Assembly (NCBI RefSeq): GCF_021129305.1
Contig: NZ_JAJOMB010000027.1
Span: forward strand, 62,001-126,000
Direction of reading: 5' to 3'
DNA: 64,000 bases
Origin: Kineosporia babensis
GTDB taxonomy: Bacteria; Actinomycetota; Actinomycetes; Actinomycetales; Kineosporiaceae
In this document: positions 1-64,000 of the stretch, in pieces
Position numbering within the stretch: the first letter of the stretch is position 1
Layout of the letters: every line of letters starts with the position of its first letter
Notes under the pieces: model-generated
What the model saw: the letters and a program-made list of their open reading frames with translations, nothing else
Told to the model about the DNA's origin: nothing
Database searches by the model: none
Program-made: the position numbers and the translations under genes

Positions 1-139
1 CGGCGGTGTAGTAGGCGCTGGGGTCCTGGCCAGGCTGAGGATTGGCCTGAGGGTTGGCGGGCGTGGCGTTCGGGAGGATGGCGATGTCGCGCATCAGGTA
101 CTGGTAGCCGTCCCCGGCGGTCAGTTTCGCGATCGTCAT
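1..139 (-). CDS. MobF-family relaxase, N-terminal fragment (cut by window edge)
   Basis: The first 46 codons are visible, starting at ATG 139-137 and reading off the left edge. The protein begins MTIAKLTAGDGYQYLMRDIA and reaches a YYTA motif after a proline/glutamine-rich stretch. MobF (TrwC/TraA-type) relaxases characteristically start this way, with an early conserved KL.AG..YYL block that supports the catalytic tyrosines. Family knowledge: it nicks oriT, stays covalently attached to the 5' end of the transferred strand, and normally carries a helicase domain. Nested inverted repeats lie just upstream at 271-444. The helicase part and the His triad are outside the window, so the family call rests on the N-terminus alone. 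Confidence 0.75.
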   Translation of the reverse strand, partial: MTIAKLTAGDGYQYLMRDIAILPNATPANPQANPQPGQDPSAYYTA

Positions 140-270
140 CACCACGCCAACCACCCCCGCCTCTGCGCCTTGAGAGAGCGAGGAGTGAACGGGCCTGCCG
201 TGCGGCCGGCTCCACCACCACGCGCATCGTGGAGCTGAATCGAGGATCGTTTCTGGTCTGGTCGTGTGGG

Positions 271-444
271 CTGGTGGTGGGCCGCGCGCACAGCGGTCAG
301 GCCCCCGGCCTGACCGTTAAGGACTGAGAGTGGGAGCCGCCGAGGCTCACGGGTCAAGAGCGGCCCGAAGGGTCGTCCCGCCAGGGACCGAAGGCTCTTG
401 AGGCGTGAGAAGCGGCCCCCACAAGCTGCGCGGCCCACCACCAG
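271..444. repeat. Nested inverted repeats upstream of the relaxase (candidate oriT or single-strand promoter)
   Basis: Perfect 16-bp arms CTGGTGGTGGGCCGCG (271-286) and its reverse complement (429-444) enclose a 9-bp hairpin GGTCAGGCC-CCC-GGCCTGACC (295-315) and a 16-bp imperfect pair (346-361 with 394-409, 14 of 16 matching). The whole block folds into a branched structure about 130 nt upstream of the relaxase start. No convincing ORF covers it. An oriT is expected next to a MobF relaxase, so this is the best candidate; similar long repeats stand upstream of other minus-strand genes in this window, which favours a shared promoter role as the alternative. The rest of 140-858 holds nothing else I can support. 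Confidence 0.6.
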
Positions 445-858
445 ACCACCCACCAAAACCTGCACCACACAGGTCGTTCGAGCAGACCGCACACGGTGAC
501 GGACGCCGCCGGACGCAACTGAACCCCAACGGTCCACCGCGTTCCCTGGCGTCACGAAATGGCCTCTCTGTCAATGTCTTTGATGGGTCTAGGTTCTCGG
601 GTCGGGACTGCTCATGCAAGAGGTGTCGGAGGTTTTCCTGCTCTGACTGGAAGGTGATTGGCTGGAAGGTGGGCTGGCATCGATCGCCGGATGGCGATCG
701 TGTCGCCGGCCTGGCTGGCGGCTGAGTCATGTGCGGTGCAGGTCGAGAAGTGCTGCACCTCGCGCGCTCTGGTCTGGGCGTCGTTGCGGATGGGGCGAAG
801 TCGTGTGATCGGGGACGTGATTTCCTGGCGAGTGCCTGTGGCGTGGATGGTGCTGGGC

Positions 859-1497
859 ATGACGACATCGCAGAAAGCGCAGACCGGTTCGGGAACGCAG
901 CCGAACACGCAGGCACAGGGCGAGCAGAAAACGACCGAGCAGAAGCAGGCCGGGCAGAGCGCGTCGGCGGCCTCGGCGCCCGAGACGAACGGTCGCAAGG
1001 GTGGGCGCCGGGGAACGGTGAAGATGGCGGCGCTGCGCAAGGCGCGGGCAGTGAAGATGGCCCGGGACACCCGCGTCATGGAACGCGAAGCCTCCGTGGA
1101 GGCAGCGCTCACGGGCTTCTACCAGGCGCAGGGGGAGAGTGAGGAGATCATGCGGGCAGCGACCGAACGCGCGCAGCAGATCGTGGCGCAGGCGCAGGAA
1201 CGTTGCGCGGCGCCGCGCCACGACATGGAACTGGCGGTTGCGCGGCTGCACGAGCTCGGCGAAACGGCCGTCAGTCTGCGGGAGCTGACGGGCTTGGGCG
1301 CGGTGGCGTTGCGCGAGATCCTGGAGGCCCACACTGACGGGCGGCGCCTGAGCGGTCCCCGCCGCCATCGCCGTCTTACTGCATCGTCCAGCCAGCAGAC
1401 GGCCTGCCCCACCGCCCCCGACTCATCGGACTTCGCGGCCTCTGCGGATTCACTGCGCTCATCGGGAAACACTGGGTCCGAGCCAACGACGGCATGA
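859..1497 (+). CDS. Conserved-looking transfer-region protein with coiled coil and HTH-like segment
   Basis: A 212-residue protein, not recognised. The first 45 residues are Gln/Thr/Ala-rich and probably disordered, followed by a basic stretch (GRKGGRRGTVKMAALRKARA) and a long Glu/Ala/Gln-rich helix (about residues 75-120). Next comes a segment resembling a helix-turn-helix (LRELTGLGAVALREILEAH, about 137-155), then a low-complexity tail. It is transcribed divergently from the MobF relaxase across the inverted-repeat block, a position typical of an oriT-binding accessory protein; that role is inferred only from position and the basic/HTH-like make-up. The start at 859 was chosen because residues before it look non-coding; ATG 847 is in frame. 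A strong hairpin terminator follows. Confidence 0.55.
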   Translation: MTTSQKAQTGSGTQPNTQAQGEQKTTEQKQAGQSASAASAPETNGRKGGRRGTVKMAALRKARAVKMARDTRVMEREASVEAALTGFYQAQGESEEIMRAATERAQQIVAQAQERCAAPRHDMELAVARLHELGETAVSLRELTGLGAVALREILEAHTDGRRLSGPRRHRRLTASSSQQTACPTAPDSSDFAASADSLRSSGNTGSEPTTA

Positions 1498-1591
1498 CGA
1501 CCACCAACGCGCAGCGGCCGAAGAATGTGTTTCGTAGCGCGTTGATCGACCAGGACGGCACCTGAAGCAGTAACCCGTGATCGACAAAACG

Positions 1592-1627
1592 GTGAGTGCC
1601 CGGACCCCCTGGGGTCCGGGCACTCAC
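1592..1627. terminator. Bidirectional terminator hairpin
   Basis: Perfect 17-bp inverted repeat GTGAGTGCCCGGACCCC with only CT between the arms, located between two convergent genes (ends at 1497 and 1656). No U-tract, as is usual for high-GC actinomycetes. Confidence 0.75.
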
Positions 1628-1655
1628 GTACGTTCAGCCCGTGTCGAGATCGTGT

Positions 1656-2417
1656 TCAGGCCCAGTCGGGTTTGGTCTGTAGGCACCAGGGGCAGTCAAT
1701 GTTCCAGTCGCTGCGCTGGTTCAGGGCCAGGGATCGGGAGGTGGGTGAGGTGAAGACGGGCAGCTGGTACTCCATGCACCGCACGCCGTACCCGGTGCTG
1801 CCGTGGTGGGTTTTGGTCGCATCGACCGGCAGGACGGGGGTGAGAGTGTCGGTGCTCTCCTGGAAGACCAGGCCGGCTGCTTCCCGGGGCCACCGATCCC
1901 AGGACCGGGACGTGATTTCCCGGGTCGTGGACAGGCGCTGGAACCCTTCGGCCAGGTCGGGCCGGGCGGTCATCAGGGAGGCGATGGTGGGGTAGGCCTT
2001 GATGTTGCGCCGGGTTTCGGTGGCGAGCTCGGCCGGGGTGACGGTCGCGGGGTCCAGGATGAGGGTGACGCGGGACTGGGTGAGCCAGGCGGTGATGTAG
2101 ACGTAGCCGTGGGAGGCCCGCGAGTCCGCGTGCACGCCGAGCTGCTCATCGAGGTACAGGATGACGTCGCGGGACTCGGCCGGGCTGAGGCTGCCGTCGG
2201 TCAGCAGATGGCTCACGTTCTGGCGCATCGTGTCGATCGGGTACCGCCAGTTGATCAGGTTGGTCAGGGCGGCGCTGTAGGGGCTCTCGTCGCAGCCGTA
2301 GCGGTCCGGGGGCAGGTCGACGTATCCGGTGCGGTCGACGTTGAGGCGGGCGCCCCAGATGGACAGGGCGTTATCGGGGGCGACGTTCTTGAGCGCGAAC
2401 CGCGCGGTGACCGGCAT
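1656..2417 (-). CDS. Hypothetical plasmid backbone protein
   Basis: A 253-residue soluble protein I do not recognise. It has no membrane segment or signal peptide and ends in a short Cys motif (CPWCLQTKPDWA) that could bind metal, though a partner pair is not obvious. A Shine-Dalgarno AGGAG lies 11 nt upstream. It is downstream of ssb on the same strand, separated by the terminator at 2480-2515, and is followed by its own terminator at 1592-1627, so it is probably a single-gene unit. Codon use matches the neighbours. Its place in the SSB-containing transfer/maintenance region suggests a role early after plasmid entry; this is inference. Confidence 0.65.
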   Translation of the reverse strand: MPVTARFALKNVAPDNALSIWGARLNVDRTGYVDLPPDRYGCDESPYSAALTNLINWRYPIDTMRQNVSHLLTDGSLSPAESRDVILYLDEQLGVHADSRASHGYVYITAWLTQSRVTLILDPATVTPAELATETRRNIKAYPTIASLMTARPDLAEGFQRLSTTREITSRSWDRWPREAAGLVFQESTDTLTPVLPVDATKTHHGSTGYGVRCMEYQLPVFTSPTSRSLALNQRSDWNIDCPWCLQTKPDWA

Positions 2418-2479
2418 GAGGATGCGTGCTCCTGGAAGTGATGCGGGCGCGGGGGCCAGGGTAGATGTGGGCGGAGTGC

Positions 2480-2515
2480 GCCCGGGTCGACCCCCGTTGA
2501 GGGGCCGACCCGGGC
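2480..2515 (-). terminator. Terminator downstream of ssb
   Basis: A 15-bp hairpin, GCCCGGGTCGACCCC paired with GGGGCCGACCCGGGC, one mismatch and a 6-nt loop, 13 nt after the ssb stop codon. Confidence 0.7.
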
Positions 2516-2528
2516 ACTGCGGGGTGGG

Positions 2529-2963
2529 TCAGGCGGGCTGGGGGATGCCGGTGGAGTAGCCGCCGTCGGCGGGCACCTCGCTCAGGACTGGGCGCTGCTG
2601 GGACTGCTGGTCGGTGGGGCGGGGTTCGCGCAGGCTGGTGGCGGGGTGCCAGCGCATGGAGACCGAGATGTTCTGGGCGGTCGCGCGCAGGGACGTGTAG
2701 TTGTTGCGGGACTCGGCGCGTAGGTCGTCGCCGATCTCGGCGATGATGGTGTCGCCCTTGTTGAGTTCGGCGGCGCGTTCGGCGAGCTGGCGCCAGCAGG
2801 TGAGGTCGATGGCGACGGTGCGTCCGTCGACCCACTGGCCGGCGTTGTTGCGGTAGCGGCCGTTGTACATGAGGCGCAGGTTGCAGACCGCGACACCGGA
2901 GTCGGTGAAGCGGAGCTCGGGGGCCTGGGCGATGTTTCCCTCGATGACGAAGTTGAACAGCAT
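2529..2963 (-). CDS. ssb: Single-stranded DNA-binding protein
   Basis: 144 residues beginning MLFNFVIEGNIAQAPELRF, with the OB-fold pattern of bacterial SSBs: G-x-l-x..pElRft.sG.av.n.r, then a W..c..w segment (about 50-66) and basic/aromatic strand residues to about 110. The C-terminal tail is Pro/Gln-rich and ends YSTGIPQPA, so it lacks the acidic DDIPF-type tip that recruits replisome partners in chromosomal SSBs. Shine-Dalgarno GGGAG is well placed at this ATG. Plasmid-borne ssb genes coat the incoming strand during conjugation and help block SOS induction; its neighbourhood near the relaxase end fits that role. Confidence 0.93.
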   Translation of the reverse strand: MLFNFVIEGNIAQAPELRFTDSGVAVCNLRLMYNGRYRNNAGQWVDGRTVAIDLTCWRQLAERAAELNKGDTIIAEIGDDLRAESRNNYTSLRATAQNISVSMRWHPATSLREPRPTDQQSQQRPVLSEVPADGGYSTGIPQPA

Positions 2964-3493
2964 GATCGGTGTCTCCCGGGTGCTCGCGCGCGGTGCGCTG
3001 GTGGGTGCGGCACCTTCTCGGGGCGCGTGGTGCGCTCCGGGTGGTGGTGCCGCGGTGGCGAGTGCCGGGTGGGACTGCCCGAGGGCGTGCGCGTCAAGGG
3101 GGAAAGACCGGGCATCCTGGCTCGACATTGAGGGCGTAGCGCAGCGGAGCCGTCGGCCAGAATGTTCGGGCGGCCCTTGCGCGGTCACGTCCGTGGGGTG
3201 GTCCATGACTTGGTGCTGACACCGAGAGCAACACCCGCCAGGAACACCTGATGTCCGCTAGAGGGCCGTCAGCCACGGACGCTGGCGTCGGCTCGCAACC
3301 CGGACGGCAAGCAGTTGTACGATTCCCGGAGTGGGTAGAGCCGGGGCCGTCGGGCGTACCTGTCACAACCAGCCTTCGCACGCACCACGTCACCGATATC
3401 GGAGCGGCTAGCGAGGTCAGGCGCCGTGGGAGCGGTCACCCGGCTTGAGTTTTATGGAGGTTCTGGCGATCGTCGTGGTGGGACGATCAGCGA
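2964..3493. other. Intergenic region between divergent ssb and DUF6338 gene
   Basis: About 530 bp without a convincing gene. It holds the ssb ribosome-binding site and an 8-bp inverted repeat (GCGGCACC 3007-3014 with GGTGCCGC 3046-3053), much weaker than the long repeats upstream of other backbone genes. Both divergent promoters must lie here, but no clear -10/-35 pair is visible. Confidence 0.5.
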
Positions 3494-4162
3494 ATGGAAA
3501 TCCCGGCGACCCAATTCAACGTCGCAGTGTTTCTGGTGATGGTCCTGCCTGGGGTCGTTCACGCCGCGGTCCGTACCAGGTACGCCGGACTTCGCGGCCA
3601 CGATCGCGACATGTCCAGCCGCATCTTGCAGGCGCTGCTGGTTAGCACGCTGCTGGACGCCTTCTATCTCGTCGTCTACCTGCTCGTGCGCGGCGAGCGC
3701 GCCAACGCGATGCTTGTTAACCCACGCGCCTGGGCTCCGCAGCACCTGCGAGAGATCGCCTGGGGGCTACTGATCCTGGGCATCGTCCTGCCTGCGGCTC
3801 TGGCCTTCATCGCATACGGGCCGCTCACCTGGGTCCCGGTCTCCACGAGACGGGGGCTGCGCTGGCTTAGGCTGCCGGGCAAGCGCCGCAGCGCGTACAG
3901 CCCTACCCCGACTGCCTGGGACTTCGCCGCACCGCGCAGAGGCGGGTGCTGGGTACGCATCCGAATCAGTGAATCAACGTGGGTCGGGGGCTGGATGGGC
4001 GCGAATTCTTACCTCAGCACCTACCCTGAGCCACGCGACATATTCATTGAGGATCAGCACCACGTCAACGAGCTGGGAGAGATCAAAGAACCGGTCGCCA
4101 ACTCGGCCGGCGTCTGGGTCTCCCTTCCCGAGGGCGCCATCGTCGAGTGGATCAATCCGTGA
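3494..4162 (+). CDS. DUF6338 family membrane protein
   Basis: 222 residues. Three hydrophobic segments in the first half (about 6-22, 42-62 and 88-112) are followed by a C-terminal soluble part with the DUF6338 signature: PTAWDFA (about 138), WVRIRI, WVGGWMG, the YPEPRDIFIED block and a closing GVWVSLPEGAIVEWI. The family is a two-part inner-membrane protein common in actinobacteria and scattered elsewhere; its biochemical role is not established. A short Pro/Ser-rich companion gene follows 20 nt downstream, the usual arrangement for this family. It opens a plus-strand cargo block inside a minus-strand backbone, suggesting insertion. Confidence 0.8.
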   Translation: MEIPATQFNVAVFLVMVLPGVVHAAVRTRYAGLRGHDRDMSSRILQALLVSTLLDAFYLVVYLLVRGERANAMLVNPRAWAPQHLREIAWGLLILGIVLPAALAFIAYGPLTWVPVSTRRGLRWLRLPGKRRSAYSPTPTAWDFAAPRRGGCWVRIRISESTWVGGWMGANSYLSTYPEPRDIFIEDQHHVNELGEIKEPVANSAGVWVSLPEGAIVEWINP

Positions 4163-4182
4163 TCCGTCACAACGGAGAACCC

Positions 4183-4371
4183 ATGTCTCAGGACAACACC
4201 TCACGCGGCACCGCAGGCAACGAGAACCGTGGCGCATCCCCGCAGCCCATGGTTCGGCCGTCATCGAGCGACGTCACCCACGGAGCGCAGCCCGTAGCAG
4301 CTGTCTCGAAGCCGGCCACTCCGCCTACGGGTGGCTCTGGCGTCACACCGCGAAAGGCCAGCAACAGCTGA
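4183..4371 (+). CDS. Small Pro/Ser-rich companion of DUF6338 protein
   Basis: 62 residues, low complexity (Pro, Ser, Thr, Ala, Gly), with no membrane segment or motif. The start at 4183 has a Shine-Dalgarno GGAG 7 nt upstream; it lies just after the DUF6338 stop, so co-translation is likely. Short disordered proteins of this kind often follow DUF6338 genes. Function unknown. Confidence 0.6.
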   Translation: MSQDNTSRGTAGNENRGASPQPMVRPSSSDVTHGAQPVAAVSKPATPPTGGSGVTPRKASNS

Positions 4372-4452
4372 TCACGGGGTCGTGGTTGCTCGATCTACAC
4401 CAGGACCGGCCCGCCGGGTCCTCGCCCGGGAACGCCTGGCATCCTGCCTGCC

Positions 4453-4992
4453 GTGTGGATCAACACGAAGACATCAGACCTTGCGGCCGTCCTAGAGCTG
4501 AGCAGTGACCGGGACTGGCTGGCATGGGTTGTCGACATCGCGCAGATCTTCGGAGCGTTGGCCAGCGCGGTAGCCATCGTTCTGGCTCTTCGCTCGATCA
4601 AGATCAGCCGTGATCAGTCAGCGGAGGCCGATCGCCGGTTGGTCCGCGAACGACGCATCGACTACGAGCTGGGCGTCTTGCGTGATGTGGCGCTGACCCT
4701 GACCCGGGGGTCGAACGTTGCGTTTGCAGGTGCCGAACTAGGCGTCCACGCCGCATGCCTCGGCCCGCGAGTCGTACCACTGGTGTGCGCGATGCCCAAT
4801 CAGCCCTCAACTGCCGAAGCGGAAAGCCGAATTGCGGAGGCCCGAGCGCAAATGAAGGCCATGCTTTCCATGCAGCGCCCTTCCTCCGTGTGGGACCTGC
4901 TTCGCGATGAACTCCAGGGCGAAGTCCTCGACCAGATCACCCTGCGAGTCGAGCGCTCCGACCGCCTGGACGCTGGCGACCGAGCTGGATAG
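4453..4992 (+). CDS. Single-pass membrane protein, function unknown
   Basis: 179 residues with a GTG start. One membrane helix (about residues 26-46, VVDIAQIFGALASAVAIVLAL) is followed by a charged coiled-coil-like stretch (RSIKISRDQSAEADRRLVRERRIDY) and a soluble C-terminal half. The layout (short N-terminus, one helix, coiled coil) recalls small membrane-anchored proteins found beside phage-defence and DUF6338 genes, but there is no diagnostic motif. Same strand and close spacing suggest it belongs to the 3.5-5 kb cargo block. Confidence 0.6.
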   Translation: MWINTKTSDLAAVLELSSDRDWLAWVVDIAQIFGALASAVAIVLALRSIKISRDQSAEADRRLVRERRIDYELGVLRDVALTLTRGSNVAFAGAELGVHAACLGPRVVPLVCAMPNQPSTAEAESRIAEARAQMKAMLSMQRPSSVWDLLRDELQGEVLDQITLRVERSDRLDAGDRAG

Positions 4993-5158
4993 AGGTAGCG
5001 CGTACACCACGTGCTCGAACAAGGCACGGCGAGGACGAAACTGCCACCGTGAGGTTCTAGATGGGAGGATTCACCACAGGTGGTCACTCCGGCCCGGCGA
5101 AGTCAGTGACTGCCGCCTTGATCAGCGTCTGATCCGAGTGACCCATGACGGGCTTGGC

Positions 5159-5599
5159 TCAGCTGACAAGAGTGCGGATCCAGGTCACGAACGGAACGGC
5201 CTTCACAGGCAGCATCGCCATGGGAACTCCGGGGGCGACGACGGACACCGGGAAACCGCGTAGGTTCAGTTCTCCTGCCAAAGTATCGTCCAGCGAGGTG
5301 TCCAGACGCAGCACCTGCTCGCGAATGTTCTCGGGCAGGAGGGGCCAGGTAAGGGCCTCTTGCGTCCACTGGTTCATGTTGATGTTTTTCAGGAAGACCT
5401 CGGCTTCGTCGTGGATGCCTTGGTCGGTGACGCCCAGGCCGGCGGGGCCTTGAGCTTGGACGGCCGACTGCGGTGGTTCGCTAGCCGGATCAAGCTGCCA
5501 GGTAAGCATGGCTTCCCTGCCGTCGGGGTGCAGCAGGAGCCACCAGCGGTAGGCAGCCCGTTCGGGGTCGCTCGGTATCATGTGGTTCTTGGTTTCCCC
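5159..5599 (-). CDS. Hypothetical protein
   Basis: About 146 residues from the proposed start MGETKNHMIPSDPE. The alternative ATG at 5578 removes seven residues. A -10-like GATAGT lies 6 nt before ATG 5599, compatible with a leaderless transcript, while no strong Shine-Dalgarno is seen. No membrane segment; several Trp residues (AYRWWLLLHPDG, MLTWQL) and a hydrophobic C-terminus (VSVVAPGVPMAMLPV). It follows the small zinc-ribbon gene at 5646-5828 on the same strand and may be co-transcribed. Not recognised. Confidence 0.5.
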   Translation of the reverse strand, partial: GETKNHMIPSDPERAAYRWWLLLHPDGREAMLTWQLDPASEPPQSAVQAQGPAGLGVTDQGIHDEAEVFLKNINMNQWTQEALTWPLLPENIREQVLRLDTSLDDTLAGELNLRGFPVSVVAPGVPMAMLPVKAVPFVTWIRTLVS

Positions 5600-5645
5600 C
5601 ATGCTGGGACTATCGGATCCGATGGTCCCAGCCTTGATCGAGAGG

Positions 5646-5828
5646 TCAGGGCGTCGGCTGAGCGATGTACTCACCGGTTCTACCGGGACATCGCGGCTCC
5701 CTGCACTGGTAGGGCGCACCGCTGTTCTCCCAGCGACTACCTGCGATGTGGCGTTCCTCCTTCACCACGTTGGCGCTACCGCAGATCGGGCACGGTTCCT
5801 CGGCGGGAACACTTCTGTAAACAGTCAT
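5646..5828 (-). CDS. Small zinc-ribbon protein
   Basis: 60 residues with a CPICGS knuckle (13-16) and a second Cys pair CREPRC (about 42-47), spaced as in zinc-ribbon folds. The intervening KEERHIAGSRW is basic. Such mini zinc ribbons occur as orphan plasmid proteins; the role is unknown. No clear Shine-Dalgarno is visible at this start. The short length keeps the call tentative, but the Cys spacing is unlikely by chance. Confidence 0.5.
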   Translation of the reverse strand: MTVYRSVPAEEPCPICGSANVVKEERHIAGSRWENSGAPYQCREPRCPGRTGEYIAQPTP

Positions 5829-5909
5829 GGTCCTGATTTACACGGAGGATGCGGTTAAGGTCCTGGGGCCACTTCCTGGGCGGACGACGAGTCAGCCTGC
5901 TCTGTCTCA

Positions 5910-7046
5910 TCAGGCTGGCTCCGGAGCGGCATCGCTATCGGCGGTGGGGGCCCGGTGATCGGTGATCTTGAGGAAGGGCAGCTTGTCCAGCCAGTCCCCG
6001 CCGACCACCGAGGGCACGGAGACGGTCTTCTTGTTGACCTTGCGGACCACGTGCCAGTACCCGGAGGCGAAGACGAAGTCGCCGACGTTTACGTTGTGCG
6101 GCCCGAACACCGTGAGCTTGCCCTCGGCTTCCAGCGCGGCCAGGACCGCCTGGTCCAGGTCAACGGCTTCCTGGAGACGATCGCGTTCGGCGATGCTGCG
6201 TTGCAGGTAGCTCTGGCTCATCACGGTCAGGCCGGTGCGCTGTTCCTCCGGCAGGGCCTGTTCTTTCACAGCGAGGTCGTGGCGGGTCAGGCGACGCTGG
6301 ATGAGGCGGATCTCGGCCTGGTGGCGTTCGACGCGCATGCCGATGGTCACCGGGCTCTCGCCCTGCTCCTGGACCCGGCGGATCCCCTGAGCCAGCTGCG
6401 CGCGCGCCCGCGCCTCGCGGCGGTCTTCGAGGCTGCGCTCGTCCAGGCGATCCCGGCGTTCCAGGTCCCGCCGGTGGCGGCCCTCGCTGTGGTGCCCGAT
6501 CAGGATGGGCTGGCCCATTGGGTAGCCGTAACTGATCCGGTCACTGGCCGCGTCGTCGGCGTCGGCGCGGGCGGTGGCTTTGGCCGCGGCGTGTTCGTGG
6601 CGTTCGGCCTTGATGTCCAGGCGCTCCTCACGGCCCTGACGGCGTTCCGCCTCGCTCAGAGTCGCGCCGGAGTCCTCGACCTCCACGGTGACGCCCTTGT
6701 CCTTCGCGGTGCGCAGGAACTCATCGATGCGTGACTGGCGGGTCCAGGGCTTCAGCGAGCGCGGCAGAACGTACCCGCTCGCGGTGCGCGACCACACCCA
6801 CGGACGCGGCAGCAGAACCGCAATCAGCGGGTCGCCTTTGGTGGTGCCAGTCACGGCGACCCAGTCGCCGTCGATGTCCAGGAACCATGGGTGTGGCTCT
6901 GAGGGCTCGTGCGGCGTGCTGGTGGTCTGGGGATCTTCGGCAGCCAGGGGTGTGTGCGAGGACGTTGGGGTCGGCGGGGGGTTGGCCGTGCTGGCCGAGG
7001 CGACGGCCTCGGTAGTCGCGGTGGTGGGGGTGTGAGGGTCGGGCAC
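5910..7046 (-). CDS. DUF3560 domain protein
   Basis: 378 residues from a GTG start with Shine-Dalgarno AGGGAG 7 nt upstream. After a disordered Pro/Thr-rich N-terminus (1-50) comes a substrate-like block (PWFLDIDGDWVAVTGTTKGDP). The DUF3560 core (about 150-300) contains the hallmark SYGYPMGQPILIGHHSEGRHRRDLERRDRLDERS, abridged here, with long charged helices on both sides. The C-terminal 60 residues contain a small beta domain (NVGDFVFASGYWHVVRKVNKKTVSV). The family is abundant on actinobacterial plasmids and phages and of unknown function. A strong 86-nt hairpin lies about 105 nt upstream. Confidence 0.85.
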   Translation of the reverse strand: MPDPHTPTTATTEAVASASTANPPPTPTSSHTPLAAEDPQTTSTPHEPSEPHPWFLDIDGDWVAVTGTTKGDPLIAVLLPRPWVWSRTASGYVLPRSLKPWTRQSRIDEFLRTAKDKGVTVEVEDSGATLSEAERRQGREERLDIKAERHEHAAAKATARADADDAASDRISYGYPMGQPILIGHHSEGRHRRDLERRDRLDERSLEDRREARARAQLAQGIRRVQEQGESPVTIGMRVERHQAEIRLIQRRLTRHDLAVKEQALPEEQRTGLTVMSQSYLQRSIAERDRLQEAVDLDQAVLAALEAEGKLTVFGPHNVNVGDFVFASGYWHVVRKVNKKTVSVPSVVGGDWLDKLPFLKITDHRAPTADSDAAPEPA

Positions 7047-7150
7047 GTGAACTCCCTGGGCGCTGATGAAGAACCGGCCACGCGCGCAGCGGCTAGTGCT
7101 GCTGCGCCGGCCGGAGCTGGCTGAGGCGCCACGGGCCTTGCCAGGCCACC

Positions 7151-7236
7151 GGCCGGTCAAGAACGCCCAGCGCAGGCATCGACGAGGGCCTGCAGATGAT
7201 GGTCTGCCGATGCCCGCGGGCGGTTCTTGACCGGCC
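7151..7236. repeat. Long inverted repeat upstream of DUF3560 gene
   Basis: Perfect 14-bp outer arms GGCCGGTCAAGAAC (7151-7164) and GTTCTTGACCGGCC (7223-7236). Inside are a 7-bp pair GGCATCG/CGATGCC (7175-7181, 7208-7214) and a 5-bp tip GCAGA/TCTGC. The strand could fold into one near-continuous 86-nt hairpin. Read in the gene direction the downstream arm carries TTGACC, a good -35-like hexamer. The remaining 7047-7451 shows no gene. Confidence 0.7.
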
Positions 7237-7451
7237 TGGCCGCGAGGCCAGCCTCACCGGCCAGCCCCGGGCGTCAGCAGGACCGACGTTCCACGGAGGT
7301 GGGCTCTCGCCCGCGCGAGGTTTCAGGTGCCGCGCGGGCCTGCCGGTCCGGGGCGCAGCAGCTTGGTGCGCACGTGAGGCCGAGGGGGGATCGCTACGAT
7401 TCGTCCGGAGCCAGCAGGGGGCCTGGCCACCGGGGCAGCGAGGGGACCTGG

Positions 7452-8270
7452 ATGAGCCCGAAGAAGCGGCCACGCAAGAACGACCGTGCACACAGCACAC
7501 GGCGCCGGGCCAAGGCAGAGCGTCCTGGAGCCGTGGGCCGCTTCAATCGTGAGCGGATGCCGTCCTACAAGGTCAGTCCGCTGCTGGAGGCCCTGCACCT
7601 GGTGCCGGGACCGCTAGTCCCGATCTATGCGGTCCCGGCTGCATGGCATCAGCGCGCCAGCCGATCGCAGCTCGGGACCTGCGTCATCGTCTGCCACCAG
7701 ATCGCCGGGGCGCTGGGGCATCTCGGGATCGCAGCGCATCCCGTTGCGGCGACCGCTACGGTCTACCAACGCGTGGCCAATGGGCCCCTTCAGGGCTGGA
7801 AGGCCACCGACACCGGCTCAGGAGACCAGGCGCCGGTGGTGACGGACCAGGGCACGACCGACGGGCACATGGTGATCCACGTGCCCGAGCCCGGGCTCGT
7901 CATCGACGCCACTATCGTGCAGAACCTCACAATCCTGGAAGCGGCCTACCACAATGTCGGCTACTCGGTGCCGACCGTGGAACTCATCCCGCCCGGCCCT
8001 GCCCCGGTCGAACCGGTCGAGTTCGTCTACGACGAGTCCCTGCGGGTCACGTGGCACCTGCAGGCGCAGTGGACCGGCACGATGAACCGGCTGCTAGATG
8101 ACGAGGAACTGAAGCGCCTCGCTCAGCACGGCGCGACGAGCCTGGCTCGTGACGCGCTGAACGAGATGAACGGCTTGCTGCAGGACGAGCCTAGGCTCGA
8201 CGTGCTCGGGCATCACCGACAGGTGGACGCCCTACTGCTCGGCAACACTGCGTTGCCTGCATGCGACTGA
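7452..8270 (+). CDS. Transglutaminase/papain-like protein beside Gabija genes
   Basis: 272 residues starting MSPKKRPRKN with a basic N-terminus. The centre has the order Cys (TCVIVC, about 76-80), His (DGHMVIHVPEPG, about 138-142) and Asp (LVIDATI, about 151), with the typical hydrophobic strand around each. This is the arrangement of the transglutaminase-like Cys-His-Asp superfamily, so it may be a peptidase, transferase or an inactive relative; which Cys is catalytic cannot be told. The C-terminal 80 residues are helical. It lies 155 bp upstream of the OLD nuclease gene on the same strand and could be an accessory factor or an unrelated passenger. Confidence 0.6.
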   Translation: MSPKKRPRKNDRAHSTRRRAKAERPGAVGRFNRERMPSYKVSPLLEALHLVPGPLVPIYAVPAAWHQRASRSQLGTCVIVCHQIAGALGHLGIAAHPVAATATVYQRVANGPLQGWKATDTGSGDQAPVVTDQGTTDGHMVIHVPEPGLVIDATIVQNLTILEAAYHNVGYSVPTVELIPPGPAPVEPVEFVYDESLRVTWHLQAQWTGTMNRLLDDEELKRLAQHGATSLARDALNEMNGLLQDEPRLDVLGHHRQVDALLLGNTALPACD

Positions 8271-8425
8271 ACCACGGCCGTCTCGGGAGACGCTGAACGA
8301 TGGCCTCGCAAAACGATGTGTAGCGGTCAGAAGATCTCTTCGCAGCGGTTTCCGGCATGATGACGAGGCCGCAGCTTGCAAAGAGTTGACGGCAGGTAAG
8401 CGTAAGCAAATGCTGGGAGCTGGAG

Positions 8426-10249
8426 ATGCAGGTTCGGCGTGTGGTGCTGACTCGGTTTCGCGGAGTCCGCGAGGGAACCGTCACCCTGGACGGGAACGCT
8501 CTGCTCGTGGGTTCCATCAGCGTGGGGAAATCCACGGTTTGCGAGGCACTGGAGCTCGTTCTCGGCCCGGAGCGGATGTTTCGCCGGCCGGTGATCGATG
8601 AGTACGACTTCTACGCAGCTCACTACCAGGACGGAGACAAGGGACCGATCGAGATACGTATCGACGTGGTGCTGACCGGCCTTGCCCCGGACGCATTGCG
8701 ACGCTTTCGCAGCCATCTTCGCCGATGGTCGGTCGAGAAGAACGACTTTGTTGAAGGGCCAGCAGAAGGCAATCAGCCAGGTGGCGAGGGAGAATGGTGC
8801 CTGCCCGTGGCGTTCATCGGCCGATTCAATGCGGCCGAAGACGACTTCGAGGGGGGAACGTTCTTCACGCACCCCACACCGGTCGCCGACGACCTCACTG
8901 ATGAGTACTCGGGACTCGGATCGGGGCTCAAGTCCTTCACCCGCGAAGACAAGCGTATGGTCGGCTTCCTGTATCTGCGGACAAACCGAACGGGCAACAG
9001 AGCTTTAAGCTTTCAGCGTGGTTCTCTGCTGGACACCGTGGTCCGGCTTGAGTCGGAGTCCCATGGGCAGCTGTGGGAGAAGGCACTGCAGGAACTGGCC
9101 GAAGTGGTCCTGATCGGCGATGATTCGCCGTTCCTGAAGGTTCAGACCGAAGTCCGTTCTCGTGTCGAGCGTTTCCTCAGCCTGACCGATGACCCGAGCG
9201 CGGTCGATGTTCGGGTATCGGACTTGACCCGCGAGCACCTGCGTGAGGTCCTTCGGCTGTTCCTGGCCCCCTTGCCGGGCGCCCACGGGGTACCGTTCAA
9301 CCGGCTCAGTACCGGCTCGCTGAACCTGCTGGTCTTCGCCCTCTTGACGTATATCGCCGAGCTCAGAGGCGATGAATCGGTCATCTTCGCCATGGAAGAA
9401 CCTGAGATCGCACTGCCCCCGCACGCGCAGCGGCGCCTGGTCGACTTCGTCGTCCAGCGCATGGGTCAAGTCATCATCACGTCTCACTCTCCTTACATCA
9501 TCGAAAAATTCGACCCAGAACACATCGTCGTCTTCAGCCGCGACAACACCGGCGTCCTGAAAAGCAACACGGTCGCGCTACCCGCAGACTTCAAGATCAA
9601 ACGTTTCCGGGACAACCGGCGCCAATTCGCTGAGGCAGTCCTGGCGCGAGCAGTCCTCGTGGTAGAGGGAGCTACCGAGGCCGCGGTCCTGCATGCCATC
9701 TCCGACTTCCTCGACGCGGACCCGAGCATCCCTGACTACTTGCACCTCGACTTGGCAGGCATCACCATCTTCGATGCCGGCGGCGATACGGTCGTTCCCC
9801 TGTACGGGCCTGTCTTCGCGGCCATGGGCAAGCCGGTGTTCGGGATTCACGACACCCCGACGAAGCCCTTTGAGGCATCCCTGCAGCAAAAGGCCAAACA
9901 ATTCACCCGCTATCAGGTAATCCCCTACAAGGGAATCGAGGCTCTCCTGGTCGAGGAGACGCCGATCCACATCCAGCGGGCCTTCGCCGCCAGCGCGCGA
10001 CTACGCGACGACTACCCGGGCGGTGATCCGCTTCCACCGGTTGCTAACGATGGAGATGTGCGCGACTACGTCCTGAATCTGCTGACGAAGCGAAAGGGAA
10101 CCGCTGGCGGGTACGCGGCCCTCCTGCTCGCCGAATGTTCCAGGCTCGAACACCTTCCGCAGTCTCTGGTCACGTTCCTGATCGACGTCAACACAGACCT
10201 TCCGAACTCGGAAATACCTGCCGTACCGCCGACCAACGACGCGAGCTGA
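8426..10249 (+). CDS. gajA: OLD-family ATP-dependent nuclease, Gabija GajA-like
   Basis: 607 residues. The ABC-type ATPase half has Walker A GSISVGKS (29-36), an ABC-signature-like STGSLNLL (about 293), Walker B VIFAMEEPE (about 318-326) and the switch His in ITSHSPYI (about 352). The TOPRIM half starts at about 408 with VLVVEGATEAAVL (catalytic Glu), continues through DAGGD and reaches GIHDTPTKPF, where OLD enzymes usually have a D-x-D pair, so one acidic position appears replaced. Family knowledge: GajA is a sequence-specific nicking endonuclease kept off by normal NTP levels. Shine-Dalgarno GGAG precedes ATG 8426. The helicase partner follows after 5 nt. Confidence 0.85.
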   Translation: MQVRRVVLTRFRGVREGTVTLDGNALLVGSISVGKSTVCEALELVLGPERMFRRPVIDEYDFYAAHYQDGDKGPIEIRIDVVLTGLAPDALRRFRSHLRRWSVEKNDFVEGPAEGNQPGGEGEWCLPVAFIGRFNAAEDDFEGGTFFTHPTPVADDLTDEYSGLGSGLKSFTREDKRMVGFLYLRTNRTGNRALSFQRGSLLDTVVRLESESHGQLWEKALQELAEVVLIGDDSPFLKVQTEVRSRVERFLSLTDDPSAVDVRVSDLTREHLREVLRLFLAPLPGAHGVPFNRLSTGSLNLLVFALLTYIAELRGDESVIFAMEEPEIALPPHAQRRLVDFVVQRMGQVIITSHSPYIIEKFDPEHIVVFSRDNTGVLKSNTVALPADFKIKRFRDNRRQFAEAVLARAVLVVEGATEAAVLHAISDFLDADPSIPDYLHLDLAGITIFDAGGDTVVPLYGPVFAAMGKPVFGIHDTPTKPFEASLQQKAKQFTRYQVIPYKGIEALLVEETPIHIQRAFAASARLRDDYPGGDPLPPVANDGDVRDYVLNLLTKRKGTAGGYAALLLAECSRLEHLPQSLVTFLIDVNTDLPNSEIPAVPPTNDAS

Positions 10250-10254
10250 CGTTC

Positions 10255-11973
10255 ATGCTGACCCTCGATGAAAAGCGAAAAGAAATTCTCGACACTGCTG
10301 GGCATCTGCTCATCGAAGGCGGTCCGGGATGCGGTAAGACGACCATCGCTCTACTCAAGGCCAGCAAGGCCATCGCTCACCTGGAAGACGAGCAGTGCGT
10401 CCTGTTCCTCAGTTTCTCCCGAGCCGCAGTCCGGCAGATCTCGGACCGCATGCAGGGCCTGCTCACATCGACGGACCGCAACAGGCTGGAGGTACGAACC
10501 TTTCACTCGTTCTTCCTCGAACTTGTACGCGCGCATGGACCCTTGATGACAGGAACACCGTCATCGTTCATCGTCCCAGACCGCGAGCACCAGCTACGCG
10601 CCGACTTTGACGGCGACTGGAAACAGGAAACCAGGCGCCTCGCCCGAGTCCAAGGCCGCTACGTGTTCGATCGCCTAGCCGAGACCGCAGCCGCTGTCCT
10701 GGCCACGCACCGGGCCGTACGTGAAATCTACAGCGACACCTACCCCTTGATCATTGTCGACGAGTTCCAGGACACCAACAACGATCAGTGGGAAGCCGTG
10801 CGCGCCCTCAGCGAGACCTCCACCATCATCTGCCTGGCCGACGGCGATCAGCGCATCTACGACTTCATCGACGGAGTCGACGAAGCACGAATCGATCAAG
10901 CCGTCGAACATCTGAAACCCACCTCCTTCGACCTGTCCAAGGACAACCACCGCAGCCCGACCAGCGGGCTGCTGGACTACGCCAACGCCGTACTGCGCAA
11001 CGACGCATCCGTACTACCGCCCAAGAACTTGATCACGTGGAACTATCGATGGCCGAACCAATGTGAGGCATTCGCGCACCTGGCCATTGACCGCTTGCAG
11101 AAGCACTTCGAACCCCAGCTTGGCCGGATGCCTACGATCGCGCTGCTAACCACGACCAACCAGTTCGCAGCCCAACTTTCCGAGTCTCTCGCGGACGAAA
11201 AAGCCCATCCGCAAGACCAAGGCAAGAGACTTCTTCCGATTGAACACGAGCTGAACTGGGATGCCAACCTTTCGGCTGCAGCCGGTTACGTGGTCGCTTC
11301 GATCCTCGAATGGCCAGACCAGCTGCGTGAGCACGCGATCGTTGCCACGTTGAACGCGATAGCAGACTTCTATCGCATCAAGCTTGCCGGTGGTACAGCT
11401 GGCGCCCGTGGCACCATTACCACAATCGAGAAGGCGGTCACGGCGTACCAGGCGGGCAAAACCGTCAAATCCAAGACCGCACAGATCATTGCCGGATCCT
11501 TCGACGCCGACCTCAACTTCAGCGGCGATCCCGTGCAGGACTGGCAGGTAGCCCGCAATCGCCTGCATGGCGCCAAGGAACTGGAAGAGATCTTCGGGAA
11601 GGCTCGTCTCTTGCGGCTTTTCAAGGCAACAGACGCGTTGGCCTGGGCCCTCATCGACCAGTGGAACGGGCGAGACGCTTACGGCGACGCTGTCGGGACG
11701 GTTCGCCACGTTCTGGCCAACGAAACCCTGGACGCCGCGCAGATGGAGTCCCTCCCGGTGACCTTAATGAACATGCACAAGTCCAAGGGCAAGGAGTTCG
11801 ACGCGGTCATCATCGTCGAAGGGCAGTACTCAGCCCCGCTACTCAATCCCGCCTGGGATGCCAAGAAGGAGCAGGCCGCGAGACGTGTTCTCCGCGTGGC
11901 AATCACACGGGCCCGCCACGGAGTGATCCTGGTTCGCCCTGTCGGCTGCGCCCCGTTGACATCGCGCGCATGA
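10255..11973 (+). CDS. gajB: UvrD/PcrA-like helicase, Gabija GajB-like
   Basis: 572 residues from ATG 10255, 5 nt after the OLD nuclease stop, so translation is probably coupled. Superfamily 1 helicase motifs appear in order: Walker A EGGPGCGKTT (21-30), motif Ia LSFSRAAV, motif II VDEFQDT (about 168), motif III ADGDQRIYDFIDG, motif V near HKSKGKEFDAVII (about 507) and motif VI RRVLRVAITRARHG (about 545). The protein is shorter than chromosomal UvrD/PcrA (over 700 residues) but close to the usual GajB size. With the upstream OLD nuclease it makes a Gabija-type anti-phage module. Alternative: an uncharacterised class 2 OLD-helicase pair with a different trigger. Confidence 0.85.
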   Translation: MLTLDEKRKEILDTAGHLLIEGGPGCGKTTIALLKASKAIAHLEDEQCVLFLSFSRAAVRQISDRMQGLLTSTDRNRLEVRTFHSFFLELVRAHGPLMTGTPSSFIVPDREHQLRADFDGDWKQETRRLARVQGRYVFDRLAETAAAVLATHRAVREIYSDTYPLIIVDEFQDTNNDQWEAVRALSETSTIICLADGDQRIYDFIDGVDEARIDQAVEHLKPTSFDLSKDNHRSPTSGLLDYANAVLRNDASVLPPKNLITWNYRWPNQCEAFAHLAIDRLQKHFEPQLGRMPTIALLTTTNQFAAQLSESLADEKAHPQDQGKRLLPIEHELNWDANLSAAAGYVVASILEWPDQLREHAIVATLNAIADFYRIKLAGGTAGARGTITTIEKAVTAYQAGKTVKSKTAQIIAGSFDADLNFSGDPVQDWQVARNRLHGAKELEEIFGKARLLRLFKATDALAWALIDQWNGRDAYGDAVGTVRHVLANETLDAAQMESLPVTLMNMHKSKGKEFDAVIIVEGQYSAPLLNPAWDAKKEQAARRVLRVAITRARHGVILVRPVGCAPLTSRA

Positions 11974-12199
11974 GCAGCCCATCCAATGGGACTACTAGTG
12001 TACGGCGGCGCTCAGGCGCCCCACCAGGGCAGCGACTGCCACTGGCAGAGTCTTTCACAGTATGGGTACGAGTTCAGTCGTCGGTGCAGATCGAGAATGC
12101 CACTGCGTCGGTGAGATTGGACTCCAGTGACCCGTTCTGGCGCAGCAATTGGAGAACACGGCCACGGCTTCCACGACCAGGAAGTTTGGCTGCAGGGTG

Positions 12200-12218
12200 C
12201 TGGAGCCCAAGGCTCCAG
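12200..12218 (+). terminator. Possible terminator downstream of gajAB
   Basis: Perfect 8-bp hairpin CTGGAGCC-CAA-GGCTCCAG in the 400-bp stretch between gajB and the convergent DUF4192 gene. The stretch otherwise shows no gene; the only other element is the stronger hairpin at 12348-12377. Confidence 0.45.
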
Positions 12219-12347
12219 TAACTCGGAGGACTGTACGTTCGACAGCCAGCTCACGGGATCCTGCAACTAGGCGGTCTGCTGCTCGCGGTAGAAGATCCGG
12301 CGGGCGATGGACTGCACTGCCCACCAGGCGAGGGAGTGAGTCTGTGA

Positions 12348-12377
12348 CGGTGCTCCCGATGATGTTCGGGAGCACCG
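12348..12377 (-). terminator. Terminator downstream of DUF4192 gene
   Basis: Perfect 12-bp inverted repeat CGGTGCTCCCGA / TCGGGAGCACCG with a 6-nt loop, 15 nt past the DUF4192 stop codon. Confidence 0.7.
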
Positions 12378-12391
12378 CCTCACCGTGCGGG

Positions 12392-13414
12392 TTACGGCTG
12401 CTGAAGTCGGCCGGCAGCTGGCCTGAGGATGTTCACTCGGATGTCCTCGGGGCTCAAGGCCACGTCCAATGCCTGCATGAGGAAGCGGGCAAGGGGGTAG
12501 CCCCCGTCGGCGTGCAAAGCACGGTTGAGCGCGGATCGGGCCAGGATGCTGTGGCCGTGCTGGTAGGCCGAGAACGCGGCCAGGGTTGCCACCGGCGCCA
12601 CCCACCGCAGCGGGGCGTACGGCAGCAGCGTGCTCCAGGTCCAGGTCGTGTGGACCTCGTCCGAAAGCAGGACCATTTCATCGCGCACCGACACGTCCCT
12701 TAGCCCCTCCAGTACGCTCGCGGCCTCGCTGGCGGTCCACGCGAGCGGGCGCTCGCGGCGTCGTTCCAGCGCCCGTAGTACGTCCGTGCGGGCCTGCGCC
12801 GGAAACATGTCGGCCGGGAGGGCTTCGATGGCCGCGCTGACCTTGGCCAGGATGGTTGGTGGAAGTGGCCTGGTGGCGGCATCGATGTCTGCTCGGGATG
12901 CGGCTGGCACACCACGGGCGACTTTGAGTGCCAGAGCGGTCTGTGGTTCCTCACGCACGGCTGTTCCCGGCCCGGCCGGAGCGCTACCGGCCACGTCGTG
13001 CAGCCAGCACCGCCCGTTCGCCCCGGTGATCACCCACCCGAGCTCCAGTCCGGCTGGTGTCTTTTCGGCCAAGTGCATCAGGTGGGCGTGCAGGTCCTTC
13101 AGCACCTGATCGGTCACGGGCCCGGCGGGGTAGGCGACGACGTGCACCTGTTCGGCGCCGGCTTTGATCAGGGCGTGCTGGACCGAAAGCCAGACCAGGC
13201 GCTCGGACAGGGCACTAAGGTCTGTCCGCGCGGTCAGGACGTTGGCGCCTCGTTTGGTGGCCAGGAGCACCAGATCATCGCTTAGGTGCTCGATCCCGAG
13301 GATGAGCGGTAGTGCGTGCGTCATGGCCCCGGGGTCGCTCAGGCGGACAGTCGGAACCGGACCAGAGCGCCCGGGCGTGGATGATGTTGTTTGAGAGAAG
13401 TTGTCGGCGTTCAT
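12392..13414 (-). CDS. DUF4192 domain protein
   Basis: 340 residues. After 20 disordered residues the protein shows the DUF4192 pattern: VRLSDPGAMTHALPLILGIEHLSDDLVLLA, abridged, near the start, a central VHVVAYPAG segment, and the C-terminal ATLAAFSAYQHGHSILARSALNRAL block (about 283-308). DUF4192 proteins are common in actinobacterial genomes and plasmids; function unknown. ATG 13414 has a Shine-Dalgarno AGGA 9 nt upstream. It lies just downstream of the ParB-like gene on the same strand, separated by a hairpin, so readthrough co-expression is possible. Confidence 0.85.
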   Translation of the reverse strand: MNADNFSQTTSSTPGRSGPVPTVRLSDPGAMTHALPLILGIEHLSDDLVLLATKRGANVLTARTDLSALSERLVWLSVQHALIKAGAEQVHVVAYPAGPVTDQVLKDLHAHLMHLAEKTPAGLELGWVITGANGRCWLHDVAGSAPAGPGTAVREEPQTALALKVARGVPAASRADIDAATRPLPPTILAKVSAAIEALPADMFPAQARTDVLRALERRRERPLAWTASEAASVLEGLRDVSVRDEMVLLSDEVHTTWTWSTLLPYAPLRWVAPVATLAAFSAYQHGHSILARSALNRALHADGGYPLARFLMQALDVALSPEDIRVNILRPAAGRLQQP

Positions 13415-13460
13415 GGTTCAAAGTCCTGTCACTGCAATACGTCAACGGGTATAGGTGGAG

Positions 13461-13494
13461 GGTGGGCCCGCACCCCGAAGGGCGCGGGCCCACC
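13461..13494 (-). terminator. Terminator downstream of ParB-like gene
   Basis: Perfect 11-bp hairpin GGTGGGCCCGC / GCGGGCCCACC with a 12-nt loop, 9 nt after the stop codon at 13504. Confidence 0.7.
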
Positions 13495-13503
13495 CCGGGG
13501 TGA

Positions 13504-15183
13504 TCAGTGGTTCGACGCGCCGACCAGCTCGTCCGTGACCTCATCAGCCTCGACAGACTCGAACTGGGCTGCCAGAGCATCGATGTCGTCAACGATGGGT
13601 GACACGAACTCGGATCCCGTCACCTCCGGGCCGTTCTCATCGAGTTGGTCCCCGTCGTGCGTCTCCAGTGCTACGGCTTCGTCGTCTGCGTTGGCCGTGG
13701 TGTCGGTCTCGGAGTCGTCGTCCTCGGCCGGCTCGTCGTCCTCGTCGTCCTCGTCGTCGTTGGTGTCTTCGTCGTCCTGGTCTTCGGCCGCGTCGTCGGC
13801 GATGGTCTGGGTGATCTCGGTGTGCAGTCGCTGCTCGGCCTCGGACAGTTCGTACCCGGCCGCGGTGAGCCGTTCCAGGTAGGCCACCCCGGCGGGTTCG
13901 TCGACGTCCCAGCGCTGCGCGATGATCGAGTCCAGGTTCGCTTCGGATGTGGTGAGCCAGCGGGCCACCACGATCCGCTGTAACCGGTCCATCCCCGCGC
14001 CCGTGGCGGCCTCGTCCAGGTTGGCGACCGTCGCGGGGATCCCGGCCAGGGTCAGGGCCAGGTCGCTGAAGTGGGTGTTGCTGATGCGGGCCTTCTCTGG
14101 CCGCCCGGCCACGAACCGCAACGCCTCGGGGAACAGTTTCTTGGATGCCCGGGCGGTGGCGTACTTCTCGTGCAGGAACCGCCGGCGCACCTGCGCTGCG
14201 TCGACCAGCGCCTCCTGGTACGCGACTCGCTCTCGCTCAGCGGCTTCCTTCGCCTCGCGTTCGGCGTCGGGCACGAACCGGGTGTACTGCGTTCGCGTGT
14301 ACCCGGAGGCCTCGGGGTCCAGGCAGATGACGACGATGCGGGGTGTGTAGTCGGTGTTGATGAACGCTGCGAACCCCGGCTTGGCCTTGACCTCGTTCGG
14401 GTCCAGCGCGTTCCCGTCGGTGTCCAGGAGGGTGGAGGCTTCGGCTTCGCGGGAGGTGTAGGGCCAGTTCTTGGGGGTGTTGACGATTTTGACGCCGGCC
14501 AGGGTGAGTTGTGCCTTGAACTGGGCGACCATCTCACGGCGATCGCGTTTGCGGGTCTCTTCAGCCAGGGCGTGGGCGAAACCCCATGTGTTGTGGTCCT
14601 TCTTCAGGATCCGGCTCATCGCCTTCTCGTCGTCGGCGAAGGAGTTCAGCGCAGCGATCTGGGTCAGGTCCAGCGTCCCGGCCTCCACCGCCTGCGCGGC
14701 CTTCGGGCGCGCGGTCGCGGGCAGGTCATTCAGGGCCAGCCGGGACCGGACCCGCTCGGCGGGCAAGGCCAGGGTCGACTGGATCTGCTCGGGCGTGACG
14801 TCCAGCAGGGCGAGCTGACTGTAGTAGTCGGCCTCTTCCAGGACCGTGAGGCCTTTGCGGTTGAGGTTCTCGCCCAAGATCCGCAGGAGTTCGGTGGCCT
14901 CATCGGAGTTCTCGGCGATCAGGCACGGCACGGTCGCAAGCTCGAGGCGCAGGGCGGCCTCGCGGCGGGTGTGCCCGGCGATGACCCGCCACTTCTTCTC
15001 AGGTTCGGCGTCCTCGTCCGCCGTGTTCTCGGTCGTGGCGTCGGCGGGGACGACCAGGAGGGTCTGGAGGATGCCGAGGGCGCGGATGGAGGCCATCATC
15101 TCCTCGACCGCGGTCTCGGTGATGACGCGGTTGCGGTCGTTCGGGATGAGCTGGCGGGGTGAGATGTCGGCGAAAATACGCAT
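13504..15183 (-). CDS. parB: ParB/RepB-like partition or nuclease-type protein
   Basis: 559 residues. The N-terminal ParB domain contains IRALGILQTLLVV (about 33), the CTP-binding type GHTRREAALRLE (about 70) and ENLNRKGLTVLEEADYY (about 108-124). A helix-turn-helix (PEQIQSTLALPAERVRSRLAL, abridged) occupies roughly 133-153. The middle 300 residues are a long helical domain; the last 100 are extremely acidic with a run of Asp/Glu near 480-500. No ParA partner is visible, and the size is nearly twice that of segregation ParB, so it may be a leading-region ParB-fold protein, not a true centromere binder. A long inverted repeat stands 84 nt upstream. Confidence 0.8.
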   Translation of the reverse strand: MRIFADISPRQLIPNDRNRVITETAVEEMMASIRALGILQTLLVVPADATTENTADEDAEPEKKWRVIAGHTRREAALRLELATVPCLIAENSDEATELLRILGENLNRKGLTVLEEADYYSQLALLDVTPEQIQSTLALPAERVRSRLALNDLPATARPKAAQAVEAGTLDLTQIAALNSFADDEKAMSRILKKDHNTWGFAHALAEETRKRDRREMVAQFKAQLTLAGVKIVNTPKNWPYTSREAEASTLLDTDGNALDPNEVKAKPGFAAFINTDYTPRIVVICLDPEASGYTRTQYTRFVPDAEREAKEAAERERVAYQEALVDAAQVRRRFLHEKYATARASKKLFPEALRFVAGRPEKARISNTHFSDLALTLAGIPATVANLDEAATGAGMDRLQRIVVARWLTTSEANLDSIIAQRWDVDEPAGVAYLERLTAAGYELSEAEQRLHTEITQTIADDAAEDQDDEDTNDDEDDEDDEPAEDDDSETDTTANADDEAVALETHDGDQLDENGPEVTGSEFVSPIVDDIDALAAQFESVEADEVTDELVGASNH

Positions 15184-15266
15184 GGTGCGTCTATTTCCTT
15201 CGGTGCGGTGAGGTCAGCCGGCGGGCCGCAGTCGCGGTGCCGGCTGTTCTGACCGAAGGCGGTTTC

Positions 15267-15382
15267 TGCCTCCCGATGGTGGTCCTGGCAACGGGTAACG
15301 AGCGCGGAAGATCTTGTGAGCCGTTCTTGCGAACCAAGATGTTCCGAGCACTCCCGTTGCCAGGACCTATGAACGGGAGGCA
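15267..15382. repeat. Long inverted repeat upstream of ParB-like gene
   Basis: Three stacked arm pairs: TGCCTCCC (15267-15274) with GGGAGGCA (15375-15382); GGTCCTGGCAACGGG (15281-15295) with its perfect complement (15353-15367); and CGGAAGATCTTG (15305-15316) with CAAGATGTTCCG (15335-15346, one mismatch). The block would form a 116-nt hairpin starting 84 nt before the gene. A parS or replication origin role is also possible. Nothing else is seen in 15184-15672. Confidence 0.7.
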
Positions 15383-15672
15383 AGGCTTCAAGGGCAGAAC
15401 CAGGTACCGCAACGGTCCAGAACAACCGTCAGCATCGCTGGAAAGTCAGTGCACGAAAGCGCGAGCCGACAGGGGCGACCTGCGTACGAACGGCTTTGAG
15501 GGCTTCGCAACGAAATGTCCGAGGGGATCGAATTGAACGGTTTTCAATTTTCCGCCCGGCGGCGCAACGCCGTAAGCGAACACCTCTGGCGCCCGGGGCG
15601 GCAAGCTGCCGGACTCCATCTTTCACGGCGTTGCGCCACCCGTCCGTGTCACGGTTCGGTCATGCTGATCTC

Positions 15673-16953
15673 ATGGCCGCAATCGCTACGATTCTCCAGT
15701 GTCCTCCGGACGACATCACGTTCGCTCGGATCAGTCAGCTCGTTCAGGACAGCGTTTCGGAAAGTTTAGTCCTGGAGTTCAAGGAACAGTACACGAAAAG
15801 AGTCGTCGAGTCAGTGGCGGCCATGGCAAATTCTTACGGCGGGGTAATTCTTGTTGGAGTGACAGACGATCGCAAAATCGTGGGTGTCGACGAAAGAGAA
15901 AAAGTGAGGATAGCCGACGCCTGCTGGAAAAGCTTCGAGCCGGTATGGGTTCCCGAGATTATTGACGTCGCCACAGATTCAGGAAAGTATATCCAGGTCA
16001 TTCGCGTCGATACCGCTACGTGCCCGCGCCCCCTTCTGAGGAACGGGGCTGCACATGTTCGAATTCCTGGAGCGAACGCGTATGCTGATCGCGCTCATCT
16101 CGCACGCCTTCTTCAAGAAGGCTCACAATCGCCAGTTAGCTCCAGGCGTCTGGAATCACTGACCGGTAGCGCGCCTGCAACGAGCGGCACCTACGATTTT
16201 GCACTGAGGACGGGCATGGTTATTCCTCTTGCTGATCCAGAAAGCTGGAGACCGCTCTCCGAGAGAAAAGTCGACGACCTCGCATCCTCCCTTGATGAAT
16301 CATCGATCGCGCGGGCACTGGAGCAGTGGTGCGGCCATAATGGCGCCACCGTGTCGAGCTCTTTCCGACGCGCCGGCCTGAATCGCGCCCGGCGTGCGCA
16401 GTTGGAGTGGTCGATGCCGCCCGCATCGGGCTCACTGAAGGAGATTCGAGCGGTCGCCAGGGTCGTGCTTCCGCAGGAGTACGGTCAGCCGCTATCGGAC
16501 CTAACCTTCACCCTCGATGTAATCGGGAGCAGCGATCTTGAATTTTATGATGAATCAAACAGCGAACCCGCAACAGGTAACTGGCTGAAGATTTCTTGGC
16601 TGCGAGAATTGCTCGACGGCGTTCTCGAAGGCATTACAAGTCCTACGGTGGTCGCGAGCCTGGCCAGCCTGGCCGGAGTAGTCCCTGAAGTAGTTCCTCA
16701 ACCCAGAACACTCTCCTTGAAGAGCGACGGAAACATTGCCAATCTCTTGGACTTGTCCGGTCTTGTAAGAATATCTGATAACGACTTCTCGTCAGGCGCG
16801 GATCTCGTGGCAGACCCATCGACCAACTTCGAAATCACGGAGCAAAGGCATCAACAGGTGGACTACTGGATTACGCAAATTAGTGCCGATGCAGGGTTAA
16901 TTGGAATGGAAGGCCGCCTGGAGCAGCTTCAGCGATCGCCGCAGAACGAATGA
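15673..16953 (+). CDS. AlbA_2 (Schlafen-type) domain protein
   Basis: 426 residues from ATG 15673. The N-terminal 150 residues match the AlbA_2/Schlafen fold: SLVLEFKEQYTKRVVESVAAMANSYGGVILVGVTDD (abridged; about 31-66) followed by a VIRVDTATCPRPLL strand and a VRIPGANAYADRAHLARLL stretch (about 132-150). The C-terminal 270 residues have no motif I recognise. There is no Shine-Dalgarno; CATGCT 6 nt upstream may be a leaderless -10. The gene uses noticeably more A/T-ending codons than the backbone, as does 15.7-19.2 kb generally, consistent with recent transfer. AlbA_2 proteins are often defence or toxin-type effectors. Confidence 0.75.
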   Translation: MAAIATILQCPPDDITFARISQLVQDSVSESLVLEFKEQYTKRVVESVAAMANSYGGVILVGVTDDRKIVGVDEREKVRIADACWKSFEPVWVPEIIDVATDSGKYIQVIRVDTATCPRPLLRNGAAHVRIPGANAYADRAHLARLLQEGSQSPVSSRRLESLTGSAPATSGTYDFALRTGMVIPLADPESWRPLSERKVDDLASSLDESSIARALEQWCGHNGATVSSSFRRAGLNRARRAQLEWSMPPASGSLKEIRAVARVVLPQEYGQPLSDLTFTLDVIGSSDLEFYDESNSEPATGNWLKISWLRELLDGVLEGITSPTVVASLASLAGVVPEVVPQPRTLSLKSDGNIANLLDLSGLVRISDNDFSSGADLVADPSTNFEITEQRHQQVDYWITQISADAGLIGMEGRLEQLQRSPQNE

Positions 16954-17144
16954 TAGATACAGGAACAGGAACAGGCCCCGGCCACTGATCCGGCCTCGTC
17001 GGTATACTATTCGGCCAGTTCCGATATCCTACTCTGCCGTTACGGGCAGCAGCAACTGGGCTGAATTCTGGCCGAAAGCGTTCATACCGGCCAGCGGCGG
17101 AGGCGAACAGAGGTAGGGGGCGCGAGATCATGCAAATCAGACAT

Positions 17145-18299
17145 TCAGCGAACGCTGTTTCCTGTTATTGCAAGGGTGTGAAGAGCACGTCGAAGGACTA
17201 GATGCGCATCCTCGGCTGGGCTCGCGTCAATTAGCGATCGCGCCCGCCCTGTGGCAATGTCTAGAGCTATCTGCCCAGCTCCGAAGCTGGTTCCAAAATG
17301 GCCCGCATAGACTAAGGCGCATAACTCAGCTGCCGCGGGGTTGTCCGTTCCGAGGGATCCGTTGACGACGTGGAGAAGGGCTGCGAGATCGTCAGAGGTT
17401 GCCGAGCCTACTGAAACTGGCTCATGGGATGGCTGCCATTTAACCGATCCCTGCAAGGCGAATTCTCTGCGGCGTGTTGATGGATCTGAGGTGAAGAACT
17501 CCATTGCGCGCTCAGATTGGTCTGTAATGTAGGGCATGGTAGGACCATCCCAGCCTAAGATCCACGGCATGCGACGGTTGACGTCAGCGGGGGTGTCCAA
17601 AATCCAGGCAGCAGCGCAGAAACACTGGACCGCGCGGAGCGCTGCCGCCACCGCCGCCGAGCCGAAATCATTCACCCGCAAGGCGACGACGAAAGGCGTC
17701 CAGCCTTCGTCGTTGATCAGCATCTCCTCGTAATCCGCAGCCAGTCCATCATCTTCTTCAGCGGCAACCCACTCCTGACTCCATGTCACGTCGTCCGTGA
17801 AGCGAAACATCCCGATCTCAGGACTTGTTTCAGCAACCAGAGAGTCGATTTTGGATTGAACGGACTTGCCCATATGGCCAGCCACGCAGTTCGTCCCGAG
17901 TTTCACTACGTCGTCCGTGCCGAATATTCCGCCGACGGGTACGGTCACGACCGATTTTTGAACCCCCCTCAAAATGGGCGGAGTCCAGTCTGGGTCGTTC
18001 CTAGCTCGATGCTCGGCCACCGCAACGAGAAGCGAACTTGCGGTCAGCTGATTGTGACCATCCTCGGATCTCTTGGGCCAGCGGGCGCACGCGTTACGTA
18101 ACGCTGTCACTTCCTTGTTCGGGATTACCAGAATTCGATTCCGATCAACGGCTACCTTCAGATCCGAACGGTCCTCCCACTCGCCGTCCGTCCAAGGAAG
18201 ATCAGGGGTCAGTCCGCTGCTGTTGTGTTCCTCTCGCGCTCCGCTGACGCAGGCCTTCCAAGCGGACAGTACCTCGGCCGGGCTAGTCGGCTCGATCAT
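17145..18299 (-). CDS. Hypothetical protein divergent from the Shedu-like gene
   Basis: 384 residues, mostly helical, no membrane segment and no motif I recognise. A run of small hydrophobic residues (SAAVAAALRAVQCFCAAAWIL, abridged) is too polar for a convincing membrane helix. The ATG at 18299 is preceded by TAGACT with 6 nt between, the layout of a leaderless actinobacterial transcript. Only 37 bp separate it from the start of the Shedu-like nuclease on the other strand, so both share a compact divergent promoter. The less GC-rich codon use matches its neighbours at 15.7 and 18.3 kb, suggesting one imported block. A defence-related role is inferred from position only. Confidence 0.6.
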   Translation of the reverse strand: MIEPTSPAEVLSAWKACVSGAREEHNSSGLTPDLPWTDGEWEDRSDLKVAVDRNRILVIPNKEVTALRNACARWPKRSEDGHNQLTASSLLVAVAEHRARNDPDWTPPILRGVQKSVVTVPVGGIFGTDDVVKLGTNCVAGHMGKSVQSKIDSLVAETSPEIGMFRFTDDVTWSQEWVAAEEDDGLAADYEEMLINDEGWTPFVVALRVNDFGSAAVAAALRAVQCFCAAAWILDTPADVNRRMPWILGWDGPTMPYITDQSERAMEFFTSDPSTRRREFALQGSVKWQPSHEPVSVGSATSDDLAALLHVVNGSLGTDNPAAAELCALVYAGHFGTSFGAGQIALDIATGRARSLIDASPAEDAHLVLRRALHTLAITGNSVR

Positions 18300-18336
18300 G
18301 TCTCAAGTCTAAACCGCGTCTCGGGAGGCTTGGCTA

Positions 18337-19221
18337 GTGCAGACTAGACCGATGACATGGACTACGCCGCTACCTGGCTATGCGGCACCTGCGGGCAGTG
18401 GAGCTCCCGATGCTGGGCCGTACGTGGATGCGCTTGCCCTTGAGTACCAGCGCCTTTTGAATGCAGGCGAATTCAACGTCGAGCGAAAAGCTCAGTCGTT
18501 CTTTGAACGTCACCCTTGTCTGCTGCCTGGCTCAAGCGGGAACAGCATGAGAACCGGGTTTTCTCCCTGGCCTAGTGCCGTCATCTCCCAACCCCCGCTC
18601 CCCGGTCTCAGGAAGCGCGTACCTGATTTCCTCTGGATCGCCACGGACAGCGCCCATCTCATGCCGGTTTTCATCGAAATCGAACGGGCGGACAAGCCGT
18701 GGTTCACGGCTGGCGAAGTACAGAGTCATGAGTTGACACAGTCTATTGATCAGATCGTCGAGTGGCGCTCCTGGTTCGACCAGCCGGGTAATCGTGAAAT
18801 ATTCCTGAGGGATTACCAGATCCCCACGCATATGGCCCAGCGCGCTTGGAAGCCCGAATACATACTTGTGCACGGCAGGTCGACCGAGTTCCACGGAAAC
18901 CCATTCCTAGACCGCAAGCGGGCCCAAATCCAATCCGATATCAAGATGATGACATTTGATTCCATCAGTCCCAATAGGAACGCTACGGACTGGGGTGCCG
19001 TAAAGCTTCGGTCGCAAGGTCAGTATGAAGCGATCTCCGTGCCCGCAACCTTCTCAGTCATCGAAGGTGCGCCGTTTACGGACGTTGCTCGCCTGGACGA
19101 CATTATCGACGAGTGCCCTGATATTTCCGCCGAGCGTAAGGAATCACTTCACGAGACACTGATCGATTTGCGCAAGCAGCGAGGTCCCGGCGTCCACGTT
19201 CGGGTTGCTCGTCGACGCTGA
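18337..19221 (+). CDS. Shedu-like nuclease (SduA/DUF4263 domain)
   Basis: 294 residues from GTG 18337, chosen because GGGAGG lies 8 nt upstream; ATG 18352 is the alternative. After a helical segment resembling the SduA entry region (ALEYQRLLNAG...SFFERHPCLLPG), a PD-(D/E)xK-type core is visible: KRVPDFLW (catalytic Asp, about 94) and MPVFIEIERADKPWF (acidic pair then Lys, about 110-123), followed by QSIDQIVEWRSWF. Shedu proteins are single-gene anti-phage nucleases that protect bacteria by cutting invading or host DNA. Size fits a short Shedu with little N-terminal sensing domain, so an additional partner, perhaps the divergent 17145-18299 protein, is possible. Confidence 0.7.
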   Translation: MQTRPMTWTTPLPGYAAPAGSGAPDAGPYVDALALEYQRLLNAGEFNVERKAQSFFERHPCLLPGSSGNSMRTGFSPWPSAVISQPPLPGLRKRVPDFLWIATDSAHLMPVFIEIERADKPWFTAGEVQSHELTQSIDQIVEWRSWFDQPGNREIFLRDYQIPTHMAQRAWKPEYILVHGRSTEFHGNPFLDRKRAQIQSDIKMMTFDSISPNRNATDWGAVKLRSQGQYEAISVPATFSVIEGAPFTDVARLDDIIDECPDISAERKESLHETLIDLRKQRGPGVHVRVARRR

Positions 19222-19331
19222 CTGCGAATTGCCGCAGACAGGCGATTCTTATCGGGATGGAGGGAGCCTTCGTGCGGCTAGCCTCTGCTGCGGCAACCTA
19301 CTCGCGCAGCAAGGAGCACGGGCGTCAGCCA

Positions 19332-19367
19332 AAGTGCCCTTGGACAGAGAGTAGCGCGAGGGCACTT
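19332..19367. terminator. Terminator between Shedu-like gene and 19401 gene
   Basis: Perfect 9-bp inverted repeat AAGTGCCCT / AGGGCACTT with an 18-nt loop, between convergent genes. Confidence 0.55.
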
Positions 19368-19400
19368 CCTGACGAACGCTGACTCAATCCGAGATCCAGG

Positions 19401-20003
19401 TCAGCGAGTCCCACTGCGCAGGCGACGGTAGTGCTCGGCGACCTGCTGCGCCCACTCGCGGCCCGTGTACTCGTACTTGTAGGAACGCACGACGGTGGTT
19501 TCTGTGCCGCTCATGGCGTCGTCCTCGGTGAGGTAGAAGCCGACTCCGCCGGCCCAGCGGCCGAGGTCGTTGGTGTCTTCTTGCAGGCCCATGTACAGCG
19601 GGACGGGCCAGTCCTCGCCGGTCGCTCCTGGGAGCGGGATTATGATGGTCATGGTACCGCCGCCGGTGTGCTCGATGCGCGGTTGTAGCTCGCCGTTTGT
19701 GGCTTCGCGGATGTAGTCGAACATCTCCGCGTGGTCCCGTTCGATCGCGGTGATGACGTGCTCGCGGCACACGTCAGGCACGTCCCGGTCCGGGGGGAGG
19801 TTCCAGTCGCTGAGGAAGTCGTGACCGCCGATCCGGCACACGCCAGGGCGTGCCGGGATGGCCTTCGGGCGGGCGGACACCAGAATCCGGTGGACGTCAT
19901 TGATATCAAGCAGGTCATGGGCCAGTCGGGTTTCCATTTCGGGGACAGCGGTTTCGTCCGGGACGAGCATGATCACGGACGTGTCGAACTTGATGTACTG
20001 CAT
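19401..20003 (-). CDS. Conserved unknown plasmid protein
   Basis: 200 residues beginning MQYIKFDTSVIMLVPDETAV. No membrane segment; mixed alpha/beta composition, with a Gly-rich strand-like part (IEHTGGGTMTIIIPLPGATGEDW, abridged) and a C-terminal tail YTGREWAQQVAEHYRRL. Not recognised. In-frame codons continue upstream but that region is taken up by a 156-nt inverted repeat, and AAAGGG lies 11 nt before the chosen ATG. It forms a minus-strand backbone unit with its own terminator and upstream repeat. Confidence 0.6.
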   Translation of the reverse strand: MQYIKFDTSVIMLVPDETAVPEMETRLAHDLLDINDVHRILVSARPKAIPARPGVCRIGGHDFLSDWNLPPDRDVPDVCREHVITAIERDHAEMFDYIREATNGELQPRIEHTGGGTMTIIIPLPGATGEDWPVPLYMGLQEDTNDLGRWAGGVGFYLTEDDAMSGTETTVVRSYKYEYTGREWAQQVAEHYRRLRSGTR

Positions 20004-20030
20004 GAGGAGAGCGCCCTTTCCGGCGTGCGG

Positions 20031-20186
20031 ATTCTGACCGCAGGCGTCACCCGCCTCCTCCAGCCCGGCCGAGTCCAGGGCGAACCACCGCCGTTGGCCC
20101 AGCGGGCCGTTCTTGCCCGCTCCGGGGCCACAGACAAGGTCCCTGGCCGCGGCCCGGCTGAGGAGGCGAGCCTGAGCGGTCAGAAT
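20031..20186. repeat. Long inverted repeat upstream of the 19401 gene
   Basis: Stacked arms: ATTCTGACCGC (20031-20041) with GCGGTCAGAAT (20176-20186); CGCCTCCT (20052-20059) with AGGAGGCG (20161-20168); AGCCCGGCC (20062-20070) with GGCCCGGCT (20151-20159, one mismatch); CCAGGG (20075-20080) with CCCTGG (20141-20146); and a central GGCCC-AGC-GGGCC hairpin. It ends 27 nt before the start codon, so it lies in or just before the 5' leader. Confidence 0.7.
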
Positions 20187-20253
20187 CGCGACGAAAGTGT
20201 CACTCCTGCAGAGGATTCTCACGTTATGGCGTGCCGCCGGGCACAGCGTGGAT

Positions 20254-20763
20254 TCAGTTGGCTGCCAGGTGGGCGATCTCGTTGACCCGGTGGTGGAGCC
20301 AGGTTCGCAGTCCGCCGCCGCTGACTTGGCGGACGTCGTGACCGCTGTTGCTGGGGCTGTCGCCGGTGGGGACGCGGTAGTCGGTGATGCCGAGGGCGGC
20401 GGTGATGCGGATGACGTATTCGTGGAAGCTGTTGTCGGGGATGTATCCGCGTTCGGTGTCGGCTCGGTCCAGTCCGCGTTTGATCTTCCGGAGTACTTTG
20501 ACGATGGATTCGGCCTGGTCGAGGCTGATCTGGTGCGGGTTGAAGTAGTGGCTGTAGCCCCAGACGGTGCCTTTCTCGAGGTCGACGTAGCCGGTGATCT
20601 GGAAATCCGCGTACTGACTGGCGGTTTGGCACCAGCCCCACGTGGGGGTCTGCCACCAGCCCTTGGAGTCCTGGTAGCCGATCTGCGCGATGATCTGATG
20701 GGTGGTGTCGTACAGGTGCTGCGACGTCACCAGCACCACCAGCGGGATGTCCGAACGGGTCAT
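20254..20763 (-). CDS. Hypothetical plasmid protein, Trp-rich
   Basis: 169 residues starting MTRSDIPLVVLVTSQHLYD; AAAGG lies 10 nt upstream. The middle is rich in Trp and Gln (GWWQTPTWGWCQTASQYADF) and is followed by a helical SIVKVLRKIKRGLDRA segment. No membrane helix. It belongs to a run of three same-strand unknown genes ending at DUF932, separated from the next one upstream by a terminator hairpin. Not recognised. Confidence 0.6.
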   Translation of the reverse strand: MTRSDIPLVVLVTSQHLYDTTHQIIAQIGYQDSKGWWQTPTWGWCQTASQYADFQITGYVDLEKGTVWGYSHYFNPHQISLDQAESIVKVLRKIKRGLDRADTERGYIPDNSFHEYVIRITAALGITDYRVPTGDSPSNSGHDVRQVSGGGLRTWLHHRVNEIAHLAAN

Positions 20764-20800
20764 GACAGAAATACCTTTCACGCTTGAGGGTGGAGAGAAG

Positions 20801-20836
20801 GGTCCGGGGCCAGCCGTTTCTGGGTGGCCCCGGACC
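20801..20836 (-). terminator. Terminator downstream of the 20850 gene
   Basis: Perfect 12-bp hairpin GGTCCGGGGCCA / TGGCCCCGGACC with a 12-nt loop. Confidence 0.7.
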
Positions 20837-20849
20837 GACGGTGGTGTGT

Positions 20850-21794
20850 TCAGCGGTGGTCGTGGTGCTCGGCGTGTGCGCTCTCGGTCGGGATGTGTTC
20901 GGCGTGCCAGGCCGCTGGGTGTGCGCTGTCGAAGGCGTCGTGGGCGTGGTCGCGTTCTTCGCGGATCAGGGCGGAGTCGAAGCCGCAGGTCATGCAGGAC
21001 CACACCGTCCGGGCCGTGACCAGGTCGTCGTTCAGGTCGAGGTGGGCTGTTCCGTAGTCGTCTTCGCCGACGGCTGCGTCCCAGCGCAGGTCGTTGAGGT
21101 AGGTCCACAGGTCGTCGTCGAGCCGGCCGATCAGGCTCGGCTCGCTGGTGGCGATCGACCTGTGTGAGCGGGTCTGGATGTCGGTGAGGTGGAAGCCCTG
21201 GCCGGGTTCGTCACCGGTGGTCAGGGTGATGCGGGTGGTGTCGGGGACGAATTGGCGGATCAGGGCGATGACGGTGTCGAGCAGTGGCTGGTCGGCGTGC
21301 ACAGAGGGCTCCTCTTCGATGGGCGTGGACGGCGGGGTTTCGTCCTCGCCGGTGGCGGGTGGGTGTTCGTGTGCGGGAAGATCGAGGTGGTGCAGCCAGA
21401 CCGCCCGGGCCAGTTGCCCGGCCAGGTCGTCGACGGGCAGCCGGCAGAAGGCCAGGGACTGCTCGTCGAGGGTGAGGGCGTACTGCGTGGGGTCGTAGCG
21501 CCGGCCTTCGTAGGAGGTCCACGCGGTGATCGCGACGTGGTGGCCGCCGATGGTGATGTCGGTGAACGTCGCGGCCGGGCAGACGCGCCGGTACCAGGGG
21601 TTTTCGCGGTGCACCAGCCGTGTGACCGGCTGGCGGAGAAGTCGTTCCAGATGGGCGGCGACCTCTCGTTCGAAATCGTGCGCCCCGCACTCGTGCAGCC
21701 CACGTTCACGCGGTGGCAGCACGGTGATGGAAGCGTCCGGTTCCGCAACCGGAACCGCAGTGACGAGAGCACCGGTGTCCAGGTGGATGCTCAC
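20850..21794 (-). CDS. Hypothetical plasmid protein with acidic linker
   Basis: 314 residues from a GTG start with AGGA 8 nt upstream. Residues 1-140 form one domain with strand-rich pattern (ATFTDITIGGHHVAITAWTSYEGRRY, abridged). A Pro/Glu-rich linker follows at about 145-170, and a second domain ends in a His/Glu-rich tail (HAEHIPTESAHAEHHDHR). A WSCMTCGFDSALI motif near 265 is the only Cys pair. Not recognised. Bounded by terminators on both sides, so it is a separate transcription unit within the backbone. Confidence 0.6.
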   Translation of the reverse strand: MSIHLDTGALVTAVPVAEPDASITVLPPRERGLHECGAHDFEREVAAHLERLLRQPVTRLVHRENPWYRRVCPAATFTDITIGGHHVAITAWTSYEGRRYDPTQYALTLDEQSLAFCRLPVDDLAGQLARAVWLHHLDLPAHEHPPATGEDETPPSTPIEEEPSVHADQPLLDTVIALIRQFVPDTTRITLTTGDEPGQGFHLTDIQTRSHRSIATSEPSLIGRLDDDLWTYLNDLRWDAAVGEDDYGTAHLDLNDDLVTARTVWSCMTCGFDSALIREERDHAHDAFDSAHPAAWHAEHIPTESAHAEHHDHR

Positions 21795-21868
21795 GCTGAG
21801 AGTCCTTTCCGAGAGAGGGTTTCTGCTCGGCTGCTGCGCGGGCAGCCGACGGGGGCTGTGGAGAGGTT

Positions 21869-21904
21869 GGGCCCGGGGCTCCTCGATGGAGGTGCCCCGG
21901 GCCC
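21869..21904 (-). terminator. Terminator downstream of DUF932 gene
   Basis: Perfect 11-bp arms GGGCCCGGGGC / GCCCCGGGCCC plus an inner CTCC/GGAG, located 20 nt after the DUF932 stop codon. Confidence 0.7.
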
Positions 21905-21923
21905 GGGTTGTGTGGCGGGTTGT

Positions 21924-23150
21924 TCAGTTGGTGGCGGCGGCGAGCTGCATGGCCTGGACCGCGACGGATTCCATCTCGTAGGCGGTGTCAGCGTCGAGGG
22001 TCTGGGCGGTGGAGGTGATGGCGTGCATGACGCCCCCAGCACTGAGGTCTGCGCCGCGGATGAAGTGGGCCAGGATCGAGTCCTGCTGGGAGTCACTGAA
22101 CTTGAACTTGCTCGCGACGACCTTGAGGGTCTTGTCGACGTCCTCGACCGGCTTGTCGGAGATCGCTTCGAGCTGACGGACCATCCTGGCCACGTACTCC
22201 GGGTCCAGGTATGCCCTCACGGCGTCGCGGGCCTGGGAGGTGATGAGTTCCAGTGATTTGGAGAGGGTTTCGGCGGACCAGGTGACGATGCCCTCGCCGC
22301 CGGCGTACCGGGCGCCCAGGTGCGTCTTGCGCAGCACAGACTGCTCCATCACCATCCCGTTGCGGCACACCCGCACGGTCAGCCGCGGCTCGATGCTGAA
22401 GGCACCTCCACCGGTTTCAGAGTTGCGCATCACGAACCCGCCCCACACCACCGGTAGTTCGCTTCCGGGTCGGGAGTCGAACGGGCTGCGGTAGTTCTTC
22501 AGGAGACTGGGGGCCATCGCCTGCACGCCGGGGGCGGTGACTCTGACGTACATGCGCTGCTCGGTCAGGTCGCATCCCTCCACGACCACCTGCTCACCGG
22601 ACTGCTTGACCCCGTCCAGGGCTGCAACCAGGACGTCCAGGTGGTCGATCCGGGAGTAGGAGTCCGACAGGAACGCCCTTACCGTCCCGTCCACTCCGCC
22701 GCCGAGGGCCTCGTTGAGGCCGGCGATCCGGGCGTTGAACGGCGCGTCCGGGGCGTTGTTCGGGTTCGGGCGGGTGCGCAGGGCCCGGACGAGGAAGCGC
22801 TTGTCGGTGCACGAGAGCCAGCCGTTGACGTTGGCGTCGAAGAGGTCGGGGTGATCTTGGCCGAGGCGGCGCAGGTAGGCCTGGGGGATGGTGAGTTTCT
22901 CGGCGAGCTGGCCGGTCGCGGTGGAGTTGATGGCGTAGGTCCCGGCGGTCATGGTGACGCCGTCGGCGCCGAGCTGCGGGACGGTGTCGCGCAGGATGAG
23001 CTGGCCGCCGGAGGCGTGCAGGGCGCCGGATCCGGCGATGACGTCCAGGGCGCGGGTGGACTGGTCCTTGAGCAGGGTCGCCAGGTTCGCGAGAGCCATG
23101 TTGCGGGTGGGGTCCTCGAGTTCGGCCCGGACGATGGTGTTCGCGCTCAT
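21924..23150 (-). CDS. DUF932 (phage/plasmid-like) protein
   Basis: 408 residues with Shine-Dalgarno GGGAGG 9 nt before ATG 23150. Family features: a central strand-rich core with AFLSDSYSRIDHLDVLVAAL (about 160-180), RMYVRVTAP, and RLTVRVCRNGMVMEQSVLRKTHLG (abridged; about 258-282), then a long helical C-terminus. DUF932 proteins resemble phage Gam-side and plasmid ardC-neighbourhood genes and are frequent in plasmid leading regions, where anti-defence roles are suspected but not proven. A long inverted repeat covers the region just upstream. Confidence 0.8.
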   Translation of the reverse strand: MSANTIVRAELEDPTRNMALANLATLLKDQSTRALDVIAGSGALHASGGQLILRDTVPQLGADGVTMTAGTYAINSTATGQLAEKLTIPQAYLRRLGQDHPDLFDANVNGWLSCTDKRFLVRALRTRPNPNNAPDAPFNARIAGLNEALGGGVDGTVRAFLSDSYSRIDHLDVLVAALDGVKQSGEQVVVEGCDLTEQRMYVRVTAPGVQAMAPSLLKNYRSPFDSRPGSELPVVWGGFVMRNSETGGGAFSIEPRLTVRVCRNGMVMEQSVLRKTHLGARYAGGEGIVTWSAETLSKSLELITSQARDAVRAYLDPEYVARMVRQLEAISDKPVEDVDKTLKVVASKFKFSDSQQDSILAHFIRGADLSAGGVMHAITSTAQTLDADTAYEMESVAVQAMQLAAATN

Positions 23151-23235
23151 GATGGGGTGCCTCCCGGCAGGTGCTGTGCTCGGGGGCCAGCTGGTGGCTG
23201 GCCCTCCCCAGGGGGGTGGGGATGAGCAGGCACAG

Positions 23236-23407
23236 CGGGTGCGGCGAACAAGCCGAGGGTCAAGCCCGGCCCTGGCGCATCAGGCAAAGATCCCGCACGC
23301 GAGCGTCTTTGCCCCGTTCAGGGCCGTTCTTGCCCTGGGGCAAGGCAGACGCCGCGCGGTCGGGGGCTTGCGGCGGCCAGGGCTTGACGATCGGCGCGAC
23401 GCACCCG
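23236..23407. repeat. Long inverted repeat upstream of DUF932 gene
   Basis: Outer arms CGGGTGCG (23236-23243) with CGCACCCG (23400-23407); GTCAAGCCC (23259-23267) with GGGCTTGAC (23380-23388); inner GCGTCTTTGCCCC (23303-23315) with GGGGCAAGGCAGACGC (23337-23352, a 3-nt bulge). In the gene direction the downstream arm reads GGGCTTGACC, again placing TTGACC in the stem as in the 7-kb repeat. No gene in 23151-23606. Confidence 0.65.
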
Positions 23408-23606
23408 AAGCTGCATGGCTCACCCACCCCGGGGGCGCCAGTTGCCGCGGCCTTGATGTCTCGCGACGAAGAGGACCGTTAACGGGGCGAGCCTGCATCC
23501 CGTCTGAGGCTGGATCGGTGTGAGACGGCGAACGCAACCGTCGGTGCCCTTCGAGGTTCAGCGCACGTTGACCAAGGTTGTCGGTGCTGCCCTTTACGGT
23601 GGGCAC

Positions 23607-24825
23607 ATGGCCAATCGCCCTGCCCTTGACGCTGACGGCTTGGAAGAAGTCCGCGCCCGGATCGACGACAAACAGTCTCTAACCGAGATTGCTGCCGCAC
23701 TCGGGGTGTCGTACAAGACGGTGCAGAAGGCAGCCAAAACCTTGGGGTTGAAGCCCGCGACCAGGCCCCGACCCGTCCATGATCAGGCCAAGAGGCAGAG
23801 GGCGGTGGAGTTGTACCAGGCCGGTAAATCCTGCTCGAAAGTCTCACGGGAACTGGGAGTTTCCGAGCCCTGGGTCGTCGAGCAGGTGAAGAAGGCCGGG
23901 ATCGCGTTGCGCTCGACCGCGAAGCTCGCTGACACCGCGTCTGACATCGTCGCCCGGTACCAGGCTGGAGAATCGACAGGAGAGCTGGTTGCAGATCTGG
24001 GCGTCTCAGATTCGGCCATCAGCAACCGGCTGAAGCATGCCGGCGTCAGCGTCCACCGGGCGGGCTGGAAGATTCGGCTTCATGACCTACGCGATGACGC
24101 CTTCGCCTTCAGCACAGGCCACGAAGGACAACCTGCCTGCATGGGAGGACGACGCTGCGTACTGGGCTGGGTTCCTGATGGCTGATGGAACCATCAGCAC
24201 AACGAATCGGATCACTCTTTCCCTTGCCGCGAAAGACGAGGGGCACATTGCGGCCTGGCTTGAGTTTCTCGGCTGCCTACAAGTAAAAATCCGGATCGAG
24301 TCCGTCAGATTTTCTAATGATGCGCCGGAGAAGATGAAAGCGAGAGCGCAGGTCAGTAGCCGGCAGTTAGCTGAAGATCTTGCTCGGCATGGCATAGTCC
24401 ATCGCAAGTCAAGTGCGGGCCTGCCCGCCAGTGCTTCTCTGGCTGAGAACGCAGCCTTTTGGCGGGGAATGATCGACGGCGATGGCACCCTTGGGCTTCC
24501 CAAGGGAAAACATGGTCCGATCCTGATGCTCGTCGGCTCACTCGCCGTCATGGAACAGTTCGCCGACTTCCTCCATCATGTGATCGGCGGCAAGAAACCC
24601 AACGTTTTGGCAGTTCATGGCACGTCGGTCATTGTCCAGGTCAGGGTCAATGGCGTGCGAACCCGTGAGGCAATTCACGTTCTCTGGGATGGTGTTTTCG
24701 ATGCGCGCCAGTCACCTGCACTGGATAGAAAGAGCCAGCGAGCCAGCGAGGCAATGACGTGGAGGACTCGGACCGAGATCGAGCAGGCGATGGGTAACGA
24801 AGGTGCACGGTCCGTAGGACGATGA
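23607..24825 (+). pseudogene. LAGLIDADG homing endonuclease with N-terminal HTH repeats, frameshifted
   Basis: The first reading frame (23607-24185) encodes about 150 sensible residues with three successive helix-turn-helix units (SLTEIAAALGVSYKTVQKAAK; CSKVSRELGVSEPWVVEQVKK; STGELVADLGVSDSAISNRLK) and then loses meaning after RDDAFAFS. The next frame (open 24037-24825) carries the two LAGLIDADG helices, YWAGFLMADG and FWRGMIDGDG, each with its metal-binding Asp. Homing endonucleases normally fuse HTH modules to this catalytic part, so one frame change near 24110-24135 has split the gene. It could be a mutation, a sequencing error, or a programmed shift. TACGGT sits 6 nt before ATG 23607, as in leaderless genes. 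Confidence 0.7.
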
Positions 24826-24876
24826 GCAGGTCAGCAGACCCATTCCTGCTCCAGCGGCCGGCCGGATCCTGAGGCC

Positions 24877-25518
24877 CTATTTCAGCAGTTCGGGGAGCTG
24901 GGAGTGCCACCAGCGGGGGCCCTGGAAGCCCGCGATCCGTGCGGGGCGCAGGAGTTTGATCTGGAGTTCGCGTTTGGCGTAGACGCCGAGCATCGCCGCT
25001 TTGAAGGCTTCGAGTGAGGTTTCGAGGTGCGTGAAACCGAGCGTCCCTTGCTTGACCTTGCCTTCGACCCTCTGGATTGCGCTGAAAATTTTTACCTGGT
25101 GCGTGGTGCCGCGCAGTTCATATGCAGCTTGATCCAGGTCGGCATGCGAGGTTGGAAAATGGATAGAGCTGCCGGGATTCTGCCACCACTTATGAAGATC
25201 CTCGTGCTCCCGCGGGCGGTGCAAATGTTCTATAGCCATAGTCCGAGCTTGCTCCGGGTTGGCATTCATGAACCAGCGCTCAAGCATTACTTCCGGTGCT
25301 GGCTCGGTCATTCTGCTGATCCCCGCATCCAGCATGTCTGCGAACGACATATCCCATCCCTTGGTCTCGACAGAAGAATGCTTCTGTTCGGCTTGGGTTT
25401 CACCCTGAGATGCACCGTGGGTGAAATGAGTAGATACCGGAGCATACCTCGGGGCGAGCTGTGTTCGGCCGAGTCTGCGAGGCGGGGCGGGGTACCTCGT
25501 CGTTCGCTGCTGGGTCAT
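24877..25518 (-). CDS. Hypothetical protein coupled to XRE regulator
   Basis: 213 residues. The start at 25518 overlaps the stop of the upstream XRE gene (ATGA), so the two are translationally coupled. The first 55 residues are basic and Gln/Thr-rich; a more conserved-looking domain starts at MSFADMLDAGISRM (about 57). It contains EHLHRPREHEDLHKWWQN, TSHADLDQAAYEL and a basic C-terminus (KRELQIKLLRPARIAGF) ending in Trp-rich PRWWHSQLPELLK. Not recognised. Pairing with an XRE regulator recalls toxin-antitoxin or peptidase-regulator pairs, but no catalytic motif is visible. Confidence 0.55.
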   Translation of the reverse strand: MTQQRTTRYPAPPRRLGRTQLAPRYAPVSTHFTHGASQGETQAEQKHSSVETKGWDMSFADMLDAGISRMTEPAPEVMLERWFMNANPEQARTMAIEHLHRPREHEDLHKWWQNPGSSIHFPTSHADLDQAAYELRGTTHQVKIFSAIQRVEGKVKQGTLGFTHLETSLEAFKAAMLGVYAKRELQIKLLRPARIAGFQGPRWWHSQLPELLK

Positions 25519-26198
25519 GCGGTTGGCGGAGCGAGTCGGTTGCGCAGGTGCTGGATGCTGGTGGCGATCTGGTCGGGGGTGCCGGCGACGGCGTGATCGA
25601 GCTCGTCCAGGAGGTCGGTGACCTGGGTGCGCATGGTCTGGGTGAACTGCTCGATCTGGGCGTCGTACTGGGCGGCCAGGTGTGCTGCGCCGTCGCGCAG
25701 GACAGCCCGGGTCTGGGCGGAGAGTGCCTGCTCGGTTGTCGCGCTTTCGGTGGGGTGTTCGAGGGCGAAGGCGTAGTAGACCTCTTCGCGGGTGCCGGGG
25801 AGTGGCTGGTCCCCGATGATCCAACGCCGCGCCAGGTCCGGGTCTTCGATCCGGACCGTGGAAGTCACCGCGAGCACACTCGGCGTGCCCGGGTCTTCGC
25901 TGGTGTGGTCCGGTGGAGTCAGGAGCTGGGCCGGTGGCACATCAAGAGCCAGGGCGAAGACGAGGAGCTCGTCCAGGCTGATCCCGCGCCGCATAGTCTC
26001 GATGCTCGCGATCATGCTGTCGGTGATGGCGGGGGCGCCCAGCTGAGCGCAGCGTTCGGCGAAGGCGGTGGCGCTCTTGAAGCCTCGCTCGCGGCGTAGC
26101 TGACGGATCCGGCGGGCGGCGACCTCGGTCGCCTTCGCTGCGGGAGCGCCCTGCTTGCCCGGTTTCACGCCTGCTTGCCCTTGTTCCTGTTCTGTCAT
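25515..26198 (-). CDS. XRE-family transcriptional regulator
   Basis: 227 residues. A helix-turn-helix of the XRE/Cro type lies at about 22-85 (VAARRIRQLRRERGFKSATAFAERC, abridged; ITDSMIASIETMRRGISLDELLVFALAL). The middle links to a helical C-terminal domain (QYDAQIEQFTQTMRTQVTDLLDEL, abridged) likely for oligomerisation. The start ATG 26198 is preceded by TAATCT at 6 nt, with TCGACA 17 bp further upstream, so the transcript is probably leaderless; GTG 26204 is the alternative. It is divergent from two small HTH genes and probably controls that switch. Confidence 0.8.
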   Translation of the reverse strand: MTEQEQGQAGVKPGKQGAPAAKATEVAARRIRQLRRERGFKSATAFAERCAQLGAPAITDSMIASIETMRRGISLDELLVFALALDVPPAQLLTPPDHTSEDPGTPSVLAVTSTVRIEDPDLARRWIIGDQPLPGTREEVYYAFALEHPTESATTEQALSAQTRAVLRDGAAHLAAQYDAQIEQFTQTMRTQVTDLLDELDHAVAGTPDQIATSIQHLRNRLAPPTA

Positions 26199-26204
26199 AT
26201 TCAC

Positions 26205-26250
26205 AGATTATCTGACGACTGTTGACCTGTCGATTCTGTGGCTACAGGAT
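26205..26250. promoter_or_regulatory. Overlapping divergent promoters of XRE and HTH genes
   Basis: Minus strand: -35 TCGACA (26233-26228), 17-bp spacer, -10 TAATCT (26210-26205), start codon 6 nt on. Plus strand: TTGACC (26222-26227), 17-bp spacer, CAGGAT (26245-26250). CAGAT-T-ATCTG (26204-26214) is a perfect palindrome over the minus -10 and could be the XRE operator. Confidence 0.55.
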
Positions 26251-26308
26251 CCAGCTACGGCAAGTCCGCAGGTCAAGAACTTGTGAATATCGCAGAGAGA
26301 TGGTGGGT

Positions 26309-26725
26309 ATGGCCATGGAGGGCGTGGATCGGTTGTGGACGCACGAGGAGACGGCGTCGTTCTTGCATGTGTCGGTGTGGCGTTTGCATCACCTGGTCGC
26401 CGATGGTGCGGGGCCGGCGATGTACTGGGTGGGTAGCCAGCGCCGGTACGACCCGGTGGAGGTGCGCTCGTGGTTGCGCGAGCAGCAGACCCTGCGGCCC
26501 ACGGCGCCGGCCTCGACGCCTCGCGCGGTGCGGTTGTCCCCGTCGAGCAGGACCTGCGGTGGTGCGCACACCCGAGTCCCCGAACGTGCCGAGCATTCCG
26601 GCGGTGAGGGCAATGAGGGCCAGCGCGAGCAGGGGCGGCACTCGGCGCCCCGGGCGTCGGGTGGGCGGCACGCGGCTGGTGCGTGCGGTGGCTCGGTGGC
26701 TTCGTCCGGTCAGGTGCAGTCGTGA
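26309..26725 (+). CDS. Excisionase/AlpA-type HTH protein
   Basis: 138 residues from ATG 26309 (26300 and 26315 are alternatives). Residues 5-65 form a MerR/excisionase-type winged helix: DRLWTHEETASFLHVSVWRLHHLVADG (abridged), then QRRYDPVEVRSWLREQQ. The C-terminal half is Ala/Gly/Arg-rich low complexity and may be a non-conserved tail. Proteins of this kind control excision or transfer in actinobacterial elements. It is the first of two tandem HTH genes facing away from the XRE regulator. Confidence 0.65.
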   Translation: MAMEGVDRLWTHEETASFLHVSVWRLHHLVADGAGPAMYWVGSQRRYDPVEVRSWLREQQTLRPTAPASTPRAVRLSPSSRTCGGAHTRVPERAEHSGGEGNEGQREQGRHSAPRASGGRHAAGACGGSVASSGQVQS

Positions 26726-26736
26726 GCCGGGACGGG

Positions 26737-27099
26737 ATGGTCATGGGTGCAGCGAGCGTGCAGTCCCAGTGGCTGGCTCAGGATTCCGTGGGCGGCGAGC
26801 GGGAGTCGGGGTCTCGGGTGTGGACGGTGGAGTCGGTGCGGGCGTTGGGGGTGACGACGGATCTGGCGACGGCGGCGAGTGTGCTGGGGTTCGGGCGCAC
26901 GCTGGCGTTCGACCTGCTGCGCAAGAGTGAGTTCCCGGTCCCGGTGCTGCGCGCTGGGCGCAAGATTCGGGTGCCGGTGCAGGGTCTGCTGGCGTGCCTG
27001 GGCGCCGATGTCCCGACGCTCACGGGTGACGACGTTCCTGCTGATCGAGGTGCCGTGTCGTCGCCTCGTGATGCGCGCCCGAGGACGGGGGCTGCGTGA
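26737..27099 (+). CDS. Second small HTH (excisionase-like) protein
   Basis: About 120 residues from ATG 26737 (ATG 26743 has the better-spaced GGGACGGG). The core reads LATAASVLGFGRTLAFDLLRKSEFPVPVLRAGRKIRVPVQGLLACLG (abridged), a helix-turn-helix followed by the small wing typical of DNA-binding excisionase-type proteins. It follows the first HTH gene by 11 nt and is probably co-transcribed. A partner pair of this type just before a type IV secretion locus suggests a transfer switch; function is inferred. Confidence 0.65.
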   Translation: MVMGAASVQSQWLAQDSVGGERESGSRVWTVESVRALGVTTDLATAASVLGFGRTLAFDLLRKSEFPVPVLRAGRKIRVPVQGLLACLGADVPTLTGDDVPADRGAVSSPRDARPRTGAA

Positions 27100-27311
27100 T
27101 GGCTCTGAGTACCTCGATGCGGTGGTTGCCCTGGACGGGGGCGGTCGTTGTTCTGCTGGCGCACCGCCTTCGTGAGCGCGTGGAGGGGCCGAGGGGTGGG
27201 ACGTCGGTGTGGTTGGCGCAGTGGTGGCTGGTCTGCGTTCTGCTGGGTCTCGGTTCGGGTGAGGTGCTGTCGAGGCCTGTGCGGGTGAAAGAGTTCCTGG
27301 AGTGGTGTGAT

Positions 27312-28358
27312 TCAGGCGACGATGCGACGCATGCCGGTGATCCGGGGTCTCCATCCGCTCAGTTGGGAAATCTTTACGACATCCCCGGTCTGCGGCGCAT
27401 GCACGATCAGGCCCTGCCCCATGTAGAGCCCGACGTGACCGGGCAGGAAGATCAGGTCGCCTGGCTTGAGGGCAGCGGTGTCGTAGACCGGGCTGCCGGA
27501 GTGAATCTGCTGGGACGTCGTGCGCGGCAGGCTGATCCCGGCGTGGCGGTAGCTCTGCTGCACCAGGGAGGAGCAGTCGCAGCGCTTGGACGCGATGCCC
27601 GAGTGGGGGTCGGTGCAGGTGCCGCCCCATTGGTAGGGGGTGCCGAGCTGCTGCAGCGCCCACACGATCGAGGTCACTACGGCCGGGGATGTGTCGGCGG
27701 GCAGGGCGTAGCCGTCGGGCAGGTCGCCGGCCAGGTCGTCCGGGACGCCGGGGTCGCTGTCCAGTCCGGTGCAGATGATGCTGCCGCTGGACTGGCCGAA
27801 GGACTCCACCAGGCTCGCCGCGACCGTTTCCCATTGCGCGTAGGCGTCGGGGTGGCCGGAGACCTGGACGGCCTGAGCGGCCACGGTCAGGGACATGTTC
27901 TCCCACCCGGAGATGTCGAGGAGCCCGCGCTGGCCTGCGGCGCCACCGGTGTAGAACATCCGCGACGCGCTGATGGGATCCATGCGGGCGGCCTCGCTGC
28001 CCCAGGGGGCGCGTTGCTGGAACAGCCCGAGGCTGTCGCGGTCGCCGTAGTCCAGGTTGCGCAGCCGCGACTCCTGGATGGCGGTGGCGACCGCGATCGT
28101 CTGGCCCCGCCCGGAGACCCCCAAGCCGGTGCCCACGGCCGAGATGATCTGGGCGTTGGCCACCTGCGCGGCCGTCATTGGCGCACCGTCCACGAGGAGA
28201 TCGGCCGAGCCGGCGGTCCCCGCGGTGCCGGTGGCCGTGCAGACGGCCGCGTCGGCTGAACCGGAGTTGAGCGCGCCGGCCCCGACGGCGCCGATCGCCA
28301 CGCTCAGCGTCAGCACCAGCGGCGTCGCCAAGGCTCCAAGGATCAGCCTCGACGTCAT
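27312..28358 (-). CDS. Lytic transglycosylase plus NlpC/P60 cell-wall hydrolase of the T4SS
   Basis: 348 residues. An N-terminal membrane helix/signal (about 5-30) is followed by a lysozyme-like domain with IAVATAIQESRLRN (catalytic Glu) and DSLGLFQQR (about 85-115). A C-terminal NlpC/P60 domain follows with catalytic Cys in KRCDCSSLVQQSY (about 262), His in GHVGLYMG (about 308) and a third polar site in IVHAPQTGD. Such two-domain enzymes open the peptidoglycan for conjugation in Gram-positive bacteria (VirB1-like role). It faces away from the main T4SS operon, with the three 18-bp repeats in between. Confidence 0.9.
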   Translation of the reverse strand: MTSRLILGALATPLVLTLSVAIGAVGAGALNSGSADAAVCTATGTAGTAGSADLLVDGAPMTAAQVANAQIISAVGTGLGVSGRGQTIAVATAIQESRLRNLDYGDRDSLGLFQQRAPWGSEAARMDPISASRMFYTGGAAGQRGLLDISGWENMSLTVAAQAVQVSGHPDAYAQWETVAASLVESFGQSSGSIICTGLDSDPGVPDDLAGDLPDGYALPADTSPAVVTSIVWALQQLGTPYQWGGTCTDPHSGIASKRCDCSSLVQQSYRHAGISLPRTTSQQIHSGSPVYDTAALKPGDLIFLPGHVGLYMGQGLIVHAPQTGDVVKISQLSGWRPRITGMRRIVA

Positions 28359-28730
28359 CAGTTGCCCTGCCCGGCACAGTGCCCAGCACCGCAACCATCA
28401 CCAGCGCCGACCGCGAACCCGTTCATGCCGTGGGTGGCAGCAGGCCGCAAACGCCCGTCGGTCATCCCGGAGCGCGTGAACTCGGCGGCTGTTTCGACGG
28501 AGATCCACACTCGGGTGCGGGTTTTCGGGCAGGGTGCAGCGGCTATCGGCATGCGGGATGTCCTTGGGATGCGCGACGCCCACTGGCACCCTCCGAGCGA
28601 CGGAGCTCGAAAAGGGCCAGGGCGTCAATGGTTTCCCCGAGCGGGGAGAGGTCCAGGCCGACCATCGCAAGCCCAGGGCGCCCGCGCCTACATCACGAGA
28701 CGATCTTCGCCGGGTCGGCCGTCAGACAAC

Positions 28731-28939
28731 TACACAAAGTAGTTTCCGATGGCCGGAGCGCCGTCAACCCGCTAGCGCCGGAAATAGCCTCGCCATCACG
28801 CGAAGTAATTGCCGAGTCAATCAATCCAGTGTGCATCTGGTCCGTTGTCGGAGTCTTTCGTGCAGGCCAAGGCCATCTTGTTGCTTAGTGTGAGCGATGC
28901 TCCGAGCGAGTGAAGATCGCCCGGCAACTACTTTGCGTA
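28731..28939. promoter_or_regulatory. Three copies of an 18-bp repeat in the T4SS divergent region
   Basis: TACACAAAGTAGTTTCCG (28731-28748), CACGCGAAGTAATTGCCG (28797-28814) and, inverted, TACGCAAAGTAGTTGCCG (28922-28939) match at 13-16 of 18 positions pairwise. The first lies within a perfect dyad AACTAC-N5-GTAGTT (28728-28744). They are in the 730-bp gap between the cell-wall hydrolase and the pilin-like gene, which otherwise has no gene. They look like operators for a regulator of conjugation. Confidence 0.65.
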
Positions 28940-29092
28940 TTGATTCTTGATTCGCATTCCCCGACAGTTGCCTGACAGCAACGCTGACGGTCGGTGATGA
29001 CCGACCTGACTCACAGCCCCCGTCACCCCGGAGAGTGTCCACTCCCGCCGGGCATGGCGCCGGGAGCTTCCCCGAGCAAGGAGTTCTCCCTG

Positions 29093-29398
29093 ATGTCTCA
29101 CTCTGTCTTGATGGCTGTCTTCGAGGCCGCGAACAACGTCCCGAACCCGGCCCCGCTGGACCCGACGGCGGGCTCCAACGGCGTGACTTTGCTGATGTCG
29201 TACCTGAAGTGGGCGGTCCTGATCGCCTGTGGTGTGACGTGTCTGGCCTCGGGTGGCCTGATGGCCACGGGCTCGCTGTCCAACCGTCCCGACCACGTCG
29301 ACAAGGGAAAGCGGGCCTTCCTCTGGGGCCTGGGCGGGGTCCTGGCCGCCGTCATCGCCATCCCGATGGTCAACACCGTCTTCGGTGCGGCGGGCTGA
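29093..29398 (+). CDS. Pilin-like (TrbC/VirB2-position) membrane protein
   Basis: 101 residues with an excellent Shine-Dalgarno AAGGAG 8 nt before ATG 29093. Two hydrophobic helices (about 40-58 and 82-100) flank a short polar loop (SLSNRPDHVDKGKRAFLWG), the usual topology of VirB2/TrbC-type subunits and their Gram-positive counterparts. As first gene of the T4SS operon it fits a surface or channel subunit. No clear cleaved signal peptide. Confidence 0.7.
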   Translation: MSHSVLMAVFEAANNVPNPAPLDPTAGSNGVTLLMSYLKWAVLIACGVTCLASGGLMATGSLSNRPDHVDKGKRAFLWGLGGVLAAVIAIPMVNTVFGAAG

Positions 29399-29403
29399 AA
29401 CCA

Positions 29404-30204
29404 ATGCCGTTCTCCCTCAGGACCTCCGGCCGCCGCGCGAACGCCGGGAACACCTTCCTGCAGCCACGCCGCCGCACCGGCATCTGGCTGGCGGCAGCTC
29501 TGGGCCTGGTCCTCGTGACGGCCGGAGTCCTGGCGGGAATGACCCTGGCAACCCGTACCCCCACCACCCCCGCCGCGGCGTCGCTCGCGAACCCGGCCGG
29601 CACCCCCTCGGGAGATGAAACCTCCATCCCGCAGCAGAGGCCGACCGCTCCTGGGGTGACGGCGGTTCGGGGTGATCTGAAGCTGGTGACCGGGCGCGAG
29701 CTGGTCAACGGGGTCGCGGTGCGCTACCCGCGCACTCCCGCCGGCGCCGTCTCGGCGGGGGCCGAGTTCCTGGCGCAGATGGGAACGTTCGATCCGGACC
29801 GCAAGGCCGCGGTCGGGCGGGTCATCGCCGAGAAGGCATGGGCCAATGCGGCTGATGAGTTCGCCCAGGGCGCTCAGAGTTCACGTAAGCACTACGGGCT
29901 GCCCCCGACCGGACCCCTGCCGTCCGGGTCGTCCCTGGCCGTCAGCCCACAGCAGTACCAGATCCAGCCATCCACGGTCCCGGGCGAAGTCACCGTCCTC
30001 TTCCTGAGCTACCTGGTCGTCACCACCCAGGAAGCGGGTACGACCTCGAGCGTGATCGTGCAGCCCGCCGCGCTGCACTGGGAAAACGGCGACTGGAAAC
30101 TGGCCCGCGACGAGGACAACGACCAGGCCGCCAACAACGAGCTCCTGGCCACCCCGTTCAGCCAGAAAGCCATCAGCCTCGGATGGCGAGACCTCCAGCC
30201 CTGA
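29404..30204 (+). CDS. T4SS membrane protein, VirB8/TcpC-like position
   Basis: 266 residues. A short basic N-terminus, a single membrane helix (about 25-45, GIWLAAALGLVLVTAGVLAGM), a Pro/Thr-rich linker and an extracellular mixed alpha/beta domain (about 80-266) make up the layout of VirB8/TcpC/TraM-type channel proteins. Sequence similarity to these is not evident by eye, so the call rests on topology and operon position, 5 nt after the pilin-like gene. It probably links membrane complex and cell wall. Confidence 0.6.
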   Translation: MPFSLRTSGRRANAGNTFLQPRRRTGIWLAAALGLVLVTAGVLAGMTLATRTPTTPAAASLANPAGTPSGDETSIPQQRPTAPGVTAVRGDLKLVTGRELVNGVAVRYPRTPAGAVSAGAEFLAQMGTFDPDRKAAVGRVIAEKAWANAADEFAQGAQSSRKHYGLPPTGPLPSGSSLAVSPQQYQIQPSTVPGEVTVLFLSYLVVTTQEAGTTSSVIVQPAALHWENGDWKLARDEDNDQAANNELLATPFSQKAISLGWRDLQP

Positions 30205-30421
30205 AACCAGAACCAACCCGACCACCGCCGAAAACTCGCCCCCTGCCGGACGGAAGGACCTGCGGGTGGGGATGGTGAGCAGCGTGCCGATCCAAGGCCG
30301 GATCCGCTGCGCGTGATTCGCCTCTTGTGACGTCCCGGGACTGCCGGCCGGCGTCACCCCGTCAAGCCTGGCCCTGAGGGGCAACTGCCGGCTTCAGCAT
30401 CCCTTGAGCGTGAGGAGCATC

Positions 30422-32608
30422 GTGCCCTGCATTCTAGATCCCGTCGACTGCGTCACCGACGCGGCGGGCGGCCTGGTCGGAGGTGTCGCCTCCTCGGCCT
30501 GGGAATCGGTCTGCAAGTCCTTCGCCGAAGCCGCCACCTCGTTGCTGGAGGCGTTCGCTAAGGCCTTCACAGCCTTCCCGGACATGAACCCGCTCTCGGC
30601 CGGGGTCCGGGGGGTGTACGCGATCAGCCTCGGCATCGCCATCGTCGTGGGCGCGGGTCTGTTCCTGTGGCAGGTCGCCCGCACTGCGATCACGCACGAA
30701 GGCGCGCCCCTGGCCTACGGATTGGCGGGTCTGGGAAAGGCGCTGCTGTCGTTCATCGCGACGTTGACGGTGACGTCGGCGGCGCTGATGGCCTCCAACG
30801 ACCTGACCGCATGGATCATCAATGCCAGTTTCGGTGACATTGACGGGCTGCAGGAGAAACTGGCCAAGGTCTTCTCCTTCCAAACTCCAGGCCAGCAGGC
30901 GTCTTTGCTGCTGATCATGGCGCTGATCGGGATCATCCTGACCCTCGTGCTGTGGTTCGAGCTGCTGCTGTCGAACGCGGCCATCGCGATCTTGATCGGG
31001 ACCTCCCCGATCGCTGGGGCCGGGCAGATCAGCGAGGCCACGCGCTCGTGGTGGCCGAAGCTGGTCTCGGCCACGATCCAGCTGATCATCCTCAAACCCA
31101 TCATCGCGCTGGTTTTCGCGATCGGTTTCGGCGTCACCGGCCAGGCCGATGATCTGGGCACACTGCTGGGCGGGATGATGATCCTGCTGCTGTCGGTCCT
31201 GGCTTGGCCCGCCATCGCCCGGTTCTTCACGTTCGCTCAGGTCACTGTCGGCGGAGGTTCCGGCCTGGCCGCAGCCATCGGCCTGGCCGCCGGGCGAACC
31301 GCAGACCTCGCCGCAGCGGGGCCTTCGGGGGCCAGCCCGAACAAGTTCGCCGCGGACAGCGAGTCCCGGACCATGTCCGCCGTCGGAGCCCGGGCCGGTA
31401 AGAGCGGCGCCGGAACGGCCGGGATCGGCAAGGCCGCTGCTGCCGGGGGCCCGACACCACTGGCACTGGTCGCCGCCGGGCTCAGCGCCGCCCAGAGCGC
31501 GGCCAACAGCCTGGTCGGACGGATGGAACAGACCGCCTCCCACGCCGGCCTGGACCGACCCAACCCCCACCCCGCCGTCGCCGGACACCCCAGCGGCGCC
31601 AGCATGCGCTGGCCCTCCAGCCACCACGGCGCCACGAGCGAAACCCCCGACTGGAACACCAACTCCAACGACGACAGCACCACTGCTGGCTCTACCAACG
31701 GATCTGGCGACACGAACTCCATGACCAGCACACCGCCCACACCTCCTACACAGGACGCGGCCACTCGCGACGCAGCCGGCACGAACACCGGTGCCGGTGC
31801 CGGTGCGATGGCGATGCCGCCCAGCGCGAGCAGCACCAGCGACAGCGCCTGGGCCGGGGACCCTTCGATGACCTCTGATGCACAGCTCAGCCCCGCTCCC
31901 GGCCCGGACACCGGGCTCATCGCCTCGGCGGACACCTCGGCAGGAACTGACGAGAACGATCTGCCGCAGCCCGGGCCGGGCTCGGTGTCCCCGGGACAGG
32001 GGGAACTGTTCGCCTACCCCGAGCCCGCCACAGACTCCAGCCCGGGCATGGAGGACGACGTGACCTCCACGGCCGAGGCTAGCGACGAGGTCTCGGCCAC
32101 CGCTTCTTCCGCTCCGGCCACGGCTGAGGTCTCGGGATCAAGGGCCGCCGCGTCCGAGGGCGCCACGTCGAACGCCGCCACCGATGCGACGGCGTCGGAC
32201 GCTACAGACACAGCCGTTCGGCCAGGCGTTCACGAGAACACCGTGACCCGCAACCAGAGCAGTCACGCAACCAGCCCAGTGACCAGCGAGAGCGGCTCGA
32301 CGCAGAGCCAGGTTTCTGAGCATGGCACCTCAGTGGTGGCAGACCCTTCCCCGGGAACGGCGTCACATCCCGCTGCGCGAGGGACAGACAGCACCCATCA
32401 CAGCACGAACAACCCCGATGGCCCGGTCGATCCCGGGCATGGAGCCCACGGGCACGCCAGCCCGCCCAGTACGGGCACCAGCAACGGTGCGGGCCCCCAG
32501 AACAGCAACCAGAACGTCGGCCGTGACAACGGAACCGGCAACACCAGCACCAACCCCCGTGGCGGGGCCGGTCGTGACGTGACGAACGAGAACGGGCAGG
32601 GACGATGA
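30422..32608 (+). CDS. TrbL/VirB6-like polytopic conjugation protein
   Basis: 728 residues from GTG 30422 (GAGGAG 4 nt upstream; in-frame GTG 30410 and TTG 30404 exist). Residues 1-290 hold an early amphipathic part and about six membrane helices (for example VYAISLGIAIVVGAGLFLW, SLLLIMALIGIILTLVLWFELLL, LLGGMMILLLSVLAW). Residues 300-728 are a very long Ser/Thr/Gly/Ala/Asp-rich low-complexity tail. TrbL/VirB6 forms the inner-membrane translocation channel. The tail is unusually long but common in actinobacterial versions. The 217 bp before it show no gene. Overlaps the next gene by 4 nt (ATGA). Confidence 0.85.
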   Translation: MPCILDPVDCVTDAAGGLVGGVASSAWESVCKSFAEAATSLLEAFAKAFTAFPDMNPLSAGVRGVYAISLGIAIVVGAGLFLWQVARTAITHEGAPLAYGLAGLGKALLSFIATLTVTSAALMASNDLTAWIINASFGDIDGLQEKLAKVFSFQTPGQQASLLLIMALIGIILTLVLWFELLLSNAAIAILIGTSPIAGAGQISEATRSWWPKLVSATIQLIILKPIIALVFAIGFGVTGQADDLGTLLGGMMILLLSVLAWPAIARFFTFAQVTVGGGSGLAAAIGLAAGRTADLAAAGPSGASPNKFAADSESRTMSAVGARAGKSGAGTAGIGKAAAAGGPTPLALVAAGLSAAQSAANSLVGRMEQTASHAGLDRPNPHPAVAGHPSGASMRWPSSHHGATSETPDWNTNSNDDSTTAGSTNGSGDTNSMTSTPPTPPTQDAATRDAAGTNTGAGAGAMAMPPSASSTSDSAWAGDPSMTSDAQLSPAPGPDTGLIASADTSAGTDENDLPQPGPGSVSPGQGELFAYPEPATDSSPGMEDDVTSTAEASDEVSATASSAPATAEVSGSRAAASEGATSNAATDATASDATDTAVRPGVHENTVTRNQSSHATSPVTSESGSTQSQVSEHGTSVVADPSPGTASHPAARGTDSTHHSTNNPDGPVDPGHGAHGHASPPSTGTSNGAGPQNSNQNVGRDNGTGNTSTNPRGGAGRDVTNENGQGR

Positions 32609-34368
32609 GCAGTCAGACGGTGACTCGTACAGGTAACGGTGAAGCGGTCCGGTACCGGACGTATCTGGGCTGGCAGCCCGAGAAGGTCGCGTTCATGTTC
32701 GGCGTCTCCGGACAACGGGTCGCGCTGATCGTCGCCGCAGTCCTGGCCGCGATCTGGCCCCTGGCCGCCCAGCGCATCCAGCTGGCCCCGATCGCCTGGC
32801 CGATCGCGCTGCTACTGGCCGGATTCGCGTTCATCCGCCTCGGCGGACGCACCCTCGACGAATGGGTCGCGGCCTTCGTGAGCTACCAGCTTCTGCGCGT
32901 GCGTTCTCAGCACCGCTTCGTCTCCGCCGCCTTCGCACCCACCACCGCGCCTGAGACGAACACCGAAGACGACAACGCCGACGACGTCGACGGACCCCAC
33001 CACGACAATGACCGCGCCGACGAACACGCCGACGAACCTCGCGACAACAGCGGCGGCGAGCAGGATCTTGGCGATCAGCGTGGGCGCCGGCGGTGGCTGG
33101 TCCAGCGGCGCGCAGCGCAGATGGACCTGCCTGGGGTGCTGGCCCCGCTGACGTTCCTGGAAGCGCAGATGGGCGCCACCGCGGCCGGGGCGATGCACGA
33201 GGGCGACGGGGCTCTGGCGGTGGCCTATCACCGGCTCGACCGCACCTACACGGCCGTGGCGCGCGTGTCCTACCCAGGCATCGGACTCGTCGATTCCGAG
33301 CGCCGTGAAGCCCGAGTCAACGGCTGGGGCGCGCTGCTGTCGGGGCTGTGCACCGAGGGCCAGCTGATCGTGCGGGTCCAGGCCCTGCAGCGGATGAGCC
33401 CCGCCTCCGGCGCGGCGCTACGCCGCTGGCACACCGACCACCTCGGCACCAACGCACCCCAGCTGGCGCGCGAGATCACCAGCGGCCTGCTCGCCACCGC
33501 CGGCGTGACCACGAGCCAGCGCGAAGGGTTCCTGGCCTTCACCATGGACTCCCGCCGCGCCGCCTCCACTATCCGGGCGGCTGGTGGCGGAACGGCCGGC
33601 GCGGTGAAGGTTCTCACCCGGCAGCTGCGCGCGATCTCGTCCTCGGTCGCGGGGGCGGATGTGCAGATCGAGTCCTGGCTCGGCCCGCGTGATCTGGCCG
33701 AGGTCATCCGCACCGCCTACGACCCCCACGCCGCCCGGACCCTCGCCGAACGCCGCGCCGCGAGCCCGGCTCCCGGGCACTTCAGCAGCGGCCCACACAC
33801 CGCGAACGGTGGCGCGCTAGCTGCGGGTGTGGCTCCGGCGGTGGCGGGTCCGGCTGCGGCAGAGTCTCTTCCGGGCTCCTACCGGCACGACGGTGGATTC
33901 TCGGCGACGTTCTGGGTGCAGGACTGGCCCCGATCCCAGGTGTTCTCCACCGCTTTGGCGCCGCTGCTGGGCGAGTCGACGCACCGGCGGGCTTTCAGCC
34001 TGCACATCGAACCGCTCGGCCCGCGCACGGCGGAGCGGGACGTGATGCGTGAGCGGACCGCCCGGAGTGTGGCGGTGCGGATGCGTCAGCGCACCGGGCA
34101 GATCGTGCCCGAGCACGAGCAGGCAGCTCTGGACCGCGCCCGGGCCCAGGACATGGACCGCGCCGCCGGCCACGGCCTCGTCCGCTTCACCGGGTACGTC
34201 ACCGTCACCGTCACCGACGAACGCCTCCTGGAAGACGCTTGCGCCGAGCTCGAGGCCGACGCCGCCGCGGCCCGGATCGAACTGCGTCGCATGTGGTACG
34301 CGCAGGACGTCGGCTTCGCCATGAGCGCCCTGCCCCTCGGATTCGGCCTGCCCCGCAAGCGCTTCTAA
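32605..34368 (+). CDS. SCO6880-family T4SS protein
   Basis: 587 residues, start overlapping the VirB6-like stop (ATGA). The N-terminus matches the SCO6880/PrgI-like pattern: RYRTYLGWQPEKVAFMFGVSGQRV (abridged), two membrane helices (about 33-75), then a charged linker (Asp/Glu/His-rich, 115-150) and a large soluble domain. In actinobacterial systems this protein precedes a short VirB4 ATPase and is thought to supply its membrane-associated N-terminal half. Followed by 66 bp and the VirB4-type gene. Confidence 0.85.
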   Translation: MSSQTVTRTGNGEAVRYRTYLGWQPEKVAFMFGVSGQRVALIVAAVLAAIWPLAAQRIQLAPIAWPIALLLAGFAFIRLGGRTLDEWVAAFVSYQLLRVRSQHRFVSAAFAPTTAPETNTEDDNADDVDGPHHDNDRADEHADEPRDNSGGEQDLGDQRGRRRWLVQRRAAQMDLPGVLAPLTFLEAQMGATAAGAMHEGDGALAVAYHRLDRTYTAVARVSYPGIGLVDSERREARVNGWGALLSGLCTEGQLIVRVQALQRMSPASGAALRRWHTDHLGTNAPQLAREITSGLLATAGVTTSQREGFLAFTMDSRRAASTIRAAGGGTAGAVKVLTRQLRAISSSVAGADVQIESWLGPRDLAEVIRTAYDPHAARTLAERRAASPAPGHFSSGPHTANGGALAAGVAPAVAGPAAAESLPGSYRHDGGFSATFWVQDWPRSQVFSTALAPLLGESTHRRAFSLHIEPLGPRTAERDVMRERTARSVAVRMRQRTGQIVPEHEQAALDRARAQDMDRAAGHGLVRFTGYVTVTVTDERLLEDACAELEADAAAARIELRRMWYAQDVGFAMSALPLGFGLPRKRF

Positions 34369-34434
34369 ACCCTGGGCCCGGCGTCCAACGCCGCACTCGC
34401 ATCTGACTTTCACGCTCCCAGCAAGGACGACGCC

Positions 34435-35946
34435 ATGAGACGCCGCACCCGCGAACACGTTCCGCAGACAGACTTCGCCTCTCTCCTGACCGCAGCATCC
34501 GGTACAGCCATCAGCCTGCCCAGCCAACCCGAGCTGGTGCCCGCGAGCCTGAAACCCGCCAGGGCGCGGAGGGAAGTCGTTCCGCCCCGGCGGGGGTACG
34601 CGCGCCCGTACTCCGGGCACGCCCCTCGCACCCCGGCCGTGCCGGTGTTCCGGGCCTCGACCGGGCAGATGCAGGGCCTGTACCCGTGGCTGCACGGCGC
34701 ATCCATGCCACCGGTCGGCGCGTACATCGGCGTCGACTGCCTCTCCGGCGGCTCCTTTTCGGCGCACCCGATCGAATGGCTGCTGTCCGGGATCATCAGC
34801 AACCCGAACATCCTGATCACCGGCGTCCCCGGCGCCGGGAAATCGGCCACCATCAAAGCTCTCGCGTTGCGGCTGATGGCCTACGGGGTCAAGGCTTTTG
34901 TCCTGGGGGATGTGAAGAACGAGTACGCGGCCCTGGCCCGGGCGCTGGGCATCGAACCGCTGGAGATCGGCCCGGGGCTGCCGGCCCGGTTGAACCCGCT
35001 GGACGCGGGGCCGCTGGGAGCGAACCTGCCCAAGGACGCCCGAGCGCGTCGTGAGCGGCTGGACGAGATCCACCGCCGCCGCATCGCGCTGCTGTCCTCG
35101 CTCCTGGTCGTGCGCCTGGCCCGTGACCTCACCCCGACCGAGGAAGCCGCGCTGTCGCTGGCCATTCATCACGCGGCCGGGCAGGACACCGGCGCCGACC
35201 GGCTCCCGGACCCGACGATCCCGCAGGTGTGGGCTCTGCTGCGTGACCCCACCCGGGAGATGGCCCGCGAACTGCGGGTTCCGGGTGATGACCCGGACGA
35301 GATGCGCGAGATGATCCGCCCCGCGGCCGATGCCCTCGGCAACATGGTCCAAGGCTCGCTCGCCGGACTGTTCGACGGGCCGACCACGGTCCGGATGGAC
35401 TTCGACGCCCCGATCCAGACCGTCGACCTGTCCCGTCTGGACGGGCGCGGTGACGAGACCGTGGCGATGACCCTGGCGTGTGTCTCCTCGTGGGGGCAGG
35501 CCGCGATCGACGACCCCACCGGCGGCGTGCGCCTGGTCATCCGCGACGAACTCTGGCGCGCCATGCGCATTCCCGCGATGATCCGCAAGGTCGACTCCGA
35601 CCTGCGCCTCTCGCGCGCGAAGGGAACCATCGAGGTCCTGTCCACACACCGCCTGGCCGACTTCGAGGCCGTAGGCGCCGCCGACTCCGCCGAAGTCGCC
35701 ATCGCACGGAACCTCATCTCTTCCTGTGACGTGCGGATCTGCCTTCGCCAGGACACCGCACCTCTGGCCATGACCCGCGACGCCATTGGCCTGACCGACA
35801 CCGAATGTGCCCACATCGCCGGCTGGAACGGCGAACAGGTCGGCCGCGCGCTGTGGAAGATCGGCCGACGCTCCTCCCACGTCGTGCAGGTGATCCTCTC
35901 GCCGATGGAACGGAAACTGTTCTACACCAACGAAAGAATGGTCTAA
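34435..35946 (+). CDS. virB4: VirB4/TraC-type conjugation ATPase
   Basis: 503 residues. Walker A GVPGAGKSATIKAL (about 130), the following VLGDVKNEYAALARALG, Walker B-like VRLVIRDELWRAM (about 363) and the C-terminal CLRQDTAPLAMTRDAIGLTDTE arrangement (abridged) identify the VirB4 RecA-like core. It lacks the long N-terminal half of classical VirB4 (about 800 residues), apparently supplied by the upstream SCO6880 protein. It powers pilus/channel assembly and transfer at the cytoplasmic membrane. The VirD4 gene starts 3 nt after its stop. Confidence 0.88.
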   Translation: MRRRTREHVPQTDFASLLTAASGTAISLPSQPELVPASLKPARARREVVPPRRGYARPYSGHAPRTPAVPVFRASTGQMQGLYPWLHGASMPPVGAYIGVDCLSGGSFSAHPIEWLLSGIISNPNILITGVPGAGKSATIKALALRLMAYGVKAFVLGDVKNEYAALARALGIEPLEIGPGLPARLNPLDAGPLGANLPKDARARRERLDEIHRRRIALLSSLLVVRLARDLTPTEEAALSLAIHHAAGQDTGADRLPDPTIPQVWALLRDPTREMARELRVPGDDPDEMREMIRPAADALGNMVQGSLAGLFDGPTTVRMDFDAPIQTVDLSRLDGRGDETVAMTLACVSSWGQAAIDDPTGGVRLVIRDELWRAMRIPAMIRKVDSDLRLSRAKGTIEVLSTHRLADFEAVGAADSAEVAIARNLISSCDVRICLRQDTAPLAMTRDAIGLTDTECAHIAGWNGEQVGRALWKIGRRSSHVVQVILSPMERKLFYTNERMV

Positions 35947-35949
35947 CCG

Positions 35950-37890
35950 ATGGCGGGCATCGGTGGGTCCACCGACCGGGCCACCGCGAAGGCCAGCAGC
36001 ATCGGCAACGACCGCGTCACTGTTGGCCGCGGCCTGCTCGACGGTCCCGGCGACTATCTCCTGGCCGGCCTGCTCGCCCTGGTCGCCTCGGTCGGGGTCG
36101 GGACGTGGCTGTGGGGGCAACTGGCTGGGCTGCTGTTCTCGGCCCGGTGGCTGGACATCAGCATCGGGCAGAGCATCACCATTGCCGCCGACCTGCCCGG
36201 CCACTGGAGCGACCCACGCCAGGCATGGCCCGAAAGCGCCCGGGAGCATCTGCCGGGCCTGTTCGGGATGCTGATCTGCGCGGTCCTGGTGCTGGCCGGT
36301 CTCGGCGTCGGGTTGAGGCTGGTGCTGCGGCGTTCGGGGCGCTCCCGCCAGGTGCGGGGTTTCGCGTCCCCGGGGCAGTTGGAGGCGCTGTTGTCGCCGC
36401 AGGCCGCGTTGGCCAAGGCGTCCTGGCTGCGCCCCGGGCTGACTGGAAAGCTCATCGAGGCGGCCGATGTCATGGTCGATCTCGGACGCGCCGGTGGACG
36501 CCAGGTGGCGACGGCGATCGATGTGTCGGTGCTGCTGCTGGCCGCGGCCCGCTCGGGTAAGTCGAGCCAGATCGTGATCCCGTGGCTGCGTTCGTGGCCC
36601 GGTCCCGCGCTGGTGACCTCGGTCCGCACGGACGTCGTGAAGGCGACGTTGGCCATCCGCCGTGAGCGTGGCCCGGTCGCGGTGATGGACCTGTCCGGAA
36701 CCCGCTGGCCCGAAACCCTGCGCTGGTCGCCTGTGGAGGGCTGTGAGGAGTTCGATGTTGCCCGCCGTCGTGCGGACACGATGGTCCAGGTCGGCAAGTC
36801 CGGCGACGGCGGGGGCATGTCCGACTCCACCAACGCGGGGTTCTTCGGCGCGACCGCCACGAACCTCCTGGCTGGGTGGCTGCACACCGCCGCCCTCACG
36901 GGCCGCACGATGGACGATGTCCTGACCTGGGCTCTGGACGAACACCTCGACGAGCCTGTCCGTCTCCTGCGCGACCAGCCCAAGGCCGCCATGGGCGTGG
37001 CCGCGATGATGCACGGCATCTACCGCGCCCCGATGGAAACCCGCTCCAACATGTGGACCACCGCCATGACCTCCGTCGCCCCACTTCTGTCGGCGACGGC
37101 ACGTGAGGTGTTCAGCTCCGGTGCCGGGCGCAGCTTCAACATCGAGGAGTTCCTGCGCCGCGAAGGAACGATCTACCTCGTCGTGCCCAAACACGAAGCC
37201 GCGGGCCTGGCCCCGCTGATCTCCGGGTTCGTGGACGAGATCACCCAGACCGCCAACGCTCTCGGCTCCCGCACCCCGTCGGGTCGGCTGGATCCGCCGT
37301 TGGGGATGTTCCTGGACGAGGTCGCGAACATCTCGCCGCTGCCGCACCTGCCCTCGCTGATGTCCTGGTCAGCCGGCTCGGGAATCTTCGTTCTGGCCGT
37401 GCTTCAGGAGATCGCCCAGGCCCGCGCGGGGTGGGGCCGTAACGGCTCCGACATGCTCTGGGGATCGGCGACCGTGAAGATCGCTCTGGGTGGTCTGTCC
37501 GGGGACGAGCTGGCCGACTTCTCCAAGCTCTGCGGCCATTACCGCGAAACCCTCGTCACCACTCAACGATCGGCCACCGGGACCACGACCCACACCAGCC
37601 TCTCCGATCGGTCGGTGCTCTCGGCGGAGAACATCCGCACTCTTTCCACCGAGGACCGTGAAGCGCTGATCGTGCACACCAGCATCCCGCCCGTCCTCAC
37701 CCGGATGCAGCGTCACTACGAAAGCCCCCACGCCCACGAGTACGCCCACTCGGTAACCGACACCGCGCGCCAGCTCGCCGCCCTTAACCCCGGGTACCCC
37801 ATGCCGGACGACGAGACCCGCCTGGCCCCACCGGCCTCCCGGCTGACGTCCGTACGGCGCGTGCTGCCCAGCTTCAGGAGGGCGCGATGA
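35950..37890 (+). CDS. virD4: VirD4/TraG coupling protein
   Basis: 646 residues. Two membrane helices near the N-terminus (about 38-58 and 107-127), Walker A AARSGKSSQIVIP (about 200), the family block NAGFFGATATNLLAGWL (about 296), Walker B MFLDEVANI (about 453) and the final ATVKIALGG segment characterise the T4SS coupling ATPase. It recruits the relaxase-DNA complex and pumps it into the channel. Overlaps the downstream DUF4913 gene by 4 nt (ATGA). Confidence 0.92.
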   Translation: MAGIGGSTDRATAKASSIGNDRVTVGRGLLDGPGDYLLAGLLALVASVGVGTWLWGQLAGLLFSARWLDISIGQSITIAADLPGHWSDPRQAWPESAREHLPGLFGMLICAVLVLAGLGVGLRLVLRRSGRSRQVRGFASPGQLEALLSPQAALAKASWLRPGLTGKLIEAADVMVDLGRAGGRQVATAIDVSVLLLAAARSGKSSQIVIPWLRSWPGPALVTSVRTDVVKATLAIRRERGPVAVMDLSGTRWPETLRWSPVEGCEEFDVARRRADTMVQVGKSGDGGGMSDSTNAGFFGATATNLLAGWLHTAALTGRTMDDVLTWALDEHLDEPVRLLRDQPKAAMGVAAMMHGIYRAPMETRSNMWTTAMTSVAPLLSATAREVFSSGAGRSFNIEEFLRREGTIYLVVPKHEAAGLAPLISGFVDEITQTANALGSRTPSGRLDPPLGMFLDEVANISPLPHLPSLMSWSAGSGIFVLAVLQEIAQARAGWGRNGSDMLWGSATVKIALGGLSGDELADFSKLCGHYRETLVTTQRSATGTTTHTSLSDRSVLSAENIRTLSTEDREALIVHTSIPPVLTRMQRHYESPHAHEYAHSVTDTARQLAALNPGYPMPDDETRLAPPASRLTSVRRVLPSFRRAR

Positions 37891-38864
37891 GTGACCTGCT
37901 GCATGAGGAGAACGGATCGCACGCCCGGCTGCGGCCGTCGGCCCGCACCCGCCGCATGCCCCGCAGCATGCGTGCCCGAGACCGTACCGACCAGCCACCC
38001 TCGGCCGATGCCGCTCAGGCAAGTGCTCCGGTTGCGGATCTGAACGAGTGGCACGCCATGACCGAACCGGCGCGCTCGCGGGAATGGTCGGGTCTGGTCG
38101 GGTGGGTGCGCTGGCTGCACGACGCTTACGAGCTGTCCGTCGAGGAACGATTGCCGCTGTGCTGGTACCAGCACCCCGGCCTGGTCGAGGAACTACGCGC
38201 GCTGAAAGCGTGGCGCGAAGAGATTTACCGCAACCCACCACCAGCCACCGCCCCGGCTCCGCCGACAGACGACGGGGAGGGCACGGGCGACGCTCCGGGC
38301 TCCGGGCGGGTGAGTAGCCCGGGTGCAGGGCAGGCTGCCCGGTACTGGCATGCCGAGCTACGGCAGGTCCTGCACGCGGCCGGCACTCAGTACGCGCCCG
38401 GCTGCCCCGCCGGGCACCGCGGGGCCACTCTCCTGCACGACGTCAACCCCGACCTGCACGAACGCTGGATCGCCGGCAACGACGGAACCGGGGCACCCGC
38501 ACCACTCCTGACTGCCCCCGACCCCGGCAACACCGGGCATCCCTCGGGCCCCGGCGATCCGATGCTGATCGAGCACACAGCCCTAATGGCCGCCGTGGAT
38601 GACGGACGAGCCCGATCACTGGGCGCTCTCGTCCAGGACTACGTCCAGTTCGAGGACTCCTGGTGGACGAGAATCCCTGCCATCACGACCCCGGACAACC
38701 ATCCGTCGGCGAACGACCCTGCGACGCAACCGCTATGGCAGAAAGTCGTCAATGACGACCTGATCGAACGGCTGGACCGATCAGCCGAGCGCCTGCGAAC
38801 AGCGGACGACGCCGTGAAGAACCAACGCCCACGCCGCACCCCGGAACGCCCGGCCACCTCATAA
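37887..38864 (+). CDS. DUF4913 domain protein
   Basis: 325 residues. The DUF4913 block (about 65-115) reads WSGLVGWVRWLHDAYELS then LPLCWYQHPGLVEELRALKAW. A second domain with YWHAELRQVLHAAGTQYAPGCPAGH lies in the middle, and the C-terminus (about 230-325) resembles the small 40179 protein: ALMAAVDDGRARSLGALVQDY. Long Pro/Ala-rich linkers separate the parts. DUF4913 proteins accompany actinobacterial T4SS genes; function unknown. Confidence 0.8.
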   Translation: MSDLLHEENGSHARLRPSARTRRMPRSMRARDRTDQPPSADAAQASAPVADLNEWHAMTEPARSREWSGLVGWVRWLHDAYELSVEERLPLCWYQHPGLVEELRALKAWREEIYRNPPPATAPAPPTDDGEGTGDAPGSGRVSSPGAGQAARYWHAELRQVLHAAGTQYAPGCPAGHRGATLLHDVNPDLHERWIAGNDGTGAPAPLLTAPDPGNTGHPSGPGDPMLIEHTALMAAVDDGRARSLGALVQDYVQFEDSWWTRIPAITTPDNHPSANDPATQPLWQKVVNDDLIERLDRSAERLRTADDAVKNQRPRRTPERPATS

Positions 38865-38940
38865 GACTCAGCCGCACACCAACCCCAGCACGGGACGCTG
38901 CCTCCGTCCCGCACTGGACCTCGCTACCACCGGAGATGCC

Positions 38941-40182
38941 ATGTCATCCGTGACCTTACGCGCCGAGCAAGCCCTGCTCGGCGCCCTGCTCACCCAACAA
39001 AAGAACGAGCACACCGCCGCGATGCGCCTGCTCGAAGCCACCGACTTCGGCCAGCGCCTGCACCGCCACGTCTTCACCGCCATCCAAGAACTGCGCACCA
39101 CCGAACCGCACCTGAACGGCCCCGGTCTCGTCGACGCCGTCGCCGAACGCATCGGCAGCGAACCCAGCACCGTCCAGGCCCTTGCCGACAGCGCCCCGGC
39201 CCCCGCGCACGCCGACGCGTACGCCCAGATGATCCAGACAGCCGCGTTCCGCCGCGAAATCGCCGACGCCTCCCAAGCCTTTGCCCACAACATCGCCACC
39301 ACCAGCACCAGCCCCGCCGACGTCAGCATCGAACCCGGCCCAGCGCAGGCACCCAGCGACAGCGTCACCACGGCAGAAGACCCACACCGCGCCCGGCTCC
39401 TCGCAGCCCTGGAACGCCAGGTCGAGATCTACAGCACCCTCGCCAACACCCCCGACACCCTCACCCAGACACCAGCCAACCCCTCACCAGATCCCGGGAC
39501 TATCACCTCGACCACACCCCGCAGCGCGACCGCCGAACCGGAGCTCGTCTCGAGCACGGATACCCCGGACCGGCCGCAGGATGCCTCGGTGGGGGAGCGG
39601 GTGCGGCTGGAGGACGAGCTGCTGGCGGACCTGCTGCGCAACCCTGACCAAAGCGATGTCCTGGCCACCTTCGTGGCCGACAGCACCTTCACCAGCGGGC
39701 AACGCCGTGAGATGTACCAGACCATCCTCATCACCGCCCACGCTGGCCAGCCCATCGACGACGTCATCATCGCCTGGCAAGTCGAACTCCAACGCGCCGC
39801 CAACCGCCTCAACCACAACACCAGCCCCGCGCCGGAACCACCCACCATCCCCGGATACACCCCCGGCGCTGGCACCGAACCCGACCTGGTCTACCTCACC
39901 CGCCTGGCCGCCACCGAAACCCCGCGCACCGCCATCGAGATCGGCCAGCGCCTCGTCACCGAGGACATGACCAAACTGCTGCGCGAGAACGTCCCCCAAC
40001 CGAAAGCGCAGTACACACCGCAGCCTCACCCCGCTGCCGCGCGTAGTGCTGGGCTTCAGCGGCGGGCGGCCACCGCGCAGCCGGTTCGGCGCCCATCCGT
40101 CATACCTCTGGATCCTTCGCTGAAACCACCCGCGCCGACCTCGTCCGAGACTCAGCGTCCGACCCCCAGGACCGAACGATGA
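38941..40182 (+). CDS. DnaB-N-domain protein without helicase domain
   Basis: 413 residues. The first 110 residues match the helicase-loader-binding N-terminal domain of DnaB (LRAEQALLGALLTQQ, TDFGQRLHRHVFTAIQEL, abridged). A second, degenerate copy follows a Thr/Pro-rich linker at about 215-270 (RLEDELLADLLRNPDQ, FTSGQRREMYQTI). No Walker motifs follow, so the ATPase half is absent. It may bind host DnaB or primase, or act as an oligomerisation adaptor. A 7-bp hairpin (CGGGACG/CGTCCCG) precedes it. Overlaps the next gene by 4 nt. Confidence 0.75.
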   Translation: MSSVTLRAEQALLGALLTQQKNEHTAAMRLLEATDFGQRLHRHVFTAIQELRTTEPHLNGPGLVDAVAERIGSEPSTVQALADSAPAPAHADAYAQMIQTAAFRREIADASQAFAHNIATTSTSPADVSIEPGPAQAPSDSVTTAEDPHRARLLAALERQVEIYSTLANTPDTLTQTPANPSPDPGTITSTTPRSATAEPELVSSTDTPDRPQDASVGERVRLEDELLADLLRNPDQSDVLATFVADSTFTSGQRREMYQTILITAHAGQPIDDVIIAWQVELQRAANRLNHNTSPAPEPPTIPGYTPGAGTEPDLVYLTRLAATETPRTAIEIGQRLVTEDMTKLLRENVPQPKAQYTPQPHPAAARSAGLQRRAATAQPVRRPSVIPLDPSLKPPAPTSSETQRPTPRTER

Positions 40183-40514
40183 ACGGCGCCCAGCCCTCCA
40201 CTAGCCAGCCCAGCGCTGGCCAGCGCACCGCGGCCCTGGCGCGCCCGGCATCAACGGCGCCTGTAATCGCCTCACCGGCCACGGTGGTGACGGCGAGTGG
40301 GCAGGTTCAGGACCTCGTTGTTACCCACTCGCACATGACAGAGGCCCTACGTGATCAGCAGGCCCGTCCATTAGCCCCGCTGATCACCGATTTCGTCCGC
40401 TACAGCGGGTACTGGTGGATCGCCTCGCCCGACGGATGGCTGCGCATCACCGACCCTGACCTGGCTCGCACCCTCGATCGACAGCATCAACGATTCGCTA
40501 AGGGGCTCTTCTAG
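40179..40514 (+). CDS. Small protein related to the C-terminus of the DUF4913 protein
   Basis: 111 residues. After a disordered 45-residue start, the region HSHMTEALRDQQARPLAPLITDFVRYSGYWWIASPDGW (abridged) parallels the 37887 protein's C-terminus (HTALMAAVDDGRARSLGALVQDYVQFEDSWW, abridged): same spacing of Ala-Arg, Leu, Tyr/Phe and Trp-Trp. So it is a stand-alone copy of that domain. Start overlaps the upstream stop (ATGA). Last gene of the T4SS operon; its end overlaps the convergent DJ-1 gene by 4 nt. Confidence 0.7.
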   Translation: MNGAQPSTSQPSAGQRTAALARPASTAPVIASPATVVTASGQVQDLVVTHSHMTEALRDQQARPLAPLITDFVRYSGYWWIASPDGWLRITDPDLARTLDRQHQRFAKGLF

Positions 40515-41395
40515 CGCGCGGGATTGGGGCCGGGGGCTGATGAGCCTGATTCTTGACCGCCGTGCATGGCGGTTGCGGCTTGGTCCCCAGGCCACAGTCT
40601 GGTTGCGCGAAGGGCGTGCTCGATAGGGGCGTAGAAGTCACGGGCAAGTGCGACCATTTCGGGGCCCGCGTTCTCCGGGGTGCCGGCGCCGTAGGGCGGC
40701 TGTGGGGCGTACTCGGCGCCCAGCTCCAGGAATCGGGCGTAGTCGTCGCCGCGTAGTTGGGCGGCCAGGGTGAGGGCGAGGTCCATGCCGGCGGTGACCC
40801 CGGCTGCGGTAGCGACGTTGCCGTCGATGACGACCCGTTCATCGACCGGGATTGCCCCATAACCGGCCAGCAGATGGCGGACCGACCAATGTGAGGTGGC
40901 GCGGCGGCCTTTCAGCAGTCCGGCGGCGCCTAGGGCGATGGCACCGGTGCAGACACTGGCAACGGTTCCTGCGCTGTGCCCAAGGTTGCGGATGGACTCC
41001 ATGGCGGCGTGATCCTTGAGTAGGACGGCGGTGTCGCCGCCGGGCACCAGTAGCACGGTGGGGGAGGCCGGTGCGTCCTGGAGAGTCGTGGTGGGGGTGA
41101 TAGGGAGTCCGCCGGCGCTGAGGACGGGCTCGTTCGCGGCCCTGGTGGTGGCCAGGTGGATGGTGGCGCCGACCATAGAGGCCAGGAAGTAGTGGGGGCC
41201 GATCGCGTCGAGCGTGTCAAAGCCGGGGTGTAGAACGATGACGACGTCTTCGTCGGCGGTGAAGGTAACGCCGGGCCGCGCGGCCAGGGCTTCGTGGGCC
41301 GCGACGGATCGGTCGAAGGCTTCCTGCGCGGCAGCGTCCTTGGGCTCGGGGTCGTGCGACATGTCGGCCAGGTGGTTCGCGATCTCGTCGGTCAC
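40511..41395 (-). CDS. DJ-1/PfpI superfamily protein (isonitrile hydratase-like)
   Basis: 294 residues. After an 45-residue helical extension the DJ-1/PfpI fold is clear: VVIVLHPGFDTLDAIGPHYFL (abridged), then VLLVPGGD, the nucleophile elbow VASVCTGAIALGAAGLLKGRRATSHW (abridged; Cys about 162) and VIDGNVATAAGVTAGMDLALTLA (abridged). This pattern (GFDTLDAIGP, CTGA, ATSHW) is that of the isonitrile hydratase/GlxA-type branch. Its start overlaps the stop of the ABC ATPase gene (ATGA), so it is the last gene of the uptake operon. A role in breaking down or modifying the imported ligand is inferred. Confidence 0.8.
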   Translation of the reverse strand: MTDEIANHLADMSHDPEPKDAAAQEAFDRSVAAHEALAARPGVTFTADEDVVIVLHPGFDTLDAIGPHYFLASMVGATIHLATTRAANEPVLSAGGLPITPTTTLQDAPASPTVLLVPGGDTAVLLKDHAAMESIRNLGHSAGTVASVCTGAIALGAAGLLKGRRATSHWSVRHLLAGYGAIPVDERVVIDGNVATAAGVTAGMDLALTLAAQLRGDDYARFLELGAEYAPQPPYGAGTPENAGPEMVALARDFYAPIEHALRATRLWPGDQAATAMHGGQESGSSAPGPNPAR

Positions 41396-42165
41396 TGTTG
41401 GTTCCCATCGGTGTAGACCAGGTGCAGGCGCCCGGTCAGCGGGTTGGTCATGGTGGCGGCCTTGACCCCGAAGACCTGCTGGAGCAGGTCCGGGGTGAGG
41501 ACGTCCTGCGGGGTCCCGGTGGCGACGGCCGAGCCCTCGAAGAGCACGACAACGCGGTCGCAGTAGGCGGCGGCGAGGTTGAGGTCGTGCAGGGTGATCA
41601 GGGTGGTGATCCGCAGGCTTCGCACCAGGGCGAGGAGGCTGAGCTGGTGCTGGATGTCGAGGTGGTTGGTCGGCTCGTCGAGAACCAGGATGCTGGGTTC
41701 CTGAGCCAGGGCACGGGCGAGCTGGACTCGCTGGCGTTCACCGCCGGAGAGCGTGCTGATGCCGCGGTCGGCGAAATGGGTGACTCCGGCTGCGTTCATG
41801 GCACGTTCGACGGCTGCCTGGTCGTCGGAGGTGCCGGCCCCCAGGAGCCGGCCGTGGGGTACCCGGCCGGTGGCGACGCATTCGGTCACGGTCAGTTCGA
41901 GGTCGCTGGGGCTGTCCTGGACGACGGCGGCGATGACGCGGGCTGCTTCCCGGGAGCGCATGCCCCACACATCCCGGCCTTCGGCGAGGATGTGGCCTTT
42001 GGTAGGCCGCAGCATCCGGTAGATGGTGCGTAACAGGGTCGACTTGCCGCTGCCGTTGGGGCCCACGAGTCCGACGATGTCGGTGCTGGCCGTGAGGGTG
42101 ATCTGGTTGATGATGCGGCGGCCTGCAAGCTCGACGCTGATCCCCTGGACTTCGAGGTCGCTCAT
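41392..42165 (-). CDS. Iron/metallophore-type ABC transporter ATPase (FecE/BtuD-like)
   Basis: 257 residues from ATG 42165. Walker A GPNGSGKSTLL (about 34-44), the FecE-type Q-loop AAVVQD, signature LSGGERQRVQLARALAQ (about 135), Walker B ILVLDEPTNHLDIQHQ and switch His TLHDLNLAA are all intact. The TNHLDI variant is typical of siderophore, heme and B12 importers. The start overlaps the true (frame-corrected) end of the permease gene. Confidence 0.9.
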   Translation of the reverse strand: MSDLEVQGISVELAGRRIINQITLTASTDIVGLVGPNGSGKSTLLRTIYRMLRPTKGHILAEGRDVWGMRSREAARVIAAVVQDSPSDLELTVTECVATGRVPHGRLLGAGTSDDQAAVERAMNAAGVTHFADRGISTLSGGERQRVQLARALAQEPSILVLDEPTNHLDIQHQLSLLALVRSLRITTLITLHDLNLAAAYCDRVVVLFEGSAVATGTPQDVLTPDLLQQVFGVKAATMTNPLTGRLHLVYTDGNQQ

Positions 42166-43234
42166 GCCTGGCCCCGTCCGGAGCGGCGTAGCAGCCACAG
42201 GAAGAACGGTGCTCCGACGGTGGCCGTCAGCAGGCCGACTGGCAGTTCCGAGGGGCCAGGATCAGGCGGGCGATGATGTCGACCACGACCAGGAGTAGTC
42301 CTCCGGCGAGCGCGGAAGCGGGCAGGACCCAGCGGTGGTCGGAGCCGACGATCATCCGGATCGCGTGCGGTACCACCAGCCCGACGAAGCCGATCGCGCC
42401 GCTGACCGCGACCACGACGCCGACCAGGAGCGAGGTGATCACGAACAGGCCCAGGCGCACGCGGCCGACGTCCACCCCCAGGCTGGCGGCAGTCTCGTCC
42501 CCGATCAGGAAGGCGTTCAGGACGCGGGCGAGCAGCGTCAGCCCGACGGTGGACAGGAGCAGAACGAGCGTCGGCAGGCCCAGATCGCCCCAGTCAGCGG
42601 CGGCCAGGCTGCCCGAGAGCCAGGACAGCACCTGGCTGACTCCTTCGCCGGGTCCGCTGGCCCGCAAAACCAGGTAACTGGTGACCGAGCTGAGCAGGTA
42701 GGACATCGCCACTCCGGCCAGGACCAGGCGGTGAGCGGTCACCCGGCCTCGCTGCTGGGCCAGCAGGAAGACGGTCAAAGTGGTGACGAGCGCACCTGCG
42801 AACGCCGCCAGCGGTACCGAGACTGCGGCGAGCGTGCCGGTGACCAGCGTCAGAGCGGCCACCGCGGCGACCGAGGCTCCGGATGAGACCCCGAAGATGA
42901 ATGGGTCGGCGAGCGGGTTTCGCACCACCGCCTGCAGCACGGCGCCCGCTACAGCGAGCGCTGATCCGACGACGAGTCCCAACAGGGCTCTGGGCAGGCG
43001 GAACTCCCAGATGATCCGGGCCTGGACATCGGTCGCGGACGAGTCAGCCGACCACGGCAGCAGGTGTCCGGCGATCACCGAAACCACCTGCTCCGGAGCA
43101 ATGTAGACCGAACCGATCGCAACCGAGAGAACGACCGCGATCGCGCAGGCCACAGTCAGGGCGAACACCGTGGTGCCCGGCCGGTGCATCCGGCCGGGCA
43201 TCGGGGGAGCCGGGGCGGTGGGGACAGTGGTCAC
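42162..43234 (-). pseudogene. FecCD-type ABC permease with a 1-nt frameshift near its end
   Basis: The open frame from ATG 43234 gives 335 residues with the FecCD pattern (IIWEFRLPRALLGLVVGSALAVAGAVLQ, abridged; GVSSGAS; SLGVDVGRVR; GFVGLVVPHAIRMIVGSDHR, abridged) but ends at 42227 with the foreign tail RNCQSAC. Adding one G to the run at 42252-42255 restores the family ending SELPVGLLTATVGAPFFLWL (abridged) and a stop at 42162-42164 that overlaps the ATPase start codon (ATGA), giving 357 residues. So one base is missing, by mutation or sequencing error. If real, the last helix is lost and transport may fail. Confidence 0.85.
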
Positions 43235-44259
43235 GACTGCGGGACCGGGAGGTGCAGGTCAGGGTGCAGTGCGTTGGCGATCTGGGTGAGGCCCTTCATG
43301 ACCGAGATCGAGGCGTCGGTGTCGGCGACCGGAATCTCAGTGAGCTTGCCGTCGCGGACTGCGGGCAGATCGGGGAATGTCTTCTTGAGGTAGTCGCTCA
43401 GGGTCGAGAAGTCCTGCCCTTCGAAGGTTCCGACCAAAATCACGTCGGCGTCGGAGGCGGCGAACTCCTCCTTGCTCATGTACAAGGAGTCGGCTGGGAA
43501 GACGTTCGTACCGCCGGCGGTGCTGATCGCGCTGTCGTAGATTCCGCCGGCCAGCACGATCAGCGGGCCTTCGCCACCGTTGTAGAAGGCGACCTTGACG
43601 TCCGGCTGTCCCTGCACTGCATCGACGACGGTCTTCTTGTCTGCCTCGAGTTGGGCGACGAGTTCCTCGGCGCGGTCGCTGACGCCGAAGATCTTCCCGA
43701 GGTCACGCAGACCCGAGGCCGGGGTGTCGATGCTCATGTTCAGGTTGTCGGTGGCGCCACACATGCTGACGCCGTACACCTGGGCCCCGCCCTGCTCGAT
43801 CTGTTCCACCGAGGCGTAGCCGGCCGAGGTGTCAAAGGCGAAGCCCTCCAGCGACTGTCCGATCACCAGGTCCGGTTCCTGGCTCAGCAGGACTTCTTTG
43901 GACGGCCAGGCCATCGAGGTGCCGATTGCGGGGATGTCCTTGGTGTCGGAGGCGATCGACTCGGGGAAGGCGCCGTAGTTGCCGGCCATCGCGGCGATCC
44001 GGTCCTTCAGGCCGAGGGCCAGCATCATCTCGGTCGGGGCCTGCCACAAGCTCACCACCCGCTGCGGAACCGACTCGAACGTGAGCGTCCGATCGCAGTT
44101 TTCCACCGAGACCGGGTAGGCGGCGCTGGAGCTGGCCGGGCCGGGCCCCGAGGCACCGGACGAGCTGGAATCGGCGGCATCGCCGCAGGCCGTGGCGACC
44201 AGGAGCAGGGCCGTGCTCGCGCAGACCATGACGGGGGCTCGGCCGAGGGAGAGTTTCAT
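43231..44259 (-). CDS. Periplasmic-binding-type lipoprotein for metallophore uptake
   Basis: 342 residues with lipoprotein signal ending LLLVATACGD (lipid Cys about 25), AAGGAG 8 nt upstream of the start. The body is FepB/BtuF-like: ENCDRTLTFESVPQRVVSL (about 53-71), PDLVIGQ, two lobes joined by a long helix. It holds a further Cys pair far apart (ENC, SMCGA). This class binds iron-siderophores, heme or cobalamin; a copper complex is suggested only by the regulon. Overlaps the permease start by 4 nt. Palindrome TCTAC-N5-GTAGA lies 38 nt upstream. Confidence 0.88.
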   Translation of the reverse strand: MKLSLGRAPVMVCASTALLLVATACGDAADSSSSGASGPGPASSSAAYPVSVENCDRTLTFESVPQRVVSLWQAPTEMMLALGLKDRIAAMAGNYGAFPESIASDTKDIPAIGTSMAWPSKEVLLSQEPDLVIGQSLEGFAFDTSAGYASVEQIEQGGAQVYGVSMCGATDNLNMSIDTPASGLRDLGKIFGVSDRAEELVAQLEADKKTVVDAVQGQPDVKVAFYNGGEGPLIVLAGGIYDSAISTAGGTNVFPADSLYMSKEEFAASDADVILVGTFEGQDFSTLSDYLKKTFPDLPAVRDGKLTEIPVADTDASISVMKGLTQIANALHPDLHLPVPQS

Positions 44260-44296
44260 GCAATGGCTCCTTGAGGGGGGGGCGGCTCGCGGTCAA

Positions 44297-44311
44297 TCTA
44301 CAAGTCGTAGA
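44297..44311. promoter_or_regulatory. BlaI/CopY-type operator upstream of the uptake operon
   Basis: TCTACAAGTCGTAGA, a perfect 5-5-5 dyad, between the lipoprotein gene start and the end of the DsbA-like gene. Confidence 0.8.
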
Positions 44312-44328
44312 AAGTCGATGGGGTGGCC

Positions 44329-45081
44329 CTACCCGTCTTGGGTAAGGGCCTCGTCGACCGCCGTCTTCAGTGAGATGGCATCCAGGCTCTCCAGCGAGGT
44401 GCCGTTGACCTGAACCGTCGGCGTGCCGGAAATCCCTTCCTTGGAGGCCTGCTCGGTGATCCGGGCGGTCCAGCCCTCGTACGTCAGGTCCCGGACGGCG
44501 CTGGCGATCTCGGGCTCGGTGGCGCCGGCCTCCGCGGCGTAGTCGATCAACTGCTCGTTGCTCAGGCCCGCACCGCCTTCGGTGGGCTGGTTATCGAACA
44601 GCAGGTTGTGGAAGTCCACGAAGGACTCCGGCGCGCGGTCGAACACGGCAGCGGCGGCATTGAGGGCGCGGGTGGAGTACTGGTCGGTGGAGGCTCGGTC
44701 GAGGAAGGCAATGGGCCGGTACTGCACCTGAACGTCACCGCGATCCACGTAGGCGGTCAGTTGTTCACGGTTCGCGGCCTCGAACTCGGCGCAGTAGGGG
44801 CACTGGAAGTCCTCGTAGACGACGACCTTGACCGGGGCGTCGTCGTCGCCCTGGGTAATGGAGTTTGAGGGGCCGAGATTGGCAGGTGCGGCCGTGTCCG
44901 CGACCGCCTCGCCGCGACGGGTGTTCTGAACCAGCACGAAGGACCCGACGATGACGGCGACCAGCACCACCACGATGCCGCTGACCAGCAAGGTGCGTCT
45001 TCTAGCCTCGGCCTTCGCCTGCCTCGAGCGCAACTGCGCAACCTTCGCCGCACGGTCCCCGATGGACTCTCTGCCTGCCAT
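44329..45081 (-). CDS. DsbA-like thioredoxin-fold protein, membrane-anchored
   Basis: 250 residues from ATG 45081 (GGGAGG 8-9 nt upstream). A basic cytoplasmic N-terminus, one membrane helix (about 30-52) and an extracytoplasmic DsbA-type domain with active site FQCPYCAEF (about 92) and cis-Pro loop GTPTVQVNG (about 224). It makes or reshuffles disulfides outside the membrane. The operator at 45122-45136 sits 41 nt upstream, placing it in the copper regulon; oxidative folding of copper-exposed proteins or of a thiol product is a plausible reason. Confidence 0.88.
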   Translation of the reverse strand: MAGRESIGDRAAKVAQLRSRQAKAEARRRTLLVSGIVVVLVAVIVGSFVLVQNTRRGEAVADTAAPANLGPSNSITQGDDDAPVKVVVYEDFQCPYCAEFEAANREQLTAYVDRGDVQVQYRPIAFLDRASTDQYSTRALNAAAAVFDRAPESFVDFHNLLFDNQPTEGGAGLSNEQLIDYAAEAGATEPEIASAVRDLTYEGWTARITEQASKEGISGTPTVQVNGTSLESLDAISLKTAVDEALTQDG

Positions 45082-45121
45082 GTTCTTATGCCCTCCCGGT
45101 GCCCAGTGTCGTGCCGAACTT

Positions 45122-45136
45122 TCTACACAGAGTAGA
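45122..45136. promoter_or_regulatory. BlaI/CopY-type operator between dsbA-like gene and biosynthetic operon
   Basis: TCTACACAGAGTAGA, perfect dyad arms, in a 133-bp divergent promoter region. It can control both directions. Confidence 0.85.
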
Positions 45137-45214
45137 GAGTCGTGTTTCGCCATTCCCTCCGGGGTTCTACGTGACGTAAAATCCTGCTCTGTTCCTCGAA
45201 CGAGAGGCCGAAAC

Positions 45215-46378
45215 TTGGGTGTCGGGGTTGCTTCGCGCCAGCTGTTTCCCGCTCTCTCCTCCTCGACTGTCACCTACCTGGACAGCGCCACGACGACACC
45301 GCTCGCCGAGCCGGTGATCGCCGCGGTGACGAAGGCGCTTCTGCGGCCCCCGGCCAGTGCCGGCCGGGGTGGGCACCCGGTGGTGGCGCAGTCCGACGTG
45401 CTCCTGCTTCAGGCCCGTCATAAGATCGCCGACTTCATCGGCGCCCGGCCGGAACAGGTGTTCTTCACAGCCGGCGCCAGTCACTCCCACTCGCTGATCG
45501 CTCACCTCTGGGGTGCGGAAACGCTTCGGCCGGGCGACGAGATCCTCTACGGCCGAACAGACCACGCTTCTGCCCTGCGCCCCTGGCTACGCCTGGCCAG
45601 GCAGCAGGGCATCACCGCCACCAGTTACTGCATCGGACGCGACGGTCGCCCGGAAACCGCGGACCTGCTGGCCAGAATCGGGACGCGCACCCGACTGGTC
45701 TGTCTCACTCACGTCCACCAGATCTTCGGTGCCCGGATCGACGTCACCGAGCTGACATCGTCCGCCATCCGTCGGCCCCTGTGGCTGGTGGACGCGAGCC
45801 AGAGCATCGGGCACCTGCCGGTGGACGTCTCGGTGCTGGGAGCCGACGTTCTGCTCTTCTCAGCCCACAAAATGTTTGCGCTACCCGGTGTCGGCGTGCT
45901 GTACCTGAGCGACCGGGCTCTGGGGGACCTGCCCGCGGGCGCGATGGCCGAACTTGAGTCCGGAACCGTGAACCTGCCGGGGATCGTTTCCCTGAGCGCG
46001 GCTGTCGACCTGGTGCAGGACCTGGGACTGCGGCGGATCGCGGAGCACTCGGCCGCGCTGATCGCTCGCATGGCCGAGGGACTGCGGCTGATCGAAGGGA
46101 TCCGCCTGACACCAGGACCGGCATCGTCGGTACAAGCGTCGGAACAGGCCGTGCCTGCCGGCACGAGCCTGTTGTCCTTCCAGATCGACGGGCTTTCGGC
46201 TCATGACCTCGACTTCGCGCTTTCGGAGCACGGGTTTCAGGTCCGGGCGGGTGGGCACTGTCTTCTGCCGGGGCATCCGTACGAGAACAGCGTGCGGATC
46301 AGCACGCACGTCTACACCGACACCGGCCAGGTGGACGACCTGCTCGCGTGTCTTCAGTCTCTGATCGGAGGACGATGA
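45215..46378 (+). CDS. Class V aminotransferase, cysteine desulfurase (SufS)-like
   Basis: 387 residues from TTG 45215, chosen for GAGAGG 7 nt upstream and because similarity begins at VTYLDSATTTPLAEPVI. Fold type I PLP features: FFTAGASHSHSLIAHLWG, TDHASALRPW, LVDASQSIGHLPVDV and the Schiff-base Lys in LLFSAHKMFALPGVGVLY (about 222). A Cys in QVRAGGHCLLPG (about 349) matches the persulfide Cys position of SufS-type enzymes. It therefore may release sulfur from cysteine, or carry out a related elimination. First gene of a four-gene operon; overlaps the next by 4 nt. Confidence 0.82.
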   Translation: MGVGVASRQLFPALSSSTVTYLDSATTTPLAEPVIAAVTKALLRPPASAGRGGHPVVAQSDVLLLQARHKIADFIGARPEQVFFTAGASHSHSLIAHLWGAETLRPGDEILYGRTDHASALRPWLRLARQQGITATSYCIGRDGRPETADLLARIGTRTRLVCLTHVHQIFGARIDVTELTSSAIRRPLWLVDASQSIGHLPVDVSVLGADVLLFSAHKMFALPGVGVLYLSDRALGDLPAGAMAELESGTVNLPGIVSLSAAVDLVQDLGLRRIAEHSAALIARMAEGLRLIEGIRLTPGPASSVQASEQAVPAGTSLLSFQIDGLSAHDLDFALSEHGFQVRAGGHCLLPGHPYENSVRISTHVYTDTGQVDDLLACLQSLIGGR

Positions 46379-47646
46379 GTGAACTTCCTGTGGTGGAGGG
46401 GTACGACCGTGCGCGGGCGGCGGAGATCATCGCCCGCCTGGTGCACCCGGACCTCCTGGCCCCTGGCCTCCCCGAGCCCGGGGCGGAGCCACACGTCATC
46501 ACCTACCGCAGCGTTCCCCTCGTCCCGGCCCGCCGCAGCCACCTGACTCCCGCGCAGCGCAAGTACCTCACCAAGTGCATGAATCCGTGCCGCCCGGACC
46601 AGGTGACCAGCGCTTCGCACCGGCTGAGCTGGGTGGACAGCGAAGGGACGCCGAACGTCGGCTATTTCGGACCGGAAGGCTTCGGGCCGGTGGTCCCCAT
46701 CCTGGCCCGGGAGGCCCTCATCTCATTGTGGCGAGCGCTTGACCAGGACGAGCGCCTGGTGCGGCGCTCGCAGTTGCTCTCCCAGGACGATCGGCAGGTT
46801 CTGGCCGCCACGACGACCGACGTCGAGCCGCGTCAGTTGCTGCGGGTCGGACTGGAGGCAACCGCACGGGCGCTGGTGCAGCACAGCTATCTGGCCTCGC
46901 AGCTGCCCTACCCAACCGTGGCCGAGTTCGCCCAGGGCCTGCGGGCTAGTGGCATTTTCACGTCGGTGGCCACGACCTGGTACTGGGAACTCCAGGCCTC
47001 CAGCTATCGCCGTGGAATGATCCCGGTGCGGCTGGAGACCCGGCCGGGTCGGGGTCCGGACGGTGAGGTTCTGGTGCGCTACAGCGGCGAGAGCCTCGAA
47101 ACTCTGCGGGCGATGAAGTTCAGGACCATCGCCTCGGCTCACGAGGTGATCGGCCGGGCCGTGCACGAGGAACACCTTGGCCTGGCCGAGGCCGTGCAAA
47201 AGTACCACCACGACCTGGACGACGTGGCCAAGCAGTACGCCCTGCTGCCGGAGGGGGAAGCGCCCAGATGTCTGGCGGCCATGCCGGTCACCGTTGACGG
47301 AACTCGATTCACGGTCCTGGCCACGGCGGTCGACGCTCTGGTGGAAACCTTCGTGCGGCTGCAGCCGACGGTGAAGGTCAAGGAGGCAGATGCGGCCACG
47401 GACGGAGCGGATTCGGTCTCGGAGGACGAGCGCATCTTCCATGTGCCCGACATGAACTGCAAGCACTGCACCGACACGGTCCGCGCCTCTCTGGAGGGTC
47501 AGGGCTTCGCGGTGTCCGAAGTGGATCTGGAGACCAAACGCGTGCGGGCGGACTTCCGGACCAAGGACGCCCGGGAGCTGGCCTACGACGCGGTCCGCGA
47601 CGCCGGGTACACGGTGATTCCGTTCGGCGCAGCGGTGTCTGAGTGA
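46375..47646 (+). CDS. Unknown domain fused to C-terminal HMA copper-binding domain
   Basis: 423 residues. The first 345 match no family I recognise: helical, with a Cys pair KCMNPC at about 63-68, a WVDSEGTPNVGYFGPEGFGP stretch and ASQLPYPTVAEFAQGLR. After an acidic linker (about 335-355), an HMA ferredoxin-like domain (about 357-423) carries the copper motif DMNCKHC. A delivery domain on a putative enzyme suggests that it receives copper or acts on a copper-bound substrate. GGAGG precedes ATG 46375. Both ends overlap neighbours by 4 nt, so it is made with the cysteine-active enzymes. Confidence 0.75.
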   Translation: MSELPVVEGYDRARAAEIIARLVHPDLLAPGLPEPGAEPHVITYRSVPLVPARRSHLTPAQRKYLTKCMNPCRPDQVTSASHRLSWVDSEGTPNVGYFGPEGFGPVVPILAREALISLWRALDQDERLVRRSQLLSQDDRQVLAATTTDVEPRQLLRVGLEATARALVQHSYLASQLPYPTVAEFAQGLRASGIFTSVATTWYWELQASSYRRGMIPVRLETRPGRGPDGEVLVRYSGESLETLRAMKFRTIASAHEVIGRAVHEEHLGLAEAVQKYHHDLDDVAKQYALLPEGEAPRCLAAMPVTVDGTRFTVLATAVDALVETFVRLQPTVKVKEADAATDGADSVSEDERIFHVPDMNCKHCTDTVRASLEGQGFAVSEVDLETKRVRADFRTKDARELAYDAVRDAGYTVIPFGAAVSE

Positions 47647-49043
47647 GCCTCGGCCCCACCCTGCACCCTCGCTGTCATCCGCTGGTCGAACGGCTGCTGG
47701 CCCAGGACTCCGGGGTGATCCGGTGGGCCGCGCAGGGTTCTGTCAATGTGCTTCTTCCGCAGGTCTTCGCCGAGAACCTGGAGCGACTGCGCGAGGTCCT
47801 GAGGAAGGTGGATCACCGGATCTTCTTCGCGCACAAGGCCAACCGAGCACCGGTGTTCGTGACGGCCGCCGAACGTGCGGGAATCGGGGTGGATGTTGCC
47901 TCCGAGGCCGAACTCCGAACCGCCCTGCAGGCCGGGATCAACCATGGCCGGCTTGAGGGCAGCGGCCCCAAGTCCGGGGAGTTCGTGCGGACGCTGGTGG
48001 ACAGTGACATCGTCCTCAATGTCGACAGCGTCTGGGAACTGGTGCGCGCTGCTCAGCGCGCTCGCTCGCTGCGACGCCCGGCCCGGGTGCTGTTGCGGTG
48101 CTCGAGTTCCACGCCAGGACGGACGAGCCGGTTCGGAATGGATGAGGAGGCCTACCGGCAGGCGATCGGCCTGGTGCTGGCTGATCCCGATCATCTGGAC
48201 CTGCTGGGTCTGTCGTTCCACCTCGACAGCGTCGACCTGGGGGAGCGACTGGGCTGCCTGGCCCGGGTGCTGACGCGTTTCGAGGACCTGCACCGTCTCG
48301 GGCTCAGTCCCCGGGTTCTCAATGCCGGAGGCGGCCTACCGCAGGTCTTCCTCCGTGAGCCGGGCGATTTCGATACCTACACGAACGCTCTGCGGGCCGG
48401 GCTGATCGGCGCCGGTCCCGCGCTCACCTGGAACGGTACCGGCCTGGGCTACCAGGTGCGCGACGGCGTCGTTCAGGGCGTTCCGGTGGTGCAGAAGTTC
48501 GCCAACCGGGTCACTGCGGCGGAGGAGCTGGAGCGGACGCTGACCGCACCGCTTCCTGGGCAGGGTGGGCGCAGTCTGGCTCGCGTGCTGGAGGACACGA
48601 TGCTCCAACTGTGGCTGGAGCCGGGTAAGGCGTTGCTGGACGGCGCGGGTGTGACGGTGGCCGGAGTGCAGTCCGTCTCCGTTGCCGGACCGCACCGGCT
48701 GGTGGTGCTGAACCTTGGCCGGGACCGGCTGTCCCCGGCCGATCAGGAGTTCTTCGTCGACCCGGTGCTGATCGGCGCGCACGCGTCTGGGGTTGTTGCC
48801 GAGGGAGTGTTCCTGGCCGGCAACCTCTGCCTGGAGCGCGACATGATTACTCATCGGAAAGTCTTCCTGCCGCGAGCTCCGGAGCCCGGAGACGTCCTGG
48901 CCTTCGTCAATACGGCCGCCTACCAGATGGACCTGTCGGCCGCTCCGGCGCTGGGGCACCCGCTGCTGCCCAAGCTCGAAGTGGTCTTTTCTGGGCAGGG
49001 TTTCACCGCCACCCCCGAAGGAGCCGACCATGGCCGTGTATGA
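47643..49043 (+). CDS. PLP-dependent amino acid decarboxylase (DapDC/ODC, alanine-racemase fold)
   Basis: 466 residues from GTG 47643. Fold type III signatures: FFAHKANRAPVFV with the PLP Lys (about 62), GVDVASEAELRTAL, LGLSFHLDS (His stacking on PLP), LNAGGGLPQ (Gly-rich phosphate loop), WLEPGKALLDGAG and the second-half GNLCLERDMIT, which has the active-site Cys-x-Glu-like position of diaminopimelate/ornithine decarboxylases. SbnH of staphyloferrin B synthesis belongs here. Substrate unknown. It overlaps the following gene by 14 nt. Confidence 0.85.
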   Translation: MSLGPTLHPRCHPLVERLLAQDSGVIRWAAQGSVNVLLPQVFAENLERLREVLRKVDHRIFFAHKANRAPVFVTAAERAGIGVDVASEAELRTALQAGINHGRLEGSGPKSGEFVRTLVDSDIVLNVDSVWELVRAAQRARSLRRPARVLLRCSSSTPGRTSRFGMDEEAYRQAIGLVLADPDHLDLLGLSFHLDSVDLGERLGCLARVLTRFEDLHRLGLSPRVLNAGGGLPQVFLREPGDFDTYTNALRAGLIGAGPALTWNGTGLGYQVRDGVVQGVPVVQKFANRVTAAEELERTLTAPLPGQGGRSLARVLEDTMLQLWLEPGKALLDGAGVTVAGVQSVSVAGPHRLVVLNLGRDRLSPADQEFFVDPVLIGAHASGVVAEGVFLAGNLCLERDMITHRKVFLPRAPEPGDVLAFVNTAAYQMDLSAAPALGHPLLPKLEVVFSGQGFTATPEGADHGRV

Positions 49044-50310
49044 TGACATCACCGGCCTGATCGGCGACACCCCGCTCCTGCGCCTCGATCCGGCCCGGCA
49101 CGGGGTGGCAGGTGTGGAGCTCTACGCCAAGCTGGAGTTCTACAACCCGTTCGGTTCGGTGAAGGACCGCATCGCCTGGGGAATGCTCAAACCTCATCTG
49201 GCCGAGATCCGCGACGGCAAGACACTGATCGAGGCCTCCAGCGGGAACACCGCGAAGGCGCTGCACATCCTGGCCGGGCTGCACGGTTCGGGGCTGCTGG
49301 CACTGAGCAACCGCACCAAGGTGGCGGAGGTGCGCGACGTGCTGCGGCTGATCGGAGCGGGCCTGGAGGAGTTGCCGGGGCTGTCCGAGTGCCCGGACCC
49401 GACCGTGCCGGACGACGCGTTCTCGGTGATCGAGCGGCGGATGGCCGAGATTCCGGGCCGCTTCCTGCACCTTTCGCAGTACACCAACGAGGACAACGTA
49501 CAGACCCACGTGGAGAGCACCGGGCAGGAGATCCTCGCTGATCTCGGTGCGGTGGATCACCTGTTCGGCGGCCTCGGGACCAGCGGCTCAACCCGAGGCG
49601 CCGCTCAGGCATTACGCGCGGCGGTGCCGGATCTGCATGCGGTGGGCGTGGTCTCGGCAGCGGACGACTTCATCCCGGGAATCCGCTCGGAGTCGGAGAT
49701 GTGGGAGGTCGGGCTGTTCCGACGCGAGCTGTACCAGGATATCGCCGCGGTCCGCTCAGCCGATGCGATCGACGGGATGCTCGACCTGGTCAAGGACTTC
49801 GGGGTGCTGGGCGGGCCCACCGCGGGAGCCGCCTACGTTGCGGCCCGTCGGCATCTGGCGGTCTGCGAAGCCGGACCCCGCACGGCGGTGATCATGATCT
49901 GTGACCGGCTGGAGTGGTATCTCTCCTATCTGCGGGTGCGGCGGCCGGACCTGTTCGGCAGTGAGACGCCCCAGGAGGAAGCCCCGGCGGGGGCGTTGAT
50001 CACCCCGGCCGATCTGGCTGAGCGGCTGGACGAGTCGGATCTGCTGGTGGTGGACACCCGGGGCGCTCTGGCCTACCGGATCGGGCACCTGCCCGGGGCG
50101 ATCAACCTGAGGGACGATCTCCTGGACCAGATGATCGCACAGGGCAACCCCTTTCCGGCGGGCCAGACCGTGGTGCTGGCCTGCCCGGTGGGGGAGTACG
50201 CCCGGCGCGCAGCCGGGATCCTGTCGCGTTCGGGAGCCCACGCGCTGGCCCTGGATGGAGGTGTCCGGGCCTGGCGCGATGCCGGGCTCTTGTTGGAACG
50301 CTCGCCCTGA
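49030..50310 (+). CDS. Cysteine synthase-like (SbnA-type) enzyme fused to a rhodanese domain
   Basis: 426 residues. Residues 1-310 are a beta-substituting PLP synthase: IGDTPLLRL, KLEFYNPFGSVKDRIAW with the PLP Lys (about 46), EASSGNTAKAL (about 68-78) and GGLGTSGSTRGAA (phosphate cup, about 178). Residues 318-426 form a rhodanese domain with DTRGALAYRIGHLPGAIN and the active-site loop ACPVGEYARRA containing the sulfur-carrying Cys (about 382). The fusion implies that sulfane sulfur on the rhodanese is fed to, or taken from, the synthase. SbnA-like 2,3-diaminopropionate chemistry is an alternative. Last gene of the operon; 18 nt from the convergent CopD/CtaG gene. Confidence 0.85.
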   Translation: MAVYDDITGLIGDTPLLRLDPARHGVAGVELYAKLEFYNPFGSVKDRIAWGMLKPHLAEIRDGKTLIEASSGNTAKALHILAGLHGSGLLALSNRTKVAEVRDVLRLIGAGLEELPGLSECPDPTVPDDAFSVIERRMAEIPGRFLHLSQYTNEDNVQTHVESTGQEILADLGAVDHLFGGLGTSGSTRGAAQALRAAVPDLHAVGVVSAADDFIPGIRSESEMWEVGLFRRELYQDIAAVRSADAIDGMLDLVKDFGVLGGPTAGAAYVAARRHLAVCEAGPRTAVIMICDRLEWYLSYLRVRRPDLFGSETPQEEAPAGALITPADLAERLDESDLLVVDTRGALAYRIGHLPGAINLRDDLLDQMIAQGNPFPAGQTVVLACPVGEYARRAAGILSRSGAHALALDGGVRAWRDAGLLLERSP

Positions 50311-50328
50311 ACTCCGAGGACTACAGGA

Positions 50329-52326
50329 CTACGAGGGCGGGGCCTTCCGGCTGCCGAGGGCCGAGAGGTAGGCGTTGTAGGCGGCCAGTTGGGCATCGTC
50401 GTCGCGTTCGGCCTGCCGGTCGTAACGACGGGCCTCCCTGCCCGAGGAGCGGGACCAGCTGATCGTCACGGCCAGCATCAGCAGCAAGGTGGGACCGTCC
50501 CCGACCGCCCAGGCGATCATGGCCCCGCGCCGCTGGTCCTCCAGCAGGGCCTCGGCGTCGGTCAGCCCCAGTTGCGGCCACCAGTCCGGCGCCAGGAGCA
50601 CCTCGCCGGTCATCAGGGTGACGGCGACGAAGGCGTGGACGGCCATGGTCGCCATCACGATGATCAGGCGGATCGGGTAGGCAGCCTTGGGCGGTCCCGG
50701 ATCGCTGCCGATCAGCACCCAGCAGAACAGGTAACCACTGGCCAGAAAGTGGAACGTCATCAGCATGTGCCCGGTGTGGGTGGACATGGCCAGCGGGAAC
50801 AGAGGCGTGAAGTAGAAGACCACGAGCCCGCCGCTGAACAGCACCGCGGCCACCACCGGATGGGCCAGAACGGCCAGTACACGTGAATGGGCGATGCTCA
50901 AGAGCCATTCCCGCGCTCCGGCGCTGGCATCCCGGCGCGCCGGGACGGCGCGCAGCGCAAGGGTGACGGGGCTACCGGCGACCAGCAGCGGTGGCACGGC
51001 CATCATCAGCAGCATGTGCATGATCATGTGACCGCTGAAGGCGATCATCCCGTACTTGACCGGGCCGCCGCTGGTGACCCACAGAAGGAGCAGGCACCCG
51101 GCCACCCACAACACCGTGCGCCACCACGGCCAGGCGTCCCCACGCGTCCTCAGTTTCCTGACCCCGAGGGCATACCCGATGATGAGACCGGCGCAGAGCA
51201 TGATCAGCATCCGGTCGGGGAACCACTGGGTGAAGATCGTGGCCCAGGACATCTCTGGTGGACGCTCGAATCCCACGAGCGCGGTGAAGGCGTAGTCGGG
51301 GTCGCTGCTGGATGGCGCCTCGGCGACCGGAGGGACGCTGCGGCTCACCGCGCCGGCCAGCCCTATCGCCACCGCCATCAGGCCGACCTCGACGGCCGCG
51401 ATCCGCAGCATCGTGCGGCGCGGGTCGGCGCGCTCGGCGGCGAGCATTCGGCGCCGGTGCCACCAGGCCACGGCTCCCAGGATCACCAGCAGGGCGGCCT
51501 TTCCGGCCAGGAGAGCTCCGTAGGGGCTGAACATCGCATTCCACGAACCCAGTCGCAGCCACGCGCTGTCCAGACCGGACAGGCCGAGCAGCACGAAGCA
51601 GACCGTTGCCACCGGCGAGAAGCGGCGGGCCGCCTCCAGGGGCTGACGTAGATAGGGCGAGAGCATGACCAGGCCGATGAGGCCACCTACCCAGATGGCC
51701 GCGGACAGCGAGTGCACCAGCAGGCTGTTGACCGAGTTGACGTGGTCGTCGGCGCCCGAGGAGTGCCCGTTCAGGCTCGGCGGCACCAGGGCTGCCACGG
51801 CCACCAGGAAGGCCCAGCCGACCGTGCTTGTGCGGCGCGCGCTCAGCGCGAGCTGGCTGGCCAGCAGGGCGAGCAGCATGGAGAGAGTCAGGATCCGGCC
51901 CAGCACGACGTTCTGGACGAAGAATGACAGCTGCATCAGTGCGTCCGGCGAGCCGATGCTGGTGCCGGTCTGCTCGCCGACGCTCAGTAGGAGCACCGCC
52001 AGCGCGAAGAGGAACCAGACGAAACCGCAGTACCCGGCCCAGACAGCGGCGTGGAGACGGGTCCCGGTCAGCGCCCACCGGTCTCTGGAGCGGTCCGGAG
52101 CCAAGAAGGCGACTACCAGTAGCAGGCCGATCGTGACCGCGGCCATCACCTGGGTTGCCGTCTGGGTTAGGGGAAGGCCGTAGCGGACGAGTGCGCCATG
52201 GCGGGCCGGACCGGCCCACTCGAGGCCACCGCTGGCCTGGAGCGTGGCCGCCGTGGTGACGACGGCTGCGACGGTGACGAGGGCCGGGAGACGGAACGGA
52301 GGCGTGGCGGAGCCTGATGCGCTCAT
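50329..52326 (-). CDS. CopD/CtaG fusion membrane protein
   Basis: 665 residues with about 14-16 membrane helices. The first 340 are CopD-like (GHSSGADDHVNSVNSLLVHSLSAAIWVGGLIGL, abridged, with conserved His), the last 280 CtaG/caa3-type (GGPVKYGMIAFSGHMIMHMLLMMAVPPLLVAG, abridged; THTGHMLMTFHFLASGYLFCW, abridged). His/Met-rich helices point to copper. The family moves copper across the membrane and supplies it to cytochrome oxidase. An operator with one mismatch lies 30 nt upstream of ATG 52326. Confidence 0.9.
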   Translation of the reverse strand: MSASGSATPPFRLPALVTVAAVVTTAATLQASGGLEWAGPARHGALVRYGLPLTQTATQVMAAVTIGLLLVVAFLAPDRSRDRWALTGTRLHAAVWAGYCGFVWFLFALAVLLLSVGEQTGTSIGSPDALMQLSFFVQNVVLGRILTLSMLLALLASQLALSARRTSTVGWAFLVAVAALVPPSLNGHSSGADDHVNSVNSLLVHSLSAAIWVGGLIGLVMLSPYLRQPLEAARRFSPVATVCFVLLGLSGLDSAWLRLGSWNAMFSPYGALLAGKAALLVILGAVAWWHRRRMLAAERADPRRTMLRIAAVEVGLMAVAIGLAGAVSRSVPPVAEAPSSSDPDYAFTALVGFERPPEMSWATIFTQWFPDRMLIMLCAGLIIGYALGVRKLRTRGDAWPWWRTVLWVAGCLLLLWVTSGGPVKYGMIAFSGHMIMHMLLMMAVPPLLVAGSPVTLALRAVPARRDASAGAREWLLSIAHSRVLAVLAHPVVAAVLFSGGLVVFYFTPLFPLAMSTHTGHMLMTFHFLASGYLFCWVLIGSDPGPPKAAYPIRLIIVMATMAVHAFVAVTLMTGEVLLAPDWWPQLGLTDAEALLEDQRRGAMIAWAVGDGPTLLLMLAVTISWSRSSGREARRYDRQAERDDDAQLAAYNAYLSALGSRKAPPS

Positions 52327-52355
52327 GAGGAGTGGCTCGCCCGGGCACCTGGAAA

Positions 52356-52372
52356 TTCCACGACACGTAGAA
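52356..52372. promoter_or_regulatory. Degenerate BlaI/CopY-type operator upstream of copD/ctaG
   Basis: TTCCACGACACGTAGAA: arms TTCCAC / GTAGAA differ by one base from the perfect dyad seen at the other promoters. Confidence 0.6.
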
Positions 52373-52458
52373 GCATGGCGGCAGGATAGTGACGATTCCT
52401 AGGCCATCCGGCCACCCCGCGGCGTGTACCCGGCGTCGCCGGGTCCTACACTCGGGTT

Positions 52459-52475
52459 CTCTACATCATGTAGAG
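52459..52475. promoter_or_regulatory. BlaI/CopY-type operator upstream of the repressor gene
   Basis: CTCTACATCATGTAGAG, perfect 6-bp arms around 5 nt. TACACT at 52446-52451 may be the -10, so the dyad would cover the transcription start: autoregulation. Confidence 0.85.
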
Positions 52476-52492
52476 CGAAGGAGAGCGGCGAC

Positions 52493-52885
52493 GTGGTGCG
52501 GCGAGATCATCTGGAACGGGCAGTCCTCGAAAGTCTCTGGGACCATCCCAAGGGCCTGACTGCCCAGGAGGTGGTCGACCTGCTCGCTGATCGTCAGCTG
52601 GCCCTGACCACGGTGCACACCGTGCTGGACCGTCTGCGGGCCAAGGACATGGTCCTGCGCGAGCGCGACGGACGGGTCTACCGGCACCGGGCGGTGCAGA
52701 GCCGTGAGGAACTGACGGCCCAGGCGATGCTGAGCGTCCTGCAGGACAGCGCCGACCACCGGCTGGCTCTGTCGATGTTCGTCCGCTCGGTGTCCGCCGC
52801 AGATGCCGATGCCTTGCGTCAGGCGTTGGACGAGCCCCAGGCCGGGTCGAAGACGTCGCGGCTGGGCCGGCGACGCCGCCCGTGA
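52493..52885 (+). CDS. BlaI/MecI/CopY-family repressor
   Basis: 130 residues from GTG 52493 (AGGAGA 9 nt upstream). Winged helix typical of the family: LERAVLESLWDHPKGLTAQEVVDLL (abridged), LALTTVHTVLDRLRAKDMVLRERDGRVYRHRAV (abridged), then a helical dimerisation part. It contains no cysteine at all, so the Cys-x-Cys copper site of enterococcal CopY is missing; release from DNA would have to come through proteolysis by the M56 protein encoded next, as in BlaI-BlaR. It is the likely reader of the TCTAC-N5-GTAGA sites. Overlaps the next gene (GTGA). Confidence 0.9.
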   Translation: MVRRDHLERAVLESLWDHPKGLTAQEVVDLLADRQLALTTVHTVLDRLRAKDMVLRERDGRVYRHRAVQSREELTAQAMLSVLQDSADHRLALSMFVRSVSAADADALRQALDEPQAGSKTSRLGRRRRP

Positions 52886-53649
52886 GTGCGGAGCTGGCCG
52901 GGCGGACCCTGATGCCTCTGGTCGTCGTGGCGCTGTTGTGGCCGGTTCCGGTGTTGCTGTCCCGCGCGCGATGGACCAGCCGGGCACCCAAGGCTGCCGC
53001 GATCACCTGGGTGGTCTACGCGCTGGTGACGGCCTACACGCTGCTGCTCACCCTGGCGTTCTCCGCCGACTCCTGGGCGATTGCTGGCCTGCTGTTGCTG
53101 TGGATGCTCGGCCGGCTGCTGCAGACCGTCTACACCTTGCGTGGCTCGCAGCGTCGCCACCAGGACGCTCTGGCCATGGTGGCGATCTACGACCCGGAGC
53201 TGCGGGTGCACGTGGTCGACGACGACCGGGCCCTGGCCTACTGCCTGCCGAACGGCGCTCAGCCGATGGTGGTGGTGACCAGAGGATGCCTGGAACTGGC
53301 GGACGACGCCGAACTGCGCGCGATTCTGGCCCACGAGCGTAGCCATGCGCAGAACCGCCACGACCTGCTGGTCACCGGGTTCCTGGCCTGGCAGCGGATT
53401 TTCCCGTTCCTACCTACCAGTCGTGTAGCAGCCGACGCGGTCTGCGCGGTGACTGAGGCCTGGGCCGACGACGCGGCGGCCGCTCACGTCAGCCACGACG
53501 TGACCCTGCGCGCGATCATGCGTCTGGGGTCCGGGGTCCCGGGCGGACTGGACGGCGTCGGCTGGCAGCCGGACCCGGCCACCATGGCCCGGGTGCGCCG
53601 GCTGCTGGATCAGATGCCTGAACGCCGGCGCTACGCCGCCGGACTGTGA
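52882..53649 (+). CDS. M56 (BlaR1/MecR1-like) membrane metallopeptidase
   Basis: 255 residues. Three membrane helices in the first 90 residues, then a zinc-peptidase domain with ILAHERSHAQNRHD (HExxH, about 151-155) and downstream AVTEAWADDAAAAH giving the Glu/Asp third ligand (about 193). There is no extracellular penicillin-binding sensor domain, unlike BlaR1. It probably senses a membrane or periplasmic signal and cleaves the BlaI-type repressor. GTG start overlaps the repressor stop. Confidence 0.85.
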   Translation: MSAELAGRTLMPLVVVALLWPVPVLLSRARWTSRAPKAAAITWVVYALVTAYTLLLTLAFSADSWAIAGLLLLWMLGRLLQTVYTLRGSQRRHQDALAMVAIYDPELRVHVVDDDRALAYCLPNGAQPMVVVTRGCLELADDAELRAILAHERSHAQNRHDLLVTGFLAWQRIFPFLPTSRVAADAVCAVTEAWADDAAAAHVSHDVTLRAIMRLGSGVPGGLDGVGWQPDPATMARVRRLLDQMPERRRYAAGL

Positions 53650-53683
53650 GTCCCGAAACCGTTACGTCGGAAGAAGATCGGTA

Positions 53684-56002
53684 GTGAAGGCAACAGAGCA
53701 GTCCCGGATCCCGCAGCAGACCGGATCTGAGGAGCCGGTGGCCGGCCGGGTGGTCGTGCTGGACGTGGAGGGCATGACCTGTGGTGCCTGTTCGGCCCGG
53801 GTCGAGCGGACCCTGAACCGGATGGACGGCGTCACCGGCACCGTCAACTTCGCCACCGGACGGGCTGTAGCCACCGTCACGCCCACCGAGACTCCCTCAG
53901 GTGAGGACGACTTCGGCCACCGGATCGTCGACATGATCGAGGCGATCACTAAGGCCGGCTACTCGGCCCGGGTGGCCGGCGCCCCGGTCGAGGACGGGCA
54001 GCCGCAGACCGCGCACGTGCCGGCCCGCCGCAGGTTGTGGTGGCGCCTGGGCGTGACCATCCTCTTCGGTGTCCCGCTGGCCGACCTCTCGATCGCCAAC
54101 GCGCTCTCACCCCAGTCACGCTACGACGGCTGGGAATGGGTACTCATCGCGCTCGCCCTGCCGATCGCGACCTGGTGTGCCTGGCCCTTCCACCGCGCCG
54201 CCTGGCTGGCCGCGCGCCAGCGCACCACCACCATGGACACGCTGATCTCGCTGGGGATCCTGGCCTCCTGCGTGCTGTCGGTCTACACGATCTTCTTCGC
54301 CGCGACCGAGCCGTCCGACAGCATCGGCGGCTGGCACCTGCTCTTCCAGGCCCACGGCGCCATCTACCTGGACGTCATCCCCGGGGTCACGGCGTTCGTG
54401 CTGATCGGTCGGATCCTGGAGTCGCTGGCCAAGTCCCACGCCGGCAACGCGCTGCGCGCCCTGGCCTCGGCCGGTGCCCGCGATGCGGCGCTGCTCATGC
54501 CCGACGGCCGCGAGCACCGCATCCCGGCCGACCAGTTGCGGGTGGGGGACCGGTTCGTCGTGCGGCCCGGAGAGGTCATCCCGACCGACGGCACGGTGCA
54601 CGAAGGTCACGCGGCCGTCGACGTCAGCACCATGACCGGGGAGTCGGTGCCGGTCGAGGTAGGTGCCGGTGCCACGGTTGTCGGAGGGACTGTCGCGCTC
54701 GACGGGCGGCTGGTCGTGGACGCCGAGAAGGTCGGCCGCGAGACGCAGATCGCCCAACTGGTCGAGATGGTCGAGCGAGCCCAGAGCGAAAAGGCTGCGG
54801 CTCAGCGCCTGGCCGACCGGATCAGCGGCTTCTTCGTCCCGCTCGTCCTCGCGCTGGCGGTCGCTACCGCCGCGGTCTGGGCTGCGGTGGGTGAGAACCT
54901 GAGCAGCGGCTTCAGCCCGGCCCTGGCCGTCATCGTGGTCGCCTGCCCCTGCGCGCTCGGCCTGGCCACGCCCATGGCCCTGATGGTCGCCGCCGACCGG
55001 GCCGCCCGCGAGGGTGTGTTCATCAAGAGCCAGCATGCGCTCGAGGTGGCTCGCGGAATCGACACGGTCGTCTTGGACAAGACCGGCACGGTCACCGAGG
55101 GCCGGATGTCGGTGGTCGCGTCCTGGCCGGCCGCACCCGATGCGGACGTGCTGCGGCGGGCCGGGGCGATCGAGGACGCCTCCACCCATCCGGTCGCGGA
55201 CGCGGTCTCCGGCTACGTCCAGCCCGGGCACGGGGCCTTCGTCGCGGTCGAGAACTACCGCAGCCTGGCTGGTCTCGGTGCCGAAGGACAGGTGGAGGGC
55301 CACACAGTCCTGGTCGGCTCGCTGCGGTTGATGCGCGAGCGGGCCATTGTGCCTCCAGCCGATCTGCAGGCCTGGCTGGCCGAGCAGCAGAAGGACGCCC
55401 GGGGCACCGTCGTCGTGGCCCAGGACGGTCAGGCGGTCCTCGCCCTCGCGGTCTCCGACACCGTCAAGCCCTCCGCCGCAGCCGCGATCGAGCAGATCCA
55501 CCGCCTCGGCCTGCGCACGGTCCTGCTCACCGGGGACAACCGGATCACCGCCGAGGCGGTCGCCCAGACCTTGGGCATCAATGAGGTGGTCGCCGAGGTC
55601 CTCCCGGCGCAGAAGGCCGACGTGATCGCCGGGCTTCGGGCCGAAGGGCGCTCCGTGGCCATGGTCGGGGACGGCGTGAACGACGCTCCCGCACTGGCCC
55701 AGGCGGATCTGGGCCTGGCCCTGATGTCCGGCACCGACGTCGCTCGGGCCGCCGCGGACCTCCTCCTGCTGCGCGGTGATCTGCGGGTCGTCCCGGACGC
55801 CATCGAGCTGGCCCGCGCCACAGTGAGCACCATGCGCTGGAACCTGGCCTGGGCCTTCGGATACAACGTCGCAGCCATCCCGTTGGCCGCCGCCGGTCTG
55901 CTGAACCCGATCATCGCAGCGGCTGCGATGGCGTTCTCATCGCTGTTCGTGGTGACCAACAGCCTGCGCCTGGGCAAGGGGAGCTCCGCGCGGCAGCGCT
56001 GA
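53684..56002 (+). CDS. copA: Copper-translocating P1B-type ATPase
   Basis: 772 residues from GTG 53684. N-terminal HMA with GMTCGACSARVER (about 27-39), eight-helix plan, TGES phosphatase loop, CPC metal site VVACPCALGLATPMA (about 422), phosphorylation DKTGTVTEG, HP motif THPVADAV, and GDGVNDAPALAQADLG. The last two helices show YNVAAIPLAAAGLLNP and MAFSSLFVVTNSLRLG, the Cu+-specific P1B-1 residues. It exports Cu+ from the cytoplasm. 34 nt after the M56 gene, so probably in the repressor operon. Confidence 0.95.
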   Translation: MKATEQSRIPQQTGSEEPVAGRVVVLDVEGMTCGACSARVERTLNRMDGVTGTVNFATGRAVATVTPTETPSGEDDFGHRIVDMIEAITKAGYSARVAGAPVEDGQPQTAHVPARRRLWWRLGVTILFGVPLADLSIANALSPQSRYDGWEWVLIALALPIATWCAWPFHRAAWLAARQRTTTMDTLISLGILASCVLSVYTIFFAATEPSDSIGGWHLLFQAHGAIYLDVIPGVTAFVLIGRILESLAKSHAGNALRALASAGARDAALLMPDGREHRIPADQLRVGDRFVVRPGEVIPTDGTVHEGHAAVDVSTMTGESVPVEVGAGATVVGGTVALDGRLVVDAEKVGRETQIAQLVEMVERAQSEKAAAQRLADRISGFFVPLVLALAVATAAVWAAVGENLSSGFSPALAVIVVACPCALGLATPMALMVAADRAAREGVFIKSQHALEVARGIDTVVLDKTGTVTEGRMSVVASWPAAPDADVLRRAGAIEDASTHPVADAVSGYVQPGHGAFVAVENYRSLAGLGAEGQVEGHTVLVGSLRLMRERAIVPPADLQAWLAEQQKDARGTVVVAQDGQAVLALAVSDTVKPSAAAAIEQIHRLGLRTVLLTGDNRITAEAVAQTLGINEVVAEVLPAQKADVIAGLRAEGRSVAMVGDGVNDAPALAQADLGLALMSGTDVARAAADLLLLRGDLRVVPDAIELARATVSTMRWNLAWAFGYNVAAIPLAAAGLLNPIIAAAAMAFSSLFVVTNSLRLGKGSSARQR

Positions 56003-56013
56003 ACCCGCACCTT

Positions 56014-56028
56014 TCTACACCAGGTAGA
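56014..56028. promoter_or_regulatory. BlaI/CopY-type operator 1 upstream of PepSY gene
   Basis: TCTACACCAGGTAGA, perfect dyad, 11 nt after the ATPase stop codon; flanked by T and A so arms extend to 6 bp. Confidence 0.85.
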
Positions 56029-56045
56029 ACCTGTGTATCTTGCTT

Positions 56046-56060
56046 TCTACATGACGTAGA
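56046..56060. promoter_or_regulatory. BlaI/CopY-type operator 2 upstream of PepSY gene
   Basis: TCTACATGACGTAGA, perfect dyad. Its centre is 32 bp from that of operator 1, about three helical turns, allowing two dimers on one DNA face. Confidence 0.85.
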
Positions 56061-56101
56061 AGCGTCGTGCTCAGCTTCCCTGATGCACGAGGAGTGTTCC
56101 C

Positions 56102-57577
56102 TTGACCCTGCCCGTAGACCGGACGGACGATCCGTCGATCGAGGTCGAGAGTTCCCCGGACACCGGGCCGGAAGCGGCCCCGCAGGTTCGCCGGAAGGAC
56201 TCGCCCTGGCGACCGCTAATCCTGCGGCTGCATTTCTACGCCGGGGTTTTCATTGCCCCGTTCCTGGCGGTGGCCGCCCTGACCGGGCTGGCCTACGTCT
56301 TCAGCCCGCAGCTGGACAGCATCGTCTACGCCGATGAGTTGCACGTCGACCCGGCCGGGCGCACCGCCCTGCCGGTGGCCGATCAGGTCGCTGCGGCGCG
56401 CGCCGCTCATCCCGAGGGTGTCGTCGCCGAGATCGTGCCCGGTGACTCGGCCCGAGACACCACCCAGGTTGTGCTGGATGTTCCCGGGCTCACCGACGAT
56501 CGCCAGCGGACGGTCTACGTCGACCCGTACACAGCGGAGGTCCGTGGCCAGCTGGACACCTGGTTCGGCTACACGCCGGTGCGGACCTGGTTGGATGACA
56601 CCCACCGCAATCTCCAGCTCGGCGACTGGGGACGCTGGTACAGCGAGACGGCGGCGAGCTGGTTGTGGGTGGTCGTACTCGGCGGACTCTTCCTGTGGTG
56701 GCAGCAACTGCGTCGGCGCACCCGTGATGCCCGCGGATTCCTGCGCCGGGCGCTGACCCCGGATCTGTCTGCCCGCAAGGGAGTTCGCCGTACCCGGGGC
56801 TGGCACGCGGCCGTCGGAGTCTGGCTCGCGGTGGGACTGCTGTTCCTGTCGGCCACCGGCCTGACGTGGTCGCGGTGGGCAGGCGGGAACTTCGGCGAGG
56901 TACTCACCGCGATGAATAGCAACTCGCCGGAGGTCTCCACGACGCTGGGTGGTGGTGAGCACGCCGGCCACGCCATGGGCGGTGAGGCCGGAGCGCTTCC
57001 GGACGAGGTCGGGACGCTCGCCGGGATCGACGACGTGATCAGGGCGGCGAACCGAGCAGGGCTGTCGGAGTCGCTGCGCCTGACACCGCCGGACGCCGAG
57101 GGCAGCGGATGGCTGGTGACGGAGAAGGACCGCAGCATCCCGGTGCACTTCGACAAAGCGGTGGTGGACCCATCCACCGCCGAGGTGACGACCGTCAGCC
57201 GTTTCGGCGACTGGCCCTTCCTCGCACAGGTCACCAGCCTCGGTATCGCCGCGCACATGGGGCTGCTGTTCGGCCTGGCCAACCAGCTCCTGCTGGCGGC
57301 CCTGGCCGTCGGTCTGCTGTGCGTGATCTTCTGGGGCTACCGCATGTGGTGGCAGCGGCGCCCGACCGGCACCCGGTTCGCTGTCGGCTCGGCCCCGCAA
57401 TCGGGTGCCTGGCGCCGGATCCCGCCGGTGCAGCTGCTGTTCGCCATTGCGATCACCGTCGCGGTGGGCTGGTTCATGCCGATCCTCGGTGTCACCCTGG
57501 TCGCCTTCCTGGTGCTCGACACGGTGCTCGGCAGTCGTCGGCGCCGAGCGGCCGTACCATCCACCGAGGGGAACTGA
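56102..57577 (+). CDS. PepSY-domain polytopic membrane protein
   Basis: 491 residues from TTG 56102 (GAGGAG 8 nt upstream). Four main membrane helices (about 40-60, 185-203, 238-258, 385-410) plus two at the C-terminus, with PepSY-type extracytoplasmic segments: VVLDVPGLTDDRQRTVYVDPYTAEVRG (abridged) and ITKEKDRS-like repeats later. A His/Met-rich loop (GGGEHAGHAMGGEAG) can bind copper. This PiuB-like family occurs with copper and iron reductase systems. Two operators precede it. Confidence 0.88.
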   Translation: MTLPVDRTDDPSIEVESSPDTGPEAAPQVRRKDSPWRPLILRLHFYAGVFIAPFLAVAALTGLAYVFSPQLDSIVYADELHVDPAGRTALPVADQVAAARAAHPEGVVAEIVPGDSARDTTQVVLDVPGLTDDRQRTVYVDPYTAEVRGQLDTWFGYTPVRTWLDDTHRNLQLGDWGRWYSETAASWLWVVVLGGLFLWWQQLRRRTRDARGFLRRALTPDLSARKGVRRTRGWHAAVGVWLAVGLLFLSATGLTWSRWAGGNFGEVLTAMNSNSPEVSTTLGGGEHAGHAMGGEAGALPDEVGTLAGIDDVIRAANRAGLSESLRLTPPDAEGSGWLVTEKDRSIPVHFDKAVVDPSTAEVTTVSRFGDWPFLAQVTSLGIAAHMGLLFGLANQLLLAALAVGLLCVIFWGYRMWWQRRPTGTRFAVGSAPQSGAWRRIPPVQLLFAIAITVAVGWFMPILGVTLVAFLVLDTVLGSRRRRAAVPSTEGN

Positions 57578-57578
57578 G

Positions 57579-57785
57579 ATGGCAAGCGCCGATCGTTTCT
57601 ACTCAGTCAGCGCTATTTCCTGCGACCACTGCAAGAGCACCATTGAGTCAGGACTGACAAATCTGCCCGGCGTGACGTCGGTGTCGGTCGATGTCGAGGC
57701 GCGGAGCGTGTCCGTGAGTGGTACGGCAGACGACTCCGAGATCCGCTCGACCTTGGACGATCTCGGCTACTCGGCCGAAGCCTGA
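57579..57785 (+). CDS. copZ: Copper chaperone (HMA domain, CopZ-like)
   Basis: 68 residues, one HMA domain with SCDHCKSTIE copper site (Cys about 15 and 18) and closing LDDLGYSAEA. It shuttles Cu+ to the ATPase. It begins 1 nt after the PepSY stop and so shares that operon. A strong terminator follows. Confidence 0.9.
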   Translation: MASADRFYSVSAISCDHCKSTIESGLTNLPGVTSVSVDVEARSVSVSGTADDSEIRSTLDDLGYSAEA

Positions 57786-57790
57786 GAGAC

Positions 57791-57835
57791 GCGGAACAGG
57801 GGTGGCAACCGTTCTGGTTGCCACCCCCGTTCCGC
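57791..57835. terminator. Bidirectional terminator
   Basis: 20-bp arms GCGGAACAGGGGTGGCAACC / GGTTGCCACCCCCGTTCCGC with one mismatch and a 5-nt loop, between the convergent copper chaperone and DUF5134 genes. Confidence 0.85.
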
Positions 57836-57843
57836 AGTGCAGA

Positions 57844-58503
57844 TCAGACCGCAGCCACCTGGACCGCGGAGCGGGGGGCCATGGAGTGGTGGTGCCCTCC
57901 GGGCTGCTCATCGCCACTGCTGCCCATACCAAAGTTCATCGCCAGCAGCATGTAGGCCATTCCCAGCGCCATCACGCCGAGAGTGACGCGCAGAGAGAGT
58001 ATCTGGCGATGTCCCAGGCGCAGCTCGGGAACGGCCGCGACCGAGCCCTGGCCAGCTGGGGCATGGTGGCGACGGGTCTCCTCAGTGAGCAGTCCACTGA
58101 ACCAGCCGGCGGCCTGGAGGAGGCCCCAGGCCGCTAGAGGCACCGCCAGCAGGCTCAGCCCTCGGCCTTCCATCTGCTCGAACATGTAAATCATGATGCC
58201 GAAGTCGACGGCCATTATCGCCCATAGCCAGTCGGTGTCACCGCGGAGGCGGGTCGCGACCACGGCTGCCAGGGCGGCCGCCGTGGCCACCGCAAAGAGC
58301 AGCTTGCCCGGCCCAGCGGCGACCGGCATAGTTCCCCCGGGCCAATACATGTTGATCATTCCTAGAGCCATGAAGGCGTGGCCGGCGTGCCAGAACCGGC
58401 CGATGCCAGTCAGCTTCAAGATGTGGCTGGAGTGGATCGCCAGCAGCACGACGAAAACCGCGCACCAGACGGCCATCAGCCAGGCCGGCAACCAACTGCC
58501 CAT
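57844..58503 (-). CDS. DUF5134 membrane protein
   Basis: 219 residues with about six membrane helices and many His and Met residues in or near them (HSSHILKLTG, HAGHAFMALGMINMYWPGG, GGHHHSMAP at the C-terminus). DUF5134 proteins accompany actinobacterial copper genes; a copper-binding membrane role is likely but unproven. A perfect operator lies 25 nt upstream. Confidence 0.85.
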   Translation of the reverse strand: MGSWLPAWLMAVWCAVFVVLLAIHSSHILKLTGIGRFWHAGHAFMALGMINMYWPGGTMPVAAGPGKLLFAVATAAALAAVVATRLRGDTDWLWAIMAVDFGIMIYMFEQMEGRGLSLLAVPLAAWGLLQAAGWFSGLLTEETRRHHAPAGQGSVAAVPELRLGHRQILSLRVTLGVMALGMAYMLLAMNFGMGSSGDEQPGGHHHSMAPRSAVQVAAV

Positions 58504-58527
58504 GTCCCGCGTCCCTTGCTCGAAATA

Positions 58528-58546
58528 ATTCTACGAAAAGTAGAAT
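58528..58546. promoter_or_regulatory. BlaI/CopY-type operator upstream of DUF5134 gene
   Basis: ATTCTACGAAAAGTAGAAT, 7-bp perfect arms around GAAAA, the longest dyad of the set. Confidence 0.85.
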
Positions 58547-58747
58547 ACCCGACGCGGATGCCGACCGACCGGGGATGTCGGATGCTGCAGCATCCCCGGT
58601 CCCGCATGCGACGTTGGTCCGCCGGCGGCGATGGTTCCGGGGCCGATCGGGACGTCATATTCCAAACCATGCCGGACGTAGACCTCCTGCAGTCTTCGTC
58701 GTCATACAACTGGCCGATGCGGTGCCGATGGCCCGGAGTTTCCGGCA

Positions 58748-59098
58748 TCAGCGCCCAGTGTCGAAGGCGACGGCGGTGATCTCCAGCGAGAGTCCAGCCG
58801 GGAGCGCCGAGACCTCGATAGTGGTGCGGGTCGGGAGCGGAAGGCCCTGGAAGGCCTCCAGGTAGGCGCCGTCCATCGTGGCCTTGTCCGTGATGTCGGT
58901 GACGTAGCAGGTCAGCGAGACCACGTCGGCCAGGCCTAGGCCCAGGTCCTGCAGTTTGGTGTCGATGTTGGCCAGCGTCTGGGTGGTCTCGGCGGCCAGG
59001 CCGCCCGCCACGAGCTCGCCGTTCTTGTCGAAACCGACGTCACCGCTGAGGAACACCAGGTTCCCGGCGCGGCGGTAGGTGGAGAAGGGGAGCGTCAT
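58748..59098 (-). CDS. ridA: RidA family protein
   Basis: 116 residues covering the whole Rid domain: LVFLSGDVGFDKNGELVAGG (about 14-33), ETTQTLANIDTKLQDLG, VVSLTCYVTD and the active-site Arg in PTRTTIEVSALP (about 91) with LEITAVAF at the end. RidA hydrolyses reactive enamines/imines such as 2-aminoacrylate released by PLP enzymes. It is third in the operon RidA-dehydratase-RidA. Confidence 0.9.
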   Translation of the reverse strand: MTLPFSTYRRAGNLVFLSGDVGFDKNGELVAGGLAAETTQTLANIDTKLQDLGLGLADVVSLTCYVTDITDKATMDGAYLEAFQGLPLPTRTTIEVSALPAGLSLEITAVAFDTGR

Positions 59099-59148
59099 CG
59101 GATCTGCCTCTGTCGATTCGAAGGGGTGATGAGGGACGAATGAACGGG

Positions 59149-60252
59149 CTACCAGCCCTGGATTCGGGGCCAGGTGGTGGTGACGTCGGTTCCGGTCTCG
59201 ACCACGGCGTAACGCTGGTGCTGATCGGCCATCGAGCAGGCGTGGTTGGGCAGGATCCGCACCCGGGTGCCGATCGGCAGGTCGGGCAGCTCACCCTCTC
59301 GCATGGCCAGGACACCGTGCTCCTGGCTGGCGTCGGTCATCAGCAGGCCGGGGATCGGCGTTCCGTCCAGCGCCAGGACCAGCCCGTAGCCCTGGTCCAC
59401 CGCCTGGGACGAGGTGCTGCGGTCGTAGGAGATGGCCGTCCAGCCGCCGTCGGTGAAGACCTGCTCCTTGGTGCTGTGGTGCCCGGTCACCGTGACCACC
59501 ACCGACAGTGCCAGGTCCTCGATCGTGCAGATCCCGAGCCCGGCCATGAACAGGTCGAAGAAGACGTACGTCCCGGCCCGGACCTCGGTGACGCCGGTCA
59601 GGTCGACGTCGGCGTGGGCAGTGGGGGTAGAGCCGACGCTGACGATCGGCGCGTCCAGCCCGGCCGCGCGCAGTGCATTTGCGGCCTGCACGGCGACATC
59701 GCGCTCGTTGGCCGCAGCGGCCGCCAGAGCCGAGGGGCTGGAGGCGTAGTACGACTCACCGGCGTGCAGCAGGACGCCCTGGAGACAGTCCTGGTCAGCC
59801 AGAATCTTTCCGAGCTCGATCAGCTGCGGGCTGTCGGCGGCCACACCGGCCCGGTGGCCGTCGCAGTCCACCTCGATCAGTGCCGGGACCCGGTTCCGGG
59901 CCACGGCCTCGGCCTGGGTGGCACTGTCCAGCACCACTCTGACGGTGACCCCGCGCTCGTTCAGTGCCCTGATCCGGGGCAGCTTATGCGGGTCGATACC
60001 CACGGCGTAGGTGATGTCGGTGAAACCGGCGTCGGCGAAGGCCTCAGCCTCGGCCACCGTGGAGACGGTGATCGGGCCGGGCCCGCCGCCGAACGCCAGC
60101 CTGGCGATGTCCACCGACTTGGCGGTCTTCACATGCGGGCGCAGGATCACGCCGCGCGGCTCGAGACGCTCACGCAGGCGAGTCAGATTACCCGACAGCC
60201 GGTTTCGGTCAACCACCGCGAACGGGGTATCGGGATCGGCAAGTGTGCTCAC
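59149..60252 (-). CDS. D-serine dehydratase / D-threonine aldolase-like PLP enzyme
   Basis: 367 residues from GTG 60252 (GAGAGG 6 nt upstream). Alanine-racemase-type barrel with PLP Lys in RPHVKTAKSVDIARL (about 45), VSTVAEAEAFADAGF, IEVDCDGHRAG and a C-terminal domain with the zinc ligands His and Cys in PNHACSMADQH (about 335-338). These are features of the DSD1 D-serine ammonia-lyase and D-threonine aldolase group. D-serine loss would give 2-aminoacrylate, the RidA substrate, matching the flanking genes. Confidence 0.87.
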   Translation of the reverse strand: MSTLADPDTPFAVVDRNRLSGNLTRLRERLEPRGVILRPHVKTAKSVDIARLAFGGGPGPITVSTVAEAEAFADAGFTDITYAVGIDPHKLPRIRALNERGVTVRVVLDSATQAEAVARNRVPALIEVDCDGHRAGVAADSPQLIELGKILADQDCLQGVLLHAGESYYASSPSALAAAAANERDVAVQAANALRAAGLDAPIVSVGSTPTAHADVDLTGVTEVRAGTYVFFDLFMAGLGICTIEDLALSVVVTVTGHHSTKEQVFTDGGWTAISYDRSTSSQAVDQGYGLVLALDGTPIPGLLMTDASQEHGVLAMREGELPDLPIGTRVRILPNHACSMADQHQRYAVVETGTDVTTTWPRIQGW

Positions 60253-60262
60253 GCGAAGCCTC

Positions 60263-60649
60263 TCAATTCTCGGGAAGGGAAGCCACGGCCTGGATCTCGA
60301 GTACGCAGCCATAGTGCAGCCGGTCCACGCCGACCACGGCCCGGGCTGGCCGGTGTTCACCGATCCAGGCCGCGTACAGGCTGTCGAAGGCCGGCCAGTC
60401 GTCCAGATCAGTGATGTATGCGGTCAGGTTCAGCAGCCGGCTCCGATCGGTTCCGGCAGTGACCAGGCACTGGTCGAGGTTTTCCAGCGTCTGCTGCGCC
60501 TGAACGCCGAAACTCTCCTGATATAGCGCTGTTCCGTCTGAGGCTAGGGGAAGCTGCCCGGAGATGTAGACCAGGTCCTGGTGGACCGCGACGTGCGAGT
60601 AGTGCCCCAGCGGTGCGACCAGGGCAGGACTGTTCAAGGTGTGGGTCAT
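60263..60649 (-). CDS. RidA family protein, second copy
   Basis: 128 residues: LVYISGQLPLASDGTALYQE (about 27-46), QAQQTLENLDQCLVTAG, LLNLTAYITD and RPARAVVGVDRLHYGCVLEIQAVA (abridged). The Arg of the active site is present but the neighbouring VEV is changed to VGV, so its substrate range may differ from the 58748 copy. First gene of the operon, 10 nt before the dehydratase start. Confidence 0.88.
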   Translation of the reverse strand: MTHTLNSPALVAPLGHYSHVAVHQDLVYISGQLPLASDGTALYQESFGVQAQQTLENLDQCLVTAGTDRSRLLNLTAYITDLDDWPAFDSLYAAWIGEHRPARAVVGVDRLHYGCVLEIQAVASLPEN

Positions 60650-60697
60650 CAGGCCTCGCGGCGAATAGGGGAAGAGGCTTGAAGCGGCGGGCTCGAT

Positions 60698-60714
60698 GCT
60701 CTCCTCAGGAGAGC
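60698..60714. promoter_or_regulatory. Palindromic operator in the divergent catabolic promoter
   Basis: GCTCTCCT-C-AGGAGAGC, perfect 8-bp arms with one central base, so a protein site rather than a hairpin. A TTGACA hexamer starts 5 nt later (60719-60724). It lies between the RidA operon and the ABC operon. Unrelated to the TCTAC-N5-GTAGA set. Confidence 0.6.
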
Positions 60715-60886
60715 ACTTTTGACAACCCCCGATCTTGTTTCTGGTTCATTTCGCGAGGTTACGGCGGGGAAACCGTTCGGCGCTGTGGGCGGACCCCGGT
60801 GGGATCACGGATACGGCTGCCACCGACGGCGGCATAGCGTTCCCGCATTCACCGGACTGAGCAGGTCAATGCAGGAACGGAGCACC

Positions 60887-61915
60887 ATGGGGCGTCCACG
60901 TACCGCTGTCACGGCAGCCATGATTCTCACCTTCTCGGCGCTCGCCGCCTGTGGCGGCGGCAGCGGTAGTGGCGTCTCCGGCGGCAGCGAGATCAATGTT
61001 GCACAGTCAGAGGCGCCCGCCGATGCGGTCGAACTGAGCATCGCGATCAATCCCTGGATCGGCTACGGCCCGTGGTACGTGGCCCAGGCCAAGGGTTTCG
61101 ACCACGAGAACGGCATCGATCTGAAGTTCGTCAACTTCGTCGACAACAAGGACCTCTACGCGGCGGTGGCCTCCGGACGGCTGGACTCCACCCACGCTCT
61201 GGTCAGCACCGCGCTGCGCTTCCAGGCCACCGAGGTGCCGCTGAAGGTGGCTCTCTTCCAGGACATCTCGACCAAGGCCGATGCGCTCATCGGGGCCGAG
61301 GGAATCGGGTCGGTGGCGGACCTGCGCGGCAAGAAGGTCGCCTTCGAAGAGGGCGGCGGACACGAGATGCTGCTACGGCTGGCGCTCGAAAAAGCGGGCC
61401 TGAGCATCGAGGACGTGGATGCGGTCCCGCTGGCCGCGGACAAGGCTGGAGCGGCCCTGATCTCAGGCCAGGTCGATGCCGCGGTGACCTACGAGCCGTA
61501 CATCTCCCAGACCCTGAAGGAGAGCGCCGGAGCCAGCGTTGTGACCAGTGCCGGGGACTTCCCGGGCATCATCTCCGACGTCTGGGAGGTGTCGGAGAAG
61601 TTCGCCGAGGAGAACCCTGAGGCGGTCACCGGCGCGCTGGCGGCCTGGAACAAGGGTGTGGAGTTCTTCCGGACGAACCAGGACGAAGCAATCAAGATCG
61701 TCGCCGAGGTCGCCGAGGTCACCCCGGAAGAACTGGCCGAGACCTACGGTGGGGTGGAGCTGTACAACACGCAGGAGTCGCTGGAGTACCTGAAGTCGGA
61801 CTTCCAGCCGCTGGCCGAAAACATTCTGGGCATCATGAAGGAACAGGACAGCATCGAAGGTGATGCCGACCCGGCCACGCTGGTCGACACGTCCTATCTC
61901 GAGGGCGTCAAATGA
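60887..61915 (+). CDS. ABC transporter substrate-binding lipoprotein (SsuA/NMT1-like)
   Basis: 342 residues from ATG 60887 (GGAG 4 nt upstream; ATG 60869 also in frame). Lipobox SALAACGGG (Cys about 24). Body: INPWIGYGPWYVAQAKGFDHENGIDLKFVNF (abridged), LVSTALRF, GSVADLRGKKVAFEEGGGHEMLL (abridged), ISGQVDAAVTYEPYIS. This is the nitrate/taurine/aromatic-type NMT1 pattern. The linked genes suggest an amino-acid-like or amine substrate. Confidence 0.9.
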   Translation: MGRPRTAVTAAMILTFSALAACGGGSGSGVSGGSEINVAQSEAPADAVELSIAINPWIGYGPWYVAQAKGFDHENGIDLKFVNFVDNKDLYAAVASGRLDSTHALVSTALRFQATEVPLKVALFQDISTKADALIGAEGIGSVADLRGKKVAFEEGGGHEMLLRLALEKAGLSIEDVDAVPLAADKAGAALISGQVDAAVTYEPYISQTLKESAGASVVTSAGDFPGIISDVWEVSEKFAEENPEAVTGALAAWNKGVEFFRTNQDEAIKIVAEVAEVTPEELAETYGGVELYNTQESLEYLKSDFQPLAENILGIMKEQDSIEGDADPATLVDTSYLEGVK

Positions 61916-62763
61916 CCTCGGCCCCCGAGATCACCGCACGTCCTTCGACCGCGGACGCTGCGGTGCCCACCCGCGGTCGTCGGCCGGGCCTGTACCGGGA
62001 GATCAGCCGGGGCGCCTACGCCGTCATCGCGGTCTGCGGCATGGTGGTGCTGCTGCTGGCCTGGTGGGCCTACGCGAAGTTCGGTAACACCAACCCCCTG
62101 TTCCTGCCCACCCCCGACCGGGTAGCCCGTCGATTCGTTGACTACGCAGGCGGAGACCTGCTGACCGATGCGGCCGCCAGCTTCAACCGGGTGACAATCG
62201 GGTTCCTGCTCTCCAGCGCGATGGCAGTCCCACTGGGCCTGCTGGTCGGTACCGTGCGTCCGGCCGAGGCCGCGATCGAGCCCACCATGGGCTTCATCCG
62301 GTACATGCCGGCCGTCGCCTTCGTCCCGCTCACGATCATCTGGATCGGCGTGGGCGAGGAGCAGAAGTGGCTGGTGATCTGGATCGGCACCTTCTTCACC
62401 CAGGTCCTGATGGTGATGGATAACGTCAAACGCGTTCGCCGTGAATTGGTGGACGTCGGCTACACCCTGGGCCTGAGTGATGTGTCCGTGCTGTGGCGGA
62501 TCGTCGTACCCGCCGCCTCACCGGCGATCTGGGACACCCTGCGGATCACCCTCGGCTGGGCCTGGACGTGGCTGGTCCTGGCCGAGGTGGTCGCCGCCGA
62601 TGACGGGCTGGGCCACCGGGTCACCCTGGCCCAGCGCTACCTGCAGACCGACACCATCTTCGTCGCGCTCATCGTCATCGGCCTGATCGGCCTGGTGATG
62701 GACCAGGCTATGAAGGTCCTGGGCCGCAGACTGTTCCGCTGGGCGGAAAGGGGCAACGCATGA
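61912..62763 (+). CDS. ABC transporter permease (SsuC-like)
   Basis: 283 residues, start overlapping the lipoprotein stop (ATGA). Six membrane helices and the cytoplasmic EAA-type loop around ELVDVGYTLGLSDVSVLWRIVVPAASPAIWDTLR (abridged; about 180-213). Pairs with the ATPase to import the ligand of the preceding lipoprotein. Confidence 0.92.
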   Translation: MTSAPEITARPSTADAAVPTRGRRPGLYREISRGAYAVIAVCGMVVLLLAWWAYAKFGNTNPLFLPTPDRVARRFVDYAGGDLLTDAAASFNRVTIGFLLSSAMAVPLGLLVGTVRPAEAAIEPTMGFIRYMPAVAFVPLTIIWIGVGEEQKWLVIWIGTFFTQVLMVMDNVKRVRRELVDVGYTLGLSDVSVLWRIVVPAASPAIWDTLRITLGWAWTWLVLAEVVAADDGLGHRVTLAQRYLQTDTIFVALIVIGLIGLVMDQAMKVLGRRLFRWAERGNA

Positions 62764-63551
62764 GCGCGGACAAGCTGGTCGTGCGCAATCTGTCCAAGGA
62801 GTTCCGGGTCGGCCGCGAGAGCGTCCTGGCCGTGGACGACGTCTCGTTCAGCATCGCCGAGAACGAGTTCGTCTCCGTGGTCGGTCCCAGTGGCTGCGGC
62901 AAGAGCACCCTGCTGACCGTGGCAGCGGGCCTGGGCGATCCCACCGGAGGCAGCATTCTGGTGGACGGCGAGGTGATCCGCGGGCCGGGTCGCGACCGTG
63001 GAGTCGTCTTCCAGTCCTACTCACTGTTCCCCTGGCTGACGGTGCGCGCCAACATCGAGTTCGCCCTCAGAGGCGAGAAGATCGGCCGGGTCGAACGTCG
63101 GCTCAGGGCTCTGGAACAGCTCGATGTCGTCGGGCTGGGCAATTTCGCCGATGCCTATCCCTCGCAGCTCTCGGGCGGGATGCGCCAGCGCGTGGCGATC
63201 GCCAGGGCGCTGTCCTACCGGCCCAGCGTGCTGCTGATGGACGAGCCGTTCGGGGCGCTGGATGCGCTGAACCGGCGCACCATGCAGGAGCTTCTGACCA
63301 AGGTCTGGGAAGACCACCGGCTGACGGTCCTTTTCATCACCCACGACATCGACGAGGCGGTCTTCCTGTCTGACCGGGTGCTGGTGATGAGCGCCCGCCC
63401 GGGCCGGATCGTGCAGGACGTCCCGATCCGGCTGGAACGCCCCCGGCGGGTCGAGATGCAGACGAGCGAGGAGTTCCTGGAATTGAAGCAGCACCTGCTG
63501 AAGTCGGTCACCAGTACCGATCCGGCGCTCGCGGCGGGAGGCCGGCGGTGA
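62760..63551 (+). CDS. ABC transporter ATPase (SsuB-like)
   Basis: 263 residues. Walker A VGPSGCGKSTLL (about 39-50), Q-loop VFQSYSLFPWLTV, signature LSGGMRQRVAIARAL (about 138), Walker B VLLMDEPFGALDALNR and switch THDIDEAVFLSD. Overlaps both neighbours by 4 nt. Confidence 0.93.
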   Translation: MSADKLVVRNLSKEFRVGRESVLAVDDVSFSIAENEFVSVVGPSGCGKSTLLTVAAGLGDPTGGSILVDGEVIRGPGRDRGVVFQSYSLFPWLTVRANIEFALRGEKIGRVERRLRALEQLDVVGLGNFADAYPSQLSGGMRQRVAIARALSYRPSVLLMDEPFGALDALNRRTMQELLTKVWEDHRLTVLFITHDIDEAVFLSDRVLVMSARPGRIVQDVPIRLERPRRVEMQTSEEFLELKQHLLKSVTSTDPALAAGGRR

Positions 63552-64000
63552 ACGGCGACGTGGTGGTGATCGGAGGAGGTGTCGCCGGGATCACGATCGC
63601 CTATGAACTGGCCCGGCACGGCGCCTCGGTGACCGTTCTGGAACGCCGGGAAGGAGTGGCCGAGGAGTGCTCCTCGGGTAACGCCGGGATGGTGGCCTCC
63701 ACCCACGCCATGCCCCTGGCCAGTCCCGGGGCCCTGCGCGAGGGCCTGCGGTACATGTGGCGCCCGGACAGCCCGTTCTACCTGCGTCCTCGGGCCCAGA
63801 TGGTGCCGTGGCTGCTGCGGTACGGAAAGGCCAGCACCCCCGGCCGGGCCCGGGCCGCCGGAAAGCTGCTGACCGAACTCACCCAGATGGGCCTGGACTG
63901 GCACCGCAAGGTGCACGCCGACGGGCTGGAGACCGGCCTGCGGACCCGCGGGCACCTGGACGCCTATGAGAGCCAGGGGAGCCTGGAGGCGGGCCGGGCC
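63548..64000 (+). CDS. FAD-dependent amino-acid dehydrogenase/oxidase (DadA-like), N-terminal part
   Basis: The first 151 residues are visible from GTG 63548, overlapping the ATPase stop; the gene runs off the right edge. A Rossmann FAD motif VVVIGGGVAGITIAYELARHGASVTVLER (abridged; about 4-33) and the DAO-type SSGNAGMVASTHAMPLASPG (abridged) follow the D-amino-acid dehydrogenase pattern. With the imported ligand and the D-serine dehydratase-like operon opposite, oxidative deamination of a D- or unusual amino acid is likely. Confidence 0.88.
   Translation, partial: MNGDVVVIGGGVAGITIAYELARHGASVTVLERREGVAEECSSGNAGMVASTHAMPLASPGALREGLRYMWRPDSPFYLRPRAQMVPWLLRYGKASTPGRARAAGKLLTELTQMGLDWHRKVHADGLETGLRTRGHLDAYESQGSLEAGRA

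Follow-up and report, generated by a model that had tools for sequence, protein, structure and literature searches.

The described systems closest to the genes considered here are biosynthetic pathways of small metal ligands, and the initial annotation of this locus named the SbnA/SbnH pair of staphyloferrin B, a pathway in which SbnB also has a role, as the nearest known logic. According to the available extracts of one account, SbnA acts on O-phosphoserine and Glu in the staphyloferrin B pathway, and SbnH is a PLP-dependent decarboxylase (PMC12414870). The metallophores coelibactin, ethylenediamine-disuccinate and pseudopaline are controlled by Zur, as stated in the accessible part of a second source (PMC6103462).

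In this study, we analyzed a 64,000-nt stretch of the Kineosporia babensis genome (contig NZ_JAJOMB010000027.1, positions 62,001 to 126,000; hereafter the window), which contains four overlapping open reading frames on one strand: gene A (45215-46378, +), gene B (46375-47646, +), gene C (47643-49043, +) and gene D (49030-50310, +). The measured overlaps are 4 nt for A/B (ATGA), 4 nt for B/C (GTGA) and 14 nt for C/D, as in the 4-14 nt reported earlier for the four genes. Like the staphyloferrin B pathway, the operon combines a PLP beta-replacement enzyme (the counterpart of SbnA) with a PLP decarboxylase (that of SbnH), and relatives of C occur near SbnA/SbnB-like genes; however, D is nearer to CysK/CysM and has a rhodanese domain, and A and B are without counterpart in that pathway. 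The likeness to the Zur-controlled metallophores lies in small-ligand genes placed under a metal regulator, Zur boxes being present at Nocardia-type loci of a sister module C-D-A, whereas the A-D operon contains neither an NRPS-like nor an opine-dehydrogenase-like gene and the branch in the window is marked by an HMA protein and a BlaI-type operator. Among the open-licence literature matches listed, no title dealt with this operon.

None of the four proteins reached any of the listed NCBIfam cutoffs (for D, those of the best 25 of 30 families). A clear match of all four to a known primary pathway, which the initial annotation had named as one outcome that would overturn its proposal, was thus absent at these cutoffs, and we discarded the primary-pathway reading. 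Instead, we tentatively propose, at slightly less than even probability, that A-D forms the copper branch of a biosynthetic module linked to metals, with C, D and A as its core; its product is probably an undescribed metal-binding small molecule. The analysis establishes gene content, gene order, conservation, intact catalytic residues, operators, a clade split and Zur boxes. From these we infer the reactions, the ligand and its metal, the binding of the repressor and the secretion or retention of the product.

The A-D genes and their products

Gene A (45215..46378, +) encodes a cysteine-desulfurase-like protein of the SufS-like class-V aminotransferase fold, recognized by its Aminotran_5 domain, PLP Lys and catalytic-loop Cys. 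Both residues were kept in 53 of 53 aligned rows, which correspond to 51 without duplicates (one locus, L010, was entered twice, and L009 and L146 are one record). The fold, the PLP Lys and the catalytic Cys are common to A and the SufS/CsdA cysteine desulfurases; unlike these, A scored only 226 bits against a family cutoff of 475, and an Fe-S assembly gene is absent from the operon. In the proposed route, A would take sulfur from cysteine as a persulfide.

Gene D (49030..50310, +) encodes a CysM-like PLP beta-replacement domain (PALP; K45) fused to a rhodanese domain (C385), and its catalytic Lys and rhodanese Cys were likewise kept in 53 of 53 rows (51 without duplicates). Its PLP domain has the IPGIR and CDR..YLS segments of cysteine synthase B/CysM and O-ureidoserine synthase (PDB 2bhs and 3x43), but it differs from them in the rhodanese fusion and in SSGNTAK, which replaces TSGNTG. 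Another difference is that the full-length D relatives read have a C gene alongside: the search returned 40 loci, 12 of which match D over nearly the whole length, and the other 28, being plain CysK-like or partial matches, were left out except for L025, the outgroup of the trees. A solved 'Rhodanese domain-containing protein' with a CysK-like domain (PDB 8h4q/8h4h) reached 87 bits against D alone, and the D-profile match (14-375 of 436) extends beyond the PLP domain; the open-licence literature yielded no paper on 8h4q or 8h4h, nor on the 'Y4yA family'. We suggest that the rhodanese domain of D would accept the persulfide, and that the PLP domain would attach either this sulfur or an amine to the beta carbon of an activated serine.

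Gene C (47643..49043, +) is a predicted fold-III PLP amino acid decarboxylase, with an Orn_Arg_deC_N domain and the residues expected of such an enzyme, namely the PLP Lys (K65) and C396xxxD400, the CxxxD pattern being what we take to be the motif of fold-III decarboxylases. Each of these positions was kept in 53 of 54 rows, the gaps coming from a single broken gene that is present as two halves. Decarboxylation by C of the amino acid resulting from D might give a small aminothiol or diamine as the metal ligand.

The comparison with SbnA/SbnH made in the initial annotation held in part. Relatives of C do lie beside SbnA-like and SbnB-like genes, in one case near an SbnA above cutoff (L083; 362 versus 350 bits) and in two near SbnA/SbnB-like genes below cutoff (L084 and L085). 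However, D is closer by score to CysK/CysM (156/145 bits) than to SbnA (130 bits), every one of these scores being below cutoff (350 for the SbnA equivalog), and neither an SbnB-type dehydrogenase nor an NIS synthetase is found within the four-gene operon; a simple SbnA/SbnH copy was rejected on this score and the missing genes. A looser version of that route, in which D would use an amino-acid nitrogen nucleophile, C would decarboxylate the adduct to give a diamine and the rhodanese domain would be regulatory only, could draw on the same neighbors of C. It appeared distinctly unlikely, given the score of D and its CysM-type CDR..YLS ending, the absence of an SbnB-like gene from the operon, and the retention of the cysteines of both A and the rhodanese domain in 53 of 53 rows.

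Gene B (46375..47646, +) encodes a domain of ~336 aa without known relative, followed by a C-terminal HMA domain (MNCKHC). Its ATG start lies behind GGAGG, and a longer version from a GTG at 46348 appears less likely. Although the C-terminus stayed under the Pfam HMA cutoff (21.4 versus 24.8 bits), it contains MNCKHC, and its model resembles solved HMA metal-chaperone domains, with 2xmw and 1osd_A at the top of the list (both Z 9.6; rmsd 2.0 and 2.2 over 66 and 70 residues, respectively). All 15 copies read, two of which duplicate each other, kept the CxxC, in one case as CQHC. The CxxC loop and the modeled ferredoxin-like fold are those of an HMA domain, and a role in copper binding is predicted. 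When the full-length model was compared with solved structures, the match was limited to this HMA part. The N-terminal domain, modeled with pLDDT 82 and pTM 0.83, gave no Foldseek row at E<=0.001, no match in PHROGs and a best VIA Z of 4.2 (5hdi_B; rmsd 5.6 over 177 residues), which is under the noise level stated for the tool. Five of the 15 VIA matches listed are P450s, also at Z <=4.2 and below that level, and a P450 assignment was rejected. An HDO-type diiron enzyme, as the spacing of conserved Glu and His residues might suggest, was considered. In our proposal, B would carry Cu(I) on its HMA domain while the N-terminal domain might couple the copper to the intermediate or the ligand.

Conservation of gene B and of the gene order

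The search for the same four-gene order in other actinomycetes that the initial annotation had called for showed that it recurs: A-B-C-D was found in the window, in six named Nocardia records, in a Streptosporangiaceae metagenome-assembled genome (MAG) and in three genomes of genus g71, a Nocardia-type genus for which 118 genomes were examined. Thus, the arrangement is not due to chance. At E<=0.001, a class-wide search with B gave matches in 8 of the 394 genomes, comprising four full-length copies, three matches to the HMA part only and one (L008) that was judged from its open reading frames to be a chance match; a plasmid search with B found no match. Within g71, B was present in all 118 genomes and C in 116 (in G1075 and G1085, C was below the search threshold), and the two were no more than about 1 kb apart in 112, as counted by eye from match tables. 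The operon is split in two genomes (G1092 and G1181), where B stands alone, C-D lies elsewhere and an A match is near neither, and B and C are on different contigs in two more (G1086 and G1161).

Such genus-wide retention would be unusual for a dispensable metallophore, which speaks against a metal-ligand module. A rival reading is a metal-site or sulfur-delivery system, in which persulfide passed on by A and D would serve to make or mend a copper-sulfur (or other) cofactor on a protein, with B as the scaffold that carries copper and C tailoring a small carrier. Parts to be expected in cofactor assembly include a desulfurase, a rhodanese domain and an HMA protein; B occurs in 118 of 118 g71 genomes, and zinc-type loci have two families of maturation type, COG0523 and CooC-like ATPases. 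Nevertheless, cofactor assembly needs neither a decarboxylase nor a CysM-like enzyme, and a candidate target protein recurs neither beside the clustered C-D-A loci nor, by eye, beside the ABCD loci read; we therefore regard it as unlikely, though still deserving serious weight.

Operators and neighboring genes in the window

The inverted repeat TCTAC-N5-GTAGA occurs in six exact copies in the window, versus none for each of 29 permuted half-sites. The whole 9.4 Mb genome contains nine exact copies and seven of the reversed pattern, so that the evidence lies in the clustering of the operators, not in their total. An exact operator (45122..45136) lies between A and a divergent DsbA/Thioredoxin_4-like gene (44329..45081, -), and one with a single mismatch (45166..45180) ~35 bp upstream of the A start. 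Another exact copy (44297..44311) precedes the gene of a Peripla_BP_2 substrate-binding protein of siderophore/B12/F420-0 type (43231..44259, -), which is followed by a FecCD/BtuC-type permease (42227..43234, -). The open reading frame at 41392-42198 occupies the place expected for the ATPase of this importer.

On the other side, a one-mismatch operator (52357..52371) lies upstream of the gene of a CopD + CtaG membrane protein (50329..52326, -), and an exact one (52460..52474) at that of a BlaI-like repressor (52424..52885, +), after which come an M48/M56 (BlaR-like) protease with HExxH (52882..53649, +) and a CopA-type P1B ATPase (53684..56002, +). Two exact operators, at 56014 and 56046 (56014..56060), precede PepSY_TM and CopZ-like genes, the latter encoding an HMA protein (57579..57785, +), and the last exact copy (58530..58544) is upstream of a DUF5134 gene (57844-58503, -). 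The BlaI-like repressor probably binds these operators. However, it is not CopY either by cutoff (29.5 bits versus 122 for TIGR02698) or by motif, as the C-terminal CxCx4CxC that we take to be characteristic of CopY is absent; direct copper sensing of the CopY type was therefore rejected, and a response to copper is something that we infer.

The claim of a shared operator stood for the window, where the copper genes, the importer and A-D have TCTAC-N5-GTAGA in common, but such neighbors are not conserved elsewhere. In the Nocardia loci read, A-B-C-D has no copper genes like those of the window, no importer of this kind and no matching operator at its flanks, and the copper and importer genes, compared by similarity to the window's own, are also absent from the MAG flanks read. 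In one ABCD locus (L019), ACCC-N4-GGGGTA-like sites lie upstream of ABCD (4950-4985) and of a DUF5134 operon (10631-10688), with six matches at <=1 mismatch against 1.13 expected; our guess is that they are CsoR sites.

In this genome, the common operators would place the operon under the same control as the genes for copper export, for a copper chaperone and for a siderophore-type importer. With an operator common to A-D and the CopA operon, a response to copper excess would be more in keeping than one to copper hunger. The product could be an intracellular thiol that buffers or detoxifies copper, rather than a secreted metallophore, the operon answering copper excess together with CopA and CopZ; the operator common to the BlaI-M56-CopA row and PepSY/CopZ fits this, as does the DsbA-like gene divergent from A. 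Three points make it rather unlikely: the sister branch is linked to Zur and hence to zinc shortage, a siderophore-type importer is under the same operator, and the BlaI-like protein is a putative copper sensor.

A B-less sister module and zinc

The sister module C-D-A has no B and usually includes a methyltransferase. In the trees of both C and D, the ABCD rows formed one group (100/100) against the C-D-A rows. Our results support a tie of C-D-A to Zur, as judged from predicted boxes and neighboring genes, in the Nocardia-type genus, a Micavibrio MAG and a few Streptomyces loci. For the Nocardia-type loci, we read the second copy of every g71 genome that has two C matches, 17 in total (L179, retrieved with these copies, is A-B-C-D and was counted in the ABCD set). 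Zur-type boxes at <=2 mismatches were found in 16 of 17 of these C-D-A loci (28 sites; 60 permuted half-sites gave a mean of 0.32 and a maximum of 6), versus 0 of 13 ABCD loci (12 distinct, L181 repeating L012). Five ABCD loci have one 3-mismatch site each, 6.5-8.7 kb away, and the window has none at <=3 mismatches. With distances taken from the tblastn match rather than the start codon, 14 of the 28 boxes lie 14-34 bp upstream of a methyltransferase match that is convergent to A; they come from 14 of the 15 loci with the methyltransferase, the 15th having a 3-mismatch box at that position. Six more are located 114-371 bp upstream of C matches, spread over five loci that include both of those without a methyltransferase. 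Half of the boxes thus belong to the promoter of the methyltransferase, and the case for Zur control of C itself comes from 5 of the 17 loci.

In the Micavibrio MAG (L018), the row reads COG0523, CooC-like ATPase, A, C, D, ABC ATPase, MacB/FtsX permease, DUF3299 and a Fur protein, A-C-D adjoining zrgBCD-like genes. The best match of the Fur protein is Zur (112 bits, cutoff 167). Using what we presume to be the alphaproteobacterial Zur pattern, we found a tentative 3-mismatch match (6236) 60 bp upstream of the CooC-like gene and a tentative 4-mismatch match (3329), and only 6-mismatch matches at the same spot in L021.

The copper-linked metallophore of the initial annotation is partly supported: it keeps the conserved operon, the intact catalytic residues, the shared operator and the zinc parallel on its side, against copper neighbors that are not conserved and a regulator that is not CopY. 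Detoxification of cyanide or sulfane sulfur by the fusion of a CysK/beta-cyanoalanine-synthase domain with rhodanese, both of which occur in the accessible portion of that literature, would leave C and B unused and the Zur boxes unexplained, and is highly improbable. Under the copper-branch proposal, C-D-A would have the equivalent role for zinc, controlled by Zur in at least some lineages. A possible but on the whole doubtful extension is that A-D and its sister make sulfur-based metal ligands of an undescribed class, by three PLP enzymes and without an NRPS, with zinc (Zur, COG0523) and copper (B) branches, the latter in the core genome of a whole genus, B being a new kind of copper-dependent enzyme or copper-loading protein. 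If the copper-branch proposal is right, it would add a small-molecule route for handling copper, and via the sister zinc, that genome mining by rules for NRPS or opine enzymes would not be expected to detect. The Zur-linked sister offers a handle for finding the product, and B, with its N-terminal domain joined to one of copper-chaperone type, is of structural interest in its own right.

Most Streptomyces C-D-A loci are without a zinc link. A Zur box (<=2 mismatches) was found in 1 of 23 Streptomyces-type loci, a set composed of 20 loci chosen among the 24 top-scoring of 68 C matches, to which L078, L080 and L010 were added; L079 was left out because its contig ends inside C. Zinc-type ribosomal or COG0523 genes occur near C-D-A in L146 and L163 only, and weakly in L159. 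On the Streptomyces plasmid L009 (the same record as L146), genes for S14, L28, L33, type-B L31, a COG0523-type protein and S18 adjoin C-D-A, and genes of this kind belong to the Zur targets of S. coelicolor according to the part of the source available (PMC6103462).

Four overlapping genes and their products

The initial annotation had placed a four-gene operon at 45215-50310, and open reading frames were indeed found there, encoding a desulfurase-like enzyme (A), a protein ending in an HMA domain (B), a fold-III decarboxylase (C) and a CysK/M-like protein fused to rhodanese (D). The ATG at 46375 is the most likely start of B and overlaps the stop codon of A (ATGA); the B/C and C/D overlaps are 4 and 14 nt, respectively. 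A is an Aminotran_5 protein whose nearest family was SufS (226 bits; cutoff 475), C matched lysA at 101 bits (cutoff 298), and D scored 156 bits against the CysK/M type (cutoff 344) and 130 bits against SbnA (cutoff 350). The PLP lysine and catalytic cysteine of A, as well as the PLP lysine and rhodanese cysteine of D, were retained in all 53 collected rows (two of them duplicates). C kept its PLP lysine and CxxxD motif in 53 of 54 rows, and the gaps come from the two halves of a single broken gene. A stop codon splits C in one Nocardia-type second copy (L081:9252-10691). With three PLP enzymes, one of which carries a domain for sulfur relay, the likely product is a small molecule bearing sulfur or an amine. 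That this product is a small metal ligand is a reading we hold at just short of even, and cofactor assembly is one of its main rivals.

B was modeled from a 10-row alignment (pLDDT 82, pTM 0.81), and its matches to solved structures were confined to the HMA part, the only listed domain detected in this protein. Folded separately, the N-terminal domain reached pLDDT 82 and pTM 0.83; it had no Foldseek rows at E<=0.001 and no match in PHROGs, its best rows in the VIA comparison reached only Z 4.2, and Pfam gave nothing credible across 10 B members. We therefore describe it as a domain with no known relative found rather than as a new fold. The CxxC motif of the HMA domain was present in the window copy and in 14 other copies read (one a duplicate).

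Distribution and possible transfer

Among 58 relatives, B was found only in the window genome itself, and among 394 genomes of the class it was full length in four, namely the window genome and three of a Nocardia-type genus taken as Nocardia; four further matches were HMA-only or due to chance. A search with D in named genome contigs yielded 40 loci, of which 12 were nearly full length (six Nocardia records, one Streptosporangiaceae MAG and five distant loci). The A-B-C-D order, which the initial annotation proposed to seek in other actinomycetes, was found in these six Nocardia records and in the MAG. Within the Nocardia-type genus, B occurred in 118 of 118 genomes and C in 116 (E<=1e-120), and the two were adjacent in 112 (counted by eye). 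The operon was split in two genomes (L188-L191), with B alone in one place and C-D in another; in both, no A match lay near either piece and no Zur box was found at these loci. B, C and D are thus co-retained within a genome also where they are unlinked. Among the open-licence papers matched and listed, no title described an A-B-C-D operon.

C was present in only one of six genomes of the window's own genus, and a conjugative coupling protein gene lies upstream of the copper island. A conjugative or mobile element, with genes for an EccE-like protein (below cutoff), a TraG/TraD coupling protein and DnaB-N, adjoins this island at 32605-40182. Based on the occurrence of C and the coupling protein, the island is most simply explained as having been acquired by transfer.

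CBS-domain and PNPOx-like genes were observed beside A-B-C-D in several Nocardia loci (e.g., L012:4970-5790), which is probably plain synteny. In the Streptosporangiaceae MAG, a DUF5134 gene also lies downstream of A-B-C-D (L019:12003-12797), and ACCC-N4-GGGGTA-like sites precede both operons.

Operators and the putative regulator

The window contained six exact copies of TCTAC-N5-GTAGA versus none for each of 29 permuted half-sites, and 21 sites versus 7.9 expected at <=2 mismatches. Exact copies were located upstream of the substrate-binding protein gene, in the divergent region between the DsbA-like gene and A (together with a one-mismatch copy nearest A), at the BlaI-like gene, before PepSY_TM/CopZ and before the DUF5134 gene (57844-58503); a further one-mismatch copy precedes CopD/CtaG. 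Genome-wide, nine operators were found, and the three outside the window lay within 1.3 kb of one another (G000 C8:89749-91038, equal to L066:7749-9038), near PepSY_TM, an M48/M56 gene and ABC transporters; however, this total says little alone, since the reversed pattern also reached seven. Four of five congeners had 1-3 sites and the fifth had none, with 4-9 reversed control sites in each. A superoxide dismutase gene was noticed in the same stretch as the second cluster.

The BlaI-like regulator adjoins a BlaR-like protease, and the CopY cysteine motif was sought in it and found absent. Judging from its neighbors, it is a putative copper sensor that would bind these operators. Sharing of the operator with the CopA gene row points to a possible role in copper excess, where a thiol acting as an internal copper buffer is a main rival to an A-D metal ligand, whereas the zinc-linked sister branch points to a possible role in metal hunger.

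A sister branch without B and its probable link to zinc

In the trees of D and C, the A-B-C-D rows grouped together, set apart from the remaining groups with 100/100 support. The Nocardia-type C-D-A rows, which lack B, made up a second group (100/96 for D and 100/99 for C); support for the Streptomyces-type rows was weaker (47/65 for D and 94/93 for C). Roots were placed at midpoints, several branches, including those of the window's own rows, were long, and the deep placement is uncertain. Other C relatives lie near SbnA above cutoff (L083) or near SbnA/SbnB-like genes below cutoff (L084 and L085); therefore, a family-level link of C to diamine metallophore chemistry is likely. A diamine route that uses a nitrogen nucleophile is a further main rival to the metal ligand.

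In the Nocardia-type genus, C matched twice in 17 genomes, and the second copy was C-D-A in every one. Of these 17 loci (L164-L178, L180 and L081), 16 contained Zur-type boxes (TGAAAATNATTTTCA, <=2 mismatches). The boxes numbered 28, whereas 60 permuted half-sites averaged 0.32 sites and never exceeded 6; none occurred in the A-B-C-D loci scanned. A methyltransferase gene convergent to A was found in 15 loci, and in 14 of them a box preceded the start of the methyltransferase match by 14-34 bp; in the fifteenth (L165), the box at that place has 3 mismatches. Boxes also preceded C in the two methyltransferase-less loci (L166 and L180) and in L167, L168 and L170, and the other 8 of the 28 sites, spread over four loci, lay 2.2-5.9 kb upstream of C. 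These copies are candidates for a separate zinc-starvation pathway.

A Streptomyces-type genus also has C, which was detected in 68 of 295 genomes searched (E<=1e-120). In the 23 loci read, D and A always followed C and a methyltransferase gene was present in 22. These loci count against the zinc link, as only one had a Zur-type box at <=2 mismatches and zinc-type neighbors were absent from most; a His-rich protein was near five. Two Micavibrio MAGs carry a CooC-like ATPase, A, C, D, an ABC ATPase, a permease, DUF3299 and a Fur-family gene; L018 was scanned in detail, and L021 was examined only with BLAST and by eye. L018 also has a COG0523 GTPase, and its Fur protein best matched Zur, below cutoff. 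The ABC/permease/DUF3299 set resembles V. cholerae zrgBCD. A published account lists zrg as a Zur target (PMC6103462). On one Streptomyces plasmid, C-D-A lies beside alternative S14, L28, L33, L31 and S18 and a COG0523-type protein; genes of this type are under Zur control in S. coelicolor (PMC6103462).

Comparative evidence strongly ties the module as a whole to metal: the sister branch carries Zur boxes in a single genus and lies among Zur-type genes elsewhere, and the B-containing branch combines a copper-chaperone-type domain within one of its proteins with operators common to copper genes here.

C-D was also seen in MAGs labeled Methylomirabilis and Nanoarchaeota (L020 and L022; GC 0.25); reading frames in L020 are broken or use another genetic code, which puts the labels or the code in doubt. 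P-type ATPase genes matching the window CopA by tblastn lay approximately 5.7-5.9 kb from C in two second copies (L170 and L172) and 10.6 kb away in L010.
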